Positions 1 through 64,000 of a stretch of 64,000 nt of DNA are shown here, one piece after another; position 1 is the first letter of the stretch, and each line of letters opens with the position of its first letter. Source of the DNA: Psychroserpens ponticola (GTDB lineage: Bacteria > Bacteroidota > Bacteroidia > Flavobacteriales > Flavobacteriaceae); assembly GCF_023556315.2 (NCBI RefSeq), contig NZ_CP116221.1:3176001-3240000 (forward strand), read 5' to 3'. Both the position numbers and the translations under genes were made by a program. The notes beneath the pieces are model-generated. The model saw only the letters and a program-made list of their open reading frames with translations. It ran no database searches and had not been told where the DNA came from.

Positions 1-593
1 TAAATTTGAGCCAATACTTTATTTTCTTTTTTATGATTTAAAAACCGCTTCAAAACCGTTTTTAATTGTTGACTCGTTTTTATTTCGTCATTTTTTCTTT
101 CTTCAACAATAGCTTTTGCCATTGCTGGCGCTTGTCTTAATTCACCATACAGAAACAAGACTTGTCTTATTTGCTCCTCATCATAATCATTAACCACATG
201 ATAGGCCGAAACCGCATCATCTTGATTCATTCTCATATCCAAGTCAGCTTCAAAGCGTGTAGAAAATCCACGTCCAGCAACATCAAACTGATGAGATGAG
301 ACCCCAAAATCGGCTAAGACTCCGTCTACTTCTTTTGCACCATAGAATCGCAAAAACCGCCTAACATATCTAAAATTCTCATTGATCAATGTGAATCGAT
401 CATCATCAATCGTATTTAAAAGAGCATCTTTATCCTGATCGAAAGCAAATAGTTTTCCACTAGGACCTAATCGCTTTAAAATTTCTTTACTGTGACCACC
501 ACCACCAAACGTCACGTCGACATATATTCCATCTGGCTTTATATCCAAACCATCAACGGTCTCTTTAAGTAAAACTGGATTATGATATTCCAT
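1..593 (-). CDS. rsmH: 16S rRNA (cytosine(1402)-N(4))-methyltransferase RsmH, 3' end outside window
   Basis: RsmH (MraW) methylates N4 of C1402 in the 16S rRNA decoding centre using SAM. The reading frame begins with ATG at 593 (MEYHNPVLLKETVDGL) and is still open at base 1, so only about 197 N-terminal residues are present. The SAM-binding loop GGGGHS lies near residues 30-35, and the family motif GVSSHQFD followed by GRGFS is seen near residues 95-110. The start codon lies inside the end of mraZ (14-nt overlap), the usual coupled arrangement at the head of the dcw division/cell-wall cluster. Identification is firm; the missing part is beyond the window edge. Confidence 0.97.
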   Translation of the reverse strand, partial: MEYHNPVLLKETVDGLDIKPDGIYVDVTFGGGGHSKEILKRLGPSGKLFAFDQDKDALLNTIDDDRFTLINENFRYVRRFLRFYGAKEVDGVLADFGVSSHQFDVAGRGFSTRFEADLDMRMNQDDAVSAYHVVNDYDEEQIRQVLFLYGELRQAPAMAKAIVEERKNDEIKTSQQLKTVLKRFLNHKKENKVLAQI

Positions 594-1047
594 CTTCATC
601 ATCTTGTCCCATAACTTCTTCTGCTAAATCAGCAAAATCACCTGTGGCATCATCAATAGCTTTTTCATACTTATCCTTATCCCAAATTTCAATAATATTA
701 ATTGCTGAAGACACTACAACTTCTTTAGTAATACCAGAAAAAACAACTAAATCTTTCGGAATCAATAATCGACCAGCTGCATCAACTTCTACCATTTTCA
801 AGCCAGCTGTAAATCGACGAATGAAATCATTATTCTTTTTTTTAAAACGATTTAACTTATTCACTTTCTGCATCAAAACCTCCCACTCACTCATTGGATA
901 AAGCTCTAAACAAGGCTGAAAAACAGCGCGCTTCAAAACAAAACCGTTTTGCAAAACTGGAAGCAACTGCTTTTTTATTGCAGCCGGAAGCATAAGCCTT
1001 CCTTTGGCATCCACTTTACATTCATAAGTTCCAATTAATGGGTTCAA
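580..1047 (-). CDS. mraZ: Division/cell wall cluster transcriptional regulator MraZ
   Basis: MraZ is a ring-forming DNA-binding protein that controls its own dcw operon. The 155-residue product has the two expected AbrB-like halves: YECKVDAKGRLMLP near residues 9-22 and VEVDAAGRLLIP near residues 86-97, each with the D-x-x-G-R-x-x-[IL]-P signature. Length is normal for the family. It is the first gene of the operon and overlaps rsmH by 14 nt. Upstream lie three evenly phased GTGG boxes and a consensus -7 element, so autoregulation is likely (inference from position plus known MraZ biology). Confidence 0.97.
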   Translation of the reverse strand: MNPLIGTYECKVDAKGRLMLPAAIKKQLLPVLQNGFVLKRAVFQPCLELYPMSEWEVLMQKVNKLNRFKKKNNDFIRRFTAGLKMVEVDAAGRLLIPKDLVVFSGITKEVVVSSAINIIEIWDKDKYEKAIDDATGDFADLAEEVMGQDDEDGIS

Positions 1048-1081
1048 ACTGATTGATTTAACGCTACTAGCGATTAAGAGT

Positions 1082-1089
1082 CAAATATA
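1082..1089 (-). promoter_or_regulatory. mraZ promoter -7 element
   Basis: TATATTTG on the minus strand matches the Bacteroidota -7 consensus TAnnTTTG. It lies 34 nt upstream of the mraZ ATG and immediately downstream of the GTGG repeat array. A well-spaced -33 TTTG is not clear; a TTG inside the repeat array is only 15 bp away. Confidence 0.6.
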
Positions 1090-1101
1090 TCGAAAAATAT
1101 C

Positions 1102-1125
1102 CCACAATTTACCACTATACTCCAC
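1102..1125 (-). promoter_or_regulatory. Putative MraZ operator: three GTGG direct repeats with exact 10-bp period
   Basis: On the minus strand GTGG occurs at 1122-1125, 1112-1115 and 1102-1105, so the period is exactly 10 bp. Known MraZ sites (TGGGN repeats in E. coli, AAAGTG repeats in mollicutes) are also direct repeats with a 10-bp period upstream of mraZ. The array sits 55-78 bp before the mraZ start and directly upstream of the -7 element. Confidence 0.8.
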
Positions 1126-1308
1126 TTTTGTTGATAAATTTTCAATCGATCATGATTTTCGACCGATTTCAAAGCCCTTATTAAGTATTAAGATTTTAAA
1201 AATCAGAGCTCTAATGAAAAAAAATCAATCCCAAAATCATTGTTAACATCTCATTAGCATTAGATTAATTACAATTAAAAATTATAGAAATGTTTTAATT
1301 GAAATACC

Positions 1309-1316
1309 TATATTTG
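1309..1316 (+). promoter_or_regulatory. Promoter -7 element of the alpha/beta hydrolase-engB operon
   Basis: TATATTTG matches TAnnTTTG and ends 25 nt before the ATG at 1342. Together with the divergent mraZ promoter it makes 1048-1341 a bidirectional regulatory region. No convincing -33 element was seen. Confidence 0.55.
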
Positions 1317-1341
1317 TTTTTGATCAAATGACCTATAATTA

Positions 1342-2106
1342 ATGGCGTATCGTTTAAAGAAGGAAAAAGAATTCAGTTATATTGAAGTTGGTGAAGGCAC
1401 ACCAATTATAGTATTACATGGACTAATGGGTGGATTAAGCAACTTTGATGCAGTAACTACTTTTTTCAGTGAAAAAGGCTATAAAGTTCTGATACCAGAG
1501 CTGCCTATATATTCGATGTCGCTGATAAAGACTAATGTGAAAAATTTCGCAAAATACCTTTATGATTTTATAGAGTTCAAAGGTTTTGATGAAGTTATCT
1601 TGTTAGGAAATTCTCTCGGAGGACATATTGGTCTCTATCATACAAAATTATATCCAACTAAAGTTAAAGGACTAATAATTACTGGAAGTTCTGGTTTATA
1701 TGAAAGCGCAATGGGTGGAGGTTACACAAAACGAGGTGACTATGAAGTGATTAAGAAAAAAGCACAAGAAGTTTTTTATGATCCAGAAGTTGCAACTAAA
1801 GACATCGTTGATGAAGTTTACGAAACGGTTAACGACAGGAATAAACTCATAAAAACACTTGCTATAGCAAAAAGCGCAATAAGACACAATATGGCTAAAG
1901 ATTTGCCGAAAATGGCTTTGCCAGTTTGTATAATTTGGGGCAAAAATGACACTGTCACTCCTCCAGAAGTAGCAAATGAATTCAATCAACTTTTACCAAA
2001 TTCTGATTTATTTTGGATTGACAAATGTGGACACGCAGCAATGATGGAGCATCCAAAACAATTCAACGATATACTTTATTCTTGGTTTAAAGAACGTAAT
2101 TTCTAA
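1342..2106 (+). CDS. Alpha/beta fold hydrolase
   Basis: A 254-residue cytoplasmic alpha/beta hydrolase with no signal peptide. Visible catalytic elements are the oxyanion-hole region VLHGLMGG near residue 25, the nucleophile elbow [11 protein letters not shown] near residues 86-96 (Ser nucleophile), an acid in WGKNDTVTP near residues 200-208 and His in [11 protein letters not shown] near residue 230. The substrate cannot be read from the sequence. It is divergent from mraZ and is followed 29 nt later by engB, a linkage usual in Flavobacteriaceae and suggesting co-transcription. Confidence 0.9.
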
Positions 2107-2135
2107 CACTATCGCTTTCACGAAAAACCTATTTT

Positions 2136-2744
2136 ATGCTTATTAAAACTGCTGAATTCGTAATAAGTAATTCTGATGTAGATAAATGTCCTAAAGATAT
2201 GCTACCAGAATATGCCTTTATAGGCAGAAGTAATGTAGGAAAGTCTTCATTAATCAATATGTTGACGAATCATAAAAACCTTGCAAAGACTTCAGGACGA
2301 CCAGGAAAAACACAACTTATAAATCACTTCCTAATTAATAAAAATTGGTTTCTAGTTGACTTACCCGGTTATGGGTATGCGAAAGTTTCAAAAACAGCAA
2401 AACGGAAATTTCAGAAGTTTATTACGAATTATTTTGAGAAGCGAAAACAATTAGTTTCAGCTTTTGTTTTAGTTGACATTAGACATGAACCTCAAAAAAT
2501 TGATTTAGAATTTATGGAATATTTAGGCATTAGTGAAATTCCGTTTTCAATTATTTTCACCAAAGCTGATAAGTTAAAACCAAAAGCAATTGAAAGAAAT
2601 GTTGAATATTATTGTCAAGAACTCCTAAAGACATGGGAAGAATTACCTCCACATTTTGTAAGTTCATCTTCCAAAGCTATTGGACGTGACGAAGTGCTTC
2701 AGTTTATAGGAAACACAAATCTACAGATTAACACAATGCGTTAG
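2136..2744 (+). CDS. engB: Ribosome biogenesis GTP-binding protein YihA/YsxC (EngB)
   Basis: TRAFAC-class GTPase required for late assembly of the large ribosomal subunit. The 202-residue protein shows G1 [12 protein letters not shown] near residues 30-41, a conserved SGRPGKTQ switch region, G3 [10 protein letters not shown] near residues 74-83 and G4 FTKADK near residues 141-146, with the typical EngB spacing. Length is normal. It follows the hydrolase at 29 nt and ends 7 nt before the convergent ABC permease gene, with no clear terminator between them. Confidence 0.97.
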
Positions 2745-2751
2745 TCCCTTT

Positions 2752-3846
2752 TTAAGTTTTCACATCTAAAGCATCTCTAAGTGCATTTCCTATTAACATA
2801 AAGGCCATTACCAAAATCATAATACAAAAACCAGGTATTAACGCTAAATAAGGTTTGCCCAAAATAATATAATTATAATGATCCTTTATCATTGCTCCCC
2901 AACTTGACATTGGTGGCTGAGCTCCTATCCCCAAAAAACTAAGCCCACTTTCTATAAGTATTGCTGCGGCAAAATTAGCAGCAGATATTACTATAATTGG
3001 AGCCATTATATTTGGCAAAATATGCTTAGTAATAATTCTAAAATCATTAAACCCTAAAGCTTTAGCTGCTGTAACATATTGCATTTCCTTAGCACTAATA
3101 ATTTGTCCTCTTACAACTCTAGCCACTTCAACCCACATTGTTAATCCAACAGCAATAAACACTTGCCAAAACCCTTTCCCTAAAGCTAAAGTAATTGCAA
3201 TAACCAAAAGTAATGTAGGAATTGACCAAGTAACATTTATGAACCACATTATTAAGGTATCAATTTTACCTCCATAGTAGCCTGCTATACTTCCCATGAT
3301 TATGCCAATTACTAAAGAAATAAAAACGGCAATAAAACCAATAAAAAAAGAAATTCTTGAACCAACCAAAACTCTACTTAAAAGATCTCTTCCATATTTA
3401 TCAGTTCCAAAAACGAAGGTCTTTTCTTTAATAAAAGCCGTATAGTCATTGCTAGGAAAACGACTAATACTAATTGACTTATCAACACCAATCAAGCCAT
3501 CTGAAGCATATTCTGTGTAAACTAATTCTTGCTTTTCAATTTTGTAGTTTGTTATTGGAATCTCTGTATCGGTCTTAAGCTTTCCATAAAAAAATTGTGA
3601 TAAAAAACTTTGTTCGATATCTAATTCTGAGGGAAAACACAGAAGCGTCACTTTAAACCCTGGAGATTTTGAATGAATAGACAAATGCATTTGATTTGCA
3701 TTTTGTGAATTATCTGGTGCAATAACATAAGCAAATACAGAAACGAGACCAATACTTACAATAAGCCAAAAACTTAAAACGCCCCAAAAGTTTTTTTTAA
3801 ACTTTTGAAGCGCTAATTGTGTTAATGAGCCACTATTATTACTCAT
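2752..3846 (-). CDS. ABC transporter permease, DppC/OppC type
   Basis: A 364-residue inner-membrane permease of the dipeptide/oligopeptide (BPD_transp_1) family. An N-terminal membrane segment (residues about 18-43) is followed by a periplasmic stretch up to about residue 135 containing FVFGTDKYGRDLLSR, then five further membrane helices. The cytoplasmic EAA loop that docks to the ATPase is visible as AAKALGFNDFRI...HILPN near residues 243-265. The matching DppB-type permease, ATPase and binding protein are not in the window. It starts 1 nt after the stop of the Prc protease gene, so the two are probably co-transcribed. The substrate is not predictable. Confidence 0.9.
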   Translation of the reverse strand: MSNNSGSLTQLALQKFKKNFWGVLSFWLIVSIGLVSVFAYVIAPDNSQNANQMHLSIHSKSPGFKVTLLCFPSELDIEQSFLSQFFYGKLKTDTEIPITNYKIEKQELVYTEYASDGLIGVDKSISISRFPSNDYTAFIKEKTFVFGTDKYGRDLLSRVLVGSRISFFIGFIAVFISLVIGIIMGSIAGYYGGKIDTLIMWFINVTWSIPTLLLVIAITLALGKGFWQVFIAVGLTMWVEVARVVRGQIISAKEMQYVTAAKALGFNDFRIITKHILPNIMAPIIVISAANFAAAILIESGLSFLGIGAQPPMSSWGAMIKDHYNYIILGKPYLALIPGFCIMILVMAFMLIGNALRDALDVKT

Positions 3847-3847
3847 A

Positions 3848-6043
3848 TTAATTTTTTACAGAAGTCGCAACTTTTGTTTTAATTCCGTAAGTCATTTTTA
3901 AATCGTTTAAAACATTAAGAGCTTCTTCGATATAAACATCTTTACTTAAGCTTGTGTGCCAACGTTCACGCTTTTCTTTTAAAACAGAATCTTGTTCCAT
4001 TAATTTCAACTCTTGAGATAGCGATTCAAAAGTAAGACTCGTTTGATATTTTGAAAGATCTTCAAATCGTTTAGCTTCTTTTTCACTAACTTCTAATGAG
4101 GCTTTGTAGTCGTTATAGTTTAAAGGAAACAAATCCTTATCTCTAATCTTTTTAACCCATTGTGCATTTTGATCAATTAACTTTAACTGTTCATTATCAG
4201 ACATGCGTTTTTTGCTTTTTGCAATAGTAGCATCATAATCAAAATAACTATCCCAAACCTCATAATCTGCAGGTTCAATTTGACTCCAAGGCAAAGGATT
4301 TTCTTCGTTCTTTTCTCCAATATCAATATAACTATATCGATTTGGAATCACAACATCACTTTTAACACCTTCTAATTGATTAGATCCTCCATTAATTCTA
4401 TAGAATTTTTGAATGGTCAATTTTAAAGCACCAACATCACCACTTGTATTATTTTTAACCATTCGGTTAAGATCTACAACAGTTTGCACTGTTCCTTTTC
4501 CAAAAGTTTGATCACTACCAATTATGATTGCTCTTTTATAATCTTGCATTGCAGCAGCCATAATTTCTGAAGCTGAAGCTGAAAATTCATTAACTAAAAT
4601 CACTAACGGTCCATCCCAAACTATAGAGCGATCTCGATCCATCAACACTTCTTTAGGCTCACCTGATGTTTTAACTTGTACCACTGGACCTTCTTTAATG
4701 AAGAATCCTGCCATATCTACAACTGTTTGTAAAGATCCACCACCATTATTTCTTAGGTCAAGAACAAGACCTTCCATTCCTTCAGCTTTTAATCTTTCAA
4801 TTTCAATTTTCACATCTGAAGCCGCATTACGATTATTCACATCATTAAAATCGACATAAAATCTAGGTAAATCAATGATACCATACTTTTTTCCGTCTTT
4901 GATAACTGTTGAAGATTTAGCATAAGTTTCACCCATTTCTACAACGTCTCTTGTTATCGTAATATCTTGAATTGTTCCATCTACTTTTTTCACTGTAAGT
5001 ATTACATCTGTCCCTTTAGGCCCTTTAATAAACTTAACAGCATCACTCGTTCGCATACCGACAACATTTAGTGCTTCCTCTTCGTCTTCTTGCCTCACTT
5101 TTAAGATTTGGTCTCCAGCTTCAAGTTCCTTCTGCCTCCAAGCTGGTCCACCAGCAATGACTTCCATAATAGTAATAACATCCATCTTTTTTTGAAGCCT
5201 CGCACCTATCCCTTCAAATTTCCCAGATATATCAGCATCAAAACGCTCTCTATCTTCTGGCTCATAATATGCCGTATGAGGATCGTATTCACGAACAATT
5301 ACATTTAAATAAACAGACAATAAATCTTCTCTTTGTCTGTCTTCCATGTATTCATATAATTCATTTAATGCTTTTAATGTAAGTCCACGTGCTTCTTCTT
5401 CTAATTCTGTAAGTGATTTCTCAACTGGAACAGACTTTTTAGAATTATCTATTTCCTTTTTGCCTTCAGAATCTGAGTCGTTAGTACGTTTCAGACCTCT
5501 TTCCTGTTGCGCGATTAAATCATCGTAATTAGCTATAGTTGAAAACTTAAGTTGATGCCTCCATCTTTCTATTAATTCATCCTTAGAATTGACATACTCT
5601 AACTCTTCATACTTTGTCGAAAAATCTTCATTACGCGAAAAATCAAAAGGATTCTTTAAAACATCTTTATAAATTTCTTTAGACTCTGCTAGTCTTTGCA
5701 CATAACGACTATAAGCCAAATCAAAGAACGTCAAATCATATGCCTTTAGCTGTTCATCTAAATCTGTTTTGTATTTTTCAAATTCACTAATATCAGACGC
5801 ATGAAAATAGCGTTTTAATGGATCTAGTTGTTCTAGAAACTCATCAAAAATTTCTTGTGAAAAATCGTCATTAATATCTAGAGGATTAAAGTGTGTTTGA
5901 TCAAGTAAATAAGTGACTAGTTCAATCACTAACTGATCTTTATCTGGTCCTTCAAATTTTTTAGATGTAAAACTGCATGAAGCAAAAGCCAACAGTAACA
6001 CCAAAAGCAATAATTTATAATTCCTTTGCATAATATTTCTCAT
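3848..6043 (-). CDS. prc: Carboxy-terminal processing (tail-specific) protease Prc, S41 family lipoprotein
   Basis: Periplasmic serine protease that trims C termini of envelope proteins. The N-terminus carries a lipoprotein signal with lipobox LLAFASC (Cys 23), so the enzyme is probably membrane-anchored. Order: N-terminal TSP domain, PDZ around residues 265-350 (FEGIGARLQKK...GGPAWR), S41 catalytic core with the Ser-containing NEFSASASEIMA and Lys-containing FGKGTVQ (about residues 485-520), then a long C-terminal DUF3340-type region. At 731 residues it matches Prc rather than short CtpA. ATG at 6031 (MQRNYKLLL) is an equally good start with a more standard signal. The ABC permease follows immediately. 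Confidence 0.95.
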   Translation of the reverse strand: MRNIMQRNYKLLLLVLLLAFASCSFTSKKFEGPDKDQLVIELVTYLLDQTHFNPLDINDDFSQEIFDEFLEQLDPLKRYFHASDISEFEKYKTDLDEQLKAYDLTFFDLAYSRYVQRLAESKEIYKDVLKNPFDFSRNEDFSTKYEELEYVNSKDELIERWRHQLKFSTIANYDDLIAQQERGLKRTNDSDSEGKKEIDNSKKSVPVEKSLTELEEEARGLTLKALNELYEYMEDRQREDLLSVYLNVIVREYDPHTAYYEPEDRERFDADISGKFEGIGARLQKKMDVITIMEVIAGGPAWRQKELEAGDQILKVRQEDEEEALNVVGMRTSDAVKFIKGPKGTDVILTVKKVDGTIQDITITRDVVEMGETYAKSSTVIKDGKKYGIIDLPRFYVDFNDVNNRNAASDVKIEIERLKAEGMEGLVLDLRNNGGGSLQTVVDMAGFFIKEGPVVQVKTSGEPKEVLMDRDRSIVWDGPLVILVNEFSASASEIMAAAMQDYKRAIIIGSDQTFGKGTVQTVVDLNRMVKNNTSGDVGALKLTIQKFYRINGGSNQLEGVKSDVVIPNRYSYIDIGEKNEENPLPWSQIEPADYEVWDSYFDYDATIAKSKKRMSDNEQLKLIDQNAQWVKKIRDKDLFPLNYNDYKASLEVSEKEAKRFEDLSKYQTSLTFESLSQELKLMEQDSVLKEKRERWHTSLSKDVYIEEALNVLNDLKMTYGIKTKVATSVKN

Positions 6044-6216
6044 AGTTCATTTTTTATGTAACAGAACATATTTAAGCTTATTAATTAACCTATTTTATGT
6101 AATGACATAGAATTCATAATTTCTACTAAAGTAAAAGAAAAAACCATGCCAATAAAATCAAGTGCTAATAATTTTTTGTTAAACCTTTATTTATAGGATT
6201 TCCAAGCCTGTTTATG

Positions 6217-6224
6217 TACTTTTG
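6217..6224 (+). promoter_or_regulatory. surE promoter -7 element
   Basis: TACTTTTG matches TAnnTTTG, 22 nt before the ATG at 6247. Its position directly overlaps codons that would follow an upstream in-frame ATG at 6214, which argues that translation starts at 6247. Confidence 0.6.
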
Positions 6225-6246
6225 CAAGTGTCAAAAAAACAGACAA

Positions 6247-7020
6247 ATGTCGAAAAAACCACTTATTCTAGTAACCAACGATGATGGTATCACAGCTCCT
6301 GGTATTAGAACGCTAATTGAAGTCATGACTACAATTGGAGATGTAGTTGTTGTTGCTCCAGATAGTCCTCAAAGCGGAATGGGTCATGCTATTACTATAA
6401 ATTCTACGTTACATGTTGAAAAAGTAATTATAGACAAGGGCTTACAGGAAGAGTATAGTTGTTCTGGTACTCCAGCAGATTGTGTAAAGCTTGGTGTAAA
6501 ACAGCTATTAGACAGACGACCTGATTTATGTGTGTCTGGAATTAATCATGGATCAAACTCATCAATAAACGTTATTTATTCAGGCACAATGAGTGCTGCC
6601 ATTGAAGCTGGAGTAGAAGGAATTCCTGCAATTGGGTTTTCGTTATGTGATTATAATTGGAGTGCGAATTTTGATGCTTGTAAGACCTATATAAAATCTA
6701 TAGCTAAAAACGTACTTGATCATGGTCTAGACAGTGGAACTGTTCTCAATGTGAATTTCCCTAATCTAGATAAAAACGACATTAAAGGTATAAAAATATG
6801 TCGTCAAGCAAAAGCCAATTGGGAAGAAGAGTTTGACAAACGTACTAATCCACAAGGTAGAGATTATTATTGGTTAACAGGTAAATTTGTAAACTTAGAC
6901 CATGGAGAAGACACAGATGAATGGGCTTTAGCTAATGGCTATGTTTCTGTTGTTCCAATTCAATTTGACTTAACAGCTCATCAAAGCATTCAACAACTAA
7001 ACACTTGGAGATTTGACTAA
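6247..7020 (+). CDS. surE: 5'/3'-nucleotidase SurE
   Basis: SurE is a divalent-metal nucleoside monophosphate phosphatase linked to stationary-phase survival. The metal site VTNDDG is at residues 8-13, followed by family motifs APDSPQSGMGHAI (about residues 38-50), GTPADCVK and SGINHGSN with YSGTMSAA further on. I use ATG 6247 (MSKKPLILVTNDDG), not the in-frame ATG at 6214, because the longer form adds MYFCKCQKNRQ, absent from the family pattern, and would begin upstream of the -7 element. The product has 257 residues, normal for SurE. The next gene overlaps its stop. Confidence 0.96.
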   Translation: MSKKPLILVTNDDGITAPGIRTLIEVMTTIGDVVVVAPDSPQSGMGHAITINSTLHVEKVIIDKGLQEEYSCSGTPADCVKLGVKQLLDRRPDLCVSGINHGSNSSINVIYSGTMSAAIEAGVEGIPAIGFSLCDYNWSANFDACKTYIKSIAKNVLDHGLDSGTVLNVNFPNLDKNDIKGIKICRQAKANWEEEFDKRTNPQGRDYYWLTGKFVNLDHGEDTDEWALANGYVSVVPIQFDLTAHQSIQQLNTWRFD

Positions 7021-7297
7021 TAAAGAAGTACTCATTGGAATAATAATAGGCTTAATTGCCAGCGCAGTAGGAGTTATATTATCGCTATTATTTTTTGGCA
7101 CAGGAGAATCTATAAGTGATTCTTTAAGTATCGCAATAGCTCAAAGCGTTTTTACTAAACTAGTAAGTATTGGTGCACTTTTAAATTTAGGTGCTTTCTT
7201 TTTGTTTGTAAATACTGACAAAGAATTAAGAGCTAAAGGTGTTCTTATTGCTACAATAATTGTAGCTTTAATAACCATTATTATTAGATTTACATAA
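7013..7297 (+). CDS. Small membrane protein of unknown function
   Basis: A 94-residue, strongly hydrophobic protein with three predicted membrane helices (about residues 6-29, 45-67 and 74-92) and almost no soluble part. I do not recognise a named family. No ATG is available at the N-terminus; the best start is TTG at 7013, which overlaps the surE stop by 8 nt and would be translated by coupling with surE. The position between surE and lpxB and the plausible helix pattern support a real gene. The start is the least certain part. Confidence 0.7.
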   Translation: MTNKEVLIGIIIGLIASAVGVILSLLFFGTGESISDSLSIAIAQSVFTKLVSIGALLNLGAFFLFVNTDKELRAKGVLIATIIVALITIIIRFT

Positions 7298-7374
7298 ATG
7301 ATAGCCGATAATTGGCAATAATCAATAACTCTAAAATAATATATTCAACTACTTATTTGAGGAATTTTAAATAA

Positions 7375-8484
7375 ATGAAATATTATATCATTGCTGGCGA
7401 AGCCTCTGGAGACTTACATGGTTCCAATCTGATGAAAGCATTACAAAATCATGATGTAAATGCCGAATTTAGATTTTGGGGAGGCGATCTTATGCAAGCA
7501 GTTGGTGGCAATTTAGTAACACACTATAAGGATCGTTCTTTTATGGGTTTTGCAGAAGTGGTTTTTAATCTTCGTAAAATTTTAGGCTTGATTAGTTTCT
7601 GTAAAAACGACATTGAATGCTACCAACCTGATGTAATTATTTTCATAGATAATTCTGGATTTAATCTTCGTATTGCTAAATGGGCAAAAGAAAAAAATTA
7701 TAAAACACATTATTATATCTCACCTCAAGTATGGGCATCTCGAGCTGGTCGTGTTGAAAAAATAAAGCGTGATGTTGATGCCATGTATGTCATCCTTCCT
7801 TTTGAAAAGGAATTTTACGCCAAATATAATTATGATGTGTATTTTGTTGGACATCCATTAATTGATGCCATATCAGACAGGCAGCAGGTTGATGAAAAAA
7901 CGTTTAGAAATGAATACAATCTTAGTGACAAACCTATAATAGCACTTTTACCTGGAAGCAGGAAACAAGAAATCACAAAAATGCTTGGTGTCATGTTGAG
8001 TTTAGTCAATGATTTTAAAGGCTATCAATTTGTAATCGCTGGAGCACCTAGTCAAGAGTTTAGTTTTTATAACTCATATATTAAGCAAGACAATGTGGCT
8101 TTTATTTCAAATAAAACCTACGATTTATTAAGTGTATCTCATGCTGCTCTGGTTACTTCTGGAACAGCAACTTTAGAAGCTGCATTATTTAAAGTACCTC
8201 AAGTGGTTTGTTATAAAGCGAATAGTATTTCGTATCAAATAGCAAAACGAATTATTACATTAAAATTCATTTCTCTGGTTAATTTAATAATGGATCGTGA
8301 AGTTGTTACTGAATTAATTCAAGGTGATTTAAACAAAAAACGACTTAAAAAAGAACTTGTAAAGATTCTTAATGACGACGAACGAATTCGACTGTTTATT
8401 GATTACTACGATTTAGAAAAGAAATTAGGTGGAAAAGGCGCAAGTGATACTACAGCAAAACTTATTTTTGACAGTTGTAAATAA
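7375..8484 (+). CDS. lpxB: Lipid-A-disaccharide synthase
   Basis: LpxB (GT19) joins UDP-diacylglucosamine and lipid X to form the tetraacyl disaccharide of lipid A at the inner membrane surface. The 369-residue product starts with MKYYIIAGEASGDLHGSN, the diagnostic N-terminal motif, and shows YYISPQVWASR near residue 118, FVGHPLID near residues 158-165, LLPGSRKQEI near residues 191-200 and the sugar-nucleotide segment TSGTATLEAALF near residues 261-272. Length is normal. It lies 77 nt after the small membrane protein gene and indicates an LPS outer membrane. Confidence 0.97.
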   Translation: MKYYIIAGEASGDLHGSNLMKALQNHDVNAEFRFWGGDLMQAVGGNLVTHYKDRSFMGFAEVVFNLRKILGLISFCKNDIECYQPDVIIFIDNSGFNLRIAKWAKEKNYKTHYYISPQVWASRAGRVEKIKRDVDAMYVILPFEKEFYAKYNYDVYFVGHPLIDAISDRQQVDEKTFRNEYNLSDKPIIALLPGSRKQEITKMLGVMLSLVNDFKGYQFVIAGAPSQEFSFYNSYIKQDNVAFISNKTYDLLSVSHAALVTSGTATLEAALFKVPQVVCYKANSISYQIAKRIITLKFISLVNLIMDREVVTELIQGDLNKKRLKKELVKILNDDERIRLFIDYYDLEKKLGGKGASDTTAKLIFDSCK

Positions 8485-8534
8485 CATTGTTGAAAAGACA
8501 AAAACCAACTCTTAACTTAATTCAATCTATTATC

Positions 8535-8542
8535 TATTTTTG
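8535..8542 (+). promoter_or_regulatory. Possible -7 element for the NlpC/P60 lipoprotein gene
   Basis: TATTTTTG fits TAnnTTTG and ends 17 nt before the ATG at 8560. There is no obvious -33 partner, so this is only suggestive. Confidence 0.4.
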
Positions 8543-8559
8543 ATAATCAAATTTAGTTT

Positions 8560-9072
8560 ATGAAAAAAATCACCCTACTTCTTATTGTATGCCTTAGTTT
8601 TGGTAGTTGTAATTCTTCCAAAGGCATAAAAACTAAAAAGTCAAAAACCACTAAAGTTAGTAAACACACTTCTATTTCTAGACCTTCAAAAACTATTGAA
8701 CGTATTATTAATTATGCTCAAACTTTTGAAGGCACACGATATAAATATGGTGGCACCACTAAACGAGGTATGGATTGTTCAGGCCTTGTTGTAGTAGCTT
8801 TTGAAAAAGAAAACATCAAATTACCGAGAACTACTGGAGACCTCAAAAACACTGGAGAATGGATCGATGTTAAAAATGTGAAAGAAGGTGATTTGTTATT
8901 TTTTGCTACAAAAAAGAATAATCGAAATGTCAATCATGTTGGTATTGTCACCAAAAGCAGACCTGGTTTTGTTGAATTTATACATTCTACGTCTAGTAAA
9001 GGCGTAATTACTTCAAATTTATCTGAACGCTATTGGTATCAGGCTTATGTACAAGCAAGACGAATGATGTAG
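8560..9072 (+). CDS. NlpC/P60 (C40) cell-wall hydrolase, lipoprotein
   Basis: A 170-residue peptidoglycan endopeptidase-like protein. A signal peptide with lipobox SFGSC (Cys 17) predicts a lipoprotein. After a Lys/Ser/Thr-rich linker (residues 18-45) the C40 domain spans about 46-168, with catalytic Cys in MDCSGLVV (about residue 72) and His in NHVGIV (about residue 127); a second His follows in FIHS. The fold normally cleaves the gamma-D-Glu-diaminopimelate bond (family knowledge). It sits between lpxB and comEC, all on the same strand. Confidence 0.93.
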   Translation: MKKITLLLIVCLSFGSCNSSKGIKTKKSKTTKVSKHTSISRPSKTIERIINYAQTFEGTRYKYGGTTKRGMDCSGLVVVAFEKENIKLPRTTGDLKNTGEWIDVKNVKEGDLLFFATKKNNRNVNHVGIVTKSRPGFVEFIHSTSSKGVITSNLSERYWYQAYVQARRMM

Positions 9073-9111
9073 ATAATTTTCTATATATAGATTATTTACT
9101 ATATTTAGAGT

Positions 9112-11145
9112 GTGAAATCTCTTAATTTTATAATCATCAAGTTAACGTTCTGTTTAGTAACAGGCATTCTATTTTCGTATTATTTTACCCTAACATTATG
9201 TCATTGGCTTTGTGTTACAATAGGGTTACTTATTGTTTTATTTATAATGCTTCATTTTTCAGGTCGAACACTAAAAAAAGCAATTTGGTTTGGAGTTGTT
9301 GCATATCTGGTAATGTTTAGTTTAGGTATATTATCATATAATTCTCATCAACACAAAAACTATCCTAGTCACTATATCAATATTAAAAACATTGAAGCAT
9401 TCATCTCAAATGAAATAACTTTAAGAATAAAAGAACGACTTAAACCAACGCGATATCACAATAAATACGTTGTAGAATTATTAAAAGTAAATCAGATAAA
9501 TACACAAGGAAACGTACTATTAAATATTGAAAAAAATGATAAATCAAAATTATATGACGTTGATGAAGTCTTATTAATTCGCACAGCATTTCAAGAAATA
9601 AAAAATCCGCTAAATCCAAATCAATTCAATTACAAAGCCTATTTAGAAAAACAATACATCTATCATCAACTATTTACAGAACAGCAACTCGTATTTCAAA
9701 TATCTTCAACAAGAGAAACTATTTTAGGTTATGCTGATGATTTAAGACAAACTATAAATACAAAATTAAAGGGTTTCAATTTTAAACCAGAAGAATTAGC
9801 CATTATAAACGCACTCATTCTAGGTCAAAGACAAGACATGAATCGGGATATGTATACGGATTATGCTAATGCTGGAGCAATCCATATACTAGCCGTTTCA
9901 GGATTACATGTTGGCATCATACTAATGATGCTAAATTTTATATTAAGACCTTTAGAAAATTTAAAACGAGGTAGCACCATAAAAGTTATAATCATACTTA
10001 TTTTATTGTGGAGTTTTGCCGTAGTTGCAGGATTATCGGCTTCGGTAACTAGAGCAGTAACTATGTTTAGTATTGTTGCTATAGCCATGCATTTGAAACG
10101 TCGAACGAACATTTACAACACGTTATCTATTTCTATATTTATACTGCTTTTAGTAAAACCAATGTTTTTATTTGATGTTGGTTTTCAAATGAGTTATTTA
10201 GCTGTGTTTGCAATAGTTTCAATTCAACCACTATTGCAAAAACTATGGATGCCTAAATGGAAAGTTACAAATTACTTCTGGCAGATATTCACAGTGACAA
10301 TCGCTGCTCAATTAGGAGTAGCACCAATTAGTTTATTTTACTTTCATCAATTCCCAGGATTGTTTTTCATTTCAAATCTAGCCATTATCCCCTTTTTAGG
10401 TTTGATCTTAGGTTTTGGTATTTTAGTGATTCTATTATCACTTTTAAATGTACTTCCTGAAGCCATTGCAAATCTCTACGGAAGCCTTATTAGCTCAATG
10501 AATTATATAGTAACATGGGTTTCTAAACAAGAATCATTTCTAATAAAAGACATTTCTTTTGAATTTACTCACGTTATTTCAACTTATCTCTTTTTGTTTG
10601 CTTTGATTTTAGTGTATAAAAAATTTCGATTTAAACAAATCACATTTCTATTAGTGTCTATATTGATATTACAAAGTGTTTCAATCTATACAAAAAGCAA
10701 AAATAGCGCTGAAGCTTTTATTATATTCCATAAAACCAGATATAGTGTCATCGGAAAAAAGCAAAATACAAGTTTAAAAGTATGGCATAATTTAGACAGT
10801 AGTGCTGTAAAAACCGAAAAAATGTTAAGCAGCTACAACGTTGGAAGCTTTATAAAGTCTATCACATATGATTCTTTACACAATGTATATAAAACGCCAC
10901 ATAAGACACTTTTAGTCATTGATAGTGTTGGTATTTACCAAGTACGTTTTAAACCAGATATTATTCTCTTAAGGAATTCGCCAAGAATAAATTTAAAACG
11001 GATGATTGATTCTTTACAACCACAACTTATAATTGCAGATGGCAGTAATTATAAATCCTATGTTAAACGTTGGAAAGCAACTTGTTTAAAAGAAAAACTC
11101 CTTTTTCATCAAACAAATGAAAAGGGAGCATTTATTATTAAGTAA
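9112..11145 (+). CDS. comEC: ComEC/Rec2 family competence membrane protein
   Basis: Inner-membrane channel family that carries single-stranded DNA into the cytoplasm during natural transformation. The 677-residue protein has three N-terminal helices and a DUF4131 domain (about 1-200), then the polytopic Competence domain (about 225-520) with the diagnostic HILAVSGLHVGI near residues 261-272 and GLSASVTRA near residue 307. The C-terminal ~130 residues occupy the place of the metallo-beta-lactamase domain but show no HxHxDH motif, a short form common in Bacteroidota. Translation begins at GTG (9112); no better ATG is near. It ends 6 nt before the convergent thioredoxin gene. Confidence 0.9.
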   Translation: MKSLNFIIIKLTFCLVTGILFSYYFTLTLCHWLCVTIGLLIVLFIMLHFSGRTLKKAIWFGVVAYLVMFSLGILSYNSHQHKNYPSHYINIKNIEAFISNEITLRIKERLKPTRYHNKYVVELLKVNQINTQGNVLLNIEKNDKSKLYDVDEVLLIRTAFQEIKNPLNPNQFNYKAYLEKQYIYHQLFTEQQLVFQISSTRETILGYADDLRQTINTKLKGFNFKPEELAIINALILGQRQDMNRDMYTDYANAGAIHILAVSGLHVGIILMMLNFILRPLENLKRGSTIKVIIILILLWSFAVVAGLSASVTRAVTMFSIVAIAMHLKRRTNIYNTLSISIFILLLVKPMFLFDVGFQMSYLAVFAIVSIQPLLQKLWMPKWKVTNYFWQIFTVTIAAQLGVAPISLFYFHQFPGLFFISNLAIIPFLGLILGFGILVILLSLLNVLPEAIANLYGSLISSMNYIVTWVSKQESFLIKDISFEFTHVISTYLFLFALILVYKKFRFKQITFLLVSILILQSVSIYTKSKNSAEAFIIFHKTRYSVIGKKQNTSLKVWHNLDSSAVKTEKMLSSYNVGSFIKSITYDSLHNVYKTPHKTLLVIDSVGIYQVRFKPDIILLRNSPRINLKRMIDSLQPQLIIADGSNYKSYVKRWKATCLKEKLLFHQTNEKGAFIIK

Positions 11146-11151
11146 TTCAAA

Positions 11152-11706
11152 TTATTGCTGAAACTCAGGTTTAAATGCCTCATAGTAGGCATTAAAATCT
11201 TCCTGTGTGGTCATTGACTTAAAGTCATCACCAAGAAATAATTTCAAGTATAATTCAATTTGTTGTGGTTTTTGATAGCCTCTAATTGGAGATATCACTT
11301 TAGCATCAACATCAAAGAATACGATAGTTGGATAAGCACTAACTTTTAAATAACGAGTTAATTCATGCGCGCTATTTCTTCTGTTAGCTAATTCAGCTTT
11401 ATAATTAGGATTACTAAATGTTTTATCATCGTAATCTATTGTAGAGTCACCTTCAGCATCAAACTTAACTGCATAATAATTTTTATTTACAAACTCCACA
11501 ACGTCTTTATTATGGAATGTGTTTTTGTCTAACATTTTACATGGACCACACCAACTTGTGTAAACATCCATCATGATTTTCTTAGGATTTTTCTTTTGAA
11601 GTTCTAAGGCTTCTTCAAAAGTTACCCAATTAATTTCTGCTACTTGAGCAAAACCACTAACCGAAGTTAATAAAGCTAAAACGAATAAGTAAGTTATTTT
11701 TTTCAT
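11152..11706 (-). CDS. Secreted thioredoxin-fold protein
   Basis: A 184-residue protein with a Sec signal peptide (residues 1-20, ending SGFAQ) and a thioredoxin-like domain of the DsbD C-terminal/Thioredoxin_7 kind. The active-site motif is YTSWCGPCKMLD near residues 49-60, and the cis-Pro region is SAYPTIVFFD near residues 124-133. It probably acts as a periplasmic disulfide reductase, with its partner unknown. It lies downstream of a POT transporter gene but a strong terminator separates them, so it likely has its own promoter. Confidence 0.9.
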   Translation of the reverse strand: MKKITYLFVLALLTSVSGFAQVAEINWVTFEEALELQKKNPKKIMMDVYTSWCGPCKMLDKNTFHNKDVVEFVNKNYYAVKFDAEGDSTIDYDDKTFSNPNYKAELANRRNSAHELTRYLKVSAYPTIVFFDVDAKVISPIRGYQKPQQIELYLKLFLGDDFKSMTTQEDFNAYYEAFKPEFQQ

Positions 11707-11742
11707 ATCTGATTTGTTGCAATTTCTGTTCCGAACTTACAA

Positions 11743-11768
11743 AAAATGCTCCAAAAGAGGAGCATTTT
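11743..11768 (-). terminator. Intrinsic terminator after the 706-residue POT gene
   Basis: Arms AAAATGCTCC (11743-11752) and GGAGCATTTT (11759-11768) form a perfect 10-bp stem with a 6-nt loop. On the minus strand the second arm runs into T6, as expected for termination of the gene ending at 11793. Confidence 0.85.
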
Positions 11769-11792
11769 GCGTTTATTTTAACGATTTATTCG

Positions 11793-13913
11793 TTATTTGA
11801 CACCATGCATCAATTTTTTGAGTACAGGATTAAGTGTAAATACTAATAGTCCAGCAACAAATGGCACTATTGTAAATATTAAAAAGAATGTAGATAAACT
11901 ATATTCTTTAGTAATATTTTCTATTTGCCCACCTAATACTGCTGCTAATTTATTTCCAATTGCAATAGCTAGGTACCACATACCAAACATTAGAGCAATC
12001 ATACGTGCTGGCACCAATTTACTTACATAAGACAAGCCTACAGGTGACAAACAAAGCTCTCCAAGTGTGTGAAATAAATAAGCTAATATTAACCAAACCA
12101 TACTTACTTTAACACCATCAACAATACCCATTGATCCAAAAGCCAACAAACCAAAGCCTATTGCCATAACAACTAGGCCAATTGCATATTTAGTTGCTGC
12201 TGAAGGGTTGTACTTACTTTCCCACCATTTTGAAAAGAATGAAGCAAAAACAATAATAAAAAATGAATTCAAAATACTAAACCAAGATACAGTGATTTCA
12301 ACTTCATTATCTCTTACTTTGGTTACTGTAGCATTAACAAAACCATTATCTTTGTTTATTGATTCAGAATGACTTAATAACCTCTGTTTCACTTCTTCAG
12401 AGGAGATAAAAGAAAACTCTGTTAATTCTTTATTTTTATTTATAATTAGTTTTTTATCGCCTACTTTATAATCAGCAAAAGGTTCTCCAACAGTTATGGT
12501 TTTAGAAACTATTTTTTGAGAAGAATTTGCATTCATACCATGAGTAACAGGAGTATATTTAAACTGTAATTCTCCTTGTTCATTCTTTTTTTGAATGCCC
12601 TTTTCATCTAAATCTGGTTGCTCTACAGCATTATAACTTACATCATAAGCCGTTGTATTAAAATCTCTATTTAGCATCCATCCAACAATTGCCCACATTG
12701 CAACAAAACAGATCACTAAAACAATATTAGAGCCTGGAATTTTACTATATGTTTTTTTCCATAAAACATAAAGGACGTATGAAATAATTATAAGAGGAAC
12801 TACTGTCAACAATGTATTCACTATATTAAAAATAGTAGCAGAAGATCCACTTAACAAGCGATCTACATTATCTCTCGCAAAAATCACTAATGATGATGCG
12901 CCTTGTTCAAACGACAACCAAAAGAATACAGTAAAAAAGGCAAATATGATAAATGCAAACATTCTGTGTCTAACTACTTTTGTGTAACGCAATATTCGAC
13001 CAATTGCTAAAAACACAAACAAAGCCAAAGCAACTAATACAGCTACATATTGCCCTTCAAAATCACCAATTTGTAATGCAGAAAAAATATCTATTCCTGC
13101 AATTTTAGACATTGGATCATTAATAGCATAACCTAAACCAAGTACTGATGATAGCACTATTAATATTTTATCTAATGATGTAAATGGATTTGGCTTTTCT
13201 TCAACTTCAGTTTCATCGACAACAATACTTTCTTCATTGATGTTTTGAGGCAACTCAACCTCGTGTACTTTTGAAGGTTTAGCACCTATCTTTCCAAAAA
13301 GACTTCCTGCTAACCAAAATTGAATTGTACCTAAAAGCATAAAAATTCCAGCAAGACCAAAACCATAAGCCCATCCAACTTTTTCAGCTAAATAACCACA
13401 AAGCATCATTCCAAAAAATGCACCAGCATTAACACCCATATAATAAATGGTATAAGCACCATCCTTTTTTTCTGGATTCTTTTTATACATTTCTGAAATC
13501 ATAGAGGTCATTGTTGGCTTAAAAAACCCTGTTCCTATAACTAATAAAACTAATCCAAGATATAAAGAGAATTCTGTTTCTAATGCCATAGATGCATGAC
13601 CTAAAGTCATAATTAAAGACCCAATGATTACTGCCCACCTATAACCTGTATATTTATCAGCAATCCAACCTCCAATAATCGGTGTTATATAAAGAAGCAT
13701 AGCATAAGTACCAAAAAGAGCTCCTGCATTTTCAACTGACCATTCCCAACCTGGATTGTATCCTATTGCAGCCATGGTTAAGAAATTCACCAAAAGAACA
13801 CGCATCCCATAAAATGAAAAACGCTCCCACATTTCAGTAAAAAACAAAACGAACAAACCTGCTGGATGTCCAATGACTTTGTCTTTAAATAGATTTTCGA
13901 TATCAGTATTCAT
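11793..13913 (-). CDS. Proton-dependent oligopeptide (POT/PTR) transporter with large insertion
   Basis: Inner-membrane MFS importer for di- and tripeptides. The 706-residue protein carries the POT signature FFTEMWERFSFYGMR near residues 24-38 (ExxERF) and a variant PTR2 motif YYMGVNAGAFFG near residues 158-169. About 14 hydrophobic helices are visible. A hydrophilic stretch of about 120 residues (about 412-535) separates helices in the C-terminal half, extending it well beyond the roughly 500 residues of classical members. The next gene upstream is a paralogue; each has its own downstream hairpin. Confidence 0.93.
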   Translation of the reverse strand: MNTDIENLFKDKVIGHPAGLFVLFFTEMWERFSFYGMRVLLVNFLTMAAIGYNPGWEWSVENAGALFGTYAMLLYITPIIGGWIADKYTGYRWAVIIGSLIMTLGHASMALETEFSLYLGLVLLVIGTGFFKPTMTSMISEMYKKNPEKKDGAYTIYYMGVNAGAFFGMMLCGYLAEKVGWAYGFGLAGIFMLLGTIQFWLAGSLFGKIGAKPSKVHEVELPQNINEESIVVDETEVEEKPNPFTSLDKILIVLSSVLGLGYAINDPMSKIAGIDIFSALQIGDFEGQYVAVLVALALFVFLAIGRILRYTKVVRHRMFAFIIFAFFTVFFWLSFEQGASSLVIFARDNVDRLLSGSSATIFNIVNTLLTVVPLIIISYVLYVLWKKTYSKIPGSNIVLVICFVAMWAIVGWMLNRDFNTTAYDVSYNAVEQPDLDEKGIQKKNEQGELQFKYTPVTHGMNANSSQKIVSKTITVGEPFADYKVGDKKLIINKNKELTEFSFISSEEVKQRLLSHSESINKDNGFVNATVTKVRDNEVEITVSWFSILNSFFIIVFASFFSKWWESKYNPSAATKYAIGLVVMAIGFGLLAFGSMGIVDGVKVSMVWLILAYLFHTLGELCLSPVGLSYVSKLVPARMIALMFGMWYLAIAIGNKLAAVLGGQIENITKEYSLSTFFLIFTIVPFVAGLLVFTLNPVLKKLMHGVK

Positions 13914-13938
13914 AAAAGAAAGTTTAGTTATAAGAAGA

Positions 13939-13960
13939 AAACCCTCAAAAAAGAGGGTTT
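13939..13960 (-). terminator. Intrinsic terminator after the 659-residue POT gene
   Basis: Arms AAACCCTC (13939-13946) and GAGGGTTT (13953-13960) with a 6-nt loop; on the minus strand a pyrimidine-rich T tract follows. It separates the two POT genes. Confidence 0.75.
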
Positions 13961-13979
13961 ATATATTGTTATGTAATTA

Positions 13980-15959
13980 TTAATTATCTGCTAATTCAAA
14001 TCCTTCTGCTTCATCATTATGCATTTCAACTTCATTATCTTCAGCTCCATGTGTTAAACGTTTTAAAGGTTTTAACAATACGATAACCAATAAACCGAAG
14101 ATTACAGTAAAAATAGTTATTCCTGCAAATGTTTTAAATTCTTGTTTTGTCTGCTGTTCTTCTAATACAAAAGAAACTTCATAGTTTTTACCATCACCTA
14201 TATTTTTTCTATTTAATAATTTTTCTTCATTCTTTTGAAATGTTAATTCCGTATGAAAAGGGATTGCTTTAGAAACTTTATTTTCAGTTAAATATGATTT
14301 CAGATTTGCTGTAAAATCATTTTTATCGTCTTTTGTAATATTAAATAAATGATTAATATTTTCTTTAGTAACCACTTCTTCAAAAACAATATTATTGTTT
14401 TCTAAATAAACATCTGCTTTAATTTTAAATTCTTGATCTCTTGATATTGGAAAATCAAATGCTTTAAATTCTTTTCCTATATCATCAGTAAGAGTTAAGG
14501 TGTCTTTAGTAACAAATACATTAATATCACTTTTACTTGCAATCATTTTTGCCTCGTAAGGCTTTAATTGAGCATATTCACCTATGATTCCCGCAACTTT
14601 TCCTCCAAGTCCAGTAGCTGCAAAATATAATCCCATCATTAACGATGCATATTTAACAGGTGCCAATTTAGTAACAAATGATAAAGACACAGGTGAAGAG
14701 CACAACTCTCCAATAGTATGAAATAGATATGCTAAAACTAACCATTGCATTCCTGAATGACCTTCAATACTATATTCTCTAACAGCAAAAACCATAAACA
14801 CAAAGCCTAAGCCCATGATAATTGTTCCTGTAGCCATTTTAAATAATGAAGACGCTTCTTTATTTTTAAGCTTACGTTTTGCCCAAATATTAGCAATCCA
14901 AACTGCTAATAATATAATAAATCCAGCATTTAAACCTTGAAACATAGGCGTTGGGATTAAATACCCTAACAACATTCTATTTGTTTTCTGTTCTGTGTAA
15001 ATACTCATTAAGCCACCAGCTTGTTCAAATGCTCCCCAAAAAACAATGACTAATAAAAAAGATAAAAGCACTACTAAAAATCGATCTTTTTCAATTTGTG
15101 TTTCCAAACTTTTAAATATCATCATCAATAATCCTACTACAAATGACAAAAAGATAAATAACGCACCATAGCCCCAATGATCAACACCTTCAAAAGTAAA
15201 TCCTGCATATAAAGAAAATGCTAATAAAATTACAAAAATCACTAATTGCAAAGGTGATTTAAAGATGTTTGAAAACAACTTAACCATTGAAACATCATTT
15301 TTCGTTTCTTCAACTGTCGGTTTATTACCAACATGCTTGATATATTTTTGTCCCCAAACATAGACAAAAAGTCCTAATAACATTGCAATTCCTGCCATAC
15401 CAAAACCTGCGTGCCAACCCCATTTTGCTACAATCATTCCTACAAATGTAGTTGCTAACAATGACCCTAAATTAATTCCAATATAAAAAATACTGAAGCC
15501 TTTATCTCTTCTGATATCTCCTTTTTTATACAATCCTCCAACCATTGTTGAAATGTTAGGTTTTAAACAACCAACACCCAAAATAATTAAGCCTAAACCT
15601 GTAAAGAAAGCCCAATCAGCTTCTATTGCTAATGTACCATGACCTAAACACAAGATAATTGCTCCAAGCATGACTGCTTTTTTTTGTCCTAGATATTTAT
15701 CTGCTAAAATTCCTCCAGGAATAGAAACCACATATACCAACATAACATACCAACCATATAACTGCAATGCTTCAATTTTTGACCAACCTAAACCTGGACC
15801 ATCTTTATGGCCTGCCTTTGCAATCATATAAATTACAAGTAATGCACGCATTCCATAATATGAAAAGCGTTCCCACATTTCAGTAAAAAACAGAACATAA
15901 AGTCCTATTGGATGTCCCCAAAGTTCTTTTTGGTGAGGTTTTAGTGTTGTTGTTGACAT
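13980..15959 (-). CDS. Proton-dependent oligopeptide (POT/PTR) transporter
   Basis: Second POT family di/tripeptide:proton symporter, 659 residues. It has FFTEMWERFSYYGMR near residues 24-38 and the PTR2 motif FYIGINLGSLL near residues 157-167, closer to the consensus than its neighbour. A soluble insertion of about 130 residues (about 470-605) lies before the last membrane helix, where the neighbouring paralogue has its insertion earlier. It is transcribed away from HMG-CoA reductase. Two adjacent peptide importers fit a protein-degrading marine lifestyle (inference). Confidence 0.94.
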   Translation of the reverse strand: MSTTTLKPHQKELWGHPIGLYVLFFTEMWERFSYYGMRALLVIYMIAKAGHKDGPGLGWSKIEALQLYGWYVMLVYVVSIPGGILADKYLGQKKAVMLGAIILCLGHGTLAIEADWAFFTGLGLIILGVGCLKPNISTMVGGLYKKGDIRRDKGFSIFYIGINLGSLLATTFVGMIVAKWGWHAGFGMAGIAMLLGLFVYVWGQKYIKHVGNKPTVEETKNDVSMVKLFSNIFKSPLQLVIFVILLAFSLYAGFTFEGVDHWGYGALFIFLSFVVGLLMMIFKSLETQIEKDRFLVVLLSFLLVIVFWGAFEQAGGLMSIYTEQKTNRMLLGYLIPTPMFQGLNAGFIILLAVWIANIWAKRKLKNKEASSLFKMATGTIIMGLGFVFMVFAVREYSIEGHSGMQWLVLAYLFHTIGELCSSPVSLSFVTKLAPVKYASLMMGLYFAATGLGGKVAGIIGEYAQLKPYEAKMIASKSDINVFVTKDTLTLTDDIGKEFKAFDFPISRDQEFKIKADVYLENNNIVFEEVVTKENINHLFNITKDDKNDFTANLKSYLTENKVSKAIPFHTELTFQKNEEKLLNRKNIGDGKNYEVSFVLEEQQTKQEFKTFAGITIFTVIFGLLVIVLLKPLKRLTHGAEDNEVEMHNDEAEGFELADN

Positions 15960-16129
15960 AAAAATTAGTGTTAGTTAGTTTTTTCACTGTTCTTAATGAA
16001 GCATCAAGAATCGTGCTATTTTTTGATAAAAATATGTCAAGTTTACTAAAAATTAAGCAAAAAACACCAACTATTAACAGTTAAATATGCAATTATCATA
16101 ACAGTAAAGAAAATTACACACAAGAATAG

Positions 16130-16137
16130 TATCTTTG
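16130..16137 (+). promoter_or_regulatory. Promoter -7 element for the HMG-CoA reductase operon
   Basis: TATCTTTG matches TAnnTTTG and ends 19 nt before the ATG at 16157. No clear -33 TTTG was found. Confidence 0.55.
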
Positions 16138-16156
16138 TATCCTTAAATTCAAGTTA

Positions 16157-17464
16157 ATGCATAAAACTATTACTGGTTTTTCTAAATTGTCGAAATCTGA
16201 TAAAATCGATTGGATAGTAGATACTTATTTTCCAAATAACAATAGTGCCAAAATCATACTCAAACAATATTGGAACAGTGACAATAAACTCCAGCAGTTA
16301 CATGATGAATTTATAGAAAACACAATAACCAACTACTATCTTCCTTTTGGCGTTGCTCCAAATTTTTTAATTAATGGTAAAACTTATACCATACCAATGA
16401 CGATTGAAGAAAGTTCGGTTGTGGCTGCTGCAAGTAAAGCTGCAAAATTTTGGTTTGATCGTGGTGGATTTAAAACGGAAGTGATTTCAACTACAAAAAT
16501 TGGACAAGTTCATTTTACATATGATGGAAACACCGAAGAATTAACGTCCTTTTTTAAAGGAATGAAATCTAAATTTTTTGAAGACACGACTTCTATCACT
16601 AAAAGCATGAATAATCGTGGTGGTGGTATTCTTGATATTGAACTTAAAAACCAAACAGAAAAGCTCAATAATTATTATCAATTACATGCCACTTTTGAAA
16701 CCATGGATGCCATGGGAGCAAATTTCATAAATAGTTGCTTAGAACAATTCGCAATAACTCTTAAATCTGAAGCAAAAACAACTTTGAAAGGCAATTTAAA
16801 TGTCGTAATGAGTATTTTATCTAACTACGTTCCAAACTGTTTAGTTAGGGCTGAAGTGAATTGTAAAATTGAGGATTTAACTGAAAATCCAAATGTATCT
16901 CCAGAGGCTTTCGCTGAAAAATTCATACAAGCTGTAAGAATAGCAGAAATTGAACCTTATCGAGCTGTAACTCATAACAAAGGCATTATGAATGGTATAG
17001 ATGCTGTGGTTTTAGCAACTGGAAACGATTTTAGAGCAGTTGAGGCAGGAGTACATGCCTACGCGTCCAGAAATGGGTCATACTCAAGTTTAACTCATGC
17101 TGAAGTAAAAGATGGTACGTTCAAATTTTGGATGGAAATCCCTTTAGCTCTCGGAACTGTTGGTGGTTTAACAAGTTTGCATCCTTTGGTGAAATTAGCT
17201 TTAGAAATGCTTGGCAAACCTTCAGCAAAAGAACTCATGCAAATTGTTGCTGTTGCAGGATTAGCACAAAATTTTGCAGCATTACGTTCACTGACAACTA
17301 CTGGAATTCAAGAAGGACACATGAAAATGCACCTTATGAATATTTTAAACCAATTTGAAGCCACTACAGAAGAAAAAGACAAACTTGTGTCACATTTTAA
17401 AACACATACTGTAACCCATAGCTCTGTTGTGGAAGCAATTACTAATTTAAGAGCCAACCACTAG
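16157..17464 (+). CDS. Hydroxymethylglutaryl-CoA reductase, class II
   Basis: HMG-CoA reductase interconverts HMG-CoA and mevalonate with NAD(P)H. The 435-residue protein has the class II architecture: an N-terminal segment with KLSKSDK, the substrate/cofactor motif DAMGANFINSC near residues 183-193 and the catalytic-lysine region HNKGIMNGIDAV near residues 273-284, plus TGNDFRAVEAG. Flavobacteriia generally make isoprenoids by the mevalonate route, so a biosynthetic role is likely even though class II enzymes are often called degradative. Its TAG shares one base with the GTG start of the next gene, so the two are translationally coupled. Confidence 0.95.
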   Translation: MHKTITGFSKLSKSDKIDWIVDTYFPNNNSAKIILKQYWNSDNKLQQLHDEFIENTITNYYLPFGVAPNFLINGKTYTIPMTIEESSVVAAASKAAKFWFDRGGFKTEVISTTKIGQVHFTYDGNTEELTSFFKGMKSKFFEDTTSITKSMNNRGGGILDIELKNQTEKLNNYYQLHATFETMDAMGANFINSCLEQFAITLKSEAKTTLKGNLNVVMSILSNYVPNCLVRAEVNCKIEDLTENPNVSPEAFAEKFIQAVRIAEIEPYRAVTHNKGIMNGIDAVVLATGNDFRAVEAGVHAYASRNGSYSSLTHAEVKDGTFKFWMEIPLALGTVGGLTSLHPLVKLALEMLGKPSAKELMQIVAVAGLAQNFAALRSLTTTGIQEGHMKMHLMNILNQFEATTEEKDKLVSHFKTHTVTHSSVVEAITNLRANH

Positions 17465-18408
17465 TGAAACATTTTTACAGTCATGGAAAATTGCTTCTAA
17501 CTGGAGAATATGTCGTTCTTGATGGTGCTTTGTCATTAGCTATTCCAACAAAATTAGGACAAAATCTAAAGGTGGAAGACAACACTTTTGGTGAATTACA
17601 TTGGATCAGTATTGATGAAAACGGACAGGTTTGGTTTGAAGACACATTTAAAATTCAAACTAATGGGACCCTGAAACAATTGCAGAATGGCAATTCTATT
17701 TCTAATCGGTTACTTCAAGTATTAAACACTGCCAAAAAACTTAATCCTGATTTTTTAGCTGATGAAAAAGGGTATAAAGTTACGACACAACTTGAATTTC
17801 CAAAAATTTGGGGTTTAGGTACATCTTCAACGTTAATCAATAATATTTCAAATTGGGCAAATATCAACCCTTACACCTTACTTGACTTATCTTTTAGTGG
17901 TAGTGGTTATGATATTGCTTGTGCAGAAGCTAACGAGCCTATTACTTACAAGATTAACCAAGATGCAATCTTGAATCAAGTTCAGGATGACAACAAAAGA
18001 GAAATTAAAACAGTTGATTTTAATCCTTCATTTAAAAACGACTTATATTTTGTTCATTTGAATCAAAAGCAAAATAGCAGAGAAGGTATTGCTCAATACC
18101 GAGCAAATACATCAGGTTTAAGCGATGATATTAAAAACATCAATCAAATTACTCGAGATATGATTGATTGTGATTTGTTAGAAGACTTTCAAAAACTAAT
18201 TGATCGTCATGAACAAATCATTTCTAATATCATAAAACAAAAACCCGTTAAAAAACGTTTATTTAAAGACTTTAACGGCAGCATAAAAAGTCTTGGTGCT
18301 TGGGGAGGCGATTTTGTTTTAGCGGCATCTAAAGATGATCCTAAGACTTATTTTAAAGGCAAGGGATTTTCAACTATTATTGCGTTCAACGATATGATTT
18401 TAAAATAA
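17464..18408 (+). CDS. GYDIA family GHMP kinase (mevalonate-kinase-like)
   Basis: A 314-residue GHMP-superfamily kinase. The ATP loop is a variant, WGLGTSSTLINN near residues 115-126, and the family hallmark SGSGYDIACAEA is near residues 147-158; the C-terminal GAWGGDFVLAA near residues 277-287 is the third conserved motif. The N-terminus (FYSHGKLLLTGEYVVLDGA) is typical of mevalonate and phosphomevalonate kinases. The overlap with HMG-CoA reductase supports a mevalonate-pathway step, although the exact substrate is not established. GTG start. Residues about 167-177 (AILNQVQDDNK) are encoded by a palindromic dispersed-repeat-like sequence. Confidence 0.9.
   Translation: MKHFYSHGKLLLTGEYVVLDGALSLAIPTKLGQNLKVEDNTFGELHWISIDENGQVWFEDTFKIQTNGTLKQLQNGNSISNRLLQVLNTAKKLNPDFLADEKGYKVTTQLEFPKIWGLGTSSTLINNISNWANINPYTLLDLSFSGSGYDIACAEANEPITYKINQDAILNQVQDDNKREIKTVDFNPSFKNDLYFVHLNQKQNSREGIAQYRANTSGLSDDIKNINQITRDMIDCDLLEDFQKLIDRHEQIISNIIKQKPVKKRLFKDFNGSIKSLGAWGGDFVLAASKDDPKTYFKGKGFSTIIAFNDMILK
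17962..17992 (+). repeat. Palindromic repeat-like segment inside the GHMP kinase gene
   Basis: TCTTGAA and TTCAGGA flank a short loop and can form a hairpin around 17970-17987, followed by TGACA. The TTGAATCAAGTTCAGGATGACA-like pattern resembles dispersed palindromes I know from flavobacterial genomes (recollection, not a search). It is in frame and translated. Confidence 0.45.
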
Positions 18409-18438
18409 AAAAAGCTTCACATAACGTGAAGCTTTTTT
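18407..18438. terminator. Bidirectional intrinsic terminator
   Basis: Arms AGCTTCAC (18413-18420) and GTGAAGCT (18426-18433) with a 5-nt loop, flanked by A7 and T7. The symmetry serves both the + strand GHMP kinase gene and the convergent - strand PpiD gene. Confidence 0.9.
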
Positions 18439-18457
18439 TATATTTCAATTACAAACT

Positions 18458-20611
18458 CTAGAAAAATCTAGCTCTGTTATCATCTATATCTGCAGTTTCT
18501 TTTAAAGCTTCATATACTTTAGTTTGAGCAGCATTCGTTCTTGCTGTACTTAAACGATTAGCAATAGCTTGGTAGTTGTCTAAAGAAGTCGCTTCGTTAA
18601 TTTTAGTAACTTCTACTACATATACACCTTTATTTCCTACGATAGGCTTAGACACTCCTCCTTCTTCTAATCCGAAAGCAGCACCAACTACTTTAGGCTC
18701 TGCTCCAGCTCCTGATAAAGTTGGATTTTTCATATTAACAGCAGACGCATTACTTGAAGCTCTACCTTGATTTTTAGCAATATCAGCAACTGTAGTTCCT
18801 GTAATTCCATCTAAAATCATAGCCGCCTTTTTCTCATTTCTTATTTCAGAAAGAACTGTTGCGGAAGCACTTTCTGCATCCATTAGTCCTTTTTTAGTTG
18901 CTTTTACAACTTGAACTACAGCATAACCTCCACTAGGTATAGAGAAACGTTTGTAGTCTCCTACTTTCGTTCCATCTTCAAAAGCCCAACGAACAATTGT
19001 TCTTTGACTTCCTAAACCAGGAATATTTTCATCAAGAACTTTAATTCCGTTTACTGGCTTAGCTGTAAAATTACGTTCTTTAGCCGCATCATCATAAGAT
19101 TCCTTTTGCAATGCCAATTCAAATTTAGACGCTTCAGTAAATGTTGCATCAATCGTTTTTTCAGAAGGTTCAATTTCACGAGCTATCGTTGCAACTTTTA
19201 TTGCTCTAGATTTATTTTTTTGATCTAATATTTCAATAATATGGAATCCAAACACGGTTTGAACCACACCAATATCACCTATTTGGTTTTGGAATTCAAA
19301 ATCACTAAAAGGCTTAACCATTTGCGTAATTGGGTGAAAGTCATATTCACCACCATTAGCAACACTTCCTTGATCTGAAGAAAATTCAGTTACTAATTCT
19401 GGAAACTTAGAAGGATTAACCGTTACAACCGTTTTAATACTATCTGCTAATGATCTTGCTTCATCAAGAGTAGCTGTTACTGTTGGCTGAGCACTTTGAG
19501 CACCAGCGTAAGGAACTAAAATGTGTCTTACTTTTACTGAATCTGGCAATTGAGTTTCTGCAACAACTTTAGACAACTTATAGAATCCAGCATCTTTGTA
19601 AGGACCGTAAATTCCACCAACATTGGTATTATAGATTGTATCAGCAGCTACTGAAGGCAATTGAGACTTACTTAAAAACGCATCATTATAAGTAATATCA
19701 GAATTAGAATTTACAAAACTTTCAATGTCTTTTGTGTTTCTAAGTCCAATTATAGTTTCATTAGCATTAGTTGCTTCATTAAAAAGAACTTTATCATCTA
19801 ATAACTTTAATAATTCAGTTTTAAGATTCTCTTCATCTTCAACACTAGCAACTTCCTTAAACTCTACAAAGCTAATATCTCTAGTAGCATCAACTTCATA
19901 TTTATCTTTATGCTGACCAATATATTTTGTGATGTCTGCTTTAGAAACATCCACTAAACTATCTGCGATAGATGTAAAAGGTACTTGAACGTAATTTAAA
20001 TCTCTAGTAGCATTTTCTAACATATAATCAACTTCAGCTTCACCTAAAGTAGCATTAACTCCTGCTTTAACCATCGCGAAATATGCTCTTTCTTGAGCAC
20101 CTAAGGCAATATTATTTTCAGTACTTACCCATTGTTGATAGTTAATTTGAAAAGTACTTAACGGAGCACTTTGCCCATTAAGTGTTTTCAAGTTATTTAC
20201 AAATTCTGTCAGTTTGTTTTCATCAAAAACACCTGCTTCATTTTGAAACTCTGGATAGCTAGAAAAACTTTGCTTTAATAAATCTTTCATTTGATCTTGC
20301 TCAACACTTAAACCAAGGTTTTCAAATTGAGAAGCCATAATAGCTTTTCTCACTTCTTGATCGTAAACTCTAGACATCGCTTGAGTTGAAGTAGAATTTG
20401 GACCTAACTGACTTTGCATTTGTTCAACTCTATTCATAAAGTCAGTTCTGTTAATGTTTGTACCATTTACGGTAGCAACTACATCTTGAGAACCTCCAAA
20501 TAGAGCATCACTGTTTCTAAACAAATCGGTAAGTACAAATGAGAACAATGCTAGTGCAATGATTAGAATCAAAAACAAAGAACGTTGTCTAATTTTATTT
20601 AAAACTGCCAT
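18458..20611 (-). CDS. PpiD-like periplasmic peptidyl-prolyl isomerase/chaperone (SurA_N + PPIC)
   Basis: A 717-residue inner-membrane-anchored folding factor. Residues about 12-31 form the single N-terminal membrane helix (LFLILIIALALFSFVL); a SurA-N-like chaperone region follows (about 38-200), and a parvulin PPIase domain spans about 340-465 (VRHILVPYAG...FHPITQMVKPFSDFEF...GFHIIEIL). The C-terminal ~200 residues contain a second, degenerate parvulin-like stretch. Such proteins assist outer-membrane and periplasmic protein folding. It is conserved in this position beside CNNM-lptC-TPR in Flavobacteriaceae. Confidence 0.93.
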   Translation of the reverse strand: MAVLNKIRQRSLFLILIIALALFSFVLTDLFRNSDALFGGSQDVVATVNGTNINRTDFMNRVEQMQSQLGPNSTSTQAMSRVYDQEVRKAIMASQFENLGLSVEQDQMKDLLKQSFSSYPEFQNEAGVFDENKLTEFVNNLKTLNGQSAPLSTFQINYQQWVSTENNIALGAQERAYFAMVKAGVNATLGEAEVDYMLENATRDLNYVQVPFTSIADSLVDVSKADITKYIGQHKDKYEVDATRDISFVEFKEVASVEDEENLKTELLKLLDDKVLFNEATNANETIIGLRNTKDIESFVNSNSDITYNDAFLSKSQLPSVAADTIYNTNVGGIYGPYKDAGFYKLSKVVAETQLPDSVKVRHILVPYAGAQSAQPTVTATLDEARSLADSIKTVVTVNPSKFPELVTEFSSDQGSVANGGEYDFHPITQMVKPFSDFEFQNQIGDIGVVQTVFGFHIIEILDQKNKSRAIKVATIAREIEPSEKTIDATFTEASKFELALQKESYDDAAKERNFTAKPVNGIKVLDENIPGLGSQRTIVRWAFEDGTKVGDYKRFSIPSGGYAVVQVVKATKKGLMDAESASATVLSEIRNEKKAAMILDGITGTTVADIAKNQGRASSNASAVNMKNPTLSGAGAEPKVVGAAFGLEEGGVSKPIVGNKGVYVVEVTKINEATSLDNYQAIANRLSTARTNAAQTKVYEALKETADIDDNRARFF

Positions 20612-20819
20612 TTTATGTATATTTTATCGAATAATAAGTGGGCGAAAATACCATTTTCTATTAAATAATAAAAGGAGAATTATGTTTTTATTGCTTAAAT
20701 AGTAAGGTATATTCAAGTCTTTAGTTAAGTATCAGATTTTATCGGTTAAATACCGAAGAAATGTAATGCTGAGTTTAAGCACTATTCGTATGAATTGAAC
20801 TACTTAAATTAAGGAAGAA

Positions 20820-22109
20820 TTAATCCTCTTCTATAATATGCAACTCTACGACATCGATCTTGGTAGAAGACACTTCTAAAATCTTAAATTTAAAAACACC
20901 TATAGTGACCACGTCACCTTCTTGAGGAATTTCTTCAGCTTCGTTTACAATTAATCCTCCAAGGGTTTCGTAATTTTCACCTTCCGGAAGGTTTAATTTA
21001 TAGGTTTCATTGACATAATCAACTTCCAAACGTGCTGAAAACCTGTAATGATCTTCATCAATTTTTTCTTCTGTTAATTCAACACTATCATGTTCATCTT
21101 CAATTTCACCAAAAAGTTCTTCAACGATATCTTCAACAGTCATAATACCTGCAGTTCCACCATATTCATCAATAACTACAGCTATACTTTTCCTTTTTTT
21201 AGTTAAAATATTAAGCACATCTTTTACTAACATAGTTGCAGGAACGAAGACTACAGGTAAGGTAATCGCTTTTACTGTTTTAGGTTTTTTAAAAAGCTCA
21301 AACGAATGCACGTATCCTAAAATGTCATCAATAGAATCTTGATACACTAATATTTTTGACAATCCACTATCAATAAACATTGTGCTAATATTTTTCACAG
21401 ATTCTTTAACGTCTACAGCAATAATTTCTGTTCGAGGCACCATAACCTCGCGAGCCTTTACGCCTGAAAACTCTAAGGCGTTCTGAAAAATTTGAATCTC
21501 ACTATCGACCTCATCATGCGCTTCAATAGATTGCATTTGTTCGCTAATATAATTCCCTAATTCAACTTTAGTTAAAGCTAATTCTACATCATCGCCATCT
21601 GTTTTAAAAAATGTTTTCAAAACCTTATCTGATATCCATATTATAAATGAAGAAATAAACCAAAATAGCAAATAAAATAAATAAGCAGGAAATGCAAATA
21701 TTTTCAAGAATGAATTCGCATAAATCTGAAAAAACACTTTTGGTAAGAATTCTGCAGAAATCAATATGACTACAGTAGATATAATAGTTTGGGTTAACAG
21801 ACTTAAATCGTTAAGTAAATAATTAATAACCTGATAATCTGTTGGGAGTTTAGATTGAAACCATTCTACCAAAACATCTCCCATTAAAAAACCATAAATC
21901 ACTAATGCTATATTATTACCAATCAGCATCGTAGCGATAAACTTGGAAGGTTTAGCTGTTAAAAGGGTTAAAATTTTAGCAAGAAAATCGTCTTGCTTTT
22001 TTTCAATTTCAATATGAATTTTATTAGAGGACACATAAGCAATCTCCATACCTGAAAAGAAGGCAGAGAGCAATAACATTACAACAATGATAAGAATGCT
22101 TAAGTCCAT
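20820..22109 (-). CDS. Hemolysin-family CNNM/CorC transporter-like protein (DUF21-CBS-CorC)
   Basis: A 429-residue membrane protein with the standard three-part layout: N-terminal DUF21/CNNM membrane domain (residues 1 to about 180), paired CBS domains (about 200-330, with VMVPRTEIIAVD and VVIDEYGGTAGIMTVEDI) and a C-terminal CorC_HlyC domain (about 345-425). CNNM proteins are linked to magnesium efflux and tolerance; the hemolysin name is historical. GldE of gliding motility belongs to the same superfamily, but no gld genes are adjacent, so I do not assign it. It starts 2 nt after the small gene upstream and is probably co-transcribed with the lptC group. Confidence 0.92.
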   Translation of the reverse strand: MDLSILIIVVMLLLSAFFSGMEIAYVSSNKIHIEIEKKQDDFLAKILTLLTAKPSKFIATMLIGNNIALVIYGFLMGDVLVEWFQSKLPTDYQVINYLLNDLSLLTQTIISTVVILISAEFLPKVFFQIYANSFLKIFAFPAYLFYLLFWFISSFIIWISDKVLKTFFKTDGDDVELALTKVELGNYISEQMQSIEAHDEVDSEIQIFQNALEFSGVKAREVMVPRTEIIAVDVKESVKNISTMFIDSGLSKILVYQDSIDDILGYVHSFELFKKPKTVKAITLPVVFVPATMLVKDVLNILTKKRKSIAVVIDEYGGTAGIMTVEDIVEELFGEIEDEHDSVELTEEKIDEDHYRFSARLEVDYVNETYKLNLPEGENYETLGGLIVNEAEEIPQEGDVVTIGVFKFKILEVSSTKIDVVELHIIEED

Positions 22110-22111
22110 AC

Positions 22112-22303
22112 TTATTTATTGTTCTTATCGTCAATTCTTTTATTAAACCGTTTTTTAAAAAAATACATGAACAGAGCTAATGCAGCAAAGAAAAAAGAAA
22201 TGTAAGATCTACTGGTACCATCATTCCATTTATCAAATCCATCATAAATAAAAAGTACCACAAAAAAGAGGTATACGTATGAAATATATTGAAGTAGCTT
22301 CAT
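22112..22303 (-). CDS. Small conserved membrane protein of unknown function
   Basis: A 63-residue protein with two hydrophobic segments (about residues 4-21 and 33-49) and a strongly basic, Lys/Arg/Asn-rich tail. No named domain is recognisable. Its stop is 2 nt before the CNNM start, it is in the same direction as its neighbours, and the hydrophobic pattern is unlikely to arise by chance. It may be an accessory of the CNNM protein, but only position supports that. Confidence 0.75.
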   Translation of the reverse strand: MKLLQYISYVYLFFVVLFIYDGFDKWNDGTSRSYISFFFAALALFMYFFKKRFNKRIDDKNNK

Positions 22304-22360
22304 CTTGAATAAAAATATTTACGACAAAGATAAAGATGTTTTACTAAACTAATTAAACTA

Positions 22361-22930
22361 TTAGTCTTTTAAAAGCATATTACCACTTCCTTCTAGAATG
22401 GTATAGTTTTTAAATTTAGTATCTGAGTCAAAAATATTCCCTCTACCATTATTAGAGGTTATAGACTTTAATCGCACCTTTTGATTCGTAAACAGCCACT
22501 CTTGTTTCTGATCGTAATATAATTGATCTGCGAAAAGACTATCATTTTGAGGCGTAATAAGAATAACATTACCTTGTAAATCGATTAAATCTGTTTTGTT
22601 ATATACGATTGCATAATCAGCTAAAATTACATTCTTCTCACCATTTTCGTCATATAATGATAAGTTCACACCTTCTGGAAATTCAGAAAACCCAAAGCCT
22701 CTATTAGAGTAATCTAACATTCTAGGGCTTTTAAGATTTGCGATAACTTTACCAGTAGTATCTTCGGCTTCGGTATATCTTAAATCAATATTTTTAGCTT
22801 CACCAATAGGTTGATTTTGAAGTATTCCTATTTGCTGAACATCTTTAAAATTGTTCTTACATGAAAAAAACATAGTCACAACAAACGTTGTGACTATGAA
22901 TATATTTATATGTAAAAATTTACGTTTCAT
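22361..22930 (-). CDS. lptC: LPS export ABC transporter periplasmic protein LptC
   Basis: LptC is the bitopic component that passes lipopolysaccharide from LptBFG to LptA. The 189-residue protein has a lipoprotein-like N-terminus (VTMFFSC, Cys 24) rather than a plain membrane anchor, as is common in Bacteroidota. The LptC/YrbK body shows DENGEKNVILADYAIVYN and LIDLQGNVILITPQND near residues 93-130, matching the beta-jellyroll pattern. The start directly abuts the stop of the TPR gene upstream. Confidence 0.92.
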   Translation of the reverse strand: MKRKFLHINIFIVTTFVVTMFFSCKNNFKDVQQIGILQNQPIGEAKNIDLRYTEAEDTTGKVIANLKSPRMLDYSNRGFGFSEFPEGVNLSLYDENGEKNVILADYAIVYNKTDLIDLQGNVILITPQNDSLFADQLYYDQKQEWLFTNQKVRLKSITSNNGRGNIFDSDTKFKNYTILEGSGNMLLKD

Positions 22931-24322
22931 TTACAGGTTAGGAACTTGCACACTTCCACCTATCCAACAACCAATAGAGATTGTAGTTCCTGCATTTCCA
23001 GCTTGGAAAATCTCAGACTTAGTAGGTGCATTTGCGTTATAAGAATTAGCAGCTTGTTGTGCACTAGACTTCATACTTGCATCTACTCTTCCTGCTTTTA
23101 AAGCTTCTTGAGCAGCATACCAGAATACAGCTCTTTTATTAAAGTTAGTATCTCCACAACTATTGGCACTCTTAGCATACATAGATGCAATTTGCAAATG
23201 AGGCGTTCCGTCTGAAGGATTTAACTTTAAAGCTTCTCTATAATATTGTCTTGCAGCTCCATAACTTCCGCGTTTTTTATAACCATGAGCAATTTTTTTT
23301 GCTAAACGACCTTTTTTAAACACATCAGTTTCTAATTCATAAGCTTGTTTGATGTAATCATCTCCTTCTTTATTTTTACCTTGTTTATACAATATTGTTG
23401 CAACAAAGTATTTTGTATCAGCAGAAGGTGCAGTTGCATCATAAGCTTTTACTAATTCAATATATAAAGGATCATCAGTGCATTCTTTGTTATACATTCT
23501 GCTTACAGCTCTTTTCAACCAAACTGCATCATTTTTATATGTTGGAAAATCTTTCTGATATAGTGGAATTAAATTCTCACAATTCGCTAACTGACCTAGA
23601 TATGTATCTAAACTTCCTGATATTTTACCATTAGCCTCCAAAGATTTTTGATAAAACGTTTTGTATTTACCTTCTTTTTTTGTCAATACCGTTCCTGCTT
23701 CTTCTTTCTCAATAAGTTTATTCAATTTAATTGTGTAATTAGCATTGATCGTTTCTAATTGCTCAGACACATCATCATACTTATTAAAGACATCTTGAAT
23801 TGGTGCTTGTTCTGCTTTATTTAAATCTACAACCTTAGTAAAATACACATACAAACCTTTAGCACTAGTGAAGTTTTTTAGATCCTGTGTATATGCTTTA
23901 TCAAATGCATCATATACTTGTTTATCAGTTAGACCAAGTTCTTTTTGGTTGTCATACATTAAAAGTCCTTTATCAGAAAGCACATCACCTAAATCATATT
24001 TACTTGGAAAGTACTCCATTCCCTTATCCCAAACAACCATAAGATCTGTAATAAAATCTAATTTTTCTTGACCACTAGAATTATCAATTTTATGATTAAG
24101 AATCTTATCTCCATAAGCATAAATAGCATAACTAAACTTAGGACATTTGTTTCTTACTTTCATCCAAGGTTCGTAAGCTTCATCATATTTTTTACTCTTA
24201 ACGAAGTCGCTCATTAAAGTTAAATTAAGCATACACTCTTCATCTTGTTGCGCAAAACCGAAGTTTGCTGTTAAGAACAAAGCAGCTAATATTAAAATAA
24301 TTCTCGTTTTCATTGTATTCAT
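22931..24322 (-). CDS. Secreted tetratricopeptide-repeat protein
   Basis: A 463-residue protein with a signal peptide (about residues 4-24, ending FGFAQ). The middle is mainly helical and charged, and TPR-like repeats are clear near residues 340-400 (GYKKRGSYGAARQYYREALKLN followed by LQIASMYAKS). The function is unknown; the position directly upstream of lptC and downstream of an outer-membrane barrel gene suggests an envelope role. ATG at 24313 is an alternative start giving a neater signal peptide. Confidence 0.88.
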   Translation of the reverse strand: MNTMKTRIILILAALFLTANFGFAQQDEECMLNLTLMSDFVKSKKYDEAYEPWMKVRNKCPKFSYAIYAYGDKILNHKIDNSSGQEKLDFITDLMVVWDKGMEYFPSKYDLGDVLSDKGLLMYDNQKELGLTDKQVYDAFDKAYTQDLKNFTSAKGLYVYFTKVVDLNKAEQAPIQDVFNKYDDVSEQLETINANYTIKLNKLIEKEEAGTVLTKKEGKYKTFYQKSLEANGKISGSLDTYLGQLANCENLIPLYQKDFPTYKNDAVWLKRAVSRMYNKECTDDPLYIELVKAYDATAPSADTKYFVATILYKQGKNKEGDDYIKQAYELETDVFKKGRLAKKIAHGYKKRGSYGAARQYYREALKLNPSDGTPHLQIASMYAKSANSCGDTNFNKRAVFWYAAQEALKAGRVDASMKSSAQQAANSYNANAPTKSEIFQAGNAGTTISIGCWIGGSVQVPNL

Positions 24323-24328
24323 TTTTCG

Positions 24329-25639
24329 TTAGTTATATTTTCTTTTTTCGAACCATATGTCATTTAAAGACATACTAAATTGGAAATTCACAAAATTCTC
24401 TTGTATTAAATTTTGGTTAGTTGTACCTCTTCTACCAACTTCTAATCCAAGATTAGCATTTGAGAACCATTTCCCAACAGGTAATCCAACTCCAAAAGAT
24501 ATGCCAAACTCGTTTATGTTTTCATTATTTATTTCTAAACCTGTATTTTCGAAATGCATTCCAGCTCTATAAGTCGCTCTTTTCCAGTAACTCGAAAATG
24601 AATCAGGATTTGGAACAAAGAAACCACCAATTGATATATTTGATGCATTTACAAAGTTTGCATTATTTATTGCTACTATTGGGTTTGAAAACTTACTGGT
24701 ATTTTGAAACGTATATTCGGCTCCTAAAAACCATTTTCTTGGTGCTCCAATTCCTCCTCCAAAAGACAATCTGGCTGGCAATTTTAATTCAGTACTCTCT
24801 AAGTCTAGTGCTTCTAAATCTGCATCAATTGTATTTACCACAAATTCTTGTCCATTTTGCTGATTGATAACAATTGTAGAAAATGTTCTAGTGTTTTTAG
24901 ATGTTATGTTGCTTTGGGGCGAATAGGTTAATCCTGATTGCAATTCAAGTTTCTCATTAATCATGGTTTTATAGGTCAAACCCAAATTAATATTTAATCC
25001 ACTTAGATCAGATCTATTTTGTTCTCTTGATTGGTATTGAATCACATTTCCTTCATCATCATAAAGAAACTCTATGGCTGTATTTTGGATATTTCCAAAA
25101 TTATAATGCACATCTATACCCAAACTCAATTCATCTGTAATACGATATCCAAACCCAAGAAAGGCCTTATTTAAACCACCTTCTCCTCGATATCTATTTA
25201 AAACATCATTGTTATTGTTTTGATCTTCTAATTTATAACCAACAGAAGTATACGGTAAAATCCCAAGGCCAAATCCAAGTTTATTTCCTAATGGAATTGA
25301 CAAAGCCATATAGTCAATTGTTGTAGCACTTGTCTTTTCACTTCCTGAATCTGATTTTAAGTTTATGCTATTATGACTCGCTGCTATAGAAAATTTAACT
25401 GGACGATTTTCATAATTTAAAACCTTAAGGTTCGGACCAACATATGCTGCTGGGTTTCTAAGATTAACATGAATACTATCTGTATAGATGCTCAATCCTC
25501 CCATACTCCTATTTTCAACTGTACCTTTAAATTTTAAAGATCCTATTCCATAAAAAGAATATGGTGAAGCTGTACCTTCTTGTGCATTCATTTGTAATGC
25601 AAAAAAAGCAACTAAAACTATTACAAGTTTTTTTATCAT
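24329..25639 (-). CDS. Outer-membrane beta-barrel protein
   Basis: A 436-residue protein with signal peptide (about residues 1-19, VAFFALQMNAQ) and a succession of amphipathic strands throughout, ending FQFSMSLNDIWFEKRKYN with a penultimate strand-like pattern. It resembles the OmpP1/FadL-like hypothetical barrels encoded downstream of coaX in Flavobacteriaceae. Ligand unknown. The ATG overlaps the coaX stop by one base (TAATG), so the two genes are co-translated. Confidence 0.85.
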   Translation of the reverse strand: MIKKLVIVLVAFFALQMNAQEGTASPYSFYGIGSLKFKGTVENRSMGGLSIYTDSIHVNLRNPAAYVGPNLKVLNYENRPVKFSIAASHNSINLKSDSGSEKTSATTIDYMALSIPLGNKLGFGLGILPYTSVGYKLEDQNNNNDVLNRYRGEGGLNKAFLGFGYRITDELSLGIDVHYNFGNIQNTAIEFLYDDEGNVIQYQSREQNRSDLSGLNINLGLTYKTMINEKLELQSGLTYSPQSNITSKNTRTFSTIVINQQNGQEFVVNTIDADLEALDLESTELKLPARLSFGGGIGAPRKWFLGAEYTFQNTSKFSNPIVAINNANFVNASNISIGGFFVPNPDSFSSYWKRATYRAGMHFENTGLEINNENINEFGISFGVGLPVGKWFSNANLGLEVGRRGTTNQNLIQENFVNFQFSMSLNDIWFEKRKYN

Positions 25640-26367
25640 TATTGTGTATTATATTCTAAAATAAAATTCAAACCTTCTAAAAGAAAATTTGAATTCGCAA
25701 ATATGCCATTTTTTAATTGTTTTGACAAGAAATTGGCATCACCACCTGTTAAAATAACTGTTAAATCCGAATATTTTTCTTTATACTCATTAATAACACC
25801 TTCTATTTCTTTCAAAACACCAAATACAACTCCAGAATGAATTGAACTTTCTGTTGTATTTCCAATCAATGATTTAGGGAGTTTAGATTCAAGTAACGGA
25901 AGATTTGCGGTTAAATTATGTAAACTATGATATCTCAATCTAATACCAGGAGAAATTGCTCCTCCAAAATATTCATTTTGTGTATTTATAAAATCATATG
26001 TAATACAAGTTCCAGCATCAATGATAAGAACATTCATATCTGGAAATTGTTCTACTGAAGCACTAACCAAAGCTATACGGTCTACTCCAAGAGTTTTAGG
26101 TGTTTTGTATAAATTTTTATATGGCTGTTTAGTTTCAGAATTTAGAACTAATAGTTCAATCTCGGATGCTACTATTTGAACATCTTGATTATTCAATTTT
26201 CCTACAGAAGATATTATTCCTTTAGTAATGATAGGATATTTATTAAGTACTTTTCTAACTGCATTTATAAACCCGTCATGCTGAACTGTAATTTTTTCAA
26301 ATAATACATCGTCCTGAAAAACAGCAAGTTTCACTAATGTGTTTCCTACATCTATTATTAAATTCAT
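25639..26367 (-). CDS. coaX: Type III pantothenate kinase
   Basis: CoaX phosphorylates pantothenate, the first step of coenzyme A synthesis, and belongs to the ASKHA fold. Starting at ATG 26367 (MNLIIDVGNTLVKLAVF) the product has 242 residues. Motifs seen: phosphate loop DVGNT (residues 6-10), the substrate motif GVDRIAL near residues 86-92, DAGTCITYD near residues 109-117, GGAISPGIRLR and GGDA. A longer reading frame starting at 26427 adds 20 hydrophobic residues before the DVGNT core and is rejected. It heads the coaX-barrel-TPR-lptC operon. Confidence 0.95.
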   Translation of the reverse strand: MNLIIDVGNTLVKLAVFQDDVLFEKITVQHDGFINAVRKVLNKYPIITKGIISSVGKLNNQDVQIVASEIELLVLNSETKQPYKNLYKTPKTLGVDRIALVSASVEQFPDMNVLIIDAGTCITYDFINTQNEYFGGAISPGIRLRYHSLHNLTANLPLLESKLPKSLIGNTTESSIHSGVVFGVLKEIEGVINEYKEKYSDLTVILTGGDANFLSKQLKNGIFANSNFLLEGLNFILEYNTQ

Positions 26368-26505
26368 ATAAAAAGATAAGCTGTAAACATACAAAATGCA
26401 ACAAACACTTAAAGTCTGTTTAACCAAAAAATAACATATTAATCCCTTGAAAATAATGAGACTATCAACTTTAATAAATAAAGATTATAAATTTTTAAGG
26501 TTTCC

Positions 26506-26536
26506 TTTGCGAATAATAAAAATGCATATATATTTG
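26506..26536 (+). promoter_or_regulatory. tRNA-Phe promoter (TTTG, 19 bp, TATATTTG)
   Basis: TTTG at 26506-26509 and TATATTTG at 26529-26536 are separated by 19 bp, an exact match to the Bacteroidota -33/-7 promoter layout. The -7 element ends 20 nt before the mature tRNA 5' end. Confidence 0.85.
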
Positions 26537-26556
26537 CATTCTCGTTTAAAACGACT

Positions 26557-26632
26557 GGTGCCTTAGCTCAGTTGGTAGAGCAAAGGACTGAAAATCCTTG
26601 TGTCCCTGGTTCGATTCCTGGAGGCACCACCA
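26557..26632 (+). tRNA. tRNA-Phe (anticodon GAA)
   Basis: The cloverleaf is complete: the 7-bp acceptor stem pairs GGTGCCT (26557-26563) with AGGCACC (26622-26628), the D-loop has AGCTCAGTTGGTAGAGC, the anticodon loop CTGAAAA contains GAA, and the T arm has GGTTCGATTCC. The discriminator is A26629 and CCA is encoded (26630-26632). It has its own promoter and terminator. It marks the boundary between the conserved coaX side and the accessory gene block to the right. Confidence 0.98.
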
Positions 26633-26635
26633 CTA

Positions 26636-26663
26636 AAAGCCCGATTCTTCTGAATCGGGTTTT
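26636..26663 (+). terminator. tRNA-Phe intrinsic terminator
   Basis: CCCGATTC and GAATCGGG form an 8-bp stem with a 4-nt loop, preceded by AAAAG and followed by T6. A closely related copy occurs at 33381-33412. Confidence 0.9.
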
Positions 26664-26763
26664 TTGGTTTTATTAATTTAAACACTAGTATTGATAGGGC
26701 AATCAAAATTAATTACATCTTCTATTCGATAACATTAATTTGTTAAAAATACGTTAAATAAAT

Positions 26764-26777
26764 ACAGACTTGTCTGT
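26764..26777 (+). promoter_or_regulatory. TetR operator copy 1 (ACAGACTTGTCTGT)
   Basis: Perfect inverted repeat ACAGAC-N2-GTCTGT. It lies 29 nt before the TetR-family start and covers a TTG 21 bp upstream of the TATATTTG at 26794, so a bound regulator would block the tetR promoter. The same 14-mer recurs at 27415 and 28796. Confidence 0.8.
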
Positions 26778-26793
26778 TTTAATTATTTTCGCA

Positions 26794-26801
26794 TATATTT
26801 G
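26794..26801 (+). promoter_or_regulatory. tetR promoter -7 element
   Basis: TATATTTG ends only 4 nt before the ATG at 26806. If the start site lies at the usual distance, the transcript would have almost no leader. Confidence 0.55.
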
Positions 26802-26805
26802 TCTC

Positions 26806-27360
26806 ATGAAAAAATTAGGAGTGAAAGAACGCATTATCATAACAGCTTCGGATTTGTTTTATAACCAAGGATTTAATCAAACTGGAATAAATCAAATAAT
26901 ATCTGAAGCTGGAGTAGCAAAAGCAAGCATGTATCAACATTTTAGATCAAAAGAAGATATTGCTGTTGCGTATTTGACAGCGAGACATAGTATGTGGATG
27001 GGCAAACTAAAAGACTGTGTATCTGTTCAAAACACATCTAAAGGTAAAGTAATTGGTTGTTTTGATTACCTAATAGAATGGTTATGTGAAGTGAATTTTA
27101 GAGGATGTGGATGGCAAAATATTATTACAGATTTGCCCAAAGACCATGATAAGATTAGAGACCAAGCAATTTATCATAAGAATGATCTTAGAAAATGGAT
27201 TCATACTCTATTGAAAGAAGAAGGTAAATATCCAAAACCCGAAGAATTGGGAGATGAAGTTTTAATTTTAATTGAAGGAGCAATCATTTTATCACAAATA
27301 CAAAAAGAAAAATGGCCTATTGAAGTTGCAAAGAAAGCATGTATTAAACTTTTAATCTAA
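26806..27360 (+). CDS. TetR/AcrR family transcriptional regulator
   Basis: A 184-residue one-component regulator. The N-terminal helix-turn-helix spans about residues 7-55 (RIIITASDLFYNQGFNQTGI, then AGVAKASMYQHFRSKEDI). The C-terminal ligand domain has the FRGCGWQN segment near residue 97 seen in LmrA/YxaF-like TetR proteins. ATG 26806 is preferred over an upstream in-frame ATG at 26770 because that one lies within the operator and before the -7 element. The 14-bp palindrome upstream of itself and of the next gene points to autorepression and control of the downstream cluster. The effector is unknown; an electrophile or other small organic molecule would suit the genes. Confidence 0.92.
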   Translation: MKKLGVKERIIITASDLFYNQGFNQTGINQIISEAGVAKASMYQHFRSKEDIAVAYLTARHSMWMGKLKDCVSVQNTSKGKVIGCFDYLIEWLCEVNFRGCGWQNIITDLPKDHDKIRDQAIYHKNDLRKWIHTLLKEEGKYPKPEELGDEVLILIEGAIILSQIQKEKWPIEVAKKACIKLLI

Positions 27361-27414
27361 GCATATAACTATGAAGCTCTAAAACAAAACAAATAAATTA
27401 ATACTTAAAAATAA

Positions 27415-27428
27415 ACAGACTTGTCTGT
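27415..27428 (+). promoter_or_regulatory. TetR operator copy 2 (ACAGACTTGTCTGT)
   Basis: Identical 14-bp palindrome, ending 8 nt before the ATG of the DUF1348 gene. The distance to the start differs from copy 1, so it may act on the start-site region of the downstream operon. Confidence 0.8.
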
Positions 27429-27436
27429 ATATAATT

Positions 27437-27847
27437 ATGAACAAAATAACACCTCCTTTCAACAAAGAAAAAGCGAAAAAAAAAGTTCAAGCTGCTGAAG
27501 ACGCTTGGAACAGTAAAAATCCAGATAAGGTATCTATGGCCTACTCAATAGATTCAAAATGGAGAAATAGAGAACATTTTTTTACTGGTAGAAAAGCAAT
27601 TGTAGAATTTCTAACAGAGAAATGGAATAAAGAATTGCATTACAAACTTAAAAAATACTTATGGTCATATTCTGAAAATAGAATTTCTGTACGATTTGAA
27701 TACGAATGGCAGGATTCGGAAACGAAACAATGGAAACGAACTCATGGAAACGAGCATTGGGAATTTGATTCTGAAGGATTAATGAAAATAAGAGACATGA
27801 GTGCAAATGACATAAGCATTAATAAAACAGAAAGAAAATTTAATTAA
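27437..27847 (+). CDS. DUF1348 family protein (NTF2/SnoaL-like fold)
   Basis: A 136-residue cytoplasmic protein that matches DUF1348: PPF near residue 6, VQAAEDAWNSKNPDKVSMAY near residues 17-36, SKWRNREHFFTGRKAIVEFL near residues 40-59, and W-x(5)-N-RISVRFEYEW and GNEHWEFDSEGLM further on. The fold is the NTF2-like cone used by small isomerases, dehydratases and binding proteins; the reaction of DUF1348 is not known. It is the first gene behind operator copy 2 and is often found near TetR regulators and small oxidoreductases. Confidence 0.92.
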   Translation: MNKITPPFNKEKAKKKVQAAEDAWNSKNPDKVSMAYSIDSKWRNREHFFTGRKAIVEFLTEKWNKELHYKLKKYLWSYSENRISVRFEYEWQDSETKQWKRTHGNEHWEFDSEGLMKIRDMSANDISINKTERKFN

Positions 27848-27864
27848 TAAAAACCAATAGAAAT

Positions 27865-27930
27865 GAAAACAACAAACAATTCAAAAAGTTCCATCTGGAA
27901 TAGTAAAAGAAAACACAGATAAGATAGTCT
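27865..27930 (+). pseudogene. Possible remnant of a short coding sequence between the DUF1348 and AhpD-like genes
   Basis: ATG at 27863 opens a 19-codon frame (MKTTNNSKSS), and one base over, a second frame reads QKVPSGIVKENTDKIV before TAA. The shift from one frame to the other without homology to a known complete gene looks like a decayed or truncated gene start. This is a weak call based only on protein-like composition. Confidence 0.25.
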
Positions 27931-27961
27931 AATTTAAAACACAGTTAAACAATTTAAAAAA

Positions 27962-28516
27962 ATGAAGACATTACAACCTTTAACAATAGAAGAGGCCAAC
28001 GAAAATTCCAAAGCAATTTTCACAGGTATCAAAAATAAAATCGGAATGCTACCAAACTTATATGCAACTATGGGTATTTCAGATAAATTACTAAGCGGAT
28101 TTCTAAACTTTACAGAAACTTTAAAAAGTGGAGAATTCTCAAATAAAGAATATGAAGCTATAGCATTGATAACATCACAAACTAATAATTGTGCTTATTG
28201 CCTTTCAGCACATACAGCATTAGGTAAAATGAATGGTTTTACTGAAAATGAAACTTTAAATTTAAGAAGCAAAACTATTGCAGATGCAAAACTAAATGCA
28301 TTGGTAACATTAGCAAGCGAAATTACAAACACTAAAGGTCATCCTACACAATTAGCTATTCAAACCTTTTTTGAAACAGGATATAACAAAGCGGCTTTTG
28401 CAGAATTAATAGCTATCGTTTCACTAACAACTATTACAAACACTATATATCATAATGGTGGTTTTGAAATAGATTTTCCAAAAGCACAAAACCTAGAACA
28501 ATTACAAGAAGTATAA
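27962..28516 (+). CDS. Carboxymuconolactone decarboxylase/AhpD-like family protein
   Basis: A 184-residue all-helical protein. The redox motif CAYCLSAH near residues 77-84 is the CxxC-x2-H pattern of AhpD-type alkylhydroperoxidases, preceded by E and followed by a TALGK helix. Such proteins reduce peroxides or act in dithiol relay. It lies 25 nt upstream of the alpha/beta hydrolase gene and inside the TetR-controlled block. No signal peptide is present, so it acts in the cytoplasm. Confidence 0.93.
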   Translation: MKTLQPLTIEEANENSKAIFTGIKNKIGMLPNLYATMGISDKLLSGFLNFTETLKSGEFSNKEYEAIALITSQTNNCAYCLSAHTALGKMNGFTENETLNLRSKTIADAKLNALVTLASEITNTKGHPTQLAIQTFFETGYNKAAFAELIAIVSLTTITNTIYHNGGFEIDFPKAQNLEQLQEV

Positions 28517-28540
28517 CTAATCAATATAAATTTAAACAAC

Positions 28541-29524
28541 ATGAAAACACAAATTTTAAAATCAGTATTAGGTATTGCTACGATAGCAGTACTATCAATA
28601 GGAATATTCTCTTTCGAAACTCCTGAAAACAACACAATAATTCATAAAACTGAAAAAAAACAACAAACGCTTCACAATACAGTAAAGGTTAATGGTTTGG
28701 ATATATTCTATAGAGAAGCAGGAGATGTAAATAAACCAACAATTTTATTATTACATGGTTACCCAACATCATCACATATGTTTCGAAATTTAATAACAGA
28801 CTTGTCTGTTCGATATCATGTTTTAGCTCCAGATTACCCTGGTTTTGGCAGAAGTGATCAGCCTAAAATGAAAGATTTCGATTATACTTTTGATAATATG
28901 GCTAATGTTGTAGAAGGCTTTTTAGAAGAATTAAACGTTGAAAAATACAGTATTTACTTAATGGATTATGGCGCACCAATTGGTTTCAGAATAGCTTCAA
29001 AATATCCTGAAAAAGTTGAATCACTAATCATTCAAAATGGAAATGCCTATGATGAAGGTTTAAAAGATTTCTGGATTCCAATTAAAAAATATTGGAACGA
29101 CAACACAATTGAAAATGGTAAAGCATTAGAAGGATTTCACTCTCCAGATGGATTAAAATGGCAATATACACATGGTGTCCAAGATCCTTTAAAAATTAGT
29201 CCAGATAACTGGAATATAGATTTACAACATTTAACTAGAGAAGAAAACAATGAGATTCAATTAGCTATGTTTTATAGTTATAGAACAAATGTTCCTCTAT
29301 ATCCAGAATGGCAACAATACTTTAGAGATCATCAACCACCAACATTAATTGTTTGGGGAAAGAATGATTACATTTTTCCAGCTGATGGTGCCTTTCCTTA
29401 CAAACGAGATTTAAAAAATCTGGAGTTTCACTTATTAGACACAGGTCATTTTGCCTTAGAAGAAAAAGGAGATGAAATAGCAAATTACATCTTAGACTTT
29501 TTGAATAAAAATAATATTAAATAA
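28541..29524 (+). CDS. Exported alpha/beta hydrolase with Asp nucleophile (epoxide hydrolase/dehalogenase-like)
   Basis: A 327-residue protein with an N-terminal signal/anchor (about residues 5-25) and an alpha/beta hydrolase domain. The oxyanion motif LLHGYPTSSHMF near residues 70-81 has the HGxP form, and the nucleophile elbow reads IYLMDYGAPIGF near residues 139-150, so Asp replaces Ser, as in epoxide hydrolases and haloalkane dehalogenases. The acid is in WGKNDYIFP near residues 273-281 and His in DTGHFALEE near residues 302-310. Likely action is hydrolysis of epoxides or halides outside the cytoplasm (inference). The gene contains operator copy 3 at 28796-28809. Confidence 0.9.
   Translation: MKTQILKSVLGIATIAVLSIGIFSFETPENNTIIHKTEKKQQTLHNTVKVNGLDIFYREAGDVNKPTILLLHGYPTSSHMFRNLITDLSVRYHVLAPDYPGFGRSDQPKMKDFDYTFDNMANVVEGFLEELNVEKYSIYLMDYGAPIGFRIASKYPEKVESLIIQNGNAYDEGLKDFWIPIKKYWNDNTIENGKALEGFHSPDGLKWQYTHGVQDPLKISPDNWNIDLQHLTREENNEIQLAMFYSYRTNVPLYPEWQQYFRDHQPPTLIVWGKNDYIFPADGAFPYKRDLKNLEFHLLDTGHFALEEKGDEIANYILDFLNKNNIK
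28796..28809 (+). promoter_or_regulatory. TetR operator copy 3, inside a coding sequence
   Basis: The same 14-mer ACAGACTTGTCTGT, here encoding T-D-L-S-V within the hydrolase gene about 255 nt after its start. An exact third copy by chance is unlikely, so an intragenic operator is possible, but coding coincidence cannot be excluded. Confidence 0.5.
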
Positions 29525-29549
29525 TAGTTTGAATAATTAATTGATGTTA

Positions 29550-29596
29550 CCAGTTTGATTGATAAAAAATGAGATTAATAGCACCAATCAAACTGG
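29550..29596 (+). repeat. Inverted repeat upstream of the membrane-protein gene
   Basis: CCAGTTTGATTG (29550-29561) and CAATCAAACTGG (29585-29596) are a perfect 12-bp inverted repeat with a 23-nt spacer. No T-run follows on the + strand, so it is not a standard terminator. It lies between the hydrolase stop and the ATG at 29632 and could be an operator or mRNA structure. Confidence 0.7.
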
Positions 29597-29631
29597 CCAT
29601 CAAACTTAAATTCAACATAAAACTTAAAAAA

Positions 29632-30057
29632 ATGAAAACTATAAATTGGAAACAAGCAATACTAGCAGGCTTCTTAGGAACAATACTATTTGACTTATTA
29701 GGATTATTAATAACAGGCAACTGGTGGGACATTCCAAGCATTTTAGGAGCAAAGACAGGATTAGGATTAATGTATGGAGTTATTGGACATTATAGTAATG
29801 GAATATTACTAGCCATATTATTTGCAGGAATCGCGCCATCACTTTGGGGACCAAAATGGGCAAGAGCAATTACATTTGTTGTTGGTGAAACAGTAGCCTT
29901 AGTATGGCTATTTATGCTCCCATTATTAGGAGCTGGAGTCGCAGGAATAGATATGGATCCAATGATGCCAATTATAACATTAGTTCGTCACTTAGCTTAT
30001 GCAATTCCTTTAATATTCTTTATTCAATATGATCAGAAAACCTTGATAGGGAAATAA
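29632..30057 (+). CDS. Integral membrane protein of unknown function
   Basis: A 141-residue protein with four hydrophobic segments (about residues 8-26, 44-65, 79-99 and 112-133) and motifs TGNWWDIP and GVIGHYSNGILLA. It resembles small DUF-type membrane proteins seen with stress or detoxification genes, but I cannot name a family. The start at 29632 follows an A-rich leader; an upstream in-frame ATG (29569) would add a basic stretch encoded by the inverted repeat and is less likely. It is followed by a terminator, so it may end the first transcription unit of the block. Confidence 0.8.
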   Translation: MKTINWKQAILAGFLGTILFDLLGLLITGNWWDIPSILGAKTGLGLMYGVIGHYSNGILLAILFAGIAPSLWGPKWARAITFVVGETVALVWLFMLPLLGAGVAGIDMDPMMPIITLVRHLAYAIPLIFFIQYDQKTLIGK

Positions 30058-30063
30058 AAAAAC

Positions 30064-30098
30064 GGGAAGAGAGATTGATATGGTTTCTCTCCCTTTTT
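30064..30098 (+). terminator. Intrinsic terminator after the membrane-protein gene
   Basis: GGGAAGAGA pairs with TCTCTCCC (one bulged A) around a loop of about 14 nt, followed by T5AT4. Confidence 0.75.
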
Positions 30099-30137
30099 AT
30101 TTTAAATCGAGAGCATCATTATTAAAAAACAAAAACC

Positions 30138-30755
30138 ATGGCGAAAAATTTTGCAGAAATTGCCTTTACTGATTCAGTAAAAAAACTACAAGAACATCAT
30201 GGAAGTCGCAACGCTTATGAGCGTATGGAGAAATATAATATCATTGATGGATTAACAATAAATGAAGTTTCCTTCATTCAAGCTAGAGACAGTTTTTATC
30301 TAGCTTCAATAGGAACTAATAAATTTCCTTACATACAACATCGTGGAGGTCCAAAAGGATTTTTAAAAATACTAGATACAAAGCGAATAGGTTTTATTGA
30401 TTTTATTGGCAACAAACAATATGTTTCAGTAGGAAACATAGCAACTAACAAAAATGTTGCACTAATAATGATTGATTATCCAACAAAAAAACGTCTTAAA
30501 ATTTTTGCTAAATCAGAAATTGTGGAACTTAAAAACAATCCAGATTTGTATGAGTTTATGGATTTAAATGACTATAAGTTTCGACCAGAAAGAATGATGG
30601 TATTCAATATTGAAGCCTATGATTGGAACTGCCCGCAACATATAACACCTAGATATACAACAACAGAAATAAATGAAGCTTTTAAACCACAGCAAGATTA
30701 CATAGCAAAATTAGAAGATGAATTAAAAAAATTAAAAGAACAAATCAAACTTTAA
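30138..30755 (+). CDS. Pyridoxamine 5'-phosphate oxidase family flavoprotein
   Basis: A 205-residue split-barrel flavin-binding protein. Visible are EVSFIQARDSFYLASIG near residues 42-58, PYIQHRGGPKGFLKIL near residues 62-77, and IGFIDFIGNKQYVSVGNIA near residues 82-100, which form the FMN-binding barrel of the PNPOx-like family. The C-terminus ends in a short coiled coil (about residues 180-205). It is not a true PdxH; members often reduce small electrophiles or act with FMN or F420. It lies inside the accessory block, downstream of a terminator. Confidence 0.9.
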   Translation: MAKNFAEIAFTDSVKKLQEHHGSRNAYERMEKYNIIDGLTINEVSFIQARDSFYLASIGTNKFPYIQHRGGPKGFLKILDTKRIGFIDFIGNKQYVSVGNIATNKNVALIMIDYPTKKRLKIFAKSEIVELKNNPDLYEFMDLNDYKFRPERMMVFNIEAYDWNCPQHITPRYTTTEINEAFKPQQDYIAKLEDELKKLKEQIKL

Positions 30756-30767
30756 AATTCAAACAAA

Positions 30768-30908
30768 ATGGTAGCATTAATCAAATACAAACTAATAATT
30801 AGGAGTAACTACATTTAGCTATAGACAAACACAAGGAATTAAAATTCATGGAATTTAAAACAAAGAAGTTACGTTATTAGTAAGTAGAAAATTAAATAAT
30901 CTAGAAAG
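30768..30908 (+). other. Non-coding gap with short decayed reading frames
   Basis: Between the PNPOx-like and old-yellow-enzyme genes there is a 16-codon frame (MVALIKYKLIIRSNYI) and another short protein-like stretch (YRQTQGIKIHGI). Neither is long enough to be a gene. They could be the residue of a lost gene or chance. Confidence 0.25.
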
Positions 30909-31979
30909 ATGAATGTATTTAATAGTTTCCAATTAGGAAAGGCAATAGAACTAAAAAATAGAATTGTAATGGCACCATTAACTCGTTGTCGTGCTATAGA
31001 CAATATTCCAAATGATTTGATGGCAAAATATTATCAACAAAGATCAAGTGCAGGACTTATTATAAGTGAAGGCACTTCACCTTCACCAAATGGTATTGGA
31101 TATCCAAGAATACCAGGCGCATATACTGATGCACAAATTTCAGGATGGAAAAAAATTGCTGAGTCGGTTCATTCTAAGGGAGGAAAAATATTTGTTCAGC
31201 TTATGCATACTGGAAGAATTACTGCCAAGGCAAATATGCCAAATGGAACAGTTACCTTAGCACCTTCAAATATTCAAGCGGCTGGCGAAATGTTTACCGA
31301 AACAGGAATGGTTACCCATGAAACGCCAAAGGCCATGACACTCAAAGAGGTAGTGAATACTCAAAACGAACACGTAATAGCGGCTAGACGACTGCTGACT
31401 GAAGCGGGTATTGATGGAGTTGAATTACATGCAGCTAATGGATATCTAATGAATCAGTTTATCAATCCTAAATCCAATAAAAGAGAAGATCAATATGGAG
31501 GCTCAATTGAAAACAGAACTAGATTCGTATTAGAAACGGCAAAAAAAGTAGCCGATGAGATTGGGTCAGAAAAAGTTGGAATTCGAGTTTCGCCATATGG
31601 AGCCTACAATGATATGCTATCAGATTATGAAGAATTAGAAGGCACATTTATTTATTTAGCTAAAGAATTAGCGAAAATTGAACTCGCTTATATTCATATT
31701 GTAGATCAAAGAGTTGCTTTTGGTGCTCCCGATTTCACTCTTAACATCAAACAAATTATAAAAGAAAATTTTAAAGGTGTCGTTATTTCTGGTGGAGATG
31801 TTGATTCTGAAGAAAAAGCAAAAGCTATTTTAGCTAGTGGTTTAGACTTGGTATACGTAGGCAGACCATTTATATCTAATCCAAACCTAGTTGAAAAACT
31901 TCAGAATAAAACTAAATTAGTAGCTCCAGATATGGAGACCTTTTATTCACCGAGTGAAGTAGGATATACCGATTACTAA
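30909..31979 (+). CDS. Old yellow enzyme family alkene reductase
   Basis: A 356-residue FMN-dependent NAD(P)H:flavin oxidoreductase (OYE/NemA type) that reduces alkenes conjugated to carbonyl or nitro groups, and nitro esters. Motifs: IVMAPLTRCRA near residues 19-29 (FMN site), the substrate-binding pair HAANGYLMNQF near residues 174-184 (His and Asn positions) followed by QYGGSIENR, and the C-terminal VYVGRPFISNPN near residues 316-327. Length matches the classical OYE class. It fits a TetR-controlled electrophile detoxification set with RidA and PNPOx-like neighbours. Confidence 0.94.
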   Translation: MNVFNSFQLGKAIELKNRIVMAPLTRCRAIDNIPNDLMAKYYQQRSSAGLIISEGTSPSPNGIGYPRIPGAYTDAQISGWKKIAESVHSKGGKIFVQLMHTGRITAKANMPNGTVTLAPSNIQAAGEMFTETGMVTHETPKAMTLKEVVNTQNEHVIAARRLLTEAGIDGVELHAANGYLMNQFINPKSNKREDQYGGSIENRTRFVLETAKKVADEIGSEKVGIRVSPYGAYNDMLSDYEELEGTFIYLAKELAKIELAYIHIVDQRVAFGAPDFTLNIKQIIKENFKGVVISGGDVDSEEKAKAILASGLDLVYVGRPFISNPNLVEKLQNKTKLVAPDMETFYSPSEVGYTDY

Positions 31980-32067
31980 TTATTAGTTTTAAATCTATAA
32001 TCCAGATTAGATTTTTGAGATATCTGTGTTTGAGGCTTTAAAAAACAGAAAATAAAAATTAAAAAAG

Positions 32068-32526
32068 ATGAACCTAATAACAAATCTTAAGAAGCATAAA
32101 CTTGAACTTCCTGAATTAACAGTTCCGGGAGGTTCTTATGTTTCCGTAAACATAAGAGGGAATATTGCATATGTTGCCATTCAATTTCCTATAAAAAACG
32201 AAGTGTACCTCTATCAAGGAAAATTAGGCAATGAACTAAGTACTCAGGATGGTTATAAAGCAATGGAGCTTTGTGCTTTAAATGTAATTTCACAAATACA
32301 CACTAAGGTAGGCTTTGAAAATGTAATTGGATTAAATCATATTGATGCATATTATCAATCTTCTAAAAATTGGGATGATTCTCCTATAGTTGTTAATGGA
32401 GCTTCTGATATATTTGTTAATATCTTAGAAGAAAAAGGAAAGCATTCGAGATCCATTTTTGGTGTTCAAAGTTTACCTAGAAATTTTGGTGTTGGTTTAA
32501 CAGCTACTTTCACTATAAAAACATAA
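32068..32526 (+). CDS. RidA family protein (YjgF/YER057c/UK114), long subgroup
   Basis: A 152-residue trimeric-fold protein of the Rid superfamily, whose archetype hydrolyses reactive enamine/imine intermediates. The pattern GYKAMELCALNVISQIH near residues 71-87 and the C-terminal HSRSIFGVQSLP near residues 129-140, which contains the conserved Arg, mark the roughly 150-residue subgroup rather than the 128-residue RidA. A Glu that follows the LP motif in E. coli RidA is not present, so activity may differ. The stop is 3 nt before the MBL-fold gene. Confidence 0.92.
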   Translation: MNLITNLKKHKLELPELTVPGGSYVSVNIRGNIAYVAIQFPIKNEVYLYQGKLGNELSTQDGYKAMELCALNVISQIHTKVGFENVIGLNHIDAYYQSSKNWDDSPIVVNGASDIFVNILEEKGKHSRSIFGVQSLPRNFGVGLTATFTIKT

Positions 32527-32529
32527 AAA

Positions 32530-33300
32530 ATGCTAAAGATTCACCATTTAAGAAATGCCACAATGGTTGTGGAAACAGAGAAAGATGTCATTTTAATTGA
32601 TCCAATGTTAGGAGACCAAGGAGTCATGCCCTCTTTTACTTTTTTCAGACATAAAGCAAGAAGAAATCCAACAGTTCCTCTTCCTATAAATTCTAATTTG
32701 ATATTAGAAAAAGTAACACATTGCCTCATAACACATCAACATCCAGATCATATTGATAATAAAGGAGTTAAATTCTTAATCAAAAAAAACATCCCAATTA
32801 CATGTAGTGTAAAGGATGAAAAAGCATTAAAAAAAAGAGGGTTAAATGTTGTTCAATCTATAAAACATTGGGAGAAACAACAATTTTTAGGTGGAACCAT
32901 TGAAGGTATTCCTGCTAAACATGGATACGGATTTGTTGCTAAACCTATGGGAAATGTTATTGGATTTTATTTTAAGCTACCCAATCAAAAATCAATTTAT
33001 CTGAGTTCAGATACCATTTACACTAACTCTGTAGATAAAGTTTTGAAAGCGTATAAACCAGACATTAGTGTTTTAGCTTGTGGCACAGCTCAATTTGACT
33101 TATTTAAGCAATTAATTATGAGCAAAGAAGACATTATTAAATTTATAAAAAATGCATCAGGAAAAGTGATTGCAAATCACATGGAATCTATAAATCATTG
33201 CCCATTAACCAGAAAAGAACTAAAAGAAGTATTAACAAATAATAATCTAATTGATAATGTTTTAATTCCTAAAGATGGAGAAATTATGATTATGCAATAA
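32530..33300 (+). CDS. Metallo-beta-lactamase-fold metal-dependent hydrolase
   Basis: A 256-residue protein of the UlaG/beta-lactamase-like group. Metal ligands are visible in THQHPDHID near residues 68-76 (HxHxDH), with further ligands in KHGYGF near residue 137, SSDTIY near residues 158-163 (Asp) and NHMESINHCP near residues 216-225 (His). No signal peptide. It is co-transcribed with the RidA gene (3-nt gap). The substrate is unknown. It ends the accessory block; the terminator resembling that of tRNA-Phe follows 80 nt later. Confidence 0.92.
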   Translation: MLKIHHLRNATMVVETEKDVILIDPMLGDQGVMPSFTFFRHKARRNPTVPLPINSNLILEKVTHCLITHQHPDHIDNKGVKFLIKKNIPITCSVKDEKALKKRGLNVVQSIKHWEKQQFLGGTIEGIPAKHGYGFVAKPMGNVIGFYFKLPNQKSIYLSSDTIYTNSVDKVLKAYKPDISVLACGTAQFDLFKQLIMSKEDIIKFIKNASGKVIANHMESINHCPLTRKELKEVLTNNNLIDNVLIPKDGEIMIMQ

Positions 33301-33370
33301 TCTAGTCAACATTATTCTATAATAGAAGATTAAGTTGGTTTACTACAAACCTAATTAGAAGTGACAAATA

Positions 33371-33412
33371 CACCATCACTAAAAAGCCCGATTCAATTGA
33401 ATCGGCCTTTTT
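33371..33412 (+). repeat. Near-copy of the tRNA-Phe 3' end and terminator (candidate att-like repeat; also a terminator)
   Basis: From 33371 the sequence CACCATCACTAAAAAG then CCCGATTC...GAATCGG follows the tRNA-Phe 3' flank from 26625 (CACCACCACTAAAAG then CCCGATTC...GAATCGG) with few differences over about 45 nt. The stem CCGATTC/GAATCGG and flanking A5/T5 also make a terminator for the MBL gene. The repeated pair frames 26.6-33.4 kb. Confidence 0.65.
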
Positions 33413-33748
33413 AGTTTAACAAGTGTTCCTCGCTTAATATGCATCCAACGTTTTCCTTTCAAAAACAACTACACCGTTACAACCGTGAATATTAAAGACA
33501 CCAATAAATATTGTAATGATTGCTAAAACAACATAAAAAGTATTAGACGAGCCATATCCTACTTACAAAAGATAAAGAAATACATTAAGAATTACTACGT
33601 CCTTAGTGCTTTCTACTATATTTAATAAAAAAATATTAATGACTGAAATTGAATTTTTGAATAAGTCTAAGCTAATAATCACACTATAATTAAGGAAAAT
33701 AGTATATTAGCTTGTTCAACTTTTTTTAATTAAATAACTAAAATCCAC
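33413..33748 (+). other. Gene-free stretch with a minus-strand gene remnant
   Basis: No complete gene lies here. On the minus strand 33437-33553 is an open frame of about 39 codons without a start codon, reading GYGSSNTFYVVLAIIT then IHGCNGVVVFERKTLDAY and stopping at 33434-33436. It looks like the C-terminal tail of a membrane protein whose rest is lost. The remainder is AT-rich leader of the purine operon; no consensus TAnnTTTG was found before 33749. Confidence 0.4.
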
Positions 33749-34219
33749 ATGTGCAAAGATAAATTTATGCAGGAAGCTGTAAATTCAGCTCTAAAAGGAA
33801 TGAATAACAACGAAGGCGGACCATTTGGGTGTGTAGTCGTTAAAGGCGGAAAAATCGTCGGACGAGGAAACAATAAAGTCACCTCAACTAATGATCCAAC
33901 TGCACATGCAGAAGTTACAGCCATTCGAGATGCTTGTAAAAACCTAGACTCATTTCAATTAGATGGTTGTGAAATTTACACCTCTTGTGAACCTTGTCCA
34001 ATGTGCTTAGGCGCAATTTATTGGGCAAGACCAGACAAAGTATATTATGGAAGTAATCAAGTAGACGCAGCTAATATTGGTTTTGATGACGAATTTATTT
34101 ATAAAGAAATCCCACTGCCTTATGCCGAAAGAAGCATTCCTTTTGAACAATTAGCTCGTGAGATTGCTTTACAACCATTTCAAGAATGGACAAAAAAAGA
34201 AGATAAAACGGAATATTAA
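33749..34219 (+). CDS. guaD: Guanine deaminase (cytidine-deaminase fold)
   Basis: Converts guanine to xanthine, feeding the xanthine dehydrogenase encoded next. The 156-residue protein has the zinc site of the CDA superfamily: HAE near residues 52-54 (PTAHAEVTAI) and PCPMCLGAIYWARPDKV near residues 81-97, with GGPFGCVVVKGGKIVG near residues 23-38. Size and the C-terminal ...QEWTKKEDKTEY match the B. subtilis GuaD type, not TadA, and the operon context supports purine catabolism. It is the first gene of the cluster, 3 nt before xdhA. Confidence 0.93.
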   Translation: MCKDKFMQEAVNSALKGMNNNEGGPFGCVVVKGGKIVGRGNNKVTSTNDPTAHAEVTAIRDACKNLDSFQLDGCEIYTSCEPCPMCLGAIYWARPDKVYYGSNQVDAANIGFDDEFIYKEIPLPYAERSIPFEQLAREIALQPFQEWTKKEDKTEY

Positions 34220-34222
34220 TAC

Positions 34223-35632
34223 ATGATTACCTTCATCCTAAATAATAAAACCATAAAAACGCCTGAGCATTCAGGAATGACGTTATTAGATTTTGTTCGA
34301 TATGAACAACGCCTTACAGGAACCAAAATTGGCTGTCGTGAAGGTGATTGTGGTGCATGTACAGCTTTAGTTGGAACCCTAAAAAATAATACGATTCAAT
34401 ACCAAAGTATCACCTCTTGTATTTCTCCTTTAGGGAATGCACATGGAAAACATATTGTTACTGTTGAAGGCACCAATTTAAAAAACAAATTAACCGCTGC
34501 TCAAGAAGCCATGAAAGCAAATTACGCTACACAATGCGGATTTTGCACTCCTGGATTTGTGGTTGCTCTAACAGGTTTTGCCTTATCTAATTCTGAAAAC
34601 AACTATAATAATGCACTTGATGCCATTAGTGGAAATATTTGCAGATGCACAGGCTATAAGTCTATTGAAAAAGCTGCATATCAAGTTGTTGAAAAGTTAG
34701 AGGGTCAAGAAAAAAATTCTTTAAAATGGCTAATTGAAAATGGATTTATTCCAGAGTATTTTGAAAGCATTCCTCAACGTTTAAAAGCTATTGAAGTAAA
34801 AGATTTGAATCAACCCAAAGGAAAATACGTGTCTGGAGGAACCGATTTATATGTACAACAAGCCGATCATTTAGCTGATAACTCAGTGCATTTAATTGCT
34901 GAAAAAGATTATCTAAAAGGAATTAGCATTGTAAATAATGTTTGTACAATTGGTACGAATTCTACCGTTTCAGATTTATGGAATCACTCTGAAATCAATA
35001 ACCACTTTCTTAATCTCAAAAAGCACCTTAAACTCGTGTCTTCAGAACAAATTAGAAACATGGCATCTTTTGGTGGCAACTTAGCAAATGCGTCGCCAAT
35101 TGGTGACATGACAATTTTCTTTTTAGCACTAAACAGTACTATTACGATTTCAAATGAAAACGAAAAAGAGCGAATTCTTCCACTTAAAGACTTCTATCAA
35201 GGCTATAAAACCTATGATTTAAATGATGGAGAGTTACTAAAAACCATTAGCTTTAAATTGCCAACGAAGCAATCGTTTTTCAATTTCGAAAAAGTGTGTA
35301 AACGAACACATCTAGATATTGCAAGTGTCAATTCAGCAATTCATCTATTTGTTGAAAATAATGTTATTTCTGAAGCGCATGTTTCCATTGGTGGAGTTGC
35401 AGCTATTCCGAAATACTTACACGATACTTCAAGTTTTTTAAAAGGAAAAACACTAACTACGGAAACTATACTTGAAGCTAATGAGGTGCTTCAAAATGAA
35501 ATTTCGCCAATTAGTGATGTTCGTGGAACTAGTGATTACAAGCGTTTACTTGGTAGACAATTATTCTTCGCGCACTTCATAGAATTATTTCCAAAGCAAT
35601 TCACTTTAAACGATTTTGTTCAGCATGCATAA
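34223..35632 (+). CDS. xdhA: Xanthine dehydrogenase, FeS/FAD subunit
   Basis: Iron-sulfur and flavin half of xanthine dehydrogenase (xanthine to urate). The first [2Fe-2S] cluster is in GCREGDCGACTALVG near residues 38-52, the second in CGFCTPGFVVAL near residues 106-117 and CRCTGYKSIEKA near residues 138-149. The FAD domain follows from about residue 185 (KYVSGGTDLYVQ; SFGGNLANASPIGD near residues 285-298) and the CO-dehydrogenase flavin C-terminal domain ends the protein. Length 469 is normal for the XdhA class. The stop overlaps the next start by 8 nt. Confidence 0.95.
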   Translation: MITFILNNKTIKTPEHSGMTLLDFVRYEQRLTGTKIGCREGDCGACTALVGTLKNNTIQYQSITSCISPLGNAHGKHIVTVEGTNLKNKLTAAQEAMKANYATQCGFCTPGFVVALTGFALSNSENNYNNALDAISGNICRCTGYKSIEKAAYQVVEKLEGQEKNSLKWLIENGFIPEYFESIPQRLKAIEVKDLNQPKGKYVSGGTDLYVQQADHLADNSVHLIAEKDYLKGISIVNNVCTIGTNSTVSDLWNHSEINNHFLNLKKHLKLVSSEQIRNMASFGGNLANASPIGDMTIFFLALNSTITISNENEKERILPLKDFYQGYKTYDLNDGELLKTISFKLPTKQSFFNFEKVCKRTHLDIASVNSAIHLFVENNVISEAHVSIGGVAAIPKYLHDTSSFLKGKTLTTETILEANEVLQNEISPISDVRGTSDYKRLLGRQLFFAHFIELFPKQFTLNDFVQHA

Positions 35633-37949
35633 ACACAAATCAAATACCACATTAGATTCTAAATTAAATGCCGTTTCAATTGCTTTAAAACAGAGCATCA
35701 AAAACTTAGATTCGTATACGCATGTTCGTGGTGAATCTCTATATGTAGATGATGTTAATATCAGGCAAGGCACGTTTCATGGTGTTGTTTTTGATTCTCC
35801 AAAAGCACACGGAAAAATTAAACATATCGATTATTCTAAAGCAGAAGCTTTGGAAGGTGTTGAACGTATTTTTACTTACAAAGATGTTCCTGGAGAAAAC
35901 CAAATTGGAGGTATTATTCCAGATGAACCTTTATTTGCTGAAGATGACGTTCATTTTTGGGGAATGCCAATTGCTTTAATTGTTGCTGAATCTGAATTTA
36001 TTGCCAGAAAAGCAAGGGGTTTAATCGAAATTGAAATCGAAGACTTACCAGTCATTACAACTTCAAAAGAGGCAAAAGCTAAAGGAAGTTTCATCAATGC
36101 ACCACGTTCTTTTAGTTTAGGTGATGCTGAAAAAGGATTCAACGATTGTGAGTATATTTTTGAAGGTGAAACTTTTTCGAATGGTCAAGAGCATTTATAC
36201 ATCGAGGCTCAAGGCGCTTATGCTGAACCTCTAGAAAATGGAAACATAAAAATAACATCTTCAACTCAAGGGCCAACTGCTGTTCAAAAAACAGTGGCTC
36301 AGGTTTTGGGTGTTGCTATGCATAAAATTGAAGTCGATGTCACGCGTCTTGGAGGTGGATTTGGAGGTAAAGAAGATCAAGCAACACCTTGGGCTGTAAT
36401 GGCTGCTTTAGCAGCTTACCATTTAAATCAGTCTGTAAAATTGATCTTGAATCGTCATGACGATTTACGAATGACTGGCAAGCGTCATCCTTATGAAAGC
36501 ACTTATAAAATTGGCTTATCAAAAGACTTGAAAATTTTGGCTTACCAAGCCGAATTTCTACAAAATTCAGGTGCTGCAGCCGATTTATCTCCAGCAATTG
36601 CTGAGCGAACGTTGTTTCATGCAACCAATAGTTATTTTGTTCCAAATGTAGAAACCACAGTAATTAGTTGTAAAACTCATCTTCCTCCTAACACAGCGTT
36701 TCGAGGTTTTGGTGGTCCGCAAGGTATGTTCGTTATAGAATCCGCTATTGCAAAAGCCGCCAATGAAATTGGTGTATCACCTAGACAAATTCAAGAAGCC
36801 AATTTATTAGATGAAAACAACAGCTTTTCTTATGGTCAAATCGCTAAAAAAGTTGAAGCTAAAAACACTTGGAATTCAGCAAAATCCATTTTCAATAGTG
36901 AAGACTTAGAGAAAGAGATTGAAGACTTTAATGCGACCAATTCAAACTTCAAAAAAGGCTTAGCGTTTATGCCAATTACATTTGGTATTTCATTTACCAA
37001 TACACCAATGAATCACGCTCGTGCTTTAGTTCATATTTATCTCGATGGAAGCGTCGGAATCAGCACTGCTGCTGTAGAAATGGGTCAAGGTGTCAACACT
37101 AAAATGATGCAAATCGCTGCACAAGTGTTTTCTATTCCTATTGAAAAAACAAAAATTGAAACAACAAATACAACGCGTGTTGCCAATACGTCTCCTTCTG
37201 CTGCAAGTTCTACTGCAGATTTGAATGGAAAAGCAACGCTAAAAGCTTGTAATGCTTTACTTGGTCGTTTAAAAACTGTAGCTTCTGAAGACTTAAACAC
37301 TTCCGAAGACAACATCGAATTAAAAGATGAGTTTGTTTACGTAAATAATAAGAAATCAGAATTATCTTGGACTGAACTCATCAGTAAAACCATGCTAAAA
37401 CGTGTGGCTTTAACTGAAAATGCACATTATGCAACACCAGAGATTCACTTCGATAAAACAAAAGAAAAAGGGCATCCTTTTGCCTATCATGTTTACGGAA
37501 CAGCCATTATTACAACTACTGTAGATTGTACTCGTGGCACTTACGAATTTGATTCCGTTAAAATTGTTCATGACTATGGAAAAAGTATGAGTGAAGGTAT
37601 TGATTTAGGTCAAGTTGAAGGTGCTCTAATTCAAGGAATCGGCTGGATGACTATGGAAGAAATTGCTTATAATGAAGATGGTCGATTACTTTCAAATGCT
37701 TTATCAACATATAAAGTTCCAGATATATTTTCAGTTCCTAAAAACGTAGAAGTAATTCCTGTAGAAACTGAAGGAAATGATATGGCTATTTTAAAATCAA
37801 AAGCTGTTGGAGAACCTCCTTTGATGTATGGCATTGGAGCTTATTTTGCACTTCAAAATGCCATTAAAGCGTTCAATCCTAACTACGATTTAAAATTCCA
37901 TGCACCAATGACTCCTGAAAAAGTTTTAATGAGTTTATATAGTAAATAA
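35625..37949 (+). CDS. xdhB: Xanthine dehydrogenase, molybdopterin-binding subunit
   Basis: Catalytic large subunit carrying the molybdenum cofactor. It shows VTRLGGGFGGKEDQ near residues 237-250 (Moco-binding), TAFRGFGGPQGMFVIE near residues 356-371, the MGQGVNTKMMQIAAQVF segment near residues 485-501, and the base-containing KAVGEPPLMYG near residues 725-735 where the catalytic Glu lies. I place the start at ATG 35625 (MHKHKSN); a TTG three codons upstream is possible but unnecessary. The product has 774 residues. The sulfurated Mo cofactor probably depends on the XdhC-like protein encoded at 45662. Confidence 0.96.
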   Translation: MHKHKSNTTLDSKLNAVSIALKQSIKNLDSYTHVRGESLYVDDVNIRQGTFHGVVFDSPKAHGKIKHIDYSKAEALEGVERIFTYKDVPGENQIGGIIPDEPLFAEDDVHFWGMPIALIVAESEFIARKARGLIEIEIEDLPVITTSKEAKAKGSFINAPRSFSLGDAEKGFNDCEYIFEGETFSNGQEHLYIEAQGAYAEPLENGNIKITSSTQGPTAVQKTVAQVLGVAMHKIEVDVTRLGGGFGGKEDQATPWAVMAALAAYHLNQSVKLILNRHDDLRMTGKRHPYESTYKIGLSKDLKILAYQAEFLQNSGAAADLSPAIAERTLFHATNSYFVPNVETTVISCKTHLPPNTAFRGFGGPQGMFVIESAIAKAANEIGVSPRQIQEANLLDENNSFSYGQIAKKVEAKNTWNSAKSIFNSEDLEKEIEDFNATNSNFKKGLAFMPITFGISFTNTPMNHARALVHIYLDGSVGISTAAVEMGQGVNTKMMQIAAQVFSIPIEKTKIETTNTTRVANTSPSAASSTADLNGKATLKACNALLGRLKTVASEDLNTSEDNIELKDEFVYVNNKKSELSWTELISKTMLKRVALTENAHYATPEIHFDKTKEKGHPFAYHVYGTAIITTTVDCTRGTYEFDSVKIVHDYGKSMSEGIDLGQVEGALIQGIGWMTMEEIAYNEDGRLLSNALSTYKVPDIFSVPKNVEVIPVETEGNDMAILKSKAVGEPPLMYGIGAYFALQNAIKAFNPNYDLKFHAPMTPEKVLMSLYSK

Positions 37950-37950
37950 G

Positions 37951-39294
37951 ATGATGACCGAATTTCTAATTTACAGTAAGCGTTGCTTTATCAATGACCA
38001 ATTCATTGAGTCCACAATTCATATTAAAAGTGATAAAATTCTTTGTATTTATTCTGGTAGAAATGAAACGCCAAATCTTCCTTTTTTAGATTATGAACAT
38101 CTAATTGTTATGCCTGGAATTATCGATGTTCATGTTCACATTAACGAACCTGGACGAGAAAATTGGGAAGGTTTTGATACAGCGACAAAAGCTGCTGCAA
38201 TTGGAGGCGTAACAACACTAATTGAAATGCCTTTAAATGCAAGTCCAGTGACTACAGACCTAGAAGCTTTCCAACTAAAACAAGACGCTTCAAAAGGTAA
38301 ATTACATGTAAATTGCGGATTTTATGGAGGCATTATTCCTTCCAACAAAAATGATATTGAAGATTTAATAAAAGCAGGTGTTTTCGGAATTAAAGGGTTT
38401 CTAACGCATTCAGGAATTGATGAGTTTCCAAATGTTTCAAAAACTGATTTAGAAGCTATTGCTCCTATTCTAAAAAAATACAATGTTCCTTTGCTATTGC
38501 ATTGCGAGCTAACTGATGACAATGTTCCAGAAGTCACAAATTCAAAAAGCTATCAAGAGTATTTAAAATCGCGACCTCAACATTGGGAAACCAATGCGAT
38601 TGATTTAGCTTTAGATATTCAAAAACGATTCGATATTAAAATGCATATTGTGCACCTTTCAGCTTCTGAAGGTATTGAACGCATCAAACAACGTAAATCA
38701 AAAACAGATAAACTGACAGTAGAAACTTGTCCGCATTATCTATATTTTAACGCTGAAACAATTCCAAATGAATCGCCAATTTTCAAATGCGCTCCACCTA
38801 TTAGAGAGAAAGCAAATAATGAGAAACTTTGGAATTTCTTATTAGACGATGGTTTCGACTTTTTAGCCTCAGACCACTCACCTGCTCCACCCGAACGTAA
38901 GCAATTAGAAAGTGGTGACTTCTTTAAAGCTTGGGGAGGAATTTCAGGATTACAATTCACGCTTCCCATAATATATACTAATGGAAAAGAGAAAGGGTTA
39001 CAAACTGAAAAACTAATTCCGTTACTCACAAAAAAACCTGCGGAATTTTTAGGAATTGAACACAAAAAAGGGAATTTAAAAGCTGGATTTGATGCTGATA
39101 TTGTAGTTTGGGATGATTCTGAAGAATTTGAAATTACTGAAGATACTATTCAACACAAACACAAAGCAACGCCATATTTAAACGAAATGGTTTTTGGGAA
39201 AGTAATTCATACATTTGTTAATGGTGTTCAAGTGGTTGAGAATTCAAAATTAAAAACACTTCAACAAGGACAATTATTATTAAAAGATAGATGA
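37951..39294 (+). CDS. allB: Allantoinase
   Basis: Amidohydrolase that opens allantoin to allantoate. Metal ligands: DVHVHINEPGRENWEGF near residues 59-75, the carbamylated Lys in GIKGFLTHSG near residues 147-156, His in LLHCEL near residues 183-188 and HIVHLSASEG near residues 241-250, and Asp in SDHSPAPPERK near residues 309-319. The last motif distinguishes allantoinase from hydantoinase. 447 residues, normal length. It starts 1 nt after xdhB and overlaps the allantoicase start by 4 nt (ATGA). Confidence 0.95.
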   Translation: MMTEFLIYSKRCFINDQFIESTIHIKSDKILCIYSGRNETPNLPFLDYEHLIVMPGIIDVHVHINEPGRENWEGFDTATKAAAIGGVTTLIEMPLNASPVTTDLEAFQLKQDASKGKLHVNCGFYGGIIPSNKNDIEDLIKAGVFGIKGFLTHSGIDEFPNVSKTDLEAIAPILKKYNVPLLLHCELTDDNVPEVTNSKSYQEYLKSRPQHWETNAIDLALDIQKRFDIKMHIVHLSASEGIERIKQRKSKTDKLTVETCPHYLYFNAETIPNESPIFKCAPPIREKANNEKLWNFLLDDGFDFLASDHSPAPPERKQLESGDFFKAWGGISGLQFTLPIIYTNGKEKGLQTEKLIPLLTKKPAEFLGIEHKKGNLKAGFDADIVVWDDSEEFEITEDTIQHKHKATPYLNEMVFGKVIHTFVNGVQVVENSKLKTLQQGQLLLKDR

Positions 39295-40286
39295 TAGAAG
39301 ATAAACTTAAACAATATACAGACCTAGCTTCTGAGAGAATTGGCGGACAAGTATTATACGCAACAGACGATTTTTTTGCTGAAAAAGAAAATCTTATTAA
39401 AGAAGGTCGAGGCATTTTTATTGCAGATAAATACACCGAAAGAGGAAAATGGATGGATGGATGGGAATCCAGACGAAAAAGAACCTCAGGCCATGATTGG
39501 GCAATTTTAAAACTTGGTGCTGAAGGAAAAATTAAAGGTTTCGATATTGACACCAATCACTTTTTAGGAAATCATCCGCCTTTTGCATCTGTTGAAGCGA
39601 TAAATCTAGATACTGATAGTTCTGATTGGAGCAACTGTGACGAATTATCTTGGGAAGAAATTTTACCAAAATCACCTTTAGATCCTGGCAGCCAACACTT
39701 TTTCGAAATCGATTCAGATAAAATTTTTACACACGTTCGTCTGCATATTTATCCAGATGGTGGAGTTGCGCGTTTTAGAGTTTATGGCGAAGTTTTCAAG
39801 GATTGGTCTAAAGTTAATTCAGAAGACCTGATAGATTTAGCCTTGGTAAATAACTGCGGAAAAGCTTTGCATTGCAATGATATGTTTTTTAGTGTCATGG
39901 ATAATCTTATTTCGCCTACCACTGGAAAAAACATGGGAGACGGTTGGGAAACAAAACGTAATCGAACACCTAACAATGAAGATTTTGTAATTCTAAAATT
40001 GGGACATCCTGGAATCGTTCACAAAATAATAGTGGACACAAAACACTTTAAAGGGAACTATCCTGATTCTTGTGCTATCGATGTTTGTAATTGTGATAGT
40101 GACGATGTTTTAAGTGGAAACCATGAATGGAAACCATTACTGCCTAAACAAAAATTAGAAGCAGATCAAGAACATTATTTCGAAAAAGAAATCATACAAA
40201 TTGAACATCCAATTACACACGTTAAATTGAAAATATATCCAGATGGTGGTGTAAGTAGATTACGTATTCTTGGAACAATTAAATAA
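39291..40286 (+). CDS. alc: Allantoicase
   Basis: Cleaves allantoate to (S)-ureidoglycolate and urea. The 331-residue protein has the two homologous jelly-roll repeats of the family: WMDGWESRRKRTSGHDWAIL near residues 51-70 with DTNHFLGNHPP, and MGDGWETKRNRTPNNEDFVI near residues 214-233 with DTKHFKGNYPDS. Both repeats end with a LKIYPDGGVSRLRI or HIYPDGGVARFRV segment. Translation is coupled to allB by the 4-nt overlap, and puuD follows after 5 nt. Confidence 0.96.
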   Translation: MIEDKLKQYTDLASERIGGQVLYATDDFFAEKENLIKEGRGIFIADKYTERGKWMDGWESRRKRTSGHDWAILKLGAEGKIKGFDIDTNHFLGNHPPFASVEAINLDTDSSDWSNCDELSWEEILPKSPLDPGSQHFFEIDSDKIFTHVRLHIYPDGGVARFRVYGEVFKDWSKVNSEDLIDLALVNNCGKALHCNDMFFSVMDNLISPTTGKNMGDGWETKRNRTPNNEDFVILKLGHPGIVHKIIVDTKHFKGNYPDSCAIDVCNCDSDDVLSGNHEWKPLLPKQKLEADQEHYFEKEIIQIEHPITHVKLKIYPDGGVSRLRILGTIK

Positions 40287-40291
40287 ATTAA

Positions 40292-41695
40292 ATGATTGAA
40301 GTATTCTTACTTATAGCTTGGGTTGTTATTTTTTCAGTAATCGTTGCTGCTACATATAAATTACAGCATTCTATTAAAGAACAAAAAAAACAAGGAAATG
40401 ATGATAAAGCAGACTCGCTTCAAACATCACAAAATTGGTTTTATGCTTTAATTGTTATTGGTTCTGTCTGTGGAATTGGGATTTTGTATCTCTTCTTAAA
40501 AGGAACCATCTACGAAAGTCACTTTTTTGAATGGCTAAACTTAACAGTCAGACTTATCCATATTACCTTTGGCATTGCTTGGATTGGTGCTTCTTTCTAT
40601 TTTGTGTTTTTAGAAAACGCTTTGAATAGAACCGAAAACGTAAGAGATGAATTAGCCGGAAACCTTTGGGCTGTTCATGGTGGCGGATTCTATTATGTTG
40701 AAAAATATAAACTGGCTCCTAAAAAAATTCCGAAACACTTACATTGGTTTAAATACGAAGCGTATTTCACATGGTTGTCTGGTTTTTGTTTACTTTCTAT
40801 TGTCTATTATTTTAATGCTAGTTCATATTTAATAGATCCAGAAGTTTTAGACATTTTACCTTCTACAGCAATAGCGATTAGTATAAGTTCTTTGATTATT
40901 GGTTGGGTTTTATATGACCAAATTTGCAAACGATTAAGCAACAATAAAGTGGTTTTCACTTTGGCCATAACAGCTTTAGTTTTCCTATTTGCTTGGTTTT
41001 ATTCACAAGTTTTTAGTGGCAGAGCTGCCTATATACACTTTGGTGCTTTTCTTGGAACTTTAATGGCAGCCAATGTATTTTTTACTATAATTCCTGGACA
41101 AAAACGTATGGTTGCGGCTGCAAAAAAAGGATTACCACCAAATCCAGCCGATGGAAAAGCAGCTTTTTTACGTTCGTACACTAATAATTATTTTACGCTT
41201 CCTGTGTTGTTTGTAATGATCAGCAATCATTTCCCTAGTACTTTTGGAAACACATATCAATGGTTGGTTCTTATAGGAATAACTTTAGGAACAGCTGGTG
41301 TTAAACATTATTTAAACATTCGTGAAAAAGGTGAATTGTCAGTTTGGGTGATGCCAATTTCTGTGGTTATTTTATTCGGAATGGCATTCATGACTGCTCC
41401 AACGCCTCCAAAATATGAAAATTGCCAAGAAATCGTTTCCTTTACAGAAGTCCAAACCATTATTAATAACAGATGTACTGCTTGTCATTCATCCAATCCA
41501 ACAGATGATGTCTGGAAAGTAGCACCTAATGGTGTAAAATATGATACAGCTGAACAGATTTATAATTTACGTGACAAGATTTTTCAACGTGTAGTGGTAA
41601 GCAAAAATATGCCATTTAACAATAATCAAACACTAATGACTCAAGAAGAGCGCGATATGATTAATTGTTGGATCAATCAAGGTGCACCAAAATAA
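40292..41695 (+). CDS. puuD: Membrane urate oxidase PuuD with C-terminal cytochrome c domain
   Basis: PuuD oxidises urate to 5-hydroxyisourate and passes electrons to its own c-type haem domain instead of making peroxide as uricase does. The 467-residue protein has about eight membrane helices in residues 1-370, with conserved IHITFGIAWIGASFYFVFLE near residues 88-107 and WFKYEAYFTW near residues 150-159, and a C-terminal cytochrome c domain with haem motif CTACH near residue 394. The N-terminal helix plus a cytoplasmic linker lead the membrane domain. It fills the urate step between XdhAB and the UraD-UraH fusion. Confidence 0.93.
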   Translation: MIEVFLLIAWVVIFSVIVAATYKLQHSIKEQKKQGNDDKADSLQTSQNWFYALIVIGSVCGIGILYLFLKGTIYESHFFEWLNLTVRLIHITFGIAWIGASFYFVFLENALNRTENVRDELAGNLWAVHGGGFYYVEKYKLAPKKIPKHLHWFKYEAYFTWLSGFCLLSIVYYFNASSYLIDPEVLDILPSTAIAISISSLIIGWVLYDQICKRLSNNKVVFTLAITALVFLFAWFYSQVFSGRAAYIHFGAFLGTLMAANVFFTIIPGQKRMVAAAKKGLPPNPADGKAAFLRSYTNNYFTLPVLFVMISNHFPSTFGNTYQWLVLIGITLGTAGVKHYLNIREKGELSVWVMPISVVILFGMAFMTAPTPPKYENCQEIVSFTEVQTIINNRCTACHSSNPTDDVWKVAPNGVKYDTAEQIYNLRDKIFQRVVVSKNMPFNNNQTLMTQEERDMINCWINQGAPK

Positions 41696-41700
41696 AGATT

Positions 41701-42570
41701 ATGATAACATTAGAACAACTTAATTTACTTTCGGAGCAAGAAGCTTTTTCAAAATTAGAACAATGTTGTGTTTCTAAAACTTGGGCAGGCAAAATGGTTG
41801 AAATCAGACCTTTTTCTTCGGAAAATGAGTTGATAAAAACTGCAGCTTCTATTTGGTATAATGACTGTTCTGTAGAAGATTTTAAAGAAGCATTTACTGG
41901 TCATCCGAAAATTGGAAATGTAGATAGTTTAAAAGAAAAATTCGCGCATACAGCTGATTGGGCTGGAAACGAACAATCTAAAGTTGCTGATGCAAATATG
42001 GAAACCATCGAAGCCTTAGCAAAAGCAAATGAATTATACGAAGATAAATTTGGCTATATTTTTATTGTAAGTGCTAGTGGAAAATCGGCTGAAGAGATGT
42101 TGGCTATTGTCAATTCTAGATTGAACAATAATACAGAAGATGAAATTTACGTAGCAATGAACGAGCAGCATAAAATCACCGTTATTCGTTTAGCAAAACT
42201 TATTGAAGATCTCTCTAAAAAAGCAGATCTGAGTAGTCATTTAACCACTCACGCTTTAGATACATCTATTGGTGTTCCTGCAAAACACATGCTCATAACT
42301 TTAAAAGGTTTACGTAATAACCAATGGAAACCAATGAGTGTTGGCATTACAAATAACGATGGACGAATTTCTGATGTGTTACCTCCAGGACAACTTTTAA
42401 GTCCAGGGAATTATACCATGACATTTAACACAGCCAACTATTATAAAAATAATAATCAAAATGGTTTTTATCCTGAAGCTTCCATACAATTTGAAGTTAC
42501 AGATGGCAGCCATTATCATATTCCATTATTAATTAATCCATTTGGGTATTCAACCTATAGAGGAAGTTAA
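41701..42570 (+). CDS. Bifunctional OHCU decarboxylase/5-hydroxyisourate hydrolase (UraD-UraH fusion)
   Basis: One chain of 290 residues carries both enzymes that turn hydroxyisourate into S-allantoin. Residues 1 to about 165 are OHCU decarboxylase (FTGHPKIGNVDSLKEKF near residues 67-83 with the catalytic His; KFGYIFIVSASGKSA near residues 115-129). Residues about 178-290 are the transthyretin-like HIU hydrolase (LTTHALDTSIGVPAKHM and the C-terminal signature YRGS). The order is decarboxylase first although it acts second. ATG 41701 is chosen over a TTG at 41665 that lies inside puuD; the leader there shows no family match. The cofactor-free reactions occur in the cytoplasm. Confidence 0.95.
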   Translation: MITLEQLNLLSEQEAFSKLEQCCVSKTWAGKMVEIRPFSSENELIKTAASIWYNDCSVEDFKEAFTGHPKIGNVDSLKEKFAHTADWAGNEQSKVADANMETIEALAKANELYEDKFGYIFIVSASGKSAEEMLAIVNSRLNNNTEDEIYVAMNEQHKITVIRLAKLIEDLSKKADLSSHLTTHALDTSIGVPAKHMLITLKGLRNNQWKPMSVGITNNDGRISDVLPPGQLLSPGNYTMTFNTANYYKNNNQNGFYPEASIQFEVTDGSHYHIPLLINPFGYSTYRGS

Positions 42571-42584
42571 TATTTTTAAAACAA

Positions 42585-42657
42585 GGTCTCGACTGCGCTC
42601 GACCTGACACTAGCAAAATTACAATTTAGAGGTCTCCTCGAGCGCAGTCGAGAGGTC
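42585..42657 (+). repeat. REP-like inverted repeat pair
   Basis: CTCGACTGCGCTCGA (42588-42602) and its exact complement TCGAGCGCAGTCGAG (42638-42652) form a 15-bp inverted repeat with a 35-nt spacer, surrounded by GGTCT/AGGTCT. The GC-rich unit contrasts with its AT-rich surroundings and recurs at 46970-46991. Confidence 0.85.
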
Positions 42658-42675
42658 TTAAATAAAATTACAATT

Positions 42676-44109
42676 ATGAATTTAAGTATTTCAGAAGATA
42701 AAAAAGAAACGATTTTTGACAATTTAAAAACGGCAAATCAAACGTTCAATAAAATATATAGAGGAGACAGAGAAGATAGACAACCCATTCACACCGTTTA
42801 TGGTGGAGCAAATCTATTCAAATCTAATACAACCGACATTTTAGGAGGTATCGCTTTAAAATCATTGTTGCATTATGCTCCTAATTGTATTGAATTTGGT
42901 AAAGCTTTTAAATTAAAAGGAAGCAAAAAATTACCATCAAAAAACAAGAAACAATTAAAGCTCATAAAAAAGTTAGAAGGCTTCTCTAGTGAAGAATTAA
43001 AAAATCATCCAGCTGGATTTTCTTATAACATATATCAAAAAGTAATTGCAAAATTAAAAAGCGAAGGTGTTGAAGATTTTAGAATCGATTTTGAAGATGG
43101 CTTTGGTAATCGTTCTGACAAAGAAGAAGATGAGACTGCTGTTTTTGCAGCAAAACAAGTCGCTCTAGGAATGACTGACGGAACAGTTTCTCCTTTTATA
43201 GGCATTCGTATCAAACCCTTTACTGAAGAATTAAAACATCGTGGACAAAGAACACTTGATTTATTCTTAACAACATTACTGTCAGAAACCAATGGGAAAT
43301 TACCAAACAATTTTGTGGTAATGTTACCTAAAGTGACCATTCCTGAGCAAATTATTGCATTAGTATCCTTTTTTGAAGTGATTGAAGACAAATTCAATTT
43401 AGAATCTGGAACACTAAAAATGGAAATGATGGTCGAGACCACACAATCCATAATGGATCACAATGGAACAAATCCATTATTCAGATTTATAGCAGCAAGC
43501 AAAGGTCGCTGTATCGCAACTCATTTTGGAACTTACGATTATACTGCTTCAAACAATATTACAGCTTCATATCAAGAAATGGATCATGACGTGTGTGATT
43601 TTGCACATTACACAACAAAAGTGGCTTTAGCACACACCGGAATTTGGTTGTCTGATGGCGCTACTAATACCATGCCAATTGGACCACATCGTGGTGATTT
43701 AACTGAAGAGGAAGAGGAAGAAAACAGAAAAGTTGTTCATCGTGCTTGGTTAAAAGGTTATGAGCATATTCGTCATTCATTATACAAAGGTTTATATCAA
43801 GGTTGGGATTTAAATCCAGCACAATTACCAATGCGTTACACTGCAGTTTATGCCTTCTTTTTAGAAAGCTATGATGACGCTGTTCTACGTTTAAAAACCT
43901 TCGTAGAAAAAGCTGCTCAAGCGACATTAATTGGTGACACATTTGATGATGCTGCAACTGGACAAGGTCTTTTAAATTACTTTTTAAAAGCCTTAAACAG
44001 TGGAGCGATTACAATTGACGAAGTATTAGCTACAGGACTAACATTAGATGAAATTAGAACACGTTCGTTTGCTAAAATATTGAAAGACAGACGTGCTAAA
44101 TTGGAGTAA
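42676..44109 (+). CDS. DUF6986 family protein, CitE/HpcH-HpaI aldolase-like
   Basis: A 477-residue member of the phosphoenolpyruvate/pyruvate aldolase (CitE/malate synthase-like) superfamily. Seen: DFRIDFEDGFGNRSDKEED near residues 134-152, in which the acidic pair is typical of the metal and substrate site; MEMMVETTQSI near residues 251-261 (metal Glu); and FGTYDYTASNN near residues 282-292. I recall the DUF6986 label for this family. Its reaction is not established. Position at the end of the ureide operon, where ureidoglycolate is the product and no lyase is encoded, suggests a role with glyoxylate or ureidoglycolate (inference). Confidence 0.85.
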   Translation: MNLSISEDKKETIFDNLKTANQTFNKIYRGDREDRQPIHTVYGGANLFKSNTTDILGGIALKSLLHYAPNCIEFGKAFKLKGSKKLPSKNKKQLKLIKKLEGFSSEELKNHPAGFSYNIYQKVIAKLKSEGVEDFRIDFEDGFGNRSDKEEDETAVFAAKQVALGMTDGTVSPFIGIRIKPFTEELKHRGQRTLDLFLTTLLSETNGKLPNNFVVMLPKVTIPEQIIALVSFFEVIEDKFNLESGTLKMEMMVETTQSIMDHNGTNPLFRFIAASKGRCIATHFGTYDYTASNNITASYQEMDHDVCDFAHYTTKVALAHTGIWLSDGATNTMPIGPHRGDLTEEEEEENRKVVHRAWLKGYEHIRHSLYKGLYQGWDLNPAQLPMRYTAVYAFFLESYDDAVLRLKTFVEKAAQATLIGDTFDDAATGQGLLNYFLKALNSGAITIDEVLATGLTLDEIRTRSFAKILKDRRAKLE

Positions 44110-44130
44110 TAACTCTATTCTATAATGGAT

Positions 44131-44170
44131 TCCTCATCACACTTCCACTAAACAGATTGTGTGATGAGGA
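44131..44170. repeat. Strong hairpin between convergent genes
   Basis: TCCTCATCACAC (44131-44142) and GTGTGATGAGGA (44159-44170) form a perfect 12-bp stem with a 16-nt loop. It separates the purine operon from the convergent NTPase gene. No T-run follows on either strand, so it is not a typical intrinsic terminator; it may still stop or protect both transcripts. Confidence 0.7.
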
Positions 44171-44178
44171 ACAACAAA

Positions 44179-44661
44179 TCATTTCCATAATTTAAAATCT
44201 TCTTTTTTCAGAACCTTATATTTAGAAATAGTATAATGCTTCAAAATAGCATCCAACAAATAATCTCTAACCACCAAAATTAAATGTTGATTTTCATTCT
44301 GCATATATTTAGGAATTATAGCCTCAGTAGAAAGATGTAAACCCTCATTTTTCAATTCTAGCTTTCCTAATTCATCAATAATTAGGAATTTATGTTCAGT
44401 TTCTGAAAATTTTGAAAGTAAAAAATCATTTGCTTCAGTAAAAGCTGATTTCAAAAACTTAAAGTTTCCAATAATAGTTACCTTATTTTCAGATTCAACT
44501 TCAAGTTTAAATCCTTCATTAGATTTTACTTTCAGAAAAAAGCGCTTTCCATTTTCATCATCTGGACATAACAATCCGTCAACATTAGTTCTAGTATTAG
44601 ACCAATCTAGTAAAGCTGTAGTTTTTCCTGTTCTAATAGCTCCTGTTAGAATGTAAATCAT
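44179..44661 (-). CDS. Small P-loop nucleoside-triphosphatase (THEP1-like)
   Basis: A 160-residue P-loop protein with Walker A GAIRTGKTTAL near residues 7-17 and Walker B-like FLIIDELGKLEL near residues 92-103, as in the NTPase_1/THEP1 family. A pair or cluster of cysteines is not evident apart from one Cys near residue 37 (GLLCPDDENGKRFF). It overlaps the membrane-protein gene by 4 nt. Its role is unknown; the operon with XdhC suggests help for cofactor or substrate handling. Confidence 0.85.
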   Translation of the reverse strand: MIYILTGAIRTGKTTALLDWSNTRTNVDGLLCPDDENGKRFFLKVKSNEGFKLEVESENKVTIIGNFKFLKSAFTEANDFLLSKFSETEHKFLIIDELGKLELKNEGLHLSTEAIIPKYMQNENQHLILVVRDYLLDAILKHYTISKYKVLKKEDFKLWK

Positions 44662-45665
44662 TCCGAAGGCACTTTAAAATGAATACAATTAGAGATGCTA
44701 TTCGCCATAAAATGTTTGAAACGCGTATAGCCATTTAAGTGTTTTGTATCATTCCATGAAAACGAAATAATCTGCCTGAAATATGGAAATAAATCCATTG
44801 CATTTGAAATATCCTCTTGGTATTTCGACTTCTTTTTACTAAGATATTTCTGAACCATTTTCAATAAAAAAGGGCCAATAATTAAATACCAAAGCATTAA
44901 AATCAAGAAACTACGAAGCATGATATAAACACCTTCTTTCCAACCAAACAAATCACCTCCAAGAAATGTAAATGCCAAAACAATAATAGTAACTGTTATC
45001 AACCAAACCCAAATAACTTTGGTTTTAAATGGCTTTTTTGACACCATATTTTCCGAATCTACATCATTAGGCTCCAAATAAAAATCGACTTGCTTTTTGT
45101 TTGAAATAATCTTAATCATGCTTTTAATAAAAAAGCCTGCTAGAATTCCGCAAATTCCGTAAACTAAAAGATACGTCGTCACTAAAACAGACGTTGCTGA
45201 TGTTTCAGAAACAAAATCTAATTTCCTTTGTACGGAAGCTCCATAAATATTGATAGCATCCCAAAAACCAGTTCCATAAACTATTGTAAGTATTAATAGT
45301 TTCTGAAGCGCAGATTCTAAAAACGTCACCATTCCTAAAACCATTAATGCAGCGCCTTTCCATGAAAATTTAGAAAACAATAAAGCTCCAAAAAGTGCTT
45401 GAAAACTTACTGCAACATAAGCTCCAAATGGAGAATACGGACTCACAGCCATTTTTATAATTAAAACAATGAGCAGTGCTTTTAATATCGCCTGCCATTT
45501 GTTTTCAGCATAATATGTAATTAAACTAATGAGCAAAATGGAAATTCCACCAACAATAATTCCAGTAAAAGGTGTGCTAAATACATGTAAAAAACCACCA
45601 AGACCAGATTCGTTTAAAGCCCAAAGTGCAGTTAATTTATCAATGATGGATTTGTTATTTTTCAT
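44658..45665 (-). CDS. Polytopic membrane protein of unknown function
   Basis: A 335-residue inner-membrane protein. At least six hydrophobic helices are seen (about residues 33-52, 58-75, 83-100, 105-130, 157-182, 213-232 and 243-266), with the polar motif SPYSPFGAYVAVSFQALFG near residues 76-94, reminiscent of ECF-type substrate-binding components. The C-terminal ~70 residues are soluble (DLFPYFRQIISFSWNDTK). I cannot name a family. It is translationally linked on both sides (4-nt overlaps) to xdhC-like and NTPase genes, so it may transport something needed for the molybdoenzyme or for purines. Confidence 0.8.
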   Translation of the reverse strand: MKNNKSIIDKLTALWALNESGLGGFLHVFSTPFTGIIVGGISILLISLITYYAENKWQAILKALLIVLIIKMAVSPYSPFGAYVAVSFQALFGALLFSKFSWKGAALMVLGMVTFLESALQKLLILTIVYGTGFWDAINIYGASVQRKLDFVSETSATSVLVTTYLLVYGICGILAGFFIKSMIKIISNKKQVDFYLEPNDVDSENMVSKKPFKTKVIWVWLITVTIIVLAFTFLGGDLFGWKEGVYIMLRSFLILMLWYLIIGPFLLKMVQKYLSKKKSKYQEDISNAMDLFPYFRQIISFSWNDTKHLNGYTRFKHFMANSISNCIHFKVPSE

Positions 45666-46432
45666 TCTTTGTAATGCACTTCTAATAATTGCGCAACAAC
45701 ACTAATCGCAATTTCTTTTGGAGTATCTCCTCCAATTTGCAATCCGATTGGGCAAACTACGTTACTCATACCTTCCTCTAAATTCATTTCTCTAATGAGC
45801 ATATTATTAAATCGAACACGTTTGGTTTTACTTCCTATTAAGCCTAAATACTTAGTTTCATTTTGAAGCGCCATCGCTACAACATCAAAGTCGATAGAAT
45901 GATCATGAGTAAGTACCAAAACATAACAGTTCTTTCCCCATTTTACAACATCTCTAAACGATTTAAAGTCATCTATATTAACTTGACAACAATCAATGCT
46001 GTCATCTAATGTAACATCTTTAAACCAATCTTCACGAGAATCTATTAGATGAACCTTAAATGGTGTATCGACTAATATTTTGACAATTTCAACACCAATA
46101 TGTCCTGCTCCAAATAAAAATAATTCTGGTGATTGATTCATAGGTTCTATCATAAATTCTACTTTTCCGCCACAACATTGTTCAAACTCTGGACCTAAGG
46201 TATAACTAGATTCGATAATTCTGTTTTCATGAAGCGCAGTCATGGCTTCATCTGTAGCTTTATATTCTAATTTCCCACCACCTATTGTTCCATGAAGTTG
46301 TTTATCGTTTGTGATAATCATTCGTGAGCCTACAACACATGGTGTTGATCCCAAACATTTTGTAACAGTAACTAGAGCGACAGGTTGTTGCTTTTTTTTA
46401 AATTCCGATAATTGTTCTATCCAATTCTTCAT
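45662..46432 (-). CDS. xdhC: XdhC family molybdenum cofactor maturation protein
   Basis: XdhC proteins bind and help sulfurate Moco before insertion into xanthine dehydrogenase. The 256-residue protein has the N-terminal XdhC/CoxI domain (VALVTVTKCLGSTPCVVGSR near residues 18-37, then GTIGGGKLEYKA near residues 48-59, CCGG near residues 86-89) and a C-terminal Rossmann domain (LFLFGAGHIGVEIV near residues 103-116; VLVLTHDHSIDFDV near residues 160-173; GLIGSKTKR near residues 196-204). It heads a convergent three-gene operon facing xdhAB. Confidence 0.94.
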   Translation of the reverse strand: MKNWIEQLSEFKKKQQPVALVTVTKCLGSTPCVVGSRMIITNDKQLHGTIGGGKLEYKATDEAMTALHENRIIESSYTLGPEFEQCCGGKVEFMIEPMNQSPELFLFGAGHIGVEIVKILVDTPFKVHLIDSREDWFKDVTLDDSIDCCQVNIDDFKSFRDVVKWGKNCYVLVLTHDHSIDFDVVAMALQNETKYLGLIGSKTKRVRFNNMLIREMNLEEGMSNVVCPIGLQIGGDTPKEIAISVVAQLLEVHYKE

Positions 46433-46608
46433 TTGTTGTAAAAAGAGAATTTAAAAGTAAGACTTTTTAACATAAGACATGTTCAATTATTAAAACTAGA
46501 CTAAAAACACTTTATAAAATTATAAGTTTTAAAATTTTCTGTAATCTTTAAGATTTAACTTCGACTTAATATATTATATTGATTTTTCTAAATAAAAAAA
46601 ACAACTTT

Positions 46609-46944
46609 ATGTCTAAACCATATTACGATTCTGCAGATTTACGCAAATTTGGAAACATCACTGAATGGAGTGAAGAACTAGGAAACAAATTCTTTGATTA
46701 TTACGGAAAGGTATTTGAAGAAGGCGCTTTAACTGCTCGCGAAAAATCACTAATTGCATTAGCTGTTTCTCATACTGAACAATGTCCATATTGTATTGAC
46801 GCTTACACTAAAGACACTTTACAACGTGGTGTAACTAAAGAAGAAATGATGGAAGCAATACATGTTGGCGCAGCAATAAAAAGTGGTGCAACTTTAGTGC
46901 ATGGCGTACAAATGATGAATAAAGTGAATAAATTAGATGGTTAA
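46609..46944 (+). CDS. Arsenosugar biosynthesis-associated peroxidase-like protein
   Basis: A 111-residue carboxymuconolactone decarboxylase/AhpD-fold protein with the redox motif EQCPYCIDAYTKD near residues 53-65 and a following GVTKEEMMEAIHVGAAIKS helix. This subgroup is regularly encoded next to the radical SAM ArsS, as here, and carries that label. It may manage thiol or arsenic redox state (inference). ATG 46609 (MSKPYYDSADL) is chosen; an upstream ATG at 46579 adds an unlikely Asn/Lys-rich decapeptide. Confidence 0.9.
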   Translation: MSKPYYDSADLRKFGNITEWSEELGNKFFDYYGKVFEEGALTAREKSLIALAVSHTEQCPYCIDAYTKDTLQRGVTKEEMMEAIHVGAAIKSGATLVHGVQMMNKVNKLDG

Positions 46945-46969
46945 ACAAAGTTATCAGGCCGAGAGACCT

Positions 46970-46991
46970 CTCGACTGCGCTTGAGGTGACA
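46970..46991 (+). repeat. REP-like element, single copy
   Basis: CTCGACTGCGCTTGAGGTGACA is a one-arm version of the repeat found at 42585-42657, with one change (T for C) and the same TGACA end. It lies between the peroxidase-like gene and arsS. Confidence 0.8.
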
Positions 46992-47020
46992 GAATAAAGA
47001 TTAAAACTCAATAAATTTTA

Positions 47021-48076
47021 ATGGCAACAAAATCCCTACAAAAATCAGGAAGTGATTTAGCTAACAGCAATAGACAAATTGAAATACTCTCAAATGGTAT
47101 TTTTAAAAGTGGTGAATTACCAACATTTAAAGCTAAAATTTCTGAGACCAATCAATTCCCTTTAAAAGCAAAGAAGCTTGAAATTCTACAAATCAATGTT
47201 GGTTATATGTGTAATCAGGTGTGTGATCATTGTCATGTAGATGCTGGTCCAGACCGAAAAGAGATTATGACTAGAGACACAATGAAACAATGTTTGGAAG
47301 TCATCAAAAATTCTGGTGCACATACCTTAGATTTAACAGGAGGAGCTCCAGAAATGAATCCAGATTTTAGATGGTTTGTTGAAGAAGCTGCGAAAGTTGG
47401 TATTAAAGATTTTATTGTAAGATCTAATTTAACCATTATTAGAGCCAACAAAAAGTATTACGATTTACCTGAATTCTTTAAAAAACATAATGTTCATGTG
47501 GTGAGTTCAATGCCACACTGGACTAGAGGTAAAACTGACAAACAAAGAGGTGATGGTGTTTTTGACAAATCCATTAAAGCCTTACAGGAATTAAATGCTG
47601 TTGGCTACGGAATGCCAGATAGTAATTTAAAATTAGATTTGGTTTATAATCCTTCAGGAGCATTTTTACCAGGTGACCAAATGTCTATGGAAAAAGATTT
47701 CAAAAAGGCATTACTTGAAGACTTCGGAATTCAATTTCATAATCTTTTTGCAATTACTAATCTACCAATTGCACGATTTTTAGATTACTTAATTGCTTCA
47801 GAAAACTATGAAGATTATATGTATCAATTAGTTGAAGCTTATAATCCTTCAGCAGTTGCAAATGTAATGTGCACAAATACCTTATCAATAAGTTGGAATG
47901 GCTATTTATACGATTGTGATTTCAACCAAATGTTAGAATTACCTGTAAATAGTAAAGCAAAGCATATTTCAGAATTTAATGAAGAACTATTAGAAGGACG
48001 CAATATCGTCATCTCACAACATTGTTATGGTTGTACTGCAGGAGCAGGAAGTAGTTGTCAAGGTGTAGTCGCATAA
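47021..48076 (+). CDS. arsS: Arsenosugar biosynthesis radical SAM protein ArsS
   Basis: Radical SAM enzyme that adds a 5'-deoxyadenosyl group to dimethylated arsenic on the way to arsenosugars. The 351-residue protein has the cluster motif MCNQVCDHCHVDAGPDR near residues 62-78 (CxxxCxxC), the GGxP-like LTGGAPEMNPDFRWF near residues 106-120, and a C-terminal Cys-rich ending QHCYGCTAGAGSSCQG near residues 332-347 for a second cluster. Some homologues are selenoproteins; here every codon is standard. It lies next to the peroxidase-like gene, rhodanese, glycosyltransferase, PNP and arsM. Confidence 0.95.
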   Translation: MATKSLQKSGSDLANSNRQIEILSNGIFKSGELPTFKAKISETNQFPLKAKKLEILQINVGYMCNQVCDHCHVDAGPDRKEIMTRDTMKQCLEVIKNSGAHTLDLTGGAPEMNPDFRWFVEEAAKVGIKDFIVRSNLTIIRANKKYYDLPEFFKKHNVHVVSSMPHWTRGKTDKQRGDGVFDKSIKALQELNAVGYGMPDSNLKLDLVYNPSGAFLPGDQMSMEKDFKKALLEDFGIQFHNLFAITNLPIARFLDYLIASENYEDYMYQLVEAYNPSAVANVMCTNTLSISWNGYLYDCDFNQMLELPVNSKAKHISEFNEELLEGRNIVISQHCYGCTAGAGSSCQGVVA

Positions 48077-48077
48077 A

Positions 48078-48572
48078 ATGAAAACACGTCTTTTATACAT
48101 ATTCATTCTGTATTCAACTCTTGGGTTTTCTCAAGATACGATTTCAGAATTACTCAAAAAACACAATTCTAAGGGTATTCCTTATATTTCAGTAGAAGAA
48201 TTAGCCATGCCTAAAACTGACGCTATTATTTTAGATTCAAGAGAACCTCAAGAATATGAAGTAAGTCATATTAAAGATGCTATATCTGTTGGATATGATA
48301 ATTTTAATATAGAAACTATTGAAAAACACATCCCAAAAAGAGATCAAGAAATCATAGTGTATTGTTCTTTAGGAATTCGTTCAGAAGTAATTGCTAACAA
48401 ATTGAAAAAAGCTGGATATACAAAAGTTAAAAACCTATATGGTGGAATTTTCGAATGGAAGAACAAGAATTTTTCAATTTACAACACTCAAGAAAAAGAA
48501 ACAGATAGCATTCATACCTTTTCAAAGGAATGGAGCAAATGGTTAAATAATGGTATAAAAATTCATGAATAA
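48078..48572 (+). CDS. Exported rhodanese-like protein
   Basis: A 164-residue single-domain rhodanese with a signal peptide (about residues 1-18, STLGFSQ). The domain spans about 38-140, with DSREPQEYEVSHIKDA near residues 53-68 and the catalytic loop VYCSLGIRSE near residues 96-105 (active Cys). The fold carries sulfur as a Cys-persulfide; in the arsenosugar operon it could assist arsenic-thiol chemistry, but no reaction is known. It starts 1 nt after arsS and overlaps the next gene by 8 nt. Confidence 0.92.
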   Translation: MKTRLLYIFILYSTLGFSQDTISELLKKHNSKGIPYISVEELAMPKTDAIILDSREPQEYEVSHIKDAISVGYDNFNIETIEKHIPKRDQEIIVYCSLGIRSEVIANKLKKAGYTKVKNLYGGIFEWKNKNFSIYNTQEKETDSIHTFSKEWSKWLNNGIKIHE

Positions 48573-49194
48573 AGAACTCGTTATTGTTTTTGTGAAAAAC
48601 ATAAAACTAGGAAAAGTAAAAACTAGACTTGCTAAAACCATTGGCAATCAAGCTGCATTTGAAGTTTATAAAGCACTCGTGAAAGTCACAGAACTTGCAA
48701 CAGAACATCTTGAAATTCCAATTCGTGTTTATTTTTCTGATGCTATTGTAGACACTAAATGGGAAAAGGCACATAAAGCAGTTCAAAAAGGAAAAGACTT
48801 AGGTGAACGCATGCAAAATGCATTCTTAAAAGGTTTTGAAGATGGCTATAATCGTATTGTTTTAATCGGATCTGATTTACCTGATATTAGTGCAACTCAT
48901 ATAAAAAACGGACTAGAAGCTTTAGAGCATTCTGAAGTCGTTTTTGGACCTGCAGAAGATGGTGGTTATTACCTTATTGGAATGTCTAAAATGAACACCA
49001 AAGTATTTGAAAATAAACCTTGGAGCCAAAGCCATTTATTAACTGAAACACTTTCAGAATTAAAACATAATAACACAACATTTTCTACCTTAGAGGTTTT
49101 AAATGACATTGATACTTTTGAGGATTTAGAAGCTTCAGATTTTTATAAAAACAGCATAGAATTACAATATAAAATCAAACAATTAAATGATTAA
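48565..49194 (+). CDS. TIGR04282 family arsenosugar biosynthesis glycosyltransferase
   Basis: A 209-residue GT-A-like (DUF2064) enzyme. Recognisable are VIVFVKNIKLGKVKTRLA near residues 5-22 with KTRLAKTIG, LGERMQNAF near residues 75-83, VLIGSDLPDIS near residues 95-105 and FGPAEDGGYYLIGM near residues 124-137. This family co-occurs with ArsS and ArsM and is thought to attach a sugar-derived or glycerol part during arsenosugar formation. It overlaps the rhodanese gene and the PNP gene by 8 nt each. Confidence 0.93.
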   Translation: MNKELVIVFVKNIKLGKVKTRLAKTIGNQAAFEVYKALVKVTELATEHLEIPIRVYFSDAIVDTKWEKAHKAVQKGKDLGERMQNAFLKGFEDGYNRIVLIGSDLPDISATHIKNGLEALEHSEVVFGPAEDGGYYLIGMSKMNTKVFENKPWSQSHLLTETLSELKHNNTTFSTLEVLNDIDTFEDLEASDFYKNSIELQYKIKQLND

Positions 49195-49999
49195 ATTCAT
49201 CACAGAAACCACAGAATACTTGGTTGATAAAGGTTTTGAAAATCCAGAAATAGGAATTATTTTAGGAACTGGCTTAGGTCAGCTCACAAACGAAATTGAA
49301 GTCATTCGCGAAGTGAGTTATAATCACATTCCAAATTTCCCAACGGCTACTGTTGAGTTTCATAAAGGAAAATTCATTTATGGACATTTATCCGGAAAGA
49401 AAGTAGTCGTCATGCAAGGTCGCTTTCATGTTTATGAAGGCTATTCTTTGCAAGATGTAACTTTTCCTGTTCGCATTATGGAAAAATTAGGAATTAAAAC
49501 ATTACTAGTTTCAAATGCAGCTGGAGCCATCAACCTTAACTTTAAAAAAGGAGACTTAATGTTGATTGATGATCATATCAATTTACAAGGAAGTTCGCCT
49601 TTAGCATTTAAAGGTGTTGAAGAATTAGGCGAACGTTTCACAGATATGAGTGCACCTTACAATCTAGAAATCAATGCAAAGTTTAAAAGCATTGCAAAAA
49701 CTCATAACATTAAATTACACGAAGGGGTTTATGCCAGCGTCGTTGGACCTCAACTAGAAACAAGAGCTGAATATAGAATGCTTAAAATTATAGGCGCAGA
49801 TGCTGTTGGTATGAGTACAGTTCCTGAAATTATTGTCGCGAACCATTTAAATATGAAAGTGGCTGCTATTTCTGTATTAACAGACGAATGTGATCCAGAC
49901 AATTTAAAACCTGTAGATATTTCAGAAATAATAGCAACAGCTGGAAAAGCTGAACCTAATATGATTACCCTTTTTAAAGAATTAATAAAAGAATTATAA
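49187..49999 (+). CDS. Purine-nucleoside phosphorylase
   Basis: A 270-residue trimeric-type purine nucleoside phosphorylase. Phosphate-binding GTGLGQLTNEIE near residues 28-39, GRFHVYEGY near residues 83-91, VSNAAGAINLNFKKGDLMLI near residues 109-128 and the GMSTVPEIIVANH motif near residues 213-225 are all present. Its place inside the arsenosugar operon suggests that it removes adenine from the deoxyadenosyl-arsenical made by ArsS, besides normal salvage (inference). It starts within the TIGR04282 gene. Confidence 0.95.
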   Translation: MIKFITETTEYLVDKGFENPEIGIILGTGLGQLTNEIEVIREVSYNHIPNFPTATVEFHKGKFIYGHLSGKKVVVMQGRFHVYEGYSLQDVTFPVRIMEKLGIKTLLVSNAAGAINLNFKKGDLMLIDDHINLQGSSPLAFKGVEELGERFTDMSAPYNLEINAKFKSIAKTHNIKLHEGVYASVVGPQLETRAEYRMLKIIGADAVGMSTVPEIIVANHLNMKVAAISVLTDECDPDNLKPVDISEIIATAGKAEPNMITLFKELIKEL

Positions 50000-50002
50000 A
50001 CT

Positions 50003-50971
50003 ATGAGTTACTTAAATGCAACTAACGATTTATATAAAGAAGCCGCATTAACACCAGATGTTGGTTTATGTTGTACTACGAATCCTATTTGGGAATTACC
50101 AGGATTAAAAATCCCGAGAATCATGCAAGAAATGAATTATGGTTGCGGAAGCACTGTTCATGCTCGTGATTTAACTAATAATCCAAAAATGCTTTACGTT
50201 GGTGTTGGAGGCGGAATGGAATTATTACAGTTTTCATATTTCAATCGTCAAAAAGCTGGTGTTATTGGTGTTGATGTTGTTGACGAAATGTTAGAAGCAT
50301 CTCGTAAAAATTTCATTGAAGCTGAAGCACAAAACGATTGGTTTAAATCGGAATTTGTAGATCTAAAAAAAGGCGACGCAATGAATCTTCCTGTTGAAGA
50401 TAATAGTATTGATGTGGCTGCTCAAAATTGCTTGTTTAATATTTTTAAGGCAGAAGATTTAAAGAAAGCCATTGAAGAAATGTATCGTGTTTTAAAACCT
50501 CATGGACGCTTAGTCATGAGCGATCCCACTTGTGAGCAACCAATGAATGACGAACTTAGAAATGATGACAGATTAAGAGCTTTATGTTTAAGCGGAAGCT
50601 TACCAATTGCAGACTATGTAAAAGCTTTAACTGATGCTGGTTTTGGAACTATTGAAATTAGAGCAAGAAAACCGTATCGTATTTTAGACCCAAAACAGTA
50701 TCCAACTGATCAATTAATTTATATTGAATCTATTGAAGTTGCTGCGATTAAAGATCCAATGCCAAGTGATGGCCCTTGTGTTTTCACTGGAAAAGCGGCA
50801 ATCTATTATGGTGAATCTGATTATTTTGACGACAAAGTTGGACATATTTTACTTAAAAATCAACCCTTAGCTATTTGTGACAAAACAGCTAGAGCATTGC
50901 AAGCATTAGGAAGAGACGATATCTATTTTAGTGAATCTACTTTTCATTATGATGGTGGAGGTTGTTGTTAG
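50003..50971 (+). CDS. arsM: Arsenosugar biosynthesis arsenite methyltransferase ArsM
   Basis: SAM-dependent arsenite methyltransferase. The 322-residue protein has the Cys pair in DVGLCCTTNPIW near residues 19-30, GCGSTVHAR near residues 47-55, the SAM-binding YVGVGGGMELLQFS near residues 65-78 and Cys residues in NCLFNIF, SDPTCEQP and CLSGSLP expected for As(III) binding; the end is GGGCC. The reaction gives mono- and dimethylarsenicals for ArsS. It closes the five-gene overlapping operon and is followed by a terminator. Confidence 0.95.
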   Translation: MSYLNATNDLYKEAALTPDVGLCCTTNPIWELPGLKIPRIMQEMNYGCGSTVHARDLTNNPKMLYVGVGGGMELLQFSYFNRQKAGVIGVDVVDEMLEASRKNFIEAEAQNDWFKSEFVDLKKGDAMNLPVEDNSIDVAAQNCLFNIFKAEDLKKAIEEMYRVLKPHGRLVMSDPTCEQPMNDELRNDDRLRALCLSGSLPIADYVKALTDAGFGTIEIRARKPYRILDPKQYPTDQLIYIESIEVAAIKDPMPSDGPCVFTGKAAIYYGESDYFDDKVGHILLKNQPLAICDKTARALQALGRDDIYFSESTFHYDGGGCC

Positions 50972-50996
50972 ACGATACTTGTTATTTATGTTACAT

Positions 50997-51032
50997 AAAA
51001 AAGGGAGCATCGTATATGATACTCCCTTTTTT
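50997..51032. terminator. Bidirectional intrinsic terminator
   Basis: AAAAAAGGGAG and CTCCCTTTTTT frame an almost perfect stem (one C/A mismatch) with a short loop. It ends the arsenosugar operon on the + strand and can end the DUF4097 gene on the - strand. Confidence 0.9.
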
Positions 51033-51056
51033 GTTTCAATTAAAATTGAATTCAAA

Positions 51057-51752
51057 TCAACTTTTCCTGATATAAATATTTCCTGAAATGGTCTCCATCT
51101 CTAAAGAAAGTGTGCCTCCATTAATTTGTTTTGAAACTCTATTGTGTGATCCATTGTATGACTTGGCAGACGTGTTTTTTTCAAATTCTATATCTGAGTA
51201 AATAGTTCCCGTCAATGATTTCGCATTAAGTTCAGCTTTTCTAACCGTAACATCTAATGCTCCACTAATGGTTTTTAGTCTAAGTTCTCCATCATATTTT
51301 TTGATGATTACATCTCCAGAAATTAAATCGGTAACCAAATCTCCTTGAAAAGCATCCATAAAGACACTTCCAGAAATGCTTTTAATTTTTAAGTTGATAT
51401 TTTTAGGCACTGTAACTACATAGTTAATTTCAGTAGTGAGGTTACAATTATTTCTGCTTTTATCTTTCCATTGATTTTTAAAATAAGCTCCAAAATCTGA
51501 ATATAATTTTAATTGTCCTGAAGCGTTATCTGTTTTTATGCTGAAAAACTCATTACCTTCTCCATCATCAATATTAACTGAGGCTTTCACTTTTACCTCA
51601 TTAGTATTTCCGTGCTCTACTCTTATATCTTGAGCAAATTTAAAATCGAGAAATACATCTTGATTTTTTGATAGACTTTTATTGATTTCAACATTTCGTT
51701 GTGCATGAAGTGTCGTTACACTTAATAATGCAATTAGGATGAGATATTTCAT
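51057..51752 (-). CDS. Exported DUF4097 beta-strand repeat protein
   Basis: A 231-residue protein with a signal peptide (about residues 1-17, VTTLHAQ) followed by a right-handed parallel beta solenoid of the DUF4097 kind (repeat pattern ISGSVFMDAFQGDLVTDLIS, then KTISGALDVTVRKAELNAKSL). The likely location is the periplasm or cell surface. It is the last gene of the sigma factor operon, so it probably responds to envelope stress. No enzymatic motif is visible. Confidence 0.88.
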   Translation of the reverse strand: MKYLILIALLSVTTLHAQRNVEINKSLSKNQDVFLDFKFAQDIRVEHGNTNEVKVKASVNIDDGEGNEFFSIKTDNASGQLKLYSDFGAYFKNQWKDKSRNNCNLTTEINYVVTVPKNINLKIKSISGSVFMDAFQGDLVTDLISGDVIIKKYDGELRLKTISGALDVTVRKAELNAKSLTGTIYSDIEFEKNTSAKSYNGSHNRVSKQINGGTLSLEMETISGNIYIRKS

Positions 51753-51772
51753 TTGATTGTGTTTTTGATTGA

Positions 51773-52609
51773 TTATTGTTTTCTTAGATATACGTTTCCA
51801 GTAGATGAGCGCAATACAATTTTAACGCCTCCATTATTTAGTTTGCTTTCAATTTTTCGAGTAGCTCCTACCACTTTCATATCATCTTCAGATGGTCTCT
51901 GCAAATCAAAATCGGTATATATCGTTCCCATATTGGAACGTAATTCTAAATCGGCTTTTGTATTTACTGGAAGTGATACATCTACTGCACCTGTTGAGCT
52001 ACTCAAAGTAATTGGTGACGACTGGCTAACACTAGAAAAATTAACATCAATAGTTCCAGTACTTGAATGCGCTGTGATTGGACCTGTAACATCTTTAAGG
52101 ATGATTCTACCAACATTTGTATTCACTTCAATTTCTGAAGAAAACCCTCTTAAAACCGCACTCCCAAGATTGCCACAATCTAAGTGAATATCCATGGTTT
52201 TCGGCAAAACTATTTGCAGTCCTTTACGTTGCATCCATGATTTCAAATCTTTAATGCGTAACACAGTACCTTCTTGTTCTATAGACATTCCAAAACCTGT
52301 ATTGTCTACGCCTCCAGAGTACACTGCTTTTAGACCTTTAGAACGATCATCCTTATTATTTTCCTCGCAATCGTGACATTCTTCATGATGTTCATGGTCA
52401 CAATTATCATGGTTGTGATCGTCGTTATCATACACATATTTTGTGAACCTTAATTCGTTTGTGGTTCCTGTGATTATCTTAACATGTGTACCTGTTTCAA
52501 TTTTCACTTTTGTAATTCCGATTAAACTCTTGATATAGTCTTCTTGAGCATTGGAAAACATAAAGCAGAATACTGCTATAAAATTTATTATAATTCCTGT
52601 TCGTTTCAT
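51773..52609 (-). CDS. Exported DUF4097-like protein with His/Cys-rich insert
   Basis: From ATG 52609 (MKRTGIIINFIAVFCFMFSNAQ, a clear signal peptide) the product has 278 residues. A hydrophilic metal-ligand-rich stretch near residues 64-86 (DDHNHDNCDHEHHEECHDC) is inserted in an otherwise DUF4097-like beta-solenoid (STGTIDVNFSSVSQSSPITL, STGAVDVSLP). A longer frame from 52660 is rejected because it overlaps the anti-sigma stop and lacks a signal peptide at its start. The insert could bind Zn, Cu or Ni (inference). Confidence 0.85.
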   Translation of the reverse strand: MKRTGIIINFIAVFCFMFSNAQEDYIKSLIGITKVKIETGTHVKIITGTTNELRFTKYVYDNDDHNHDNCDHEHHEECHDCEENNKDDRSKGLKAVYSGGVDNTGFGMSIEQEGTVLRIKDLKSWMQRKGLQIVLPKTMDIHLDCGNLGSAVLRGFSSEIEVNTNVGRIILKDVTGPITAHSSTGTIDVNFSSVSQSSPITLSSSTGAVDVSLPVNTKADLELRSNMGTIYTDFDLQRPSEDDMKVVGATRKIESKLNNGGVKIVLRSSTGNVYLRKQ

Positions 52610-52637
52610 TTTACTGATTTTTTTTAATTGATTTTTA

Positions 52638-53429
52638 TTAAATAATTTGCGAAATACCATCGTTTACCTGGTCTTTTACAAAATTCGGTGTGTCCTCATG
52701 CTCTAATAATTGTTGCATAGGAGCAATCGCGCGTTTCTCCTGGATTTTTACCAAAAATTGAATAATTGCAATTTGCAAACTTGGATCTTTCTGGGCAGTT
52801 AGTGCTTTAATAAACGCTTCTTTCACAATAGTTGATTTTGGAAATTCTGATAATGCTTCTGCTGCAGCAAGTCGCACATTCATATTTCCGTCATATTGCA
52901 TACGTCCTATTAAAGCTTCTAATATTTTAACATCTGGTTTCACAAAATCTTCTGTAAAACTAACGGCTTGAATTCGCTTACTTGGTGATTGGTTTTCTAT
53001 CATTGCCAACATCATATCTTCTCTTAACTCAACAGTTTCTTGTTGCAATGCTGAAATTTCATTATTAGCAATTTGTTTAGAATTGTGGCTTCCTAAAAAA
53101 TAACCTCCAAACATAAATATAATTGAAGCTGCAATTTGAAATGCCTGTTTCCAAGGGAATTCTTTTTTCTGCTTCGGAAGCTCTACAATTCGGTCATCAA
53201 GTAATTGTTTTTCTTCCTCTAAGAGTTTATAAAATCCTGTTCTTAAATTATCGCTAGGTGTTTCTTCTTCTACATTTTTAAATGCTGAAAAAAGCGCCTT
53301 TGTCTCTTCGTAAATAGATTTGCAATTATCACATGAAGCAATATGGTTTGCGATCTGTTGAGATTTTTCCGCAGACAATTGTTCATCAATGTAATCTACG
53401 ATATGTTGTTCTAAATTTTTACAATCCAT
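52638..53429 (-). CDS. Anti-sigma factor with zinc-finger and HEAT-repeat domains
   Basis: A 263-residue membrane protein. The N-terminal zf-HC2 anti-sigma motif is seen as HIASCDNCKSIY near residues 28-39 (H-x3-C-x2-C). A single membrane helix lies near residues 91-108 (AFQIAASIIFMFGGYFLG), and the periplasmic part has HEAT-like repeats (about 150-260; MQYDGNMNVRLAAAEALSEF). It is encoded 2 nt after the sigma factor and is expected to hold it at the membrane until a periplasmic signal is sensed. Confidence 0.9.
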   Translation of the reverse strand: MDCKNLEQHIVDYIDEQLSAEKSQQIANHIASCDNCKSIYEETKALFSAFKNVEEETPSDNLRTGFYKLLEEEKQLLDDRIVELPKQKKEFPWKQAFQIAASIIFMFGGYFLGSHNSKQIANNEISALQQETVELREDMMLAMIENQSPSKRIQAVSFTEDFVKPDVKILEALIGRMQYDGNMNVRLAAAEALSEFPKSTIVKEAFIKALTAQKDPSLQIAIIQFLVKIQEKRAIAPMQQLLEHEDTPNFVKDQVNDGISQII

Positions 53430-53431
53430 GA

Positions 53432-53995
53432 TTATATGGTTTCTAAATAAACGGTTTTTAATTTTTTTATAATACGATGTACTTTCACTTTAACTGCACC
53501 TTCACTACTACCCATTATCTCGGCGATTTTATCATATTTCATGCCTTGAAATCGATTTAAAACGATTAATTCTTTCTCCTCTTTATTCAATTTATTTAAG
53601 GCATTATGCAGATGAGCAACATCATCATTTCTTTCAATTTTATTATCTGTTTTTTTGCTCGCAACAAATTCGAGATCTTCGGTATTTGAGGTTTTTTTAG
53701 ATTTTTGATACTGGTCTGAAAACACATTTCTAGCAATTTTGAAAATCCATGACACAAATTGTCCACCTTTATAAGATGTTCTGTAACGCATAACTTTATA
53801 AAAAACAGTTTGAGTCATATCTTCACAAATAGCTTTATCTCTTATCATCTGAAAATAGAAATTATACAACCGCTTGTTATAGCGTTCAAAAATATGAGCC
53901 ATAGCATCTAAATTACCTCGAGCTACATCGAGCATTAGTTCTTCGTCGGTTAGTTTTTTCAATTCTCTTTGATGGTTGTTTGTTATGAAGACCAT
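53432..53995 (-). CDS. ECF-type RNA polymerase sigma factor
   Basis: A 187-residue sigma-70 family ECF factor. Region 2 is seen near residues 35-95 (RYNKRLYNFYFQMIRDKAIC, DMTQTVFYKVMRY, ISWIFKIARN), and region 4 near residues 130-180 (LNKEEKELIVLNRFQGMKYD, SEGAVKVKVHRI). It is the first gene of the operon with its anti-sigma factor and two DUF4097 proteins, the pattern of an envelope-stress response. The start (53995) may be 5-13 residues too long but no family signal decides this. Confidence 0.93.
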   Translation of the reverse strand: MVFITNNHQRELKKLTDEELMLDVARGNLDAMAHIFERYNKRLYNFYFQMIRDKAICEDMTQTVFYKVMRYRTSYKGGQFVSWIFKIARNVFSDQYQKSKKTSNTEDLEFVASKKTDNKIERNDDVAHLHNALNKLNKEEKELIVLNRFQGMKYDKIAEIMGSSEGAVKVKVHRIIKKLKTVYLETI

Positions 53996-54058
53996 TAAAT
54001 TACAAAAAGGTTACATGAGCCTGACAATTTTTTTTTAAAACATGTATCTTTAAGGGCT

Positions 54059-54943
54059 ATGGAAAAGTATCTTGACATTATAAAAAACTCTTATTCTAAT
54101 TATTGGAATTACCTTAAAAACGAGGTGTTATTTCAAAATAATTGGGACAACTATTTTTATGGCTTAATTGCTATCTCACTAATCGTTTGGCTGCTTGAAA
54201 TTGCGTTTCCTTGGCGAAAAAATCAAGCTTTATTTAGAAAGGACTTTTGGTTAGATGTCTTTTATATGTTTTTCAATTTTTTTCTTCTGAATTTAATTGT
54301 ACTCATTGCATTATCAAATGCAGCTGCAACATTTTTTAACGACATCTTAGGACTTATAGGTTTCTCGATTTCTAATTTTCAGTTATTTGATGTTGATAAT
54401 TTGCCTAGATGGCTTGGACTATTCGTTTTCTTTATGATCAGTGATTTTGTGCAATGGAATACACATCGATTATTGCATCGTTTTGAATGGCTTTGGAACT
54501 TTCACAAAGTACACCACAGTGTAAAAGAAATGGGATTTGCGGCGCATTTACGCTATCATTGGATGGAACCAGTGGTTTACAAATCACTACTCTATATTCC
54601 TATTGCTATTATTGGAGGATTTGACGCTCAAGATGTTGCCATTGTATATTTCTTTGCGATTGCAATTGGCCATCTTAACCATGCAAATTTGGGTTGGGAT
54701 TACGGAATTTTAAAATACATCTTCAATAATCCAAAGATGCATATTTGGCATCACGCAAAAGAACTACCAAAGCATGTTAGGTTTGGAGTAAATTACGGAC
54801 TAACCTTAAGTATTTGGGATTACATTTTTAAAACAGATTATGTTCCGCATAACGGAAGAGACATAGAACTTGGTTTTGAAGGTGACGAACACTTCCCTAA
54901 AGATTTTATTAGTCAGGAGTTATATCCATTAAAGAAAAATTAG
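54059..54943 (+). CDS. Sterol desaturase/fatty acid hydroxylase family membrane protein
   Basis: A 294-residue di-iron membrane oxygenase-type protein. Histidine boxes HRLLHR near residues 141-146, HKVHHS near residues 154-159 and HIWHHA near residues 230-235 match the FA_hydroxylase superfamily, with about four membrane helices before and around them. The substrate may be a lipid, sterol or carotenoid. It lies between the ECF operon and a DUF547 gene; the location within the arsenosugar locus suggests, but does not show, a lipid role there. It is divergent from the sigma factor. Confidence 0.92.
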   Translation: MEKYLDIIKNSYSNYWNYLKNEVLFQNNWDNYFYGLIAISLIVWLLEIAFPWRKNQALFRKDFWLDVFYMFFNFFLLNLIVLIALSNAAATFFNDILGLIGFSISNFQLFDVDNLPRWLGLFVFFMISDFVQWNTHRLLHRFEWLWNFHKVHHSVKEMGFAAHLRYHWMEPVVYKSLLYIPIAIIGGFDAQDVAIVYFFAIAIGHLNHANLGWDYGILKYIFNNPKMHIWHHAKELPKHVRFGVNYGLTLSIWDYIFKTDYVPHNGRDIELGFEGDEHFPKDFISQELYPLKKN

Positions 54944-55834
54944 ATGCACATTAAACCTATTTCAATTTTAGCATTAGTTTTATTAACCCTCTCTTGCGGA
55001 AGTTCTAAACAAATTGCTAGCACTACTAAAACTGAAAACACTATTCAGAAAGAAGATCAAAAATCAGATATAGACGTTGTACAAGAAGTTGTAGAAACTG
55101 TAATTATTGAAACACCTTCCGAAATTGAAGTGAGAGAAATTGAAACCATTCAAGAAGTTGAAGTTGAACATAAAATAACTGAAACAGAAACATTTAATCA
55201 TGACCTATGGAACAGTTTGCTTCAGAAACACGTTTCAGACCAAGGCAATGTCAACTATAAAGGTTTTAAAGCTGATAAAACTGAATTCAATTCTTACTTA
55301 AAATCACTTTCCGAAACACCTCCTCAAGATTCATGGAGCAAAGATGAAACATTAGCCTATTGGATGAATGTTTACAATGCTTTTACTATCAAATTAATTT
55401 TAGACAACTATCCTATAAATAGTATTAAAGATATCGATGGACCATGGAATCATCGTTTTATTAAAATAGGAGATAAATGGTATACACTTAATGATGTAGA
55501 GCATAAAATTATACGTAAAATGGATGAACCACGTATCCATTTTGCATTAGTTTGTGCCGCAGTTTCTTGTCCGAAATTATACAATAAAGCATTCACTGCA
55601 AAAAACCTAGAAGCCGATTTTGTTTTGTTAACTAAAGGATTTTTAAGTGATTCATCTAAAAATGAAATTTTTGAAAATGAAATCAAATTGTCGAAAATAT
55701 TCAAATGGTATGGTGGTGATTTCAAATCAAACGGAAAGGATTTAATCGACTTTTTAAATGAATACTCAGACGTTACTATTTCAGACAAAGCAAAAAAAAG
55801 CTACAAAGATTATAACTGGAATTTGAATGAATAA
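54944..55834 (+). CDS. DUF547 domain lipoprotein with Glu/Val-rich linker
   Basis: A 296-residue lipoprotein (lipobox LLTLSC, Cys 18). Residues about 35-80 are a Glu/Val/Ile-rich spacer, and the DUF547 domain covers about 85-290 with YWMNVYNAFTIKLILDNYPI near residues 142-161, LVCAAVSCPKLYN near residues 200-212 and LSKIFKWYGGDFK near residues 247-259. The conserved Cys in VSCPKL is invariant in the family, but the catalytic role is unknown. It directly follows the desaturase gene and overlaps the next by 8 nt. A shorter relative is encoded at 59809-60519. Confidence 0.88.
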   Translation: MHIKPISILALVLLTLSCGSSKQIASTTKTENTIQKEDQKSDIDVVQEVVETVIIETPSEIEVREIETIQEVEVEHKITETETFNHDLWNSLLQKHVSDQGNVNYKGFKADKTEFNSYLKSLSETPPQDSWSKDETLAYWMNVYNAFTIKLILDNYPINSIKDIDGPWNHRFIKIGDKWYTLNDVEHKIIRKMDEPRIHFALVCAAVSCPKLYNKAFTAKNLEADFVLLTKGFLSDSSKNEIFENEIKLSKIFKWYGGDFKSNGKDLIDFLNEYSDVTISDKAKKSYKDYNWNLNE

Positions 55835-56531
55835 GATTTCTATTGTTATTCCTGTTTTAAATGAAGAAAAACACATTGGTAAACTGCTTGTTCATTTAAA
55901 CGAAAACTCATCAAAGTCAAATATTAGTGACATCATTATAGTCGATGGCGGAAGCGAAGACAACACCTGCATGACAATTAAATACATGCAAACCATTTAC
56001 ACAAACATTCAGCTTTTAAATTCTGAAAAAGGAAGAGCCAAGCAAATGAATCTTGGAGCAAAACAAGCTTCGGGTAACATTCTTTATTTCTTACATGCCG
56101 ATTCTTTTCCGCCTCAACATTTTGATGAACTTATCATTTCCGAAGTAAAAAAAGGCAATAAAGCAGGTTGTTTCAGAATGCAATTTGACAGTAATCATTG
56201 GTGGTTAAGATTAGCGAGTTGGTTAACTCAGTTTTCATGGCGAGCATGCAGAGGTGGTGATCAAAGTCAGTTTATTAGCAGAGAACTTTTTAATGATATT
56301 AGAGGCTATAATGAAAACTATATCATTTATGAAGACAATATTTTAATTAACGAGTTATACACTCGAAAAGAATTTGTGGTTATAAATAAAAAGATTAGTA
56401 CTTCAGCAAGACTCTACAAAAAACATGGCATTTGGAAACTGCAATATCACTTTTGGACCATCTATATCAAAAAATGGTTTGGGGCTTCAGCAGACGAATT
56501 ATTTACTTACTATAAGAAATATATAAATTAA
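55827..56531 (+). CDS. TIGR04283 family arsenosugar biosynthesis glycosyltransferase
   Basis: A 234-residue GT2-type enzyme. It starts ISIVIPVLNEEKHIGKLL near residues 4-21, followed by IIIVDGGSEDNT near residues 36-47, KGRAKQMNLGAKQASG near residues 69-84 and LHADSFPPQH near residues 89-98 (DXD-like HADS). The TIGR04283 family belongs to arsenosugar loci, as does the TIGR04282 enzyme in the operon at 46.6-51 kb. It overlaps the DUF547 gene by 8 nt, so the DUF547 protein and the desaturase-like protein may belong to the same pathway. Confidence 0.92.
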   Translation: MNKISIVIPVLNEEKHIGKLLVHLNENSSKSNISDIIIVDGGSEDNTCMTIKYMQTIYTNIQLLNSEKGRAKQMNLGAKQASGNILYFLHADSFPPQHFDELIISEVKKGNKAGCFRMQFDSNHWWLRLASWLTQFSWRACRGGDQSQFISRELFNDIRGYNENYIIYEDNILINELYTRKEFVVINKKISTSARLYKKHGIWKLQYHFWTIYIKKWFGASADELFTYYKKYIN

Positions 56532-56581
56532 ATTTTTTATCCTTCAACGTTTTGATGACCTTACAAAGGCTAATTTACTAT

Positions 56582-57313
56582 TTAACTTTTATTTCTTCCT
56601 ATTTCATCAGGATATAAATCTTTTAAGACGTCGCTTTGAAAGATTTCTTTTGTATCAATATTAATAGCAGAAAGCCGTCCTGTAAAAGCTGCACCAGTAT
56701 CAATATTCCAAACATTAGCAGCATTCATAGGTTTATCTACATAGAAATTAATTGTTGGTGTATGACCAATATAAATTTCGGAATAATGTTTCAACCGATT
56801 TGGATATAATTCAGAATCCTGTTTAAGATTATTATTCATAGTTACAACCATTTCCCAGAGAGTACGATCAAAATAAAAATTTCGGAAGTTATATTCTTTT
56901 TCAACACCATGCATAGAAGTAAAACCTGCATGAATAAATAATCGTTTATGGTCATCAATATGATACAGGCTCATATCAGCAAAAAAATACAAATGTTGTT
57001 TTTTTTCATCTTCTGAAAATGAAGCATAGCTTTCAACCGTTTCTTGACCACCATGAGCTAACCAAACTGGATCACCATCACCAGTTCGCAACCAATCTTC
57101 ACACCAAACATCATGATTTCCTTTAATAAAAACACAGTCATGAGTTTTAGACAATTCAATTAAATATTGAATCACTTGAGCAGAGTCACTCCAACCATCT
57201 ACATAATCACCAACAAAAATAAGTTGGTCTTCAATGGTTACTTTAGCAATTTCTAATAGTTGTTTCAATCCTTTTAATCCTCCATGAATATCTCCAATGG
57301 CAAGTGTTCGCAT
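56582..57313 (-). CDS. Metallophosphoesterase (serine/threonine phosphatase-like)
   Basis: A 243-residue calcineurin-like phosphatase. Metal ligand motifs GDIHGGLKGL near residues 7-16, VGDYVDGW near residues 34-41, KGNHDVW near residues 63-69 and HAGF near residues 129-132 are intact, and the C-terminal WNIDTGAAFTGRLSAI near residues 207-222 is also typical. It could be a diadenosine tetraphosphatase or protein phosphatase; the substrate is not predictable. No signal peptide. Confidence 0.92.
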   Translation of the reverse strand: MRTLAIGDIHGGLKGLKQLLEIAKVTIEDQLIFVGDYVDGWSDSAQVIQYLIELSKTHDCVFIKGNHDVWCEDWLRTGDGDPVWLAHGGQETVESYASFSEDEKKQHLYFFADMSLYHIDDHKRLFIHAGFTSMHGVEKEYNFRNFYFDRTLWEMVVTMNNNLKQDSELYPNRLKHYSEIYIGHTPTINFYVDKPMNAANVWNIDTGAAFTGRLSAINIDTKEIFQSDVLKDLYPDEIGRNKS

Positions 57314-57380
57314 GTCTTTATTTTTTTTACAAATCTAGAATATAAATAAACGACTATTAGTATCTAAAATTAAATTTAGG

Positions 57381-58640
57381 TTAAAAATATTGTCCGATTC
57401 CAAAAACAAGCCCTTGAGTCGCGCCATCTGTGATTCCTATTCCATAATCAATTCTAAAAATGGCATTAAAGATTTTTTTATGAATAAATCGCAATCCAAG
57501 GCCTGGATAAATCCGAATATTATGATTCTCACCAAAATCACTAAAATCACCACCTGGATTCCTCCAGCTTCCAGCATCTATAAAGGCATTTCCTTGAAGG
57601 GAAAACCAATTTTTTTCATATAATGTTTGTCGGTATTCTGTATTTAAAACGATAGCTCCAGTACCTCTATCAATCGTATTTCCAACACCTCTTAGATTTA
57701 AATTATTATCTACAGCAAAAGGTGCAAAAGGCGTATCATCATTTGAAGCGATTCCTAAACGCAGTCTACTTGCCCAATTCCCTCTTTTTCCGAATCTTTT
57801 AAAATATTGAAAATCATTCCATCCAATTGCAAAATCAGGCAATAGTGTGTCATTATTTGAGGTAACATATTGAAAATTTAAAATACTTCTAAATCCGTCA
57901 ACATATTGATATTCATAATTAAGGTTATTATATTCATAAATCAGTTTATAGGTTAGCTTATGAACTTTCAATTCTTGAGGTATATTAAGGTTTTTTGCTC
58001 CAAATTTATACTCATAATCTTCAGTAAAATAATTTAGTCCAGCTTCAAAACGATTCGTAAAATTAAGTTGGAATAAACCTAAAACTTCAACAGACTCATT
58101 GTTGTATTTATATTCGGCGGTATTGTTTTCGAAAAACACGGGTTCTTGCGTTGTTAGATCCTGATAATTAACGGCTAATCCTAATTGTCTAGAAAACAAA
58201 AAAGGTGCTCTAAATTTCAAAGCGTACGAGTTATAAATATCTTTTTGATAAAAGCCACCAAAAGTTATGTTTTCACCAAATAGATTAAACTCATACAATC
58301 CTAATCGATAAGCAAACTCATCGTCGTTTGTTGTGTACACATTTGCTGAAGGAATAATCGTGAAATTTTCTTCTATATTATAAAAAACATTATATGAATG
58401 CTCTCCAACAAGAACCACCTGATAATAGGCATGAGCTATTGATGGCAACCGTTTTAAAAGTTTTATATCTGCTTCAATAATGGTAGAATCTAACTTTACT
58501 CCAGATTTAATTTGAATTATTTTCTTTACGAAAGACGATTTGAGTTTTTTGTTCCCTTGAATTTTCAAATCGGTAACAGTATTATCTTGAGCATTTGCAA
58601 ATACTGAAAACAGAATAAGTAGCGTAATTAAATATTTCAT
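57381..58640 (-). CDS. BamA/TamA family outer-membrane protein
   Basis: A 419-residue precursor with signal peptide (about residues 1-17, FSVFANAQ), a single POTRA-like domain (about 20-95, KIQGNKKLKSSFVKKIIQIK pattern) and a C-terminal 16-strand-type Omp85 barrel (about 110-419) with FRLPFLF-like strands and the family segment NLRGVGNTIDRGTGAIVLNT near residues 309-328. It ends in a strand with terminal aromatic (GIGQYF). It may help assemble or secrete proteins or lipids, and lies downstream of the GH113-like lipoprotein gene. Confidence 0.88.
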   Translation of the reverse strand: MKYLITLLILFSVFANAQDNTVTDLKIQGNKKLKSSFVKKIIQIKSGVKLDSTIIEADIKLLKRLPSIAHAYYQVVLVGEHSYNVFYNIEENFTIIPSANVYTTNDDEFAYRLGLYEFNLFGENITFGGFYQKDIYNSYALKFRAPFLFSRQLGLAVNYQDLTTQEPVFFENNTAEYKYNNESVEVLGLFQLNFTNRFEAGLNYFTEDYEYKFGAKNLNIPQELKVHKLTYKLIYEYNNLNYEYQYVDGFRSILNFQYVTSNNDTLLPDFAIGWNDFQYFKRFGKRGNWASRLRLGIASNDDTPFAPFAVDNNLNLRGVGNTIDRGTGAIVLNTEYRQTLYEKNWFSLQGNAFIDAGSWRNPGGDFSDFGENHNIRIYPGLGLRFIHKKIFNAIFRIDYGIGITDGATQGLVFGIGQYF

Positions 58641-58706
58641 GTGGTAGTTGATATAAACTTTTGTCGGTCACAAGTACATTCCTTACTATTTCATAAACAA
58701 TTTATT

Positions 58707-59705
58707 TTATTCAGATTTATAAAAGGATTGAATGACTATTTCTACGGGTTTATTTTGAGGGGTAAACTGATTATCTTTTTCTCCTCCAACTTTATCATGA
58801 TTATGAAACCATTTCCAAATAAAACCTCCAGCAAACCAATCTTCATTCCAAAATTCTTCAAAAAGTGCTTGTGTAGCATTAGACTGACCTTCAAAATTTA
58901 ATGTTTCAATGGTATGATCACTTTCCCAAGGTTCTTTTCCTGTAAAATCCATACTACGATAGCCATATTCGGTAAAAAGAATTGGTTTATTATGAGTTTC
59001 AGAAAGTGATTTAATCATCTGTTTATGTTTTTGCCAGCCAGCTTTACAGTCTTCAATTGTTGGTGTTTGTTTTTCACTCACAGGAAAATAAGCATCTACT
59101 CCTATATAATCAACTTCACTCCAAAAAGGTGTGCGCTTAAATTCATCCCAATTAGCAGCATAAGTTAGTTTTCCTTTATAAATAGCTCTAATCTTTTTGA
59201 TTAAACTATGCCAATACTCAGGACGTTCATTGACAAAATTTTCTAATTCTGTACCAATACAAAAGATGTCAGCTTTAGTTTCTTGTGCGAGTTCTACGTA
59301 TTCAAGAATAAATTTAGAATATGTTGCTTCTAGAGTTTTCCAGTTGTCTTCAGAAGACATTTTTATATTGCCAGTAAATTCACCATGCCAAACCCAAATT
59401 TGAGGTTTGATCATGATCTTAATATTCTTTTTTTCTAATTCCTTAATGTATTGTTTTGCACCAGCTTTAGTTTCTCCAAACCATTGTTTATTTGTATTAT
59501 GAATAATCTCAGGATAATTCAAATTTCGCATAAACCCAAATGGCATAATTGCAGTATAATTAGCACCAACTTCAATCACAGGTTTTGTATGCAAATCTGT
59601 AATTGCTTCAGGAGACGCAACAAAACTAAGTCCGTTGACTTTTTCTTTTTGAGCTGCACAAGAACTTACTATAAAAGCTAAAAACAAGATTCTAAAAATG
59701 GTCAT
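58707..59705 (-). CDS. GH113-like glycoside hydrolase lipoprotein
   Basis: A 332-residue (beta/alpha)8-type enzyme with a lipoprotein signal (IVSSC, Cys 16). The acid/base Glu is likely in IGTELENF near residues 150-157 and the nucleophile in FTEYGYRS near residues 245-252, matching the GH113 (endo-beta-mannanase type) pattern together with VDYIGVDAYFP near residues 200-210. An outer-membrane-anchored glycosidase of this kind may trim mannan or surface glycans. No SusCD pair is adjacent. Confidence 0.85.
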   Translation of the reverse strand: MTIFRILFLAFIVSSCAAQKEKVNGLSFVASPEAITDLHTKPVIEVGANYTAIMPFGFMRNLNYPEIIHNTNKQWFGETKAGAKQYIKELEKKNIKIMIKPQIWVWHGEFTGNIKMSSEDNWKTLEATYSKFILEYVELAQETKADIFCIGTELENFVNERPEYWHSLIKKIRAIYKGKLTYAANWDEFKRTPFWSEVDYIGVDAYFPVSEKQTPTIEDCKAGWQKHKQMIKSLSETHNKPILFTEYGYRSMDFTGKEPWESDHTIETLNFEGQSNATQALFEEFWNEDWFAGGFIWKWFHNHDKVGGEKDNQFTPQNKPVEIVIQSFYKSE

Positions 59706-59808
59706 GAATTATAAATTAGACTCCTAATTTACAGATAAAGACTAGAATAGTGCTCTTAAACCAATGTTAAATATTCATCGAAAACCTACAAAACCATACT
59801 TACTACTA

Positions 59809-60519
59809 TTATTGTTTGTTTAGATTCCAGTTATATGAATAATATGACACTATAGCGTTTGAATCAATTTTATTTGCTCTAAATCTGTTGATATAATCAA
59901 TTTCATTTCCGCTTTTCACGAAGTCTTCTTTATACCATTTAAAAATCTCAGAAAGTTGAAGCTCATTATTAGAATATTTTATGAAACTTGCATTATTAAG
60001 TGCAATTTCAGCCTGTTCTTGTAATTGCGACTCTAAACTATTTGGAAAATAAGCCGAATCAATTAAAGGAGGACAACCAAGAGCTCCACAAACAAGCACA
60101 AAATGAAAACGTGCATCATTAAAATGAGCTCGCAACTTTACATTTTCGATATCATTGAGTGTTATTAATTCTCCAGCAATTTGATAGGTTATTTTATCAA
60201 AAAAACCAGATGAGTCTAGTGGAGATTTTAATGGATAATTATCAATAATTCCTTTTATTACTGAAATATTATACGCATTAATATAAAAAGCCTGATAGGT
60301 TTTAGTGTCATTTTTTGATACTGAAATATTTTCAGCGAAACTGACTAATTGATTTAACAACTCTGGATTTGCAACAATTTTTGAGTAGGCAACCTTTCCA
60401 TTTGAAACATTTGATTTAAAAAAATCGTCTGCTAATTTAAAAAAAACTGAAGTATTTTGTGAAAAACTACTGCTTATTCCAAATAACATTGCAAACACAA
60501 AGAGTTTGTACCTTTTCAT
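59809..60519 (-). CDS. Exported DUF547 domain protein
   Basis: A 236-residue protein with a signal peptide (about residues 1-20, SSSFSQN). The DUF547 domain covers the rest: YQAFYINAYNISVIKGIIDN near residues 75-94, LVCGALGCPPLIDSAY near residues 142-157 and LSEIFKWYKEDFVKSG near residues 195-210. The conserved Cys is present (GCPPL). It is a clear paralogue of the protein at 54944-55834, which is longer because of its spacer. Function unknown. It is divergent from the FAD oxidoreductase. Confidence 0.9.
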   Translation of the reverse strand: MKRYKLFVFAMLFGISSSFSQNTSVFFKLADDFFKSNVSNGKVAYSKIVANPELLNQLVSFAENISVSKNDTKTYQAFYINAYNISVIKGIIDNYPLKSPLDSSGFFDKITYQIAGELITLNDIENVKLRAHFNDARFHFVLVCGALGCPPLIDSAYFPNSLESQLQEQAEIALNNASFIKYSNNELQLSEIFKWYKEDFVKSGNEIDYINRFRANKIDSNAIVSYYSYNWNLNKQ

Positions 60520-60714
60520 AAGTCCTTGAATTAAAAATATACATTTAGTAAGTCGTTGAAAACATGTTTACTTACAGGATATTTAAAAAAATTCACGTCT
60601 GCTTAAAACATAAAACCTTACAGAAGATCTATAATTTAAAACTGATATAAATTAGATAACACAATTAAGTTCTTATCTTTAGTTTCGACTGAATCGTCAT
60701 AACAACCAAACTTT

Positions 60715-62019
60715 ATGGAACACATTGTAATTATTGGAAATGGAATTTCTGGAGTCACATTAGCTAGACATATCAGAAAGCTTTCAGACAAAAAAATCAC
60801 AATCATTTCGGCAGAAACTGATTATTTCTTTTCACGTACTGCGCTTATGTATGTGTATATGGGACATATGAAATTTGAACACACGCAACCTTATGAAAAT
60901 TGGTTCTGGAAGAAGAATAGAATCGAATTACTCAATGCGTATGTTGAAGCGATAAATACAGACAACAAATCCCTAAAACTCGCAAATGGTTCAAATCTTA
61001 AGTATGATAAATTAATTATTGCCACTGGAAGTAAACCAAACAAATTTGGATGGCCTGGTCAAGACCTTAAAGGTGTAATGGGAATGTATCACAAACAGGA
61101 TTTAGAAAATTTAGAATCTCTAGCACCTAACAAAGAAGCTTGCAATCGTGCAGTAATAGTTGGTGGTGGACTTATTGGCATTGAACTTGCCGAAATGTTG
61201 AATTCAAGAAGTATTCCTGTAACATTCTTAGTACGTGAATCTAGTTTTTGGAATGGTGTTTTGCCTCAAGGTGAAAGTGAAATGATTAATAGACACATCA
61301 AAAATCACCATATCGATTTACGTTTGTCTACAAACTTAAAGGAAATAAAATCTGATAACAACGGAAACGTAAAATCAGTCATCATTGAAGAAACAGGAGA
61401 AGAAATAAATTGTAATGTTGTTGGATTAACAGCTGGTGTTTCTCCAAATATTGAATTTATAAAATCTTCAAAAATTGAAACTGGAAGAGGTGTAAAAGTC
61501 AACCGTTTTCTAGAAACAAATATTCCTGATGTGTATGCTATTGGAGATTGTGCAGAGCAACATGAAGCCATTGGAAACCGAAGACCTATTGAAGCCGTTT
61601 GGTATACAGGTCGCATGATGGGAGAAACTTTAGCACAAACTATTTGTGGCAATCGAATGGAATACAAACCTGGACATTGGTTTAATTCTGCTAAATTTTT
61701 AGATATAGAATACCAAACCTATGGATGGGTTTTTGGAAAAAAGGGAAGACCAGATTATGAACAACATTTCCATTGGAAACACAAAGATGACACTAAATGT
61801 ATCACAGTTGCTTTTAATAAAAACACCAATGACTTTTTAGGAATCAACACCTTCGGAATTCGTATGCGCCATGAAACATTTGATACATGGCTAACAGAAA
61901 AACGAGATGTTGATTTTGTGATGAATCATCTTTCTGAAGCAAATTTCGATCCTGAATTTTATAACCATTATGAAGCTGAAATCTTATCTGCATACAACAA
62001 ACAACTACAAACTACATAA
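60715..62019 (+). CDS. NAD(P)/FAD-dependent pyridine nucleotide-disulfide oxidoreductase
   Basis: A 434-residue flavoprotein. The FAD Rossmann motif IVIIGNGISGVTLARHI is at residues 4-20, the NAD(P)-binding motif VIVGGGLIGIELAEML near residues 144-159, and the second FAD motif VYAIGDCAE near residues 273-281. It resembles rubredoxin or nitrite reductase flavin subunits and lacks the redox-active CxxxxC of disulfide reductases. It ends 2 nt before the membrane polyferredoxin gene, so the two probably pass electrons from NAD(P)H to a membrane 4Fe-4S chain. Confidence 0.92.
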   Translation: MEHIVIIGNGISGVTLARHIRKLSDKKITIISAETDYFFSRTALMYVYMGHMKFEHTQPYENWFWKKNRIELLNAYVEAINTDNKSLKLANGSNLKYDKLIIATGSKPNKFGWPGQDLKGVMGMYHKQDLENLESLAPNKEACNRAVIVGGGLIGIELAEMLNSRSIPVTFLVRESSFWNGVLPQGESEMINRHIKNHHIDLRLSTNLKEIKSDNNGNVKSVIIEETGEEINCNVVGLTAGVSPNIEFIKSSKIETGRGVKVNRFLETNIPDVYAIGDCAEQHEAIGNRRPIEAVWYTGRMMGETLAQTICGNRMEYKPGHWFNSAKFLDIEYQTYGWVFGKKGRPDYEQHFHWKHKDDTKCITVAFNKNTNDFLGINTFGIRMRHETFDTWLTEKRDVDFVMNHLSEANFDPEFYNHYEAEILSAYNKQLQTT

Positions 62020-62021
62020 CC

Positions 62022-63611
62022 ATGAGTAATAAAATTAATCATAGTATGTCTTTAGCAAAACCAGATGCTTTAGATATTACTACTAAACAAAAAATCGCTT
62101 TAGCTATCGGAATTGTAGGTTTGTTAATTTTTGTCTTAGCACTGTTTAACACAAATTTTCCTAATCAAGGCGTGTTTTTAACATTAGCATTAGGAATGAT
62201 ATCTCTAGGGATAATAGTTTATTCGAGAGAAGCGTATTTAACTAAATTAGAAGGCATTAAAAATGATGGCGTTTGGTTCAAATCCATTTCATCTCGCGGA
62301 ATTTGGGGTTGGCTTGTTGGCATTATCCTCACCTCCTTTTATATTGTGCTTTATTTTTTTCCACAATATTTAGGCTTAGGAGCTGATGGAGCGGTCAATA
62401 CTGGACTAATAAGTTTATTTGATCCACTAAGTCAACTTTTAAGCGGACGAAATGCGAGTCAGTGGTTTGTATACGGAACGCTTTACACCATTGCTATTTT
62501 GGCATTTGGTTATAAATTCATTCTTAAATACAGACACAATCGATACCAACAAATTCGAACCGTTTCAGTGATGTTTTTTCAATTGGGTTTTGCCTTTTTA
62601 ATTCCTGAATTTATGTATGTCATGAATAATGATTTACCGTACTACGATTTAAAAAGTGTTTGGCCTCTTAACTATTATATTTTTGATGAATGGTCGGTAA
62701 AAGGATTCTTATCTAATGGAAATATTGGATTAGCACTAATCTTATTTGGTATTATTTCAATCTTTGTCATTACTCCTATTTTAACTTATAAATATGGAAA
62801 ACGGTGGTATTGCTCTTGGGTTTGTGGTTGTGGTGGATTAGCAGAAACTGCAGGAGATTCTTTCAGACAATTATCATCAAAAAAAATGTCAGCATGGAAA
62901 TTAGAACGTTGGTTAATTCATCTCGTTTTAGTCTTCTCTGTAGTTATGACGACAGCAATGATTTATACCTATTTGGGCTATGACAGTAATAATTTTTGGT
63001 TAACAAAAGGCGTGTTCATTAGTTTGGTCATTGGATTCCTGATAATTGTATTTACTGGAGTCATGATTTTTAAAAGACATGAATTAGGAAAAGATGCAAA
63101 ATATGGAGCTATTGGCTTATTTGTCGTCATTGCATTATTAGTTATCATGCATTTTACTGGTACTACAGATCATGTTTTCTATGCAAAAGCTGGAACCTTA
63201 CGTTCTGCTTACGGAATTTATATAGGCTCAATATTTTCAGGAGTTATTGGAACCGGTTTTTATCCAATTCTCGGTAGTCGATCTTGGTGTCGTTTTGGTT
63301 GTCCAATGGCAGCAATTTTAGGCTTTCAACAGCGTTTATTTTCAAAATTTAGAATTACTACAAATGGTGGGCAATGTATTTCTTGCGGAAACTGCTCAAA
63401 CAGTTGTGAAATGGGAATTGATGTACGTCACTATGCTCAAAAAGGCGAAAATATTGTCCGCTCAAGTTGTGTTGGCTGTGGAATTTGTTCAGCAGTTTGC
63501 CCAAGAGGAGTATTGAAATTAGAAAATGATAGCATGAATGGACGAATTAATCCAACTGAAATCTTATTAGGAAATGATGTGGATTTAATGGATTTAGTCA
63601 ATCAGAAATAA
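62022..63611 (+). CDS. Membrane polyferredoxin (NosR/NapH-like 4Fe-4S binding protein)
   Basis: A 529-residue inner-membrane protein with about ten hydrophobic helices and cytoplasmic iron-sulfur sites. Cys-rich segments are CSWVCGCGG near residues 264-272, SWCRFGCPMA near residues 423-432, and two classical ferredoxin motifs, CISCGNCSNSCEMG near residues 453-466 and CVGCGICSAVCPRG near residues 483-496. Relatives move electrons across or within the membrane to reductases. The terminal acceptor is not encoded here. It is the second gene of the operon with the FAD oxidoreductase. Confidence 0.92.
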   Translation: MSNKINHSMSLAKPDALDITTKQKIALAIGIVGLLIFVLALFNTNFPNQGVFLTLALGMISLGIIVYSREAYLTKLEGIKNDGVWFKSISSRGIWGWLVGIILTSFYIVLYFFPQYLGLGADGAVNTGLISLFDPLSQLLSGRNASQWFVYGTLYTIAILAFGYKFILKYRHNRYQQIRTVSVMFFQLGFAFLIPEFMYVMNNDLPYYDLKSVWPLNYYIFDEWSVKGFLSNGNIGLALILFGIISIFVITPILTYKYGKRWYCSWVCGCGGLAETAGDSFRQLSSKKMSAWKLERWLIHLVLVFSVVMTTAMIYTYLGYDSNNFWLTKGVFISLVIGFLIIVFTGVMIFKRHELGKDAKYGAIGLFVVIALLVIMHFTGTTDHVFYAKAGTLRSAYGIYIGSIFSGVIGTGFYPILGSRSWCRFGCPMAAILGFQQRLFSKFRITTNGGQCISCGNCSNSCEMGIDVRHYAQKGENIVRSSCVGCGICSAVCPRGVLKLENDSMNGRINPTEILLGNDVDLMDLVNQK

Positions 63612-63618
63612 GATATTG

Positions 63619-63626
63619 TATTTTTG
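63619..63626 (+). promoter_or_regulatory. Possible -7 element for the terminal glycosyltransferase gene
   Basis: TATTTTTG fits TAnnTTTG and ends 18 nt before ATG 63645. It is only 8 nt after the stop of the preceding gene. No -33 element is clear. Confidence 0.4.
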
Positions 63627-63644
63627 CACTTTCAAACCAACTAA

Positions 63645-64000
63645 ATGTCCATAATAAAAGTTATCATTCCTGCATATAACGAAGCAGATTCTATAGCACA
63701 TGTCATAAAAGACATTCCAGATATTGTAAATGAAATTATTGTAGTGAGCAATAACTCAAATGATGATACAGTTATAAATGCTCAAAATGCTGGAGCAACT
63801 GTTCTTACTGAAACTAATAAAGGTTATGGTTATGCATGTTTAAAAGGAATGGAATACATTTCAAAACAAGATATAAAACCAGAGATAGTTGTTTTTTTAG
63901 ATGGTGATTATAGTGATTACCCTGAAGAGTTGTCAAAAATCGTAGCTCCAATTTTAAATGACAATATCGATTTTGTAATTGGTGCTAGAGTCAATCGATT
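63645..64000 (+). CDS. Family 2 glycosyltransferase, N-terminal part
   Basis: The frame from ATG 63645 is open to the window end, giving 118 residues of a GT-A enzyme: IKVIIPAYNEADSIAHVI near residues 4-21, EIIVVSNNSNDDT near residues 30-42, NKGYGYACLKGM near residues 58-69, the DXD motif LDGDYSDYPEE near residues 85-95, and VIGARVNR at the edge. It resembles dolichol-phosphate-mannose-synthase-like transferases, but the acceptor side is beyond the window, so the substrate is open. Confidence 0.92.
   Translation, partial: MSIIKVIIPAYNEADSIAHVIKDIPDIVNEIIVVSNNSNDDTVINAQNAGATVLTETNKGYGYACLKGMEYISKQDIKPEIVVFLDGDYSDYPEELSKIVAPILNDNIDFVIGARVNR

Follow-up and report, generated by a model that had tools for sequence, protein, structure and literature searches.

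Organization of the arsenosugar locus

The locus occupies positions 46609–56531 of the window, the 64,000-nt stretch of Psychroserpens ponticola contig NZ_CP116221.1 (GCF_023556315.2) that was analysed. Its plus-strand genes fall into two parts. The first has the order PEROX-ArsS-rhodanese-TIGR04282-PNP-ArsM, and the second, FAH-DUF547-TIGR04283, lies beyond an ∼3 kb module on the opposite strand. The features are as follows, with the model score and its cut-off in parentheses.

46609..46944, +, PEROX, AhpD/CMD-type peroxidase-like protein (TIGR04169, 190.6 bits, cut-off 120)
47021..48076, +, ArsS, radical SAM protein (TIGR04167, 443.2 bits, cut-off 300)
48078..48572, +, rhodanese-domain protein (NF045521 rhoda_near_glyco, 206.9 bits, cut-off 145)
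48565..49194, +, TIGR04282 CofC/DUF2064-like transferase (196 bits, cut-off 134; also PF09837)
49187..49999, +, PNP, purine nucleoside phosphorylase (PRK08202, 348.1 bits, cut-off 218)
50003..50971, +, ArsM, arsenosugar-type (NF038099 AsSugarArsM, 571.6 bits, cut-off 400)
51057..53995, −, separating module: ECF-type sigma factor, anti-sigma-like protein and two DUF4097-type proteins
54059..54943, +, FAH, membrane protein of the fatty-acid-hydroxylase superfamily (PF04116, 92.4 bits, cut-off 31)
54944..55834, +, DUF547 protein, lipobox-like Cys close to the N-terminus (PF04784, 90.4 bits, cut-off 27)
55827..56531, +, TIGR04283 family-2 glycosyltransferase (233.7 bits, cut-off 182)

All five models of the NCBIfam arsenosugar locus (TIGR04167, NF038099, TIGR04169, TIGR04282 and TIGR04283) match here over their cut-offs, which confirms the two-part locus with ArsS, ArsM, the peroxidase-like protein and both transferases that a preliminary description had put forward. 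The coordinates also bear out the placement of FAH and DUF547 given there and the 8 nt overlap between DUF547 and TIGR04283. The start of DUF547 abuts the stop of FAH, and this spacing suggests that FAH, DUF547 and TIGR04283 are co-transcribed. Compared with the NCBIfam locus, FAH and DUF547 are added here and a sigma/anti-sigma module splits the genes. Two genes of the locus, those for the rhodanese and PNP, were omitted from the preliminary description. PNP is the sole match in this genome at E ≤ 1e-30, and TIGR04283 has no second match over its cut-off in the genome.

The anti-sigma-like protein of the separating module is of the zf-HC2 type. One of the DUF4097-type pair reaches the Pfam DUF4097 cut-off (25.3, cut-off 22.9) and the other has no Pfam match. 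A module of the same kind is present in five other fetched loci. FAH stands immediately after ArsM or PNP in 40 of 60 fetched loci, and the split is therefore a local feature, which may have arisen here when the module was inserted between ArsM and FAH or when the genes around it were rearranged. Scans for sigma-70-type promoters (51 sites compared with 48.1 in shuffles, sd 6.1) and for terminators (6 sites compared with 4.5, sd 2.8) show no excess. A candidate sigma-70-type promoter at 54021–54050, before FAH, with a 9-of-12 match, was discarded as the total number of such sites equals that in the shuffles.

Linkage and sequence of FAH

In a sample of 199 Flavobacteriaceae genomes (148 with ArsS and 51 without), relatives of FAH with at least 61% identity, termed FAH-A, lie within 15 kb of ArsS at 61 of 64 places, compared with one of 86 for FAH proteins below 61%. 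These proximity counts rule out chance linkage of FAH and DUF547 with ArsS. DUF547 is found within 500 bp at 58 of the 64 FAH-A places and at none of the 86 others. FAH-A occurs in 64 of the 148 genomes with ArsS and in none of the 51 without (p = 9e-11, uncorrected for kinship).

Within 61 loci including the window, DUF547 comes next after 55 of 60 FAH-A genes, and in 51 cases TIGR04283 follows in turn. The FAH/DUF547 junction is a 4 nt overlap in 18 of 55 cases, while the 8 nt DUF547/TIGR04283 overlap of the window recurs at 19 of 53 junctions (12 of 33 in named loci). In 17 of the 60 FAH-A loci no ArsM was found; two of these 17 also stop short of ArsS. The gene order of the locus recurs across genera, and the arrangement is therefore more than chance. 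Among the matches listed, 40 TIGR04283 places with DUF547, TIGR04282 and ArsS nearby have no FAH-A within 3 kb, and FAH is therefore not required.

Proteins of the PF04116 superfamily carry the histidine boxes HX3H, HX2HH and HX2HH. FAH follows this type of pattern with all ten histidines intact, and His136, His140, His149, His152, His153, His205, His208, His228, His231 and His232 are invariant in 50 aligned rows. In a tree, 30 of 31 rows of operon FAH fall into one clade (97/88); a strict single clade is ruled out by the long-branched L119, which groups with the sister clade. The members of this sister clade are 56–60% identical to FAH and share its invariant histidines. They differ in their neighbours, which are TauE/SafE and MBL-rhodanese genes of a sulfur type (Pfam-checked for L291 and L294 out of nine loci), and no ArsS, DUF547 or TIGR04283 label is found in the fetched stretches of ∼10 kb. 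FAH shares a superfamily with the ornithine lipid hydroxylase OlsE (NF052566), the only NCBIfam family that it matches at E ≤ 0.001, but its 82.5 bits over residues 115–293 lie far below the cut-off of 475. A search of PDB sequences gave no match at E ≤ 1, and the predicted model of FAH is poor (pLDDT 57.8).

Linkage and sequence of DUF547

Of the 148 ArsS genomes, 105 have a DUF547 gene no more than 15 kb away from ArsS, and the other 43 show no such pair among the matches listed. Together with the position of FAH-A, this gives a positive outcome to the co-occurrence with ArsS that the preliminary description had proposed to check. By genome, DUF547 occurs among the matches listed in 129 of 148 with ArsS and eight of 51 without (p = 1e-20, uncorrected for kinship); a genome table at E ≤ 1e-20 gives 136 and ten, respectively. 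All 11 fetched loci with DUF547 only hold TIGR04282, PNP, DUF547 and TIGR04283, and ten hold ArsM. In L182, L184, L200 and L117 DUF547 is found directly upstream of PEROX-ArsS; it stays with the locus when the gene order changes. Outside the Flavobacteriaceae only eight of 107 ArsS genomes have a DUF547 match at E ≤ 1e-30 at this distance of up to 15 kb. Within the family, these data support FAH and DUF547 as recurrent members of the arsenosugar locus.

Asn142, Tyr144, Asn145, Glu186, Ser208 and Pro210 of DUF547 are invariant in 45 rows and Cys209 is nearly so. As a candidate lipoprotein, DUF547 of the window has its lipobox-like cysteine in the motif TLSC. Among 102 DUF547 proteins from the loci, whose starts are uncurated, 48 match under a lenient pattern; many members are apparently exported. 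The predicted model is good (pLDDT 84.9). A Foldseek search of the PDB with this model gave 129 matches at E ≤ 10 but none at E ≤ 0.001, phmmer returned only four matches with E of 0.79–0.91, and NCBIfam holds no family for DUF547 at E ≤ 0.001. A search of the open-access literature gave no relevant paper joining DUF547 with arsenic.

PNP and the two transferases

TIGR04282 is present over its cut-off in all 148 ArsS genomes and in ten of the 51 others, and TIGR04283 in 130 and eight, respectively. The nearest solved relatives of TIGR04283 include ArnC-type transferases and dolichol-phosphate mannose synthase (E of about 1e-6, for the N-terminal part only). Asp233 of PNP is invariant in the 131 operon PNPs that have a residue there (134 rows, three gapped). 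We take this position to be that of human Asn243, where Asp presumably favours adenine nucleosides. As three of five aligned solved PNPs also carry Asp, the residue was set aside as evidence for the base specificity of the operon PNP. The open-access literature yielded no paper on TIGR04283 and none on arsenosugars together with a glycosyltransferase and a nucleoside phosphorylase.

The genes that we group below as block 2 (rhodanese, TIGR04282, PNP, optionally FAH, DUF547 and TIGR04283) also occur away from ArsS. TIGR04282-PNP-DUF547-TIGR04283 is found without ArsS or an arsenosugar ArsM in four genomes (G001, G018, G104 and G184), and TIGR04282-PNP-TIGR04283 without an intervening DUF547 in the ArsS-less G129 and G037. 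These six genomes are 99–100% complete and have no NF038099-type ArsM at E ≤ 1e-30. In G158 PNP is on a different contig from TIGR04282-DUF547-TIGR04283, and G332 and G344 carry rhodanese-TIGR04282-FAH-DUF547-TIGR04283 without ArsS and without an ArsM over the cut-off. In ArsS genomes, the matches listed include 16 places where DUF547, TIGR04282 and TIGR04283 lie together more than 20 kb from ArsS or on another contig, contig breaks being possible. Where ArsS is lacking, block 2 could be a remnant instead of a working unit.

Model of the pathway

On balance, we favour a Flavobacteriaceae arsenosugar operon that probably consists of two functional blocks, with FAH optional, and that is split here by the sigma/anti-sigma module. 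Members of the ArsM family methylate arsenic and those of the ArsS family add a deoxyadenosyl group. Judging from family membership, block 1 (PEROX, ArsS and ArsM) would produce a 5'-deoxy-5'-dimethylarsinoyl nucleoside, and block 2 would carry this nucleoside-type sugar onwards. PNP would remove the base to give a sugar 1-phosphate, TIGR04282 may activate or transfer it and TIGR04283 may place the sugar on an acceptor. DUF547 and FAH, a putative membrane di-iron-type oxygenase, could act last at the membrane side, with FAH providing an optional oxidation of the acceptor or product; this is the weakest step of the model. The best reading places DUF547 in a sugar-transfer block that is separable and serves arsenosugar synthesis; FAH is an optional add-on that probably tailors a membrane-side product.

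The preliminary description had proposed FAH and DUF547 as new members of the locus that make or handle arsenolipids. Membership stands by linkage, while the arsenolipid role is weakened. That they are dedicated genes for membrane-bound arsenosugars of the arsenosugar phospholipid type is suggested by their tight linkage to ArsS in Flavobacteriaceae, by the absence of FAH-A from all 51 ArsS-less genomes of the sample and by the presence, next to a GT2 enzyme, of a membrane enzyme and of a protein that is apparently exported. We consider this rather unlikely, as G332 and G344 keep FAH-DUF547-TIGR04283 without ArsS and an arsenosugar ArsM, the four genomes named above keep DUF547 with TIGR04282, PNP and TIGR04283, the 40 ArsS-linked clusters among the matches listed lack FAH-A and the sister FAH clade adjoins sulfur-type genes. 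A search of the open-access literature gave no paper joining arsenosugars with a fatty acid hydroxylase. It is even less probable that both are hitchhikers carried by conserved synteny and functionally untied to arsenosugars. The flank is indeed partly syntenic too (a metallophosphoesterase-like gene, GH113 and, further downstream, an oxidoreductase), but its nearer genes are on the other strand (the phosphoesterase-like gene is on the ArsS strand in none of 30 cases and GH113 in two of 47), FAH, DUF547 and TIGR04283 abut or overlap, and DUF547 accompanies the cluster into new gene orders.

A somewhat stronger, still tentative alternative is that block 2 was originally an arsenic-independent nucleoside-sugar or glycoconjugate pathway that ArsS and ArsM joined, FAH and DUF547 serving an arsenic-free product and, only incidentally, the arsenosugar. 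The six near-complete ArsS-less genomes that keep TIGR04282-PNP-TIGR04283 together argue for this, as do the 16 places away from ArsS, subject to the contig breaks noted above. On the other hand, block 2 is uncommon without ArsS and very common with it, as the TIGR04282 and TIGR04283 counts show; such a distribution would fit a primary role with arsenic and losses in the exceptional genomes.

Returning to the two-block operon, its ArsS would share radical SAM adenosylation of arsenic with the ArsS/oxo-arsenosugar pathway (Cheng et al., 2021, as cited in PMC12159101). Candidates for the steps after ArsS are here PNP, the two transferases, FAH and DUF547. PNP, TIGR04282, TIGR04283, DUF547 and FAH form an ordered, testable gene list for arsenosugar or arsenolipid synthesis after ArsS, and a domain of unknown function, DUF547, gains a tie to a pathway. 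Natural operons with and without FAH provide material for comparison, and the ArsS-less genomes with block 2 can reveal whether the transferases act on non-arsenic substrates. We tentatively suggest that rhodanese-TIGR04282-PNP-DUF547-TIGR04283 may be a portable pathway from 5'-modified nucleosides to membrane-side glycoconjugates, which would yield arsenosugars with ArsS and ArsM and another, arsenic-free product without them, FAH adding a lipid oxidation. If so, names such as 'arsenosugar glycosyltransferase' would describe too little of what these enzymes do, and DUF547 could be assigned to a pathway.

Organization of the locus

The host genome of the window is a single contig of 4.03 Mb. 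The locus is of a kind already known to annotation through NCBIfam names; new here are two members, a fatty-acid-hydroxylase-superfamily membrane protein (FAH) and a DUF547 protein, the pattern of their occurrence across genomes, and the finding that the transferase block is separable. The genes are arranged as follows, those of the first run all scoring over the curated cut-offs.

46609-50971, plus strand, six genes in this order:
PEROX, peroxidase-like (TIGR04169)
ArsS, radical SAM protein (TIGR04167)
rhodanese
TIGR04282 protein
PNP, purine nucleoside phosphorylase
ArsM, arsenosugar-type (NF038099)
51057-53995, minus strand: separating module of two DUF4097-type proteins, a zinc-finger anti-sigma-like protein and an ECF-type sigma factor
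3' of this module, plus strand: FAH (PF04116), DUF547 (PF04784), then TIGR04283

The junctions of the last three genes abut or overlap by 8 nt. Gene positions bear out the coordinates of the split locus and the 8 nt overlap reported in the preliminary description; the genes that it listed are all present, while PNP and the rhodanese had been omitted. The closest named relatives of ArsS are from Winogradskyella species (91-94%; own-genome records possibly excluded). Purine-catabolism-type genes (an OHCU decarboxylase/HIUase fusion and XdhC) lie upstream of the operon at 41665-46432, and the operon PNP is the only PNP match of the genome at E<=1e-30.

The split seen in the window is not typical of loci with FAH-A, the FAH proteins at least 61% identical to that of the window. 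Among 60 FAH-A genes (window included), the gene directly 5' is ArsM in 28, PNP in 12, another same-strand gene in 13 and an opposite-strand gene in seven, a sigma factor in two of these. A sigma/anti-sigma/DUF4097 module of the same kind was sought in 141 (window included) and 80 loci and occurs in five further ones (L066, L163, L186, L267 and L310).

Association of FAH and DUF547 with ArsS

ArsS, FAH and DUF547 were searched for in 199 Flavobacteriaceae genomes from 198 genera, 148 of which contain ArsS over the cut-off. FAH matches are bimodal. Among the matches listed, ArsS lies within 15 kb at 61 of 64 places with at least 61% identity (the others being 21 kb away in G085, 172 kb away in G054 and on a different contig in G112) and at one of 86 places below this value, and DUF547 lies within 500 bp of FAH at 58 of 64 places versus none of 86. 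The co-occurrence with ArsS that the preliminary description named as a check is indeed observed, FAH-A being present in 64 of 148 ArsS genomes and none of the 51 others, and a DUF547 gene lying no more than 15 kb from ArsS in 105 of the 148, with FAH near in 57 and no FAH near in 48 (among the matches listed). In the FAH tree 30 of 31 operon sequences form one clade (support 97/88), the remaining one, on a long branch, grouping with the sister clade. The enzyme looks intact, since ten histidines are kept in all 50 FAH sequences.

TIGR04283 is directly 3' of 53 of 58 same-strand DUF547 genes in FAH-A loci, and 19 of these 53 junctions show the 8 nt overlap of the window. DUF547 travels with the arsenosugar cluster, as it is instead immediately 5' of PEROX-ArsS in the Polaribacter loci L182, L184 and L200 and in L117. 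The link to ArsS is weaker outside the family: among about 266 such genomes of a 296-genome phylum sample, ArsS is found in 107, DUF547 (E<=1e-30) in 56 and both in 35 (p=2e-4), at most 15 kb apart in eight. A second DUF547 gene in the window (59809-60519, minus strand; PF04784 at 81 bits) shares 36% identity with the operon copy and lies near a GH113 gene; copies at 33-39% occur in 15 other fetched loci. Aquimarina algiphila has four tandem DUF547 copies 5' of TIGR04283 (L192:16470-20435).

The transferase block without arsenic genes

In the Flavobacteriaceae sample TIGR04282 exceeds its cut-off in 148/148 ArsS genomes and 10/51 ArsS-less genomes, and TIGR04283 in 130/148 and 8/51. The ArsS-less genomes G001, G018, G104 and G184 have the order TIGR04282-PNP-DUF547-TIGR04283; G129 and G037 have TIGR04282-PNP-TIGR04283 with DUF547 absent between; G158 has TIGR04282-DUF547-TIGR04283 with PNP on a separate contig; G183 has DUF547-TIGR04283, no PNP match and no place for TIGR04282 among the matches listed; and G052 has TIGR04282-DUF547 and no PNP match. 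Arsenosugar ArsM at E<=1e-30 is absent from all nine. In the phylum sample FAH reaches at least 67% identity in seven genomes, two of which, G332 and G344, lack both an ArsS match at E<=1e-60 and an ArsM over the cut-off. Both contain a contiguous rhodanese-TIGR04282-FAH-DUF547-TIGR04283 run, its members identified by BLAST comparison with the proteins of the window; in G344 Pfam likewise identifies the rhodanese and DUF547. FAH and DUF547, which the preliminary description proposed as candidate members of the locus, are thus not common without ArsS and ArsM, yet they can exist in the absence of arsenic genes. These occurrences speak against a reading in which the genes serve arsenic alone. 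In such genomes the block either has an arsenic-free role or is a leftover of losses.

The closest FAH sister clade offers a further hint against a dedicated arsenic role for FAH, as its surroundings are read as a sulfur-handling context: in L294 (3025-6910) the neighbours are an MBL-rhodanese protein and an exporter of the TauE/SafE type, and L291 (4727-7027) again has an MBL-rhodanese protein, both loci being apparent sulfur/persulfide operons.

Possible roles of the gene products

Gene families, order, overlap and co-occurrence are established; the roles given below are the most likely ones. In oxo-arsenosugar biosynthesis a radical SAM enzyme is described as adenosylating arsenic (review, PMC12159101). 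PNP would cleave the nucleoside, and TIGR04282 and TIGR04283 would hand the sugar onward; the nearest solved relatives of TIGR04283, at weak similarity, include polyprenyl-phosphate-loading enzymes. The original TIGRFAM notes reportedly already suggest a phosphorylase and two transferases in this pathway. In the weakest steps of the scheme, DUF547 would act outside the inner membrane and FAH would oxidise the lipid or the product. Our search of the open-access literature retrieved no paper connecting arsenosugars with either DUF547 or a fatty acid hydroxylase.

Transporters in other loci

Outside the window, the arsenosugar locus of L068 has a cassette within it or next to it (7422-14980), and similar places exist in other loci. 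The cassette encodes a TIGR04282-like protein (108.9 bits against a cut-off of 134), SusC, a SusD-like protein, a metallophosphoesterase and a protein that weakly matches the SSF symporter family. SusC and SusD clusters occur in 15 Flavobacteriaceae loci and two others, and uptake of an organoarsenical or a nucleoside-like compound is a possible function of such a cassette. A PHO4-family transporter in L081 (10782-11894; 225.1 bits, the L081 protein alone having been scanned) clusters with genes of ten other loci, several of them located between ArsM and FAH or DUF547.
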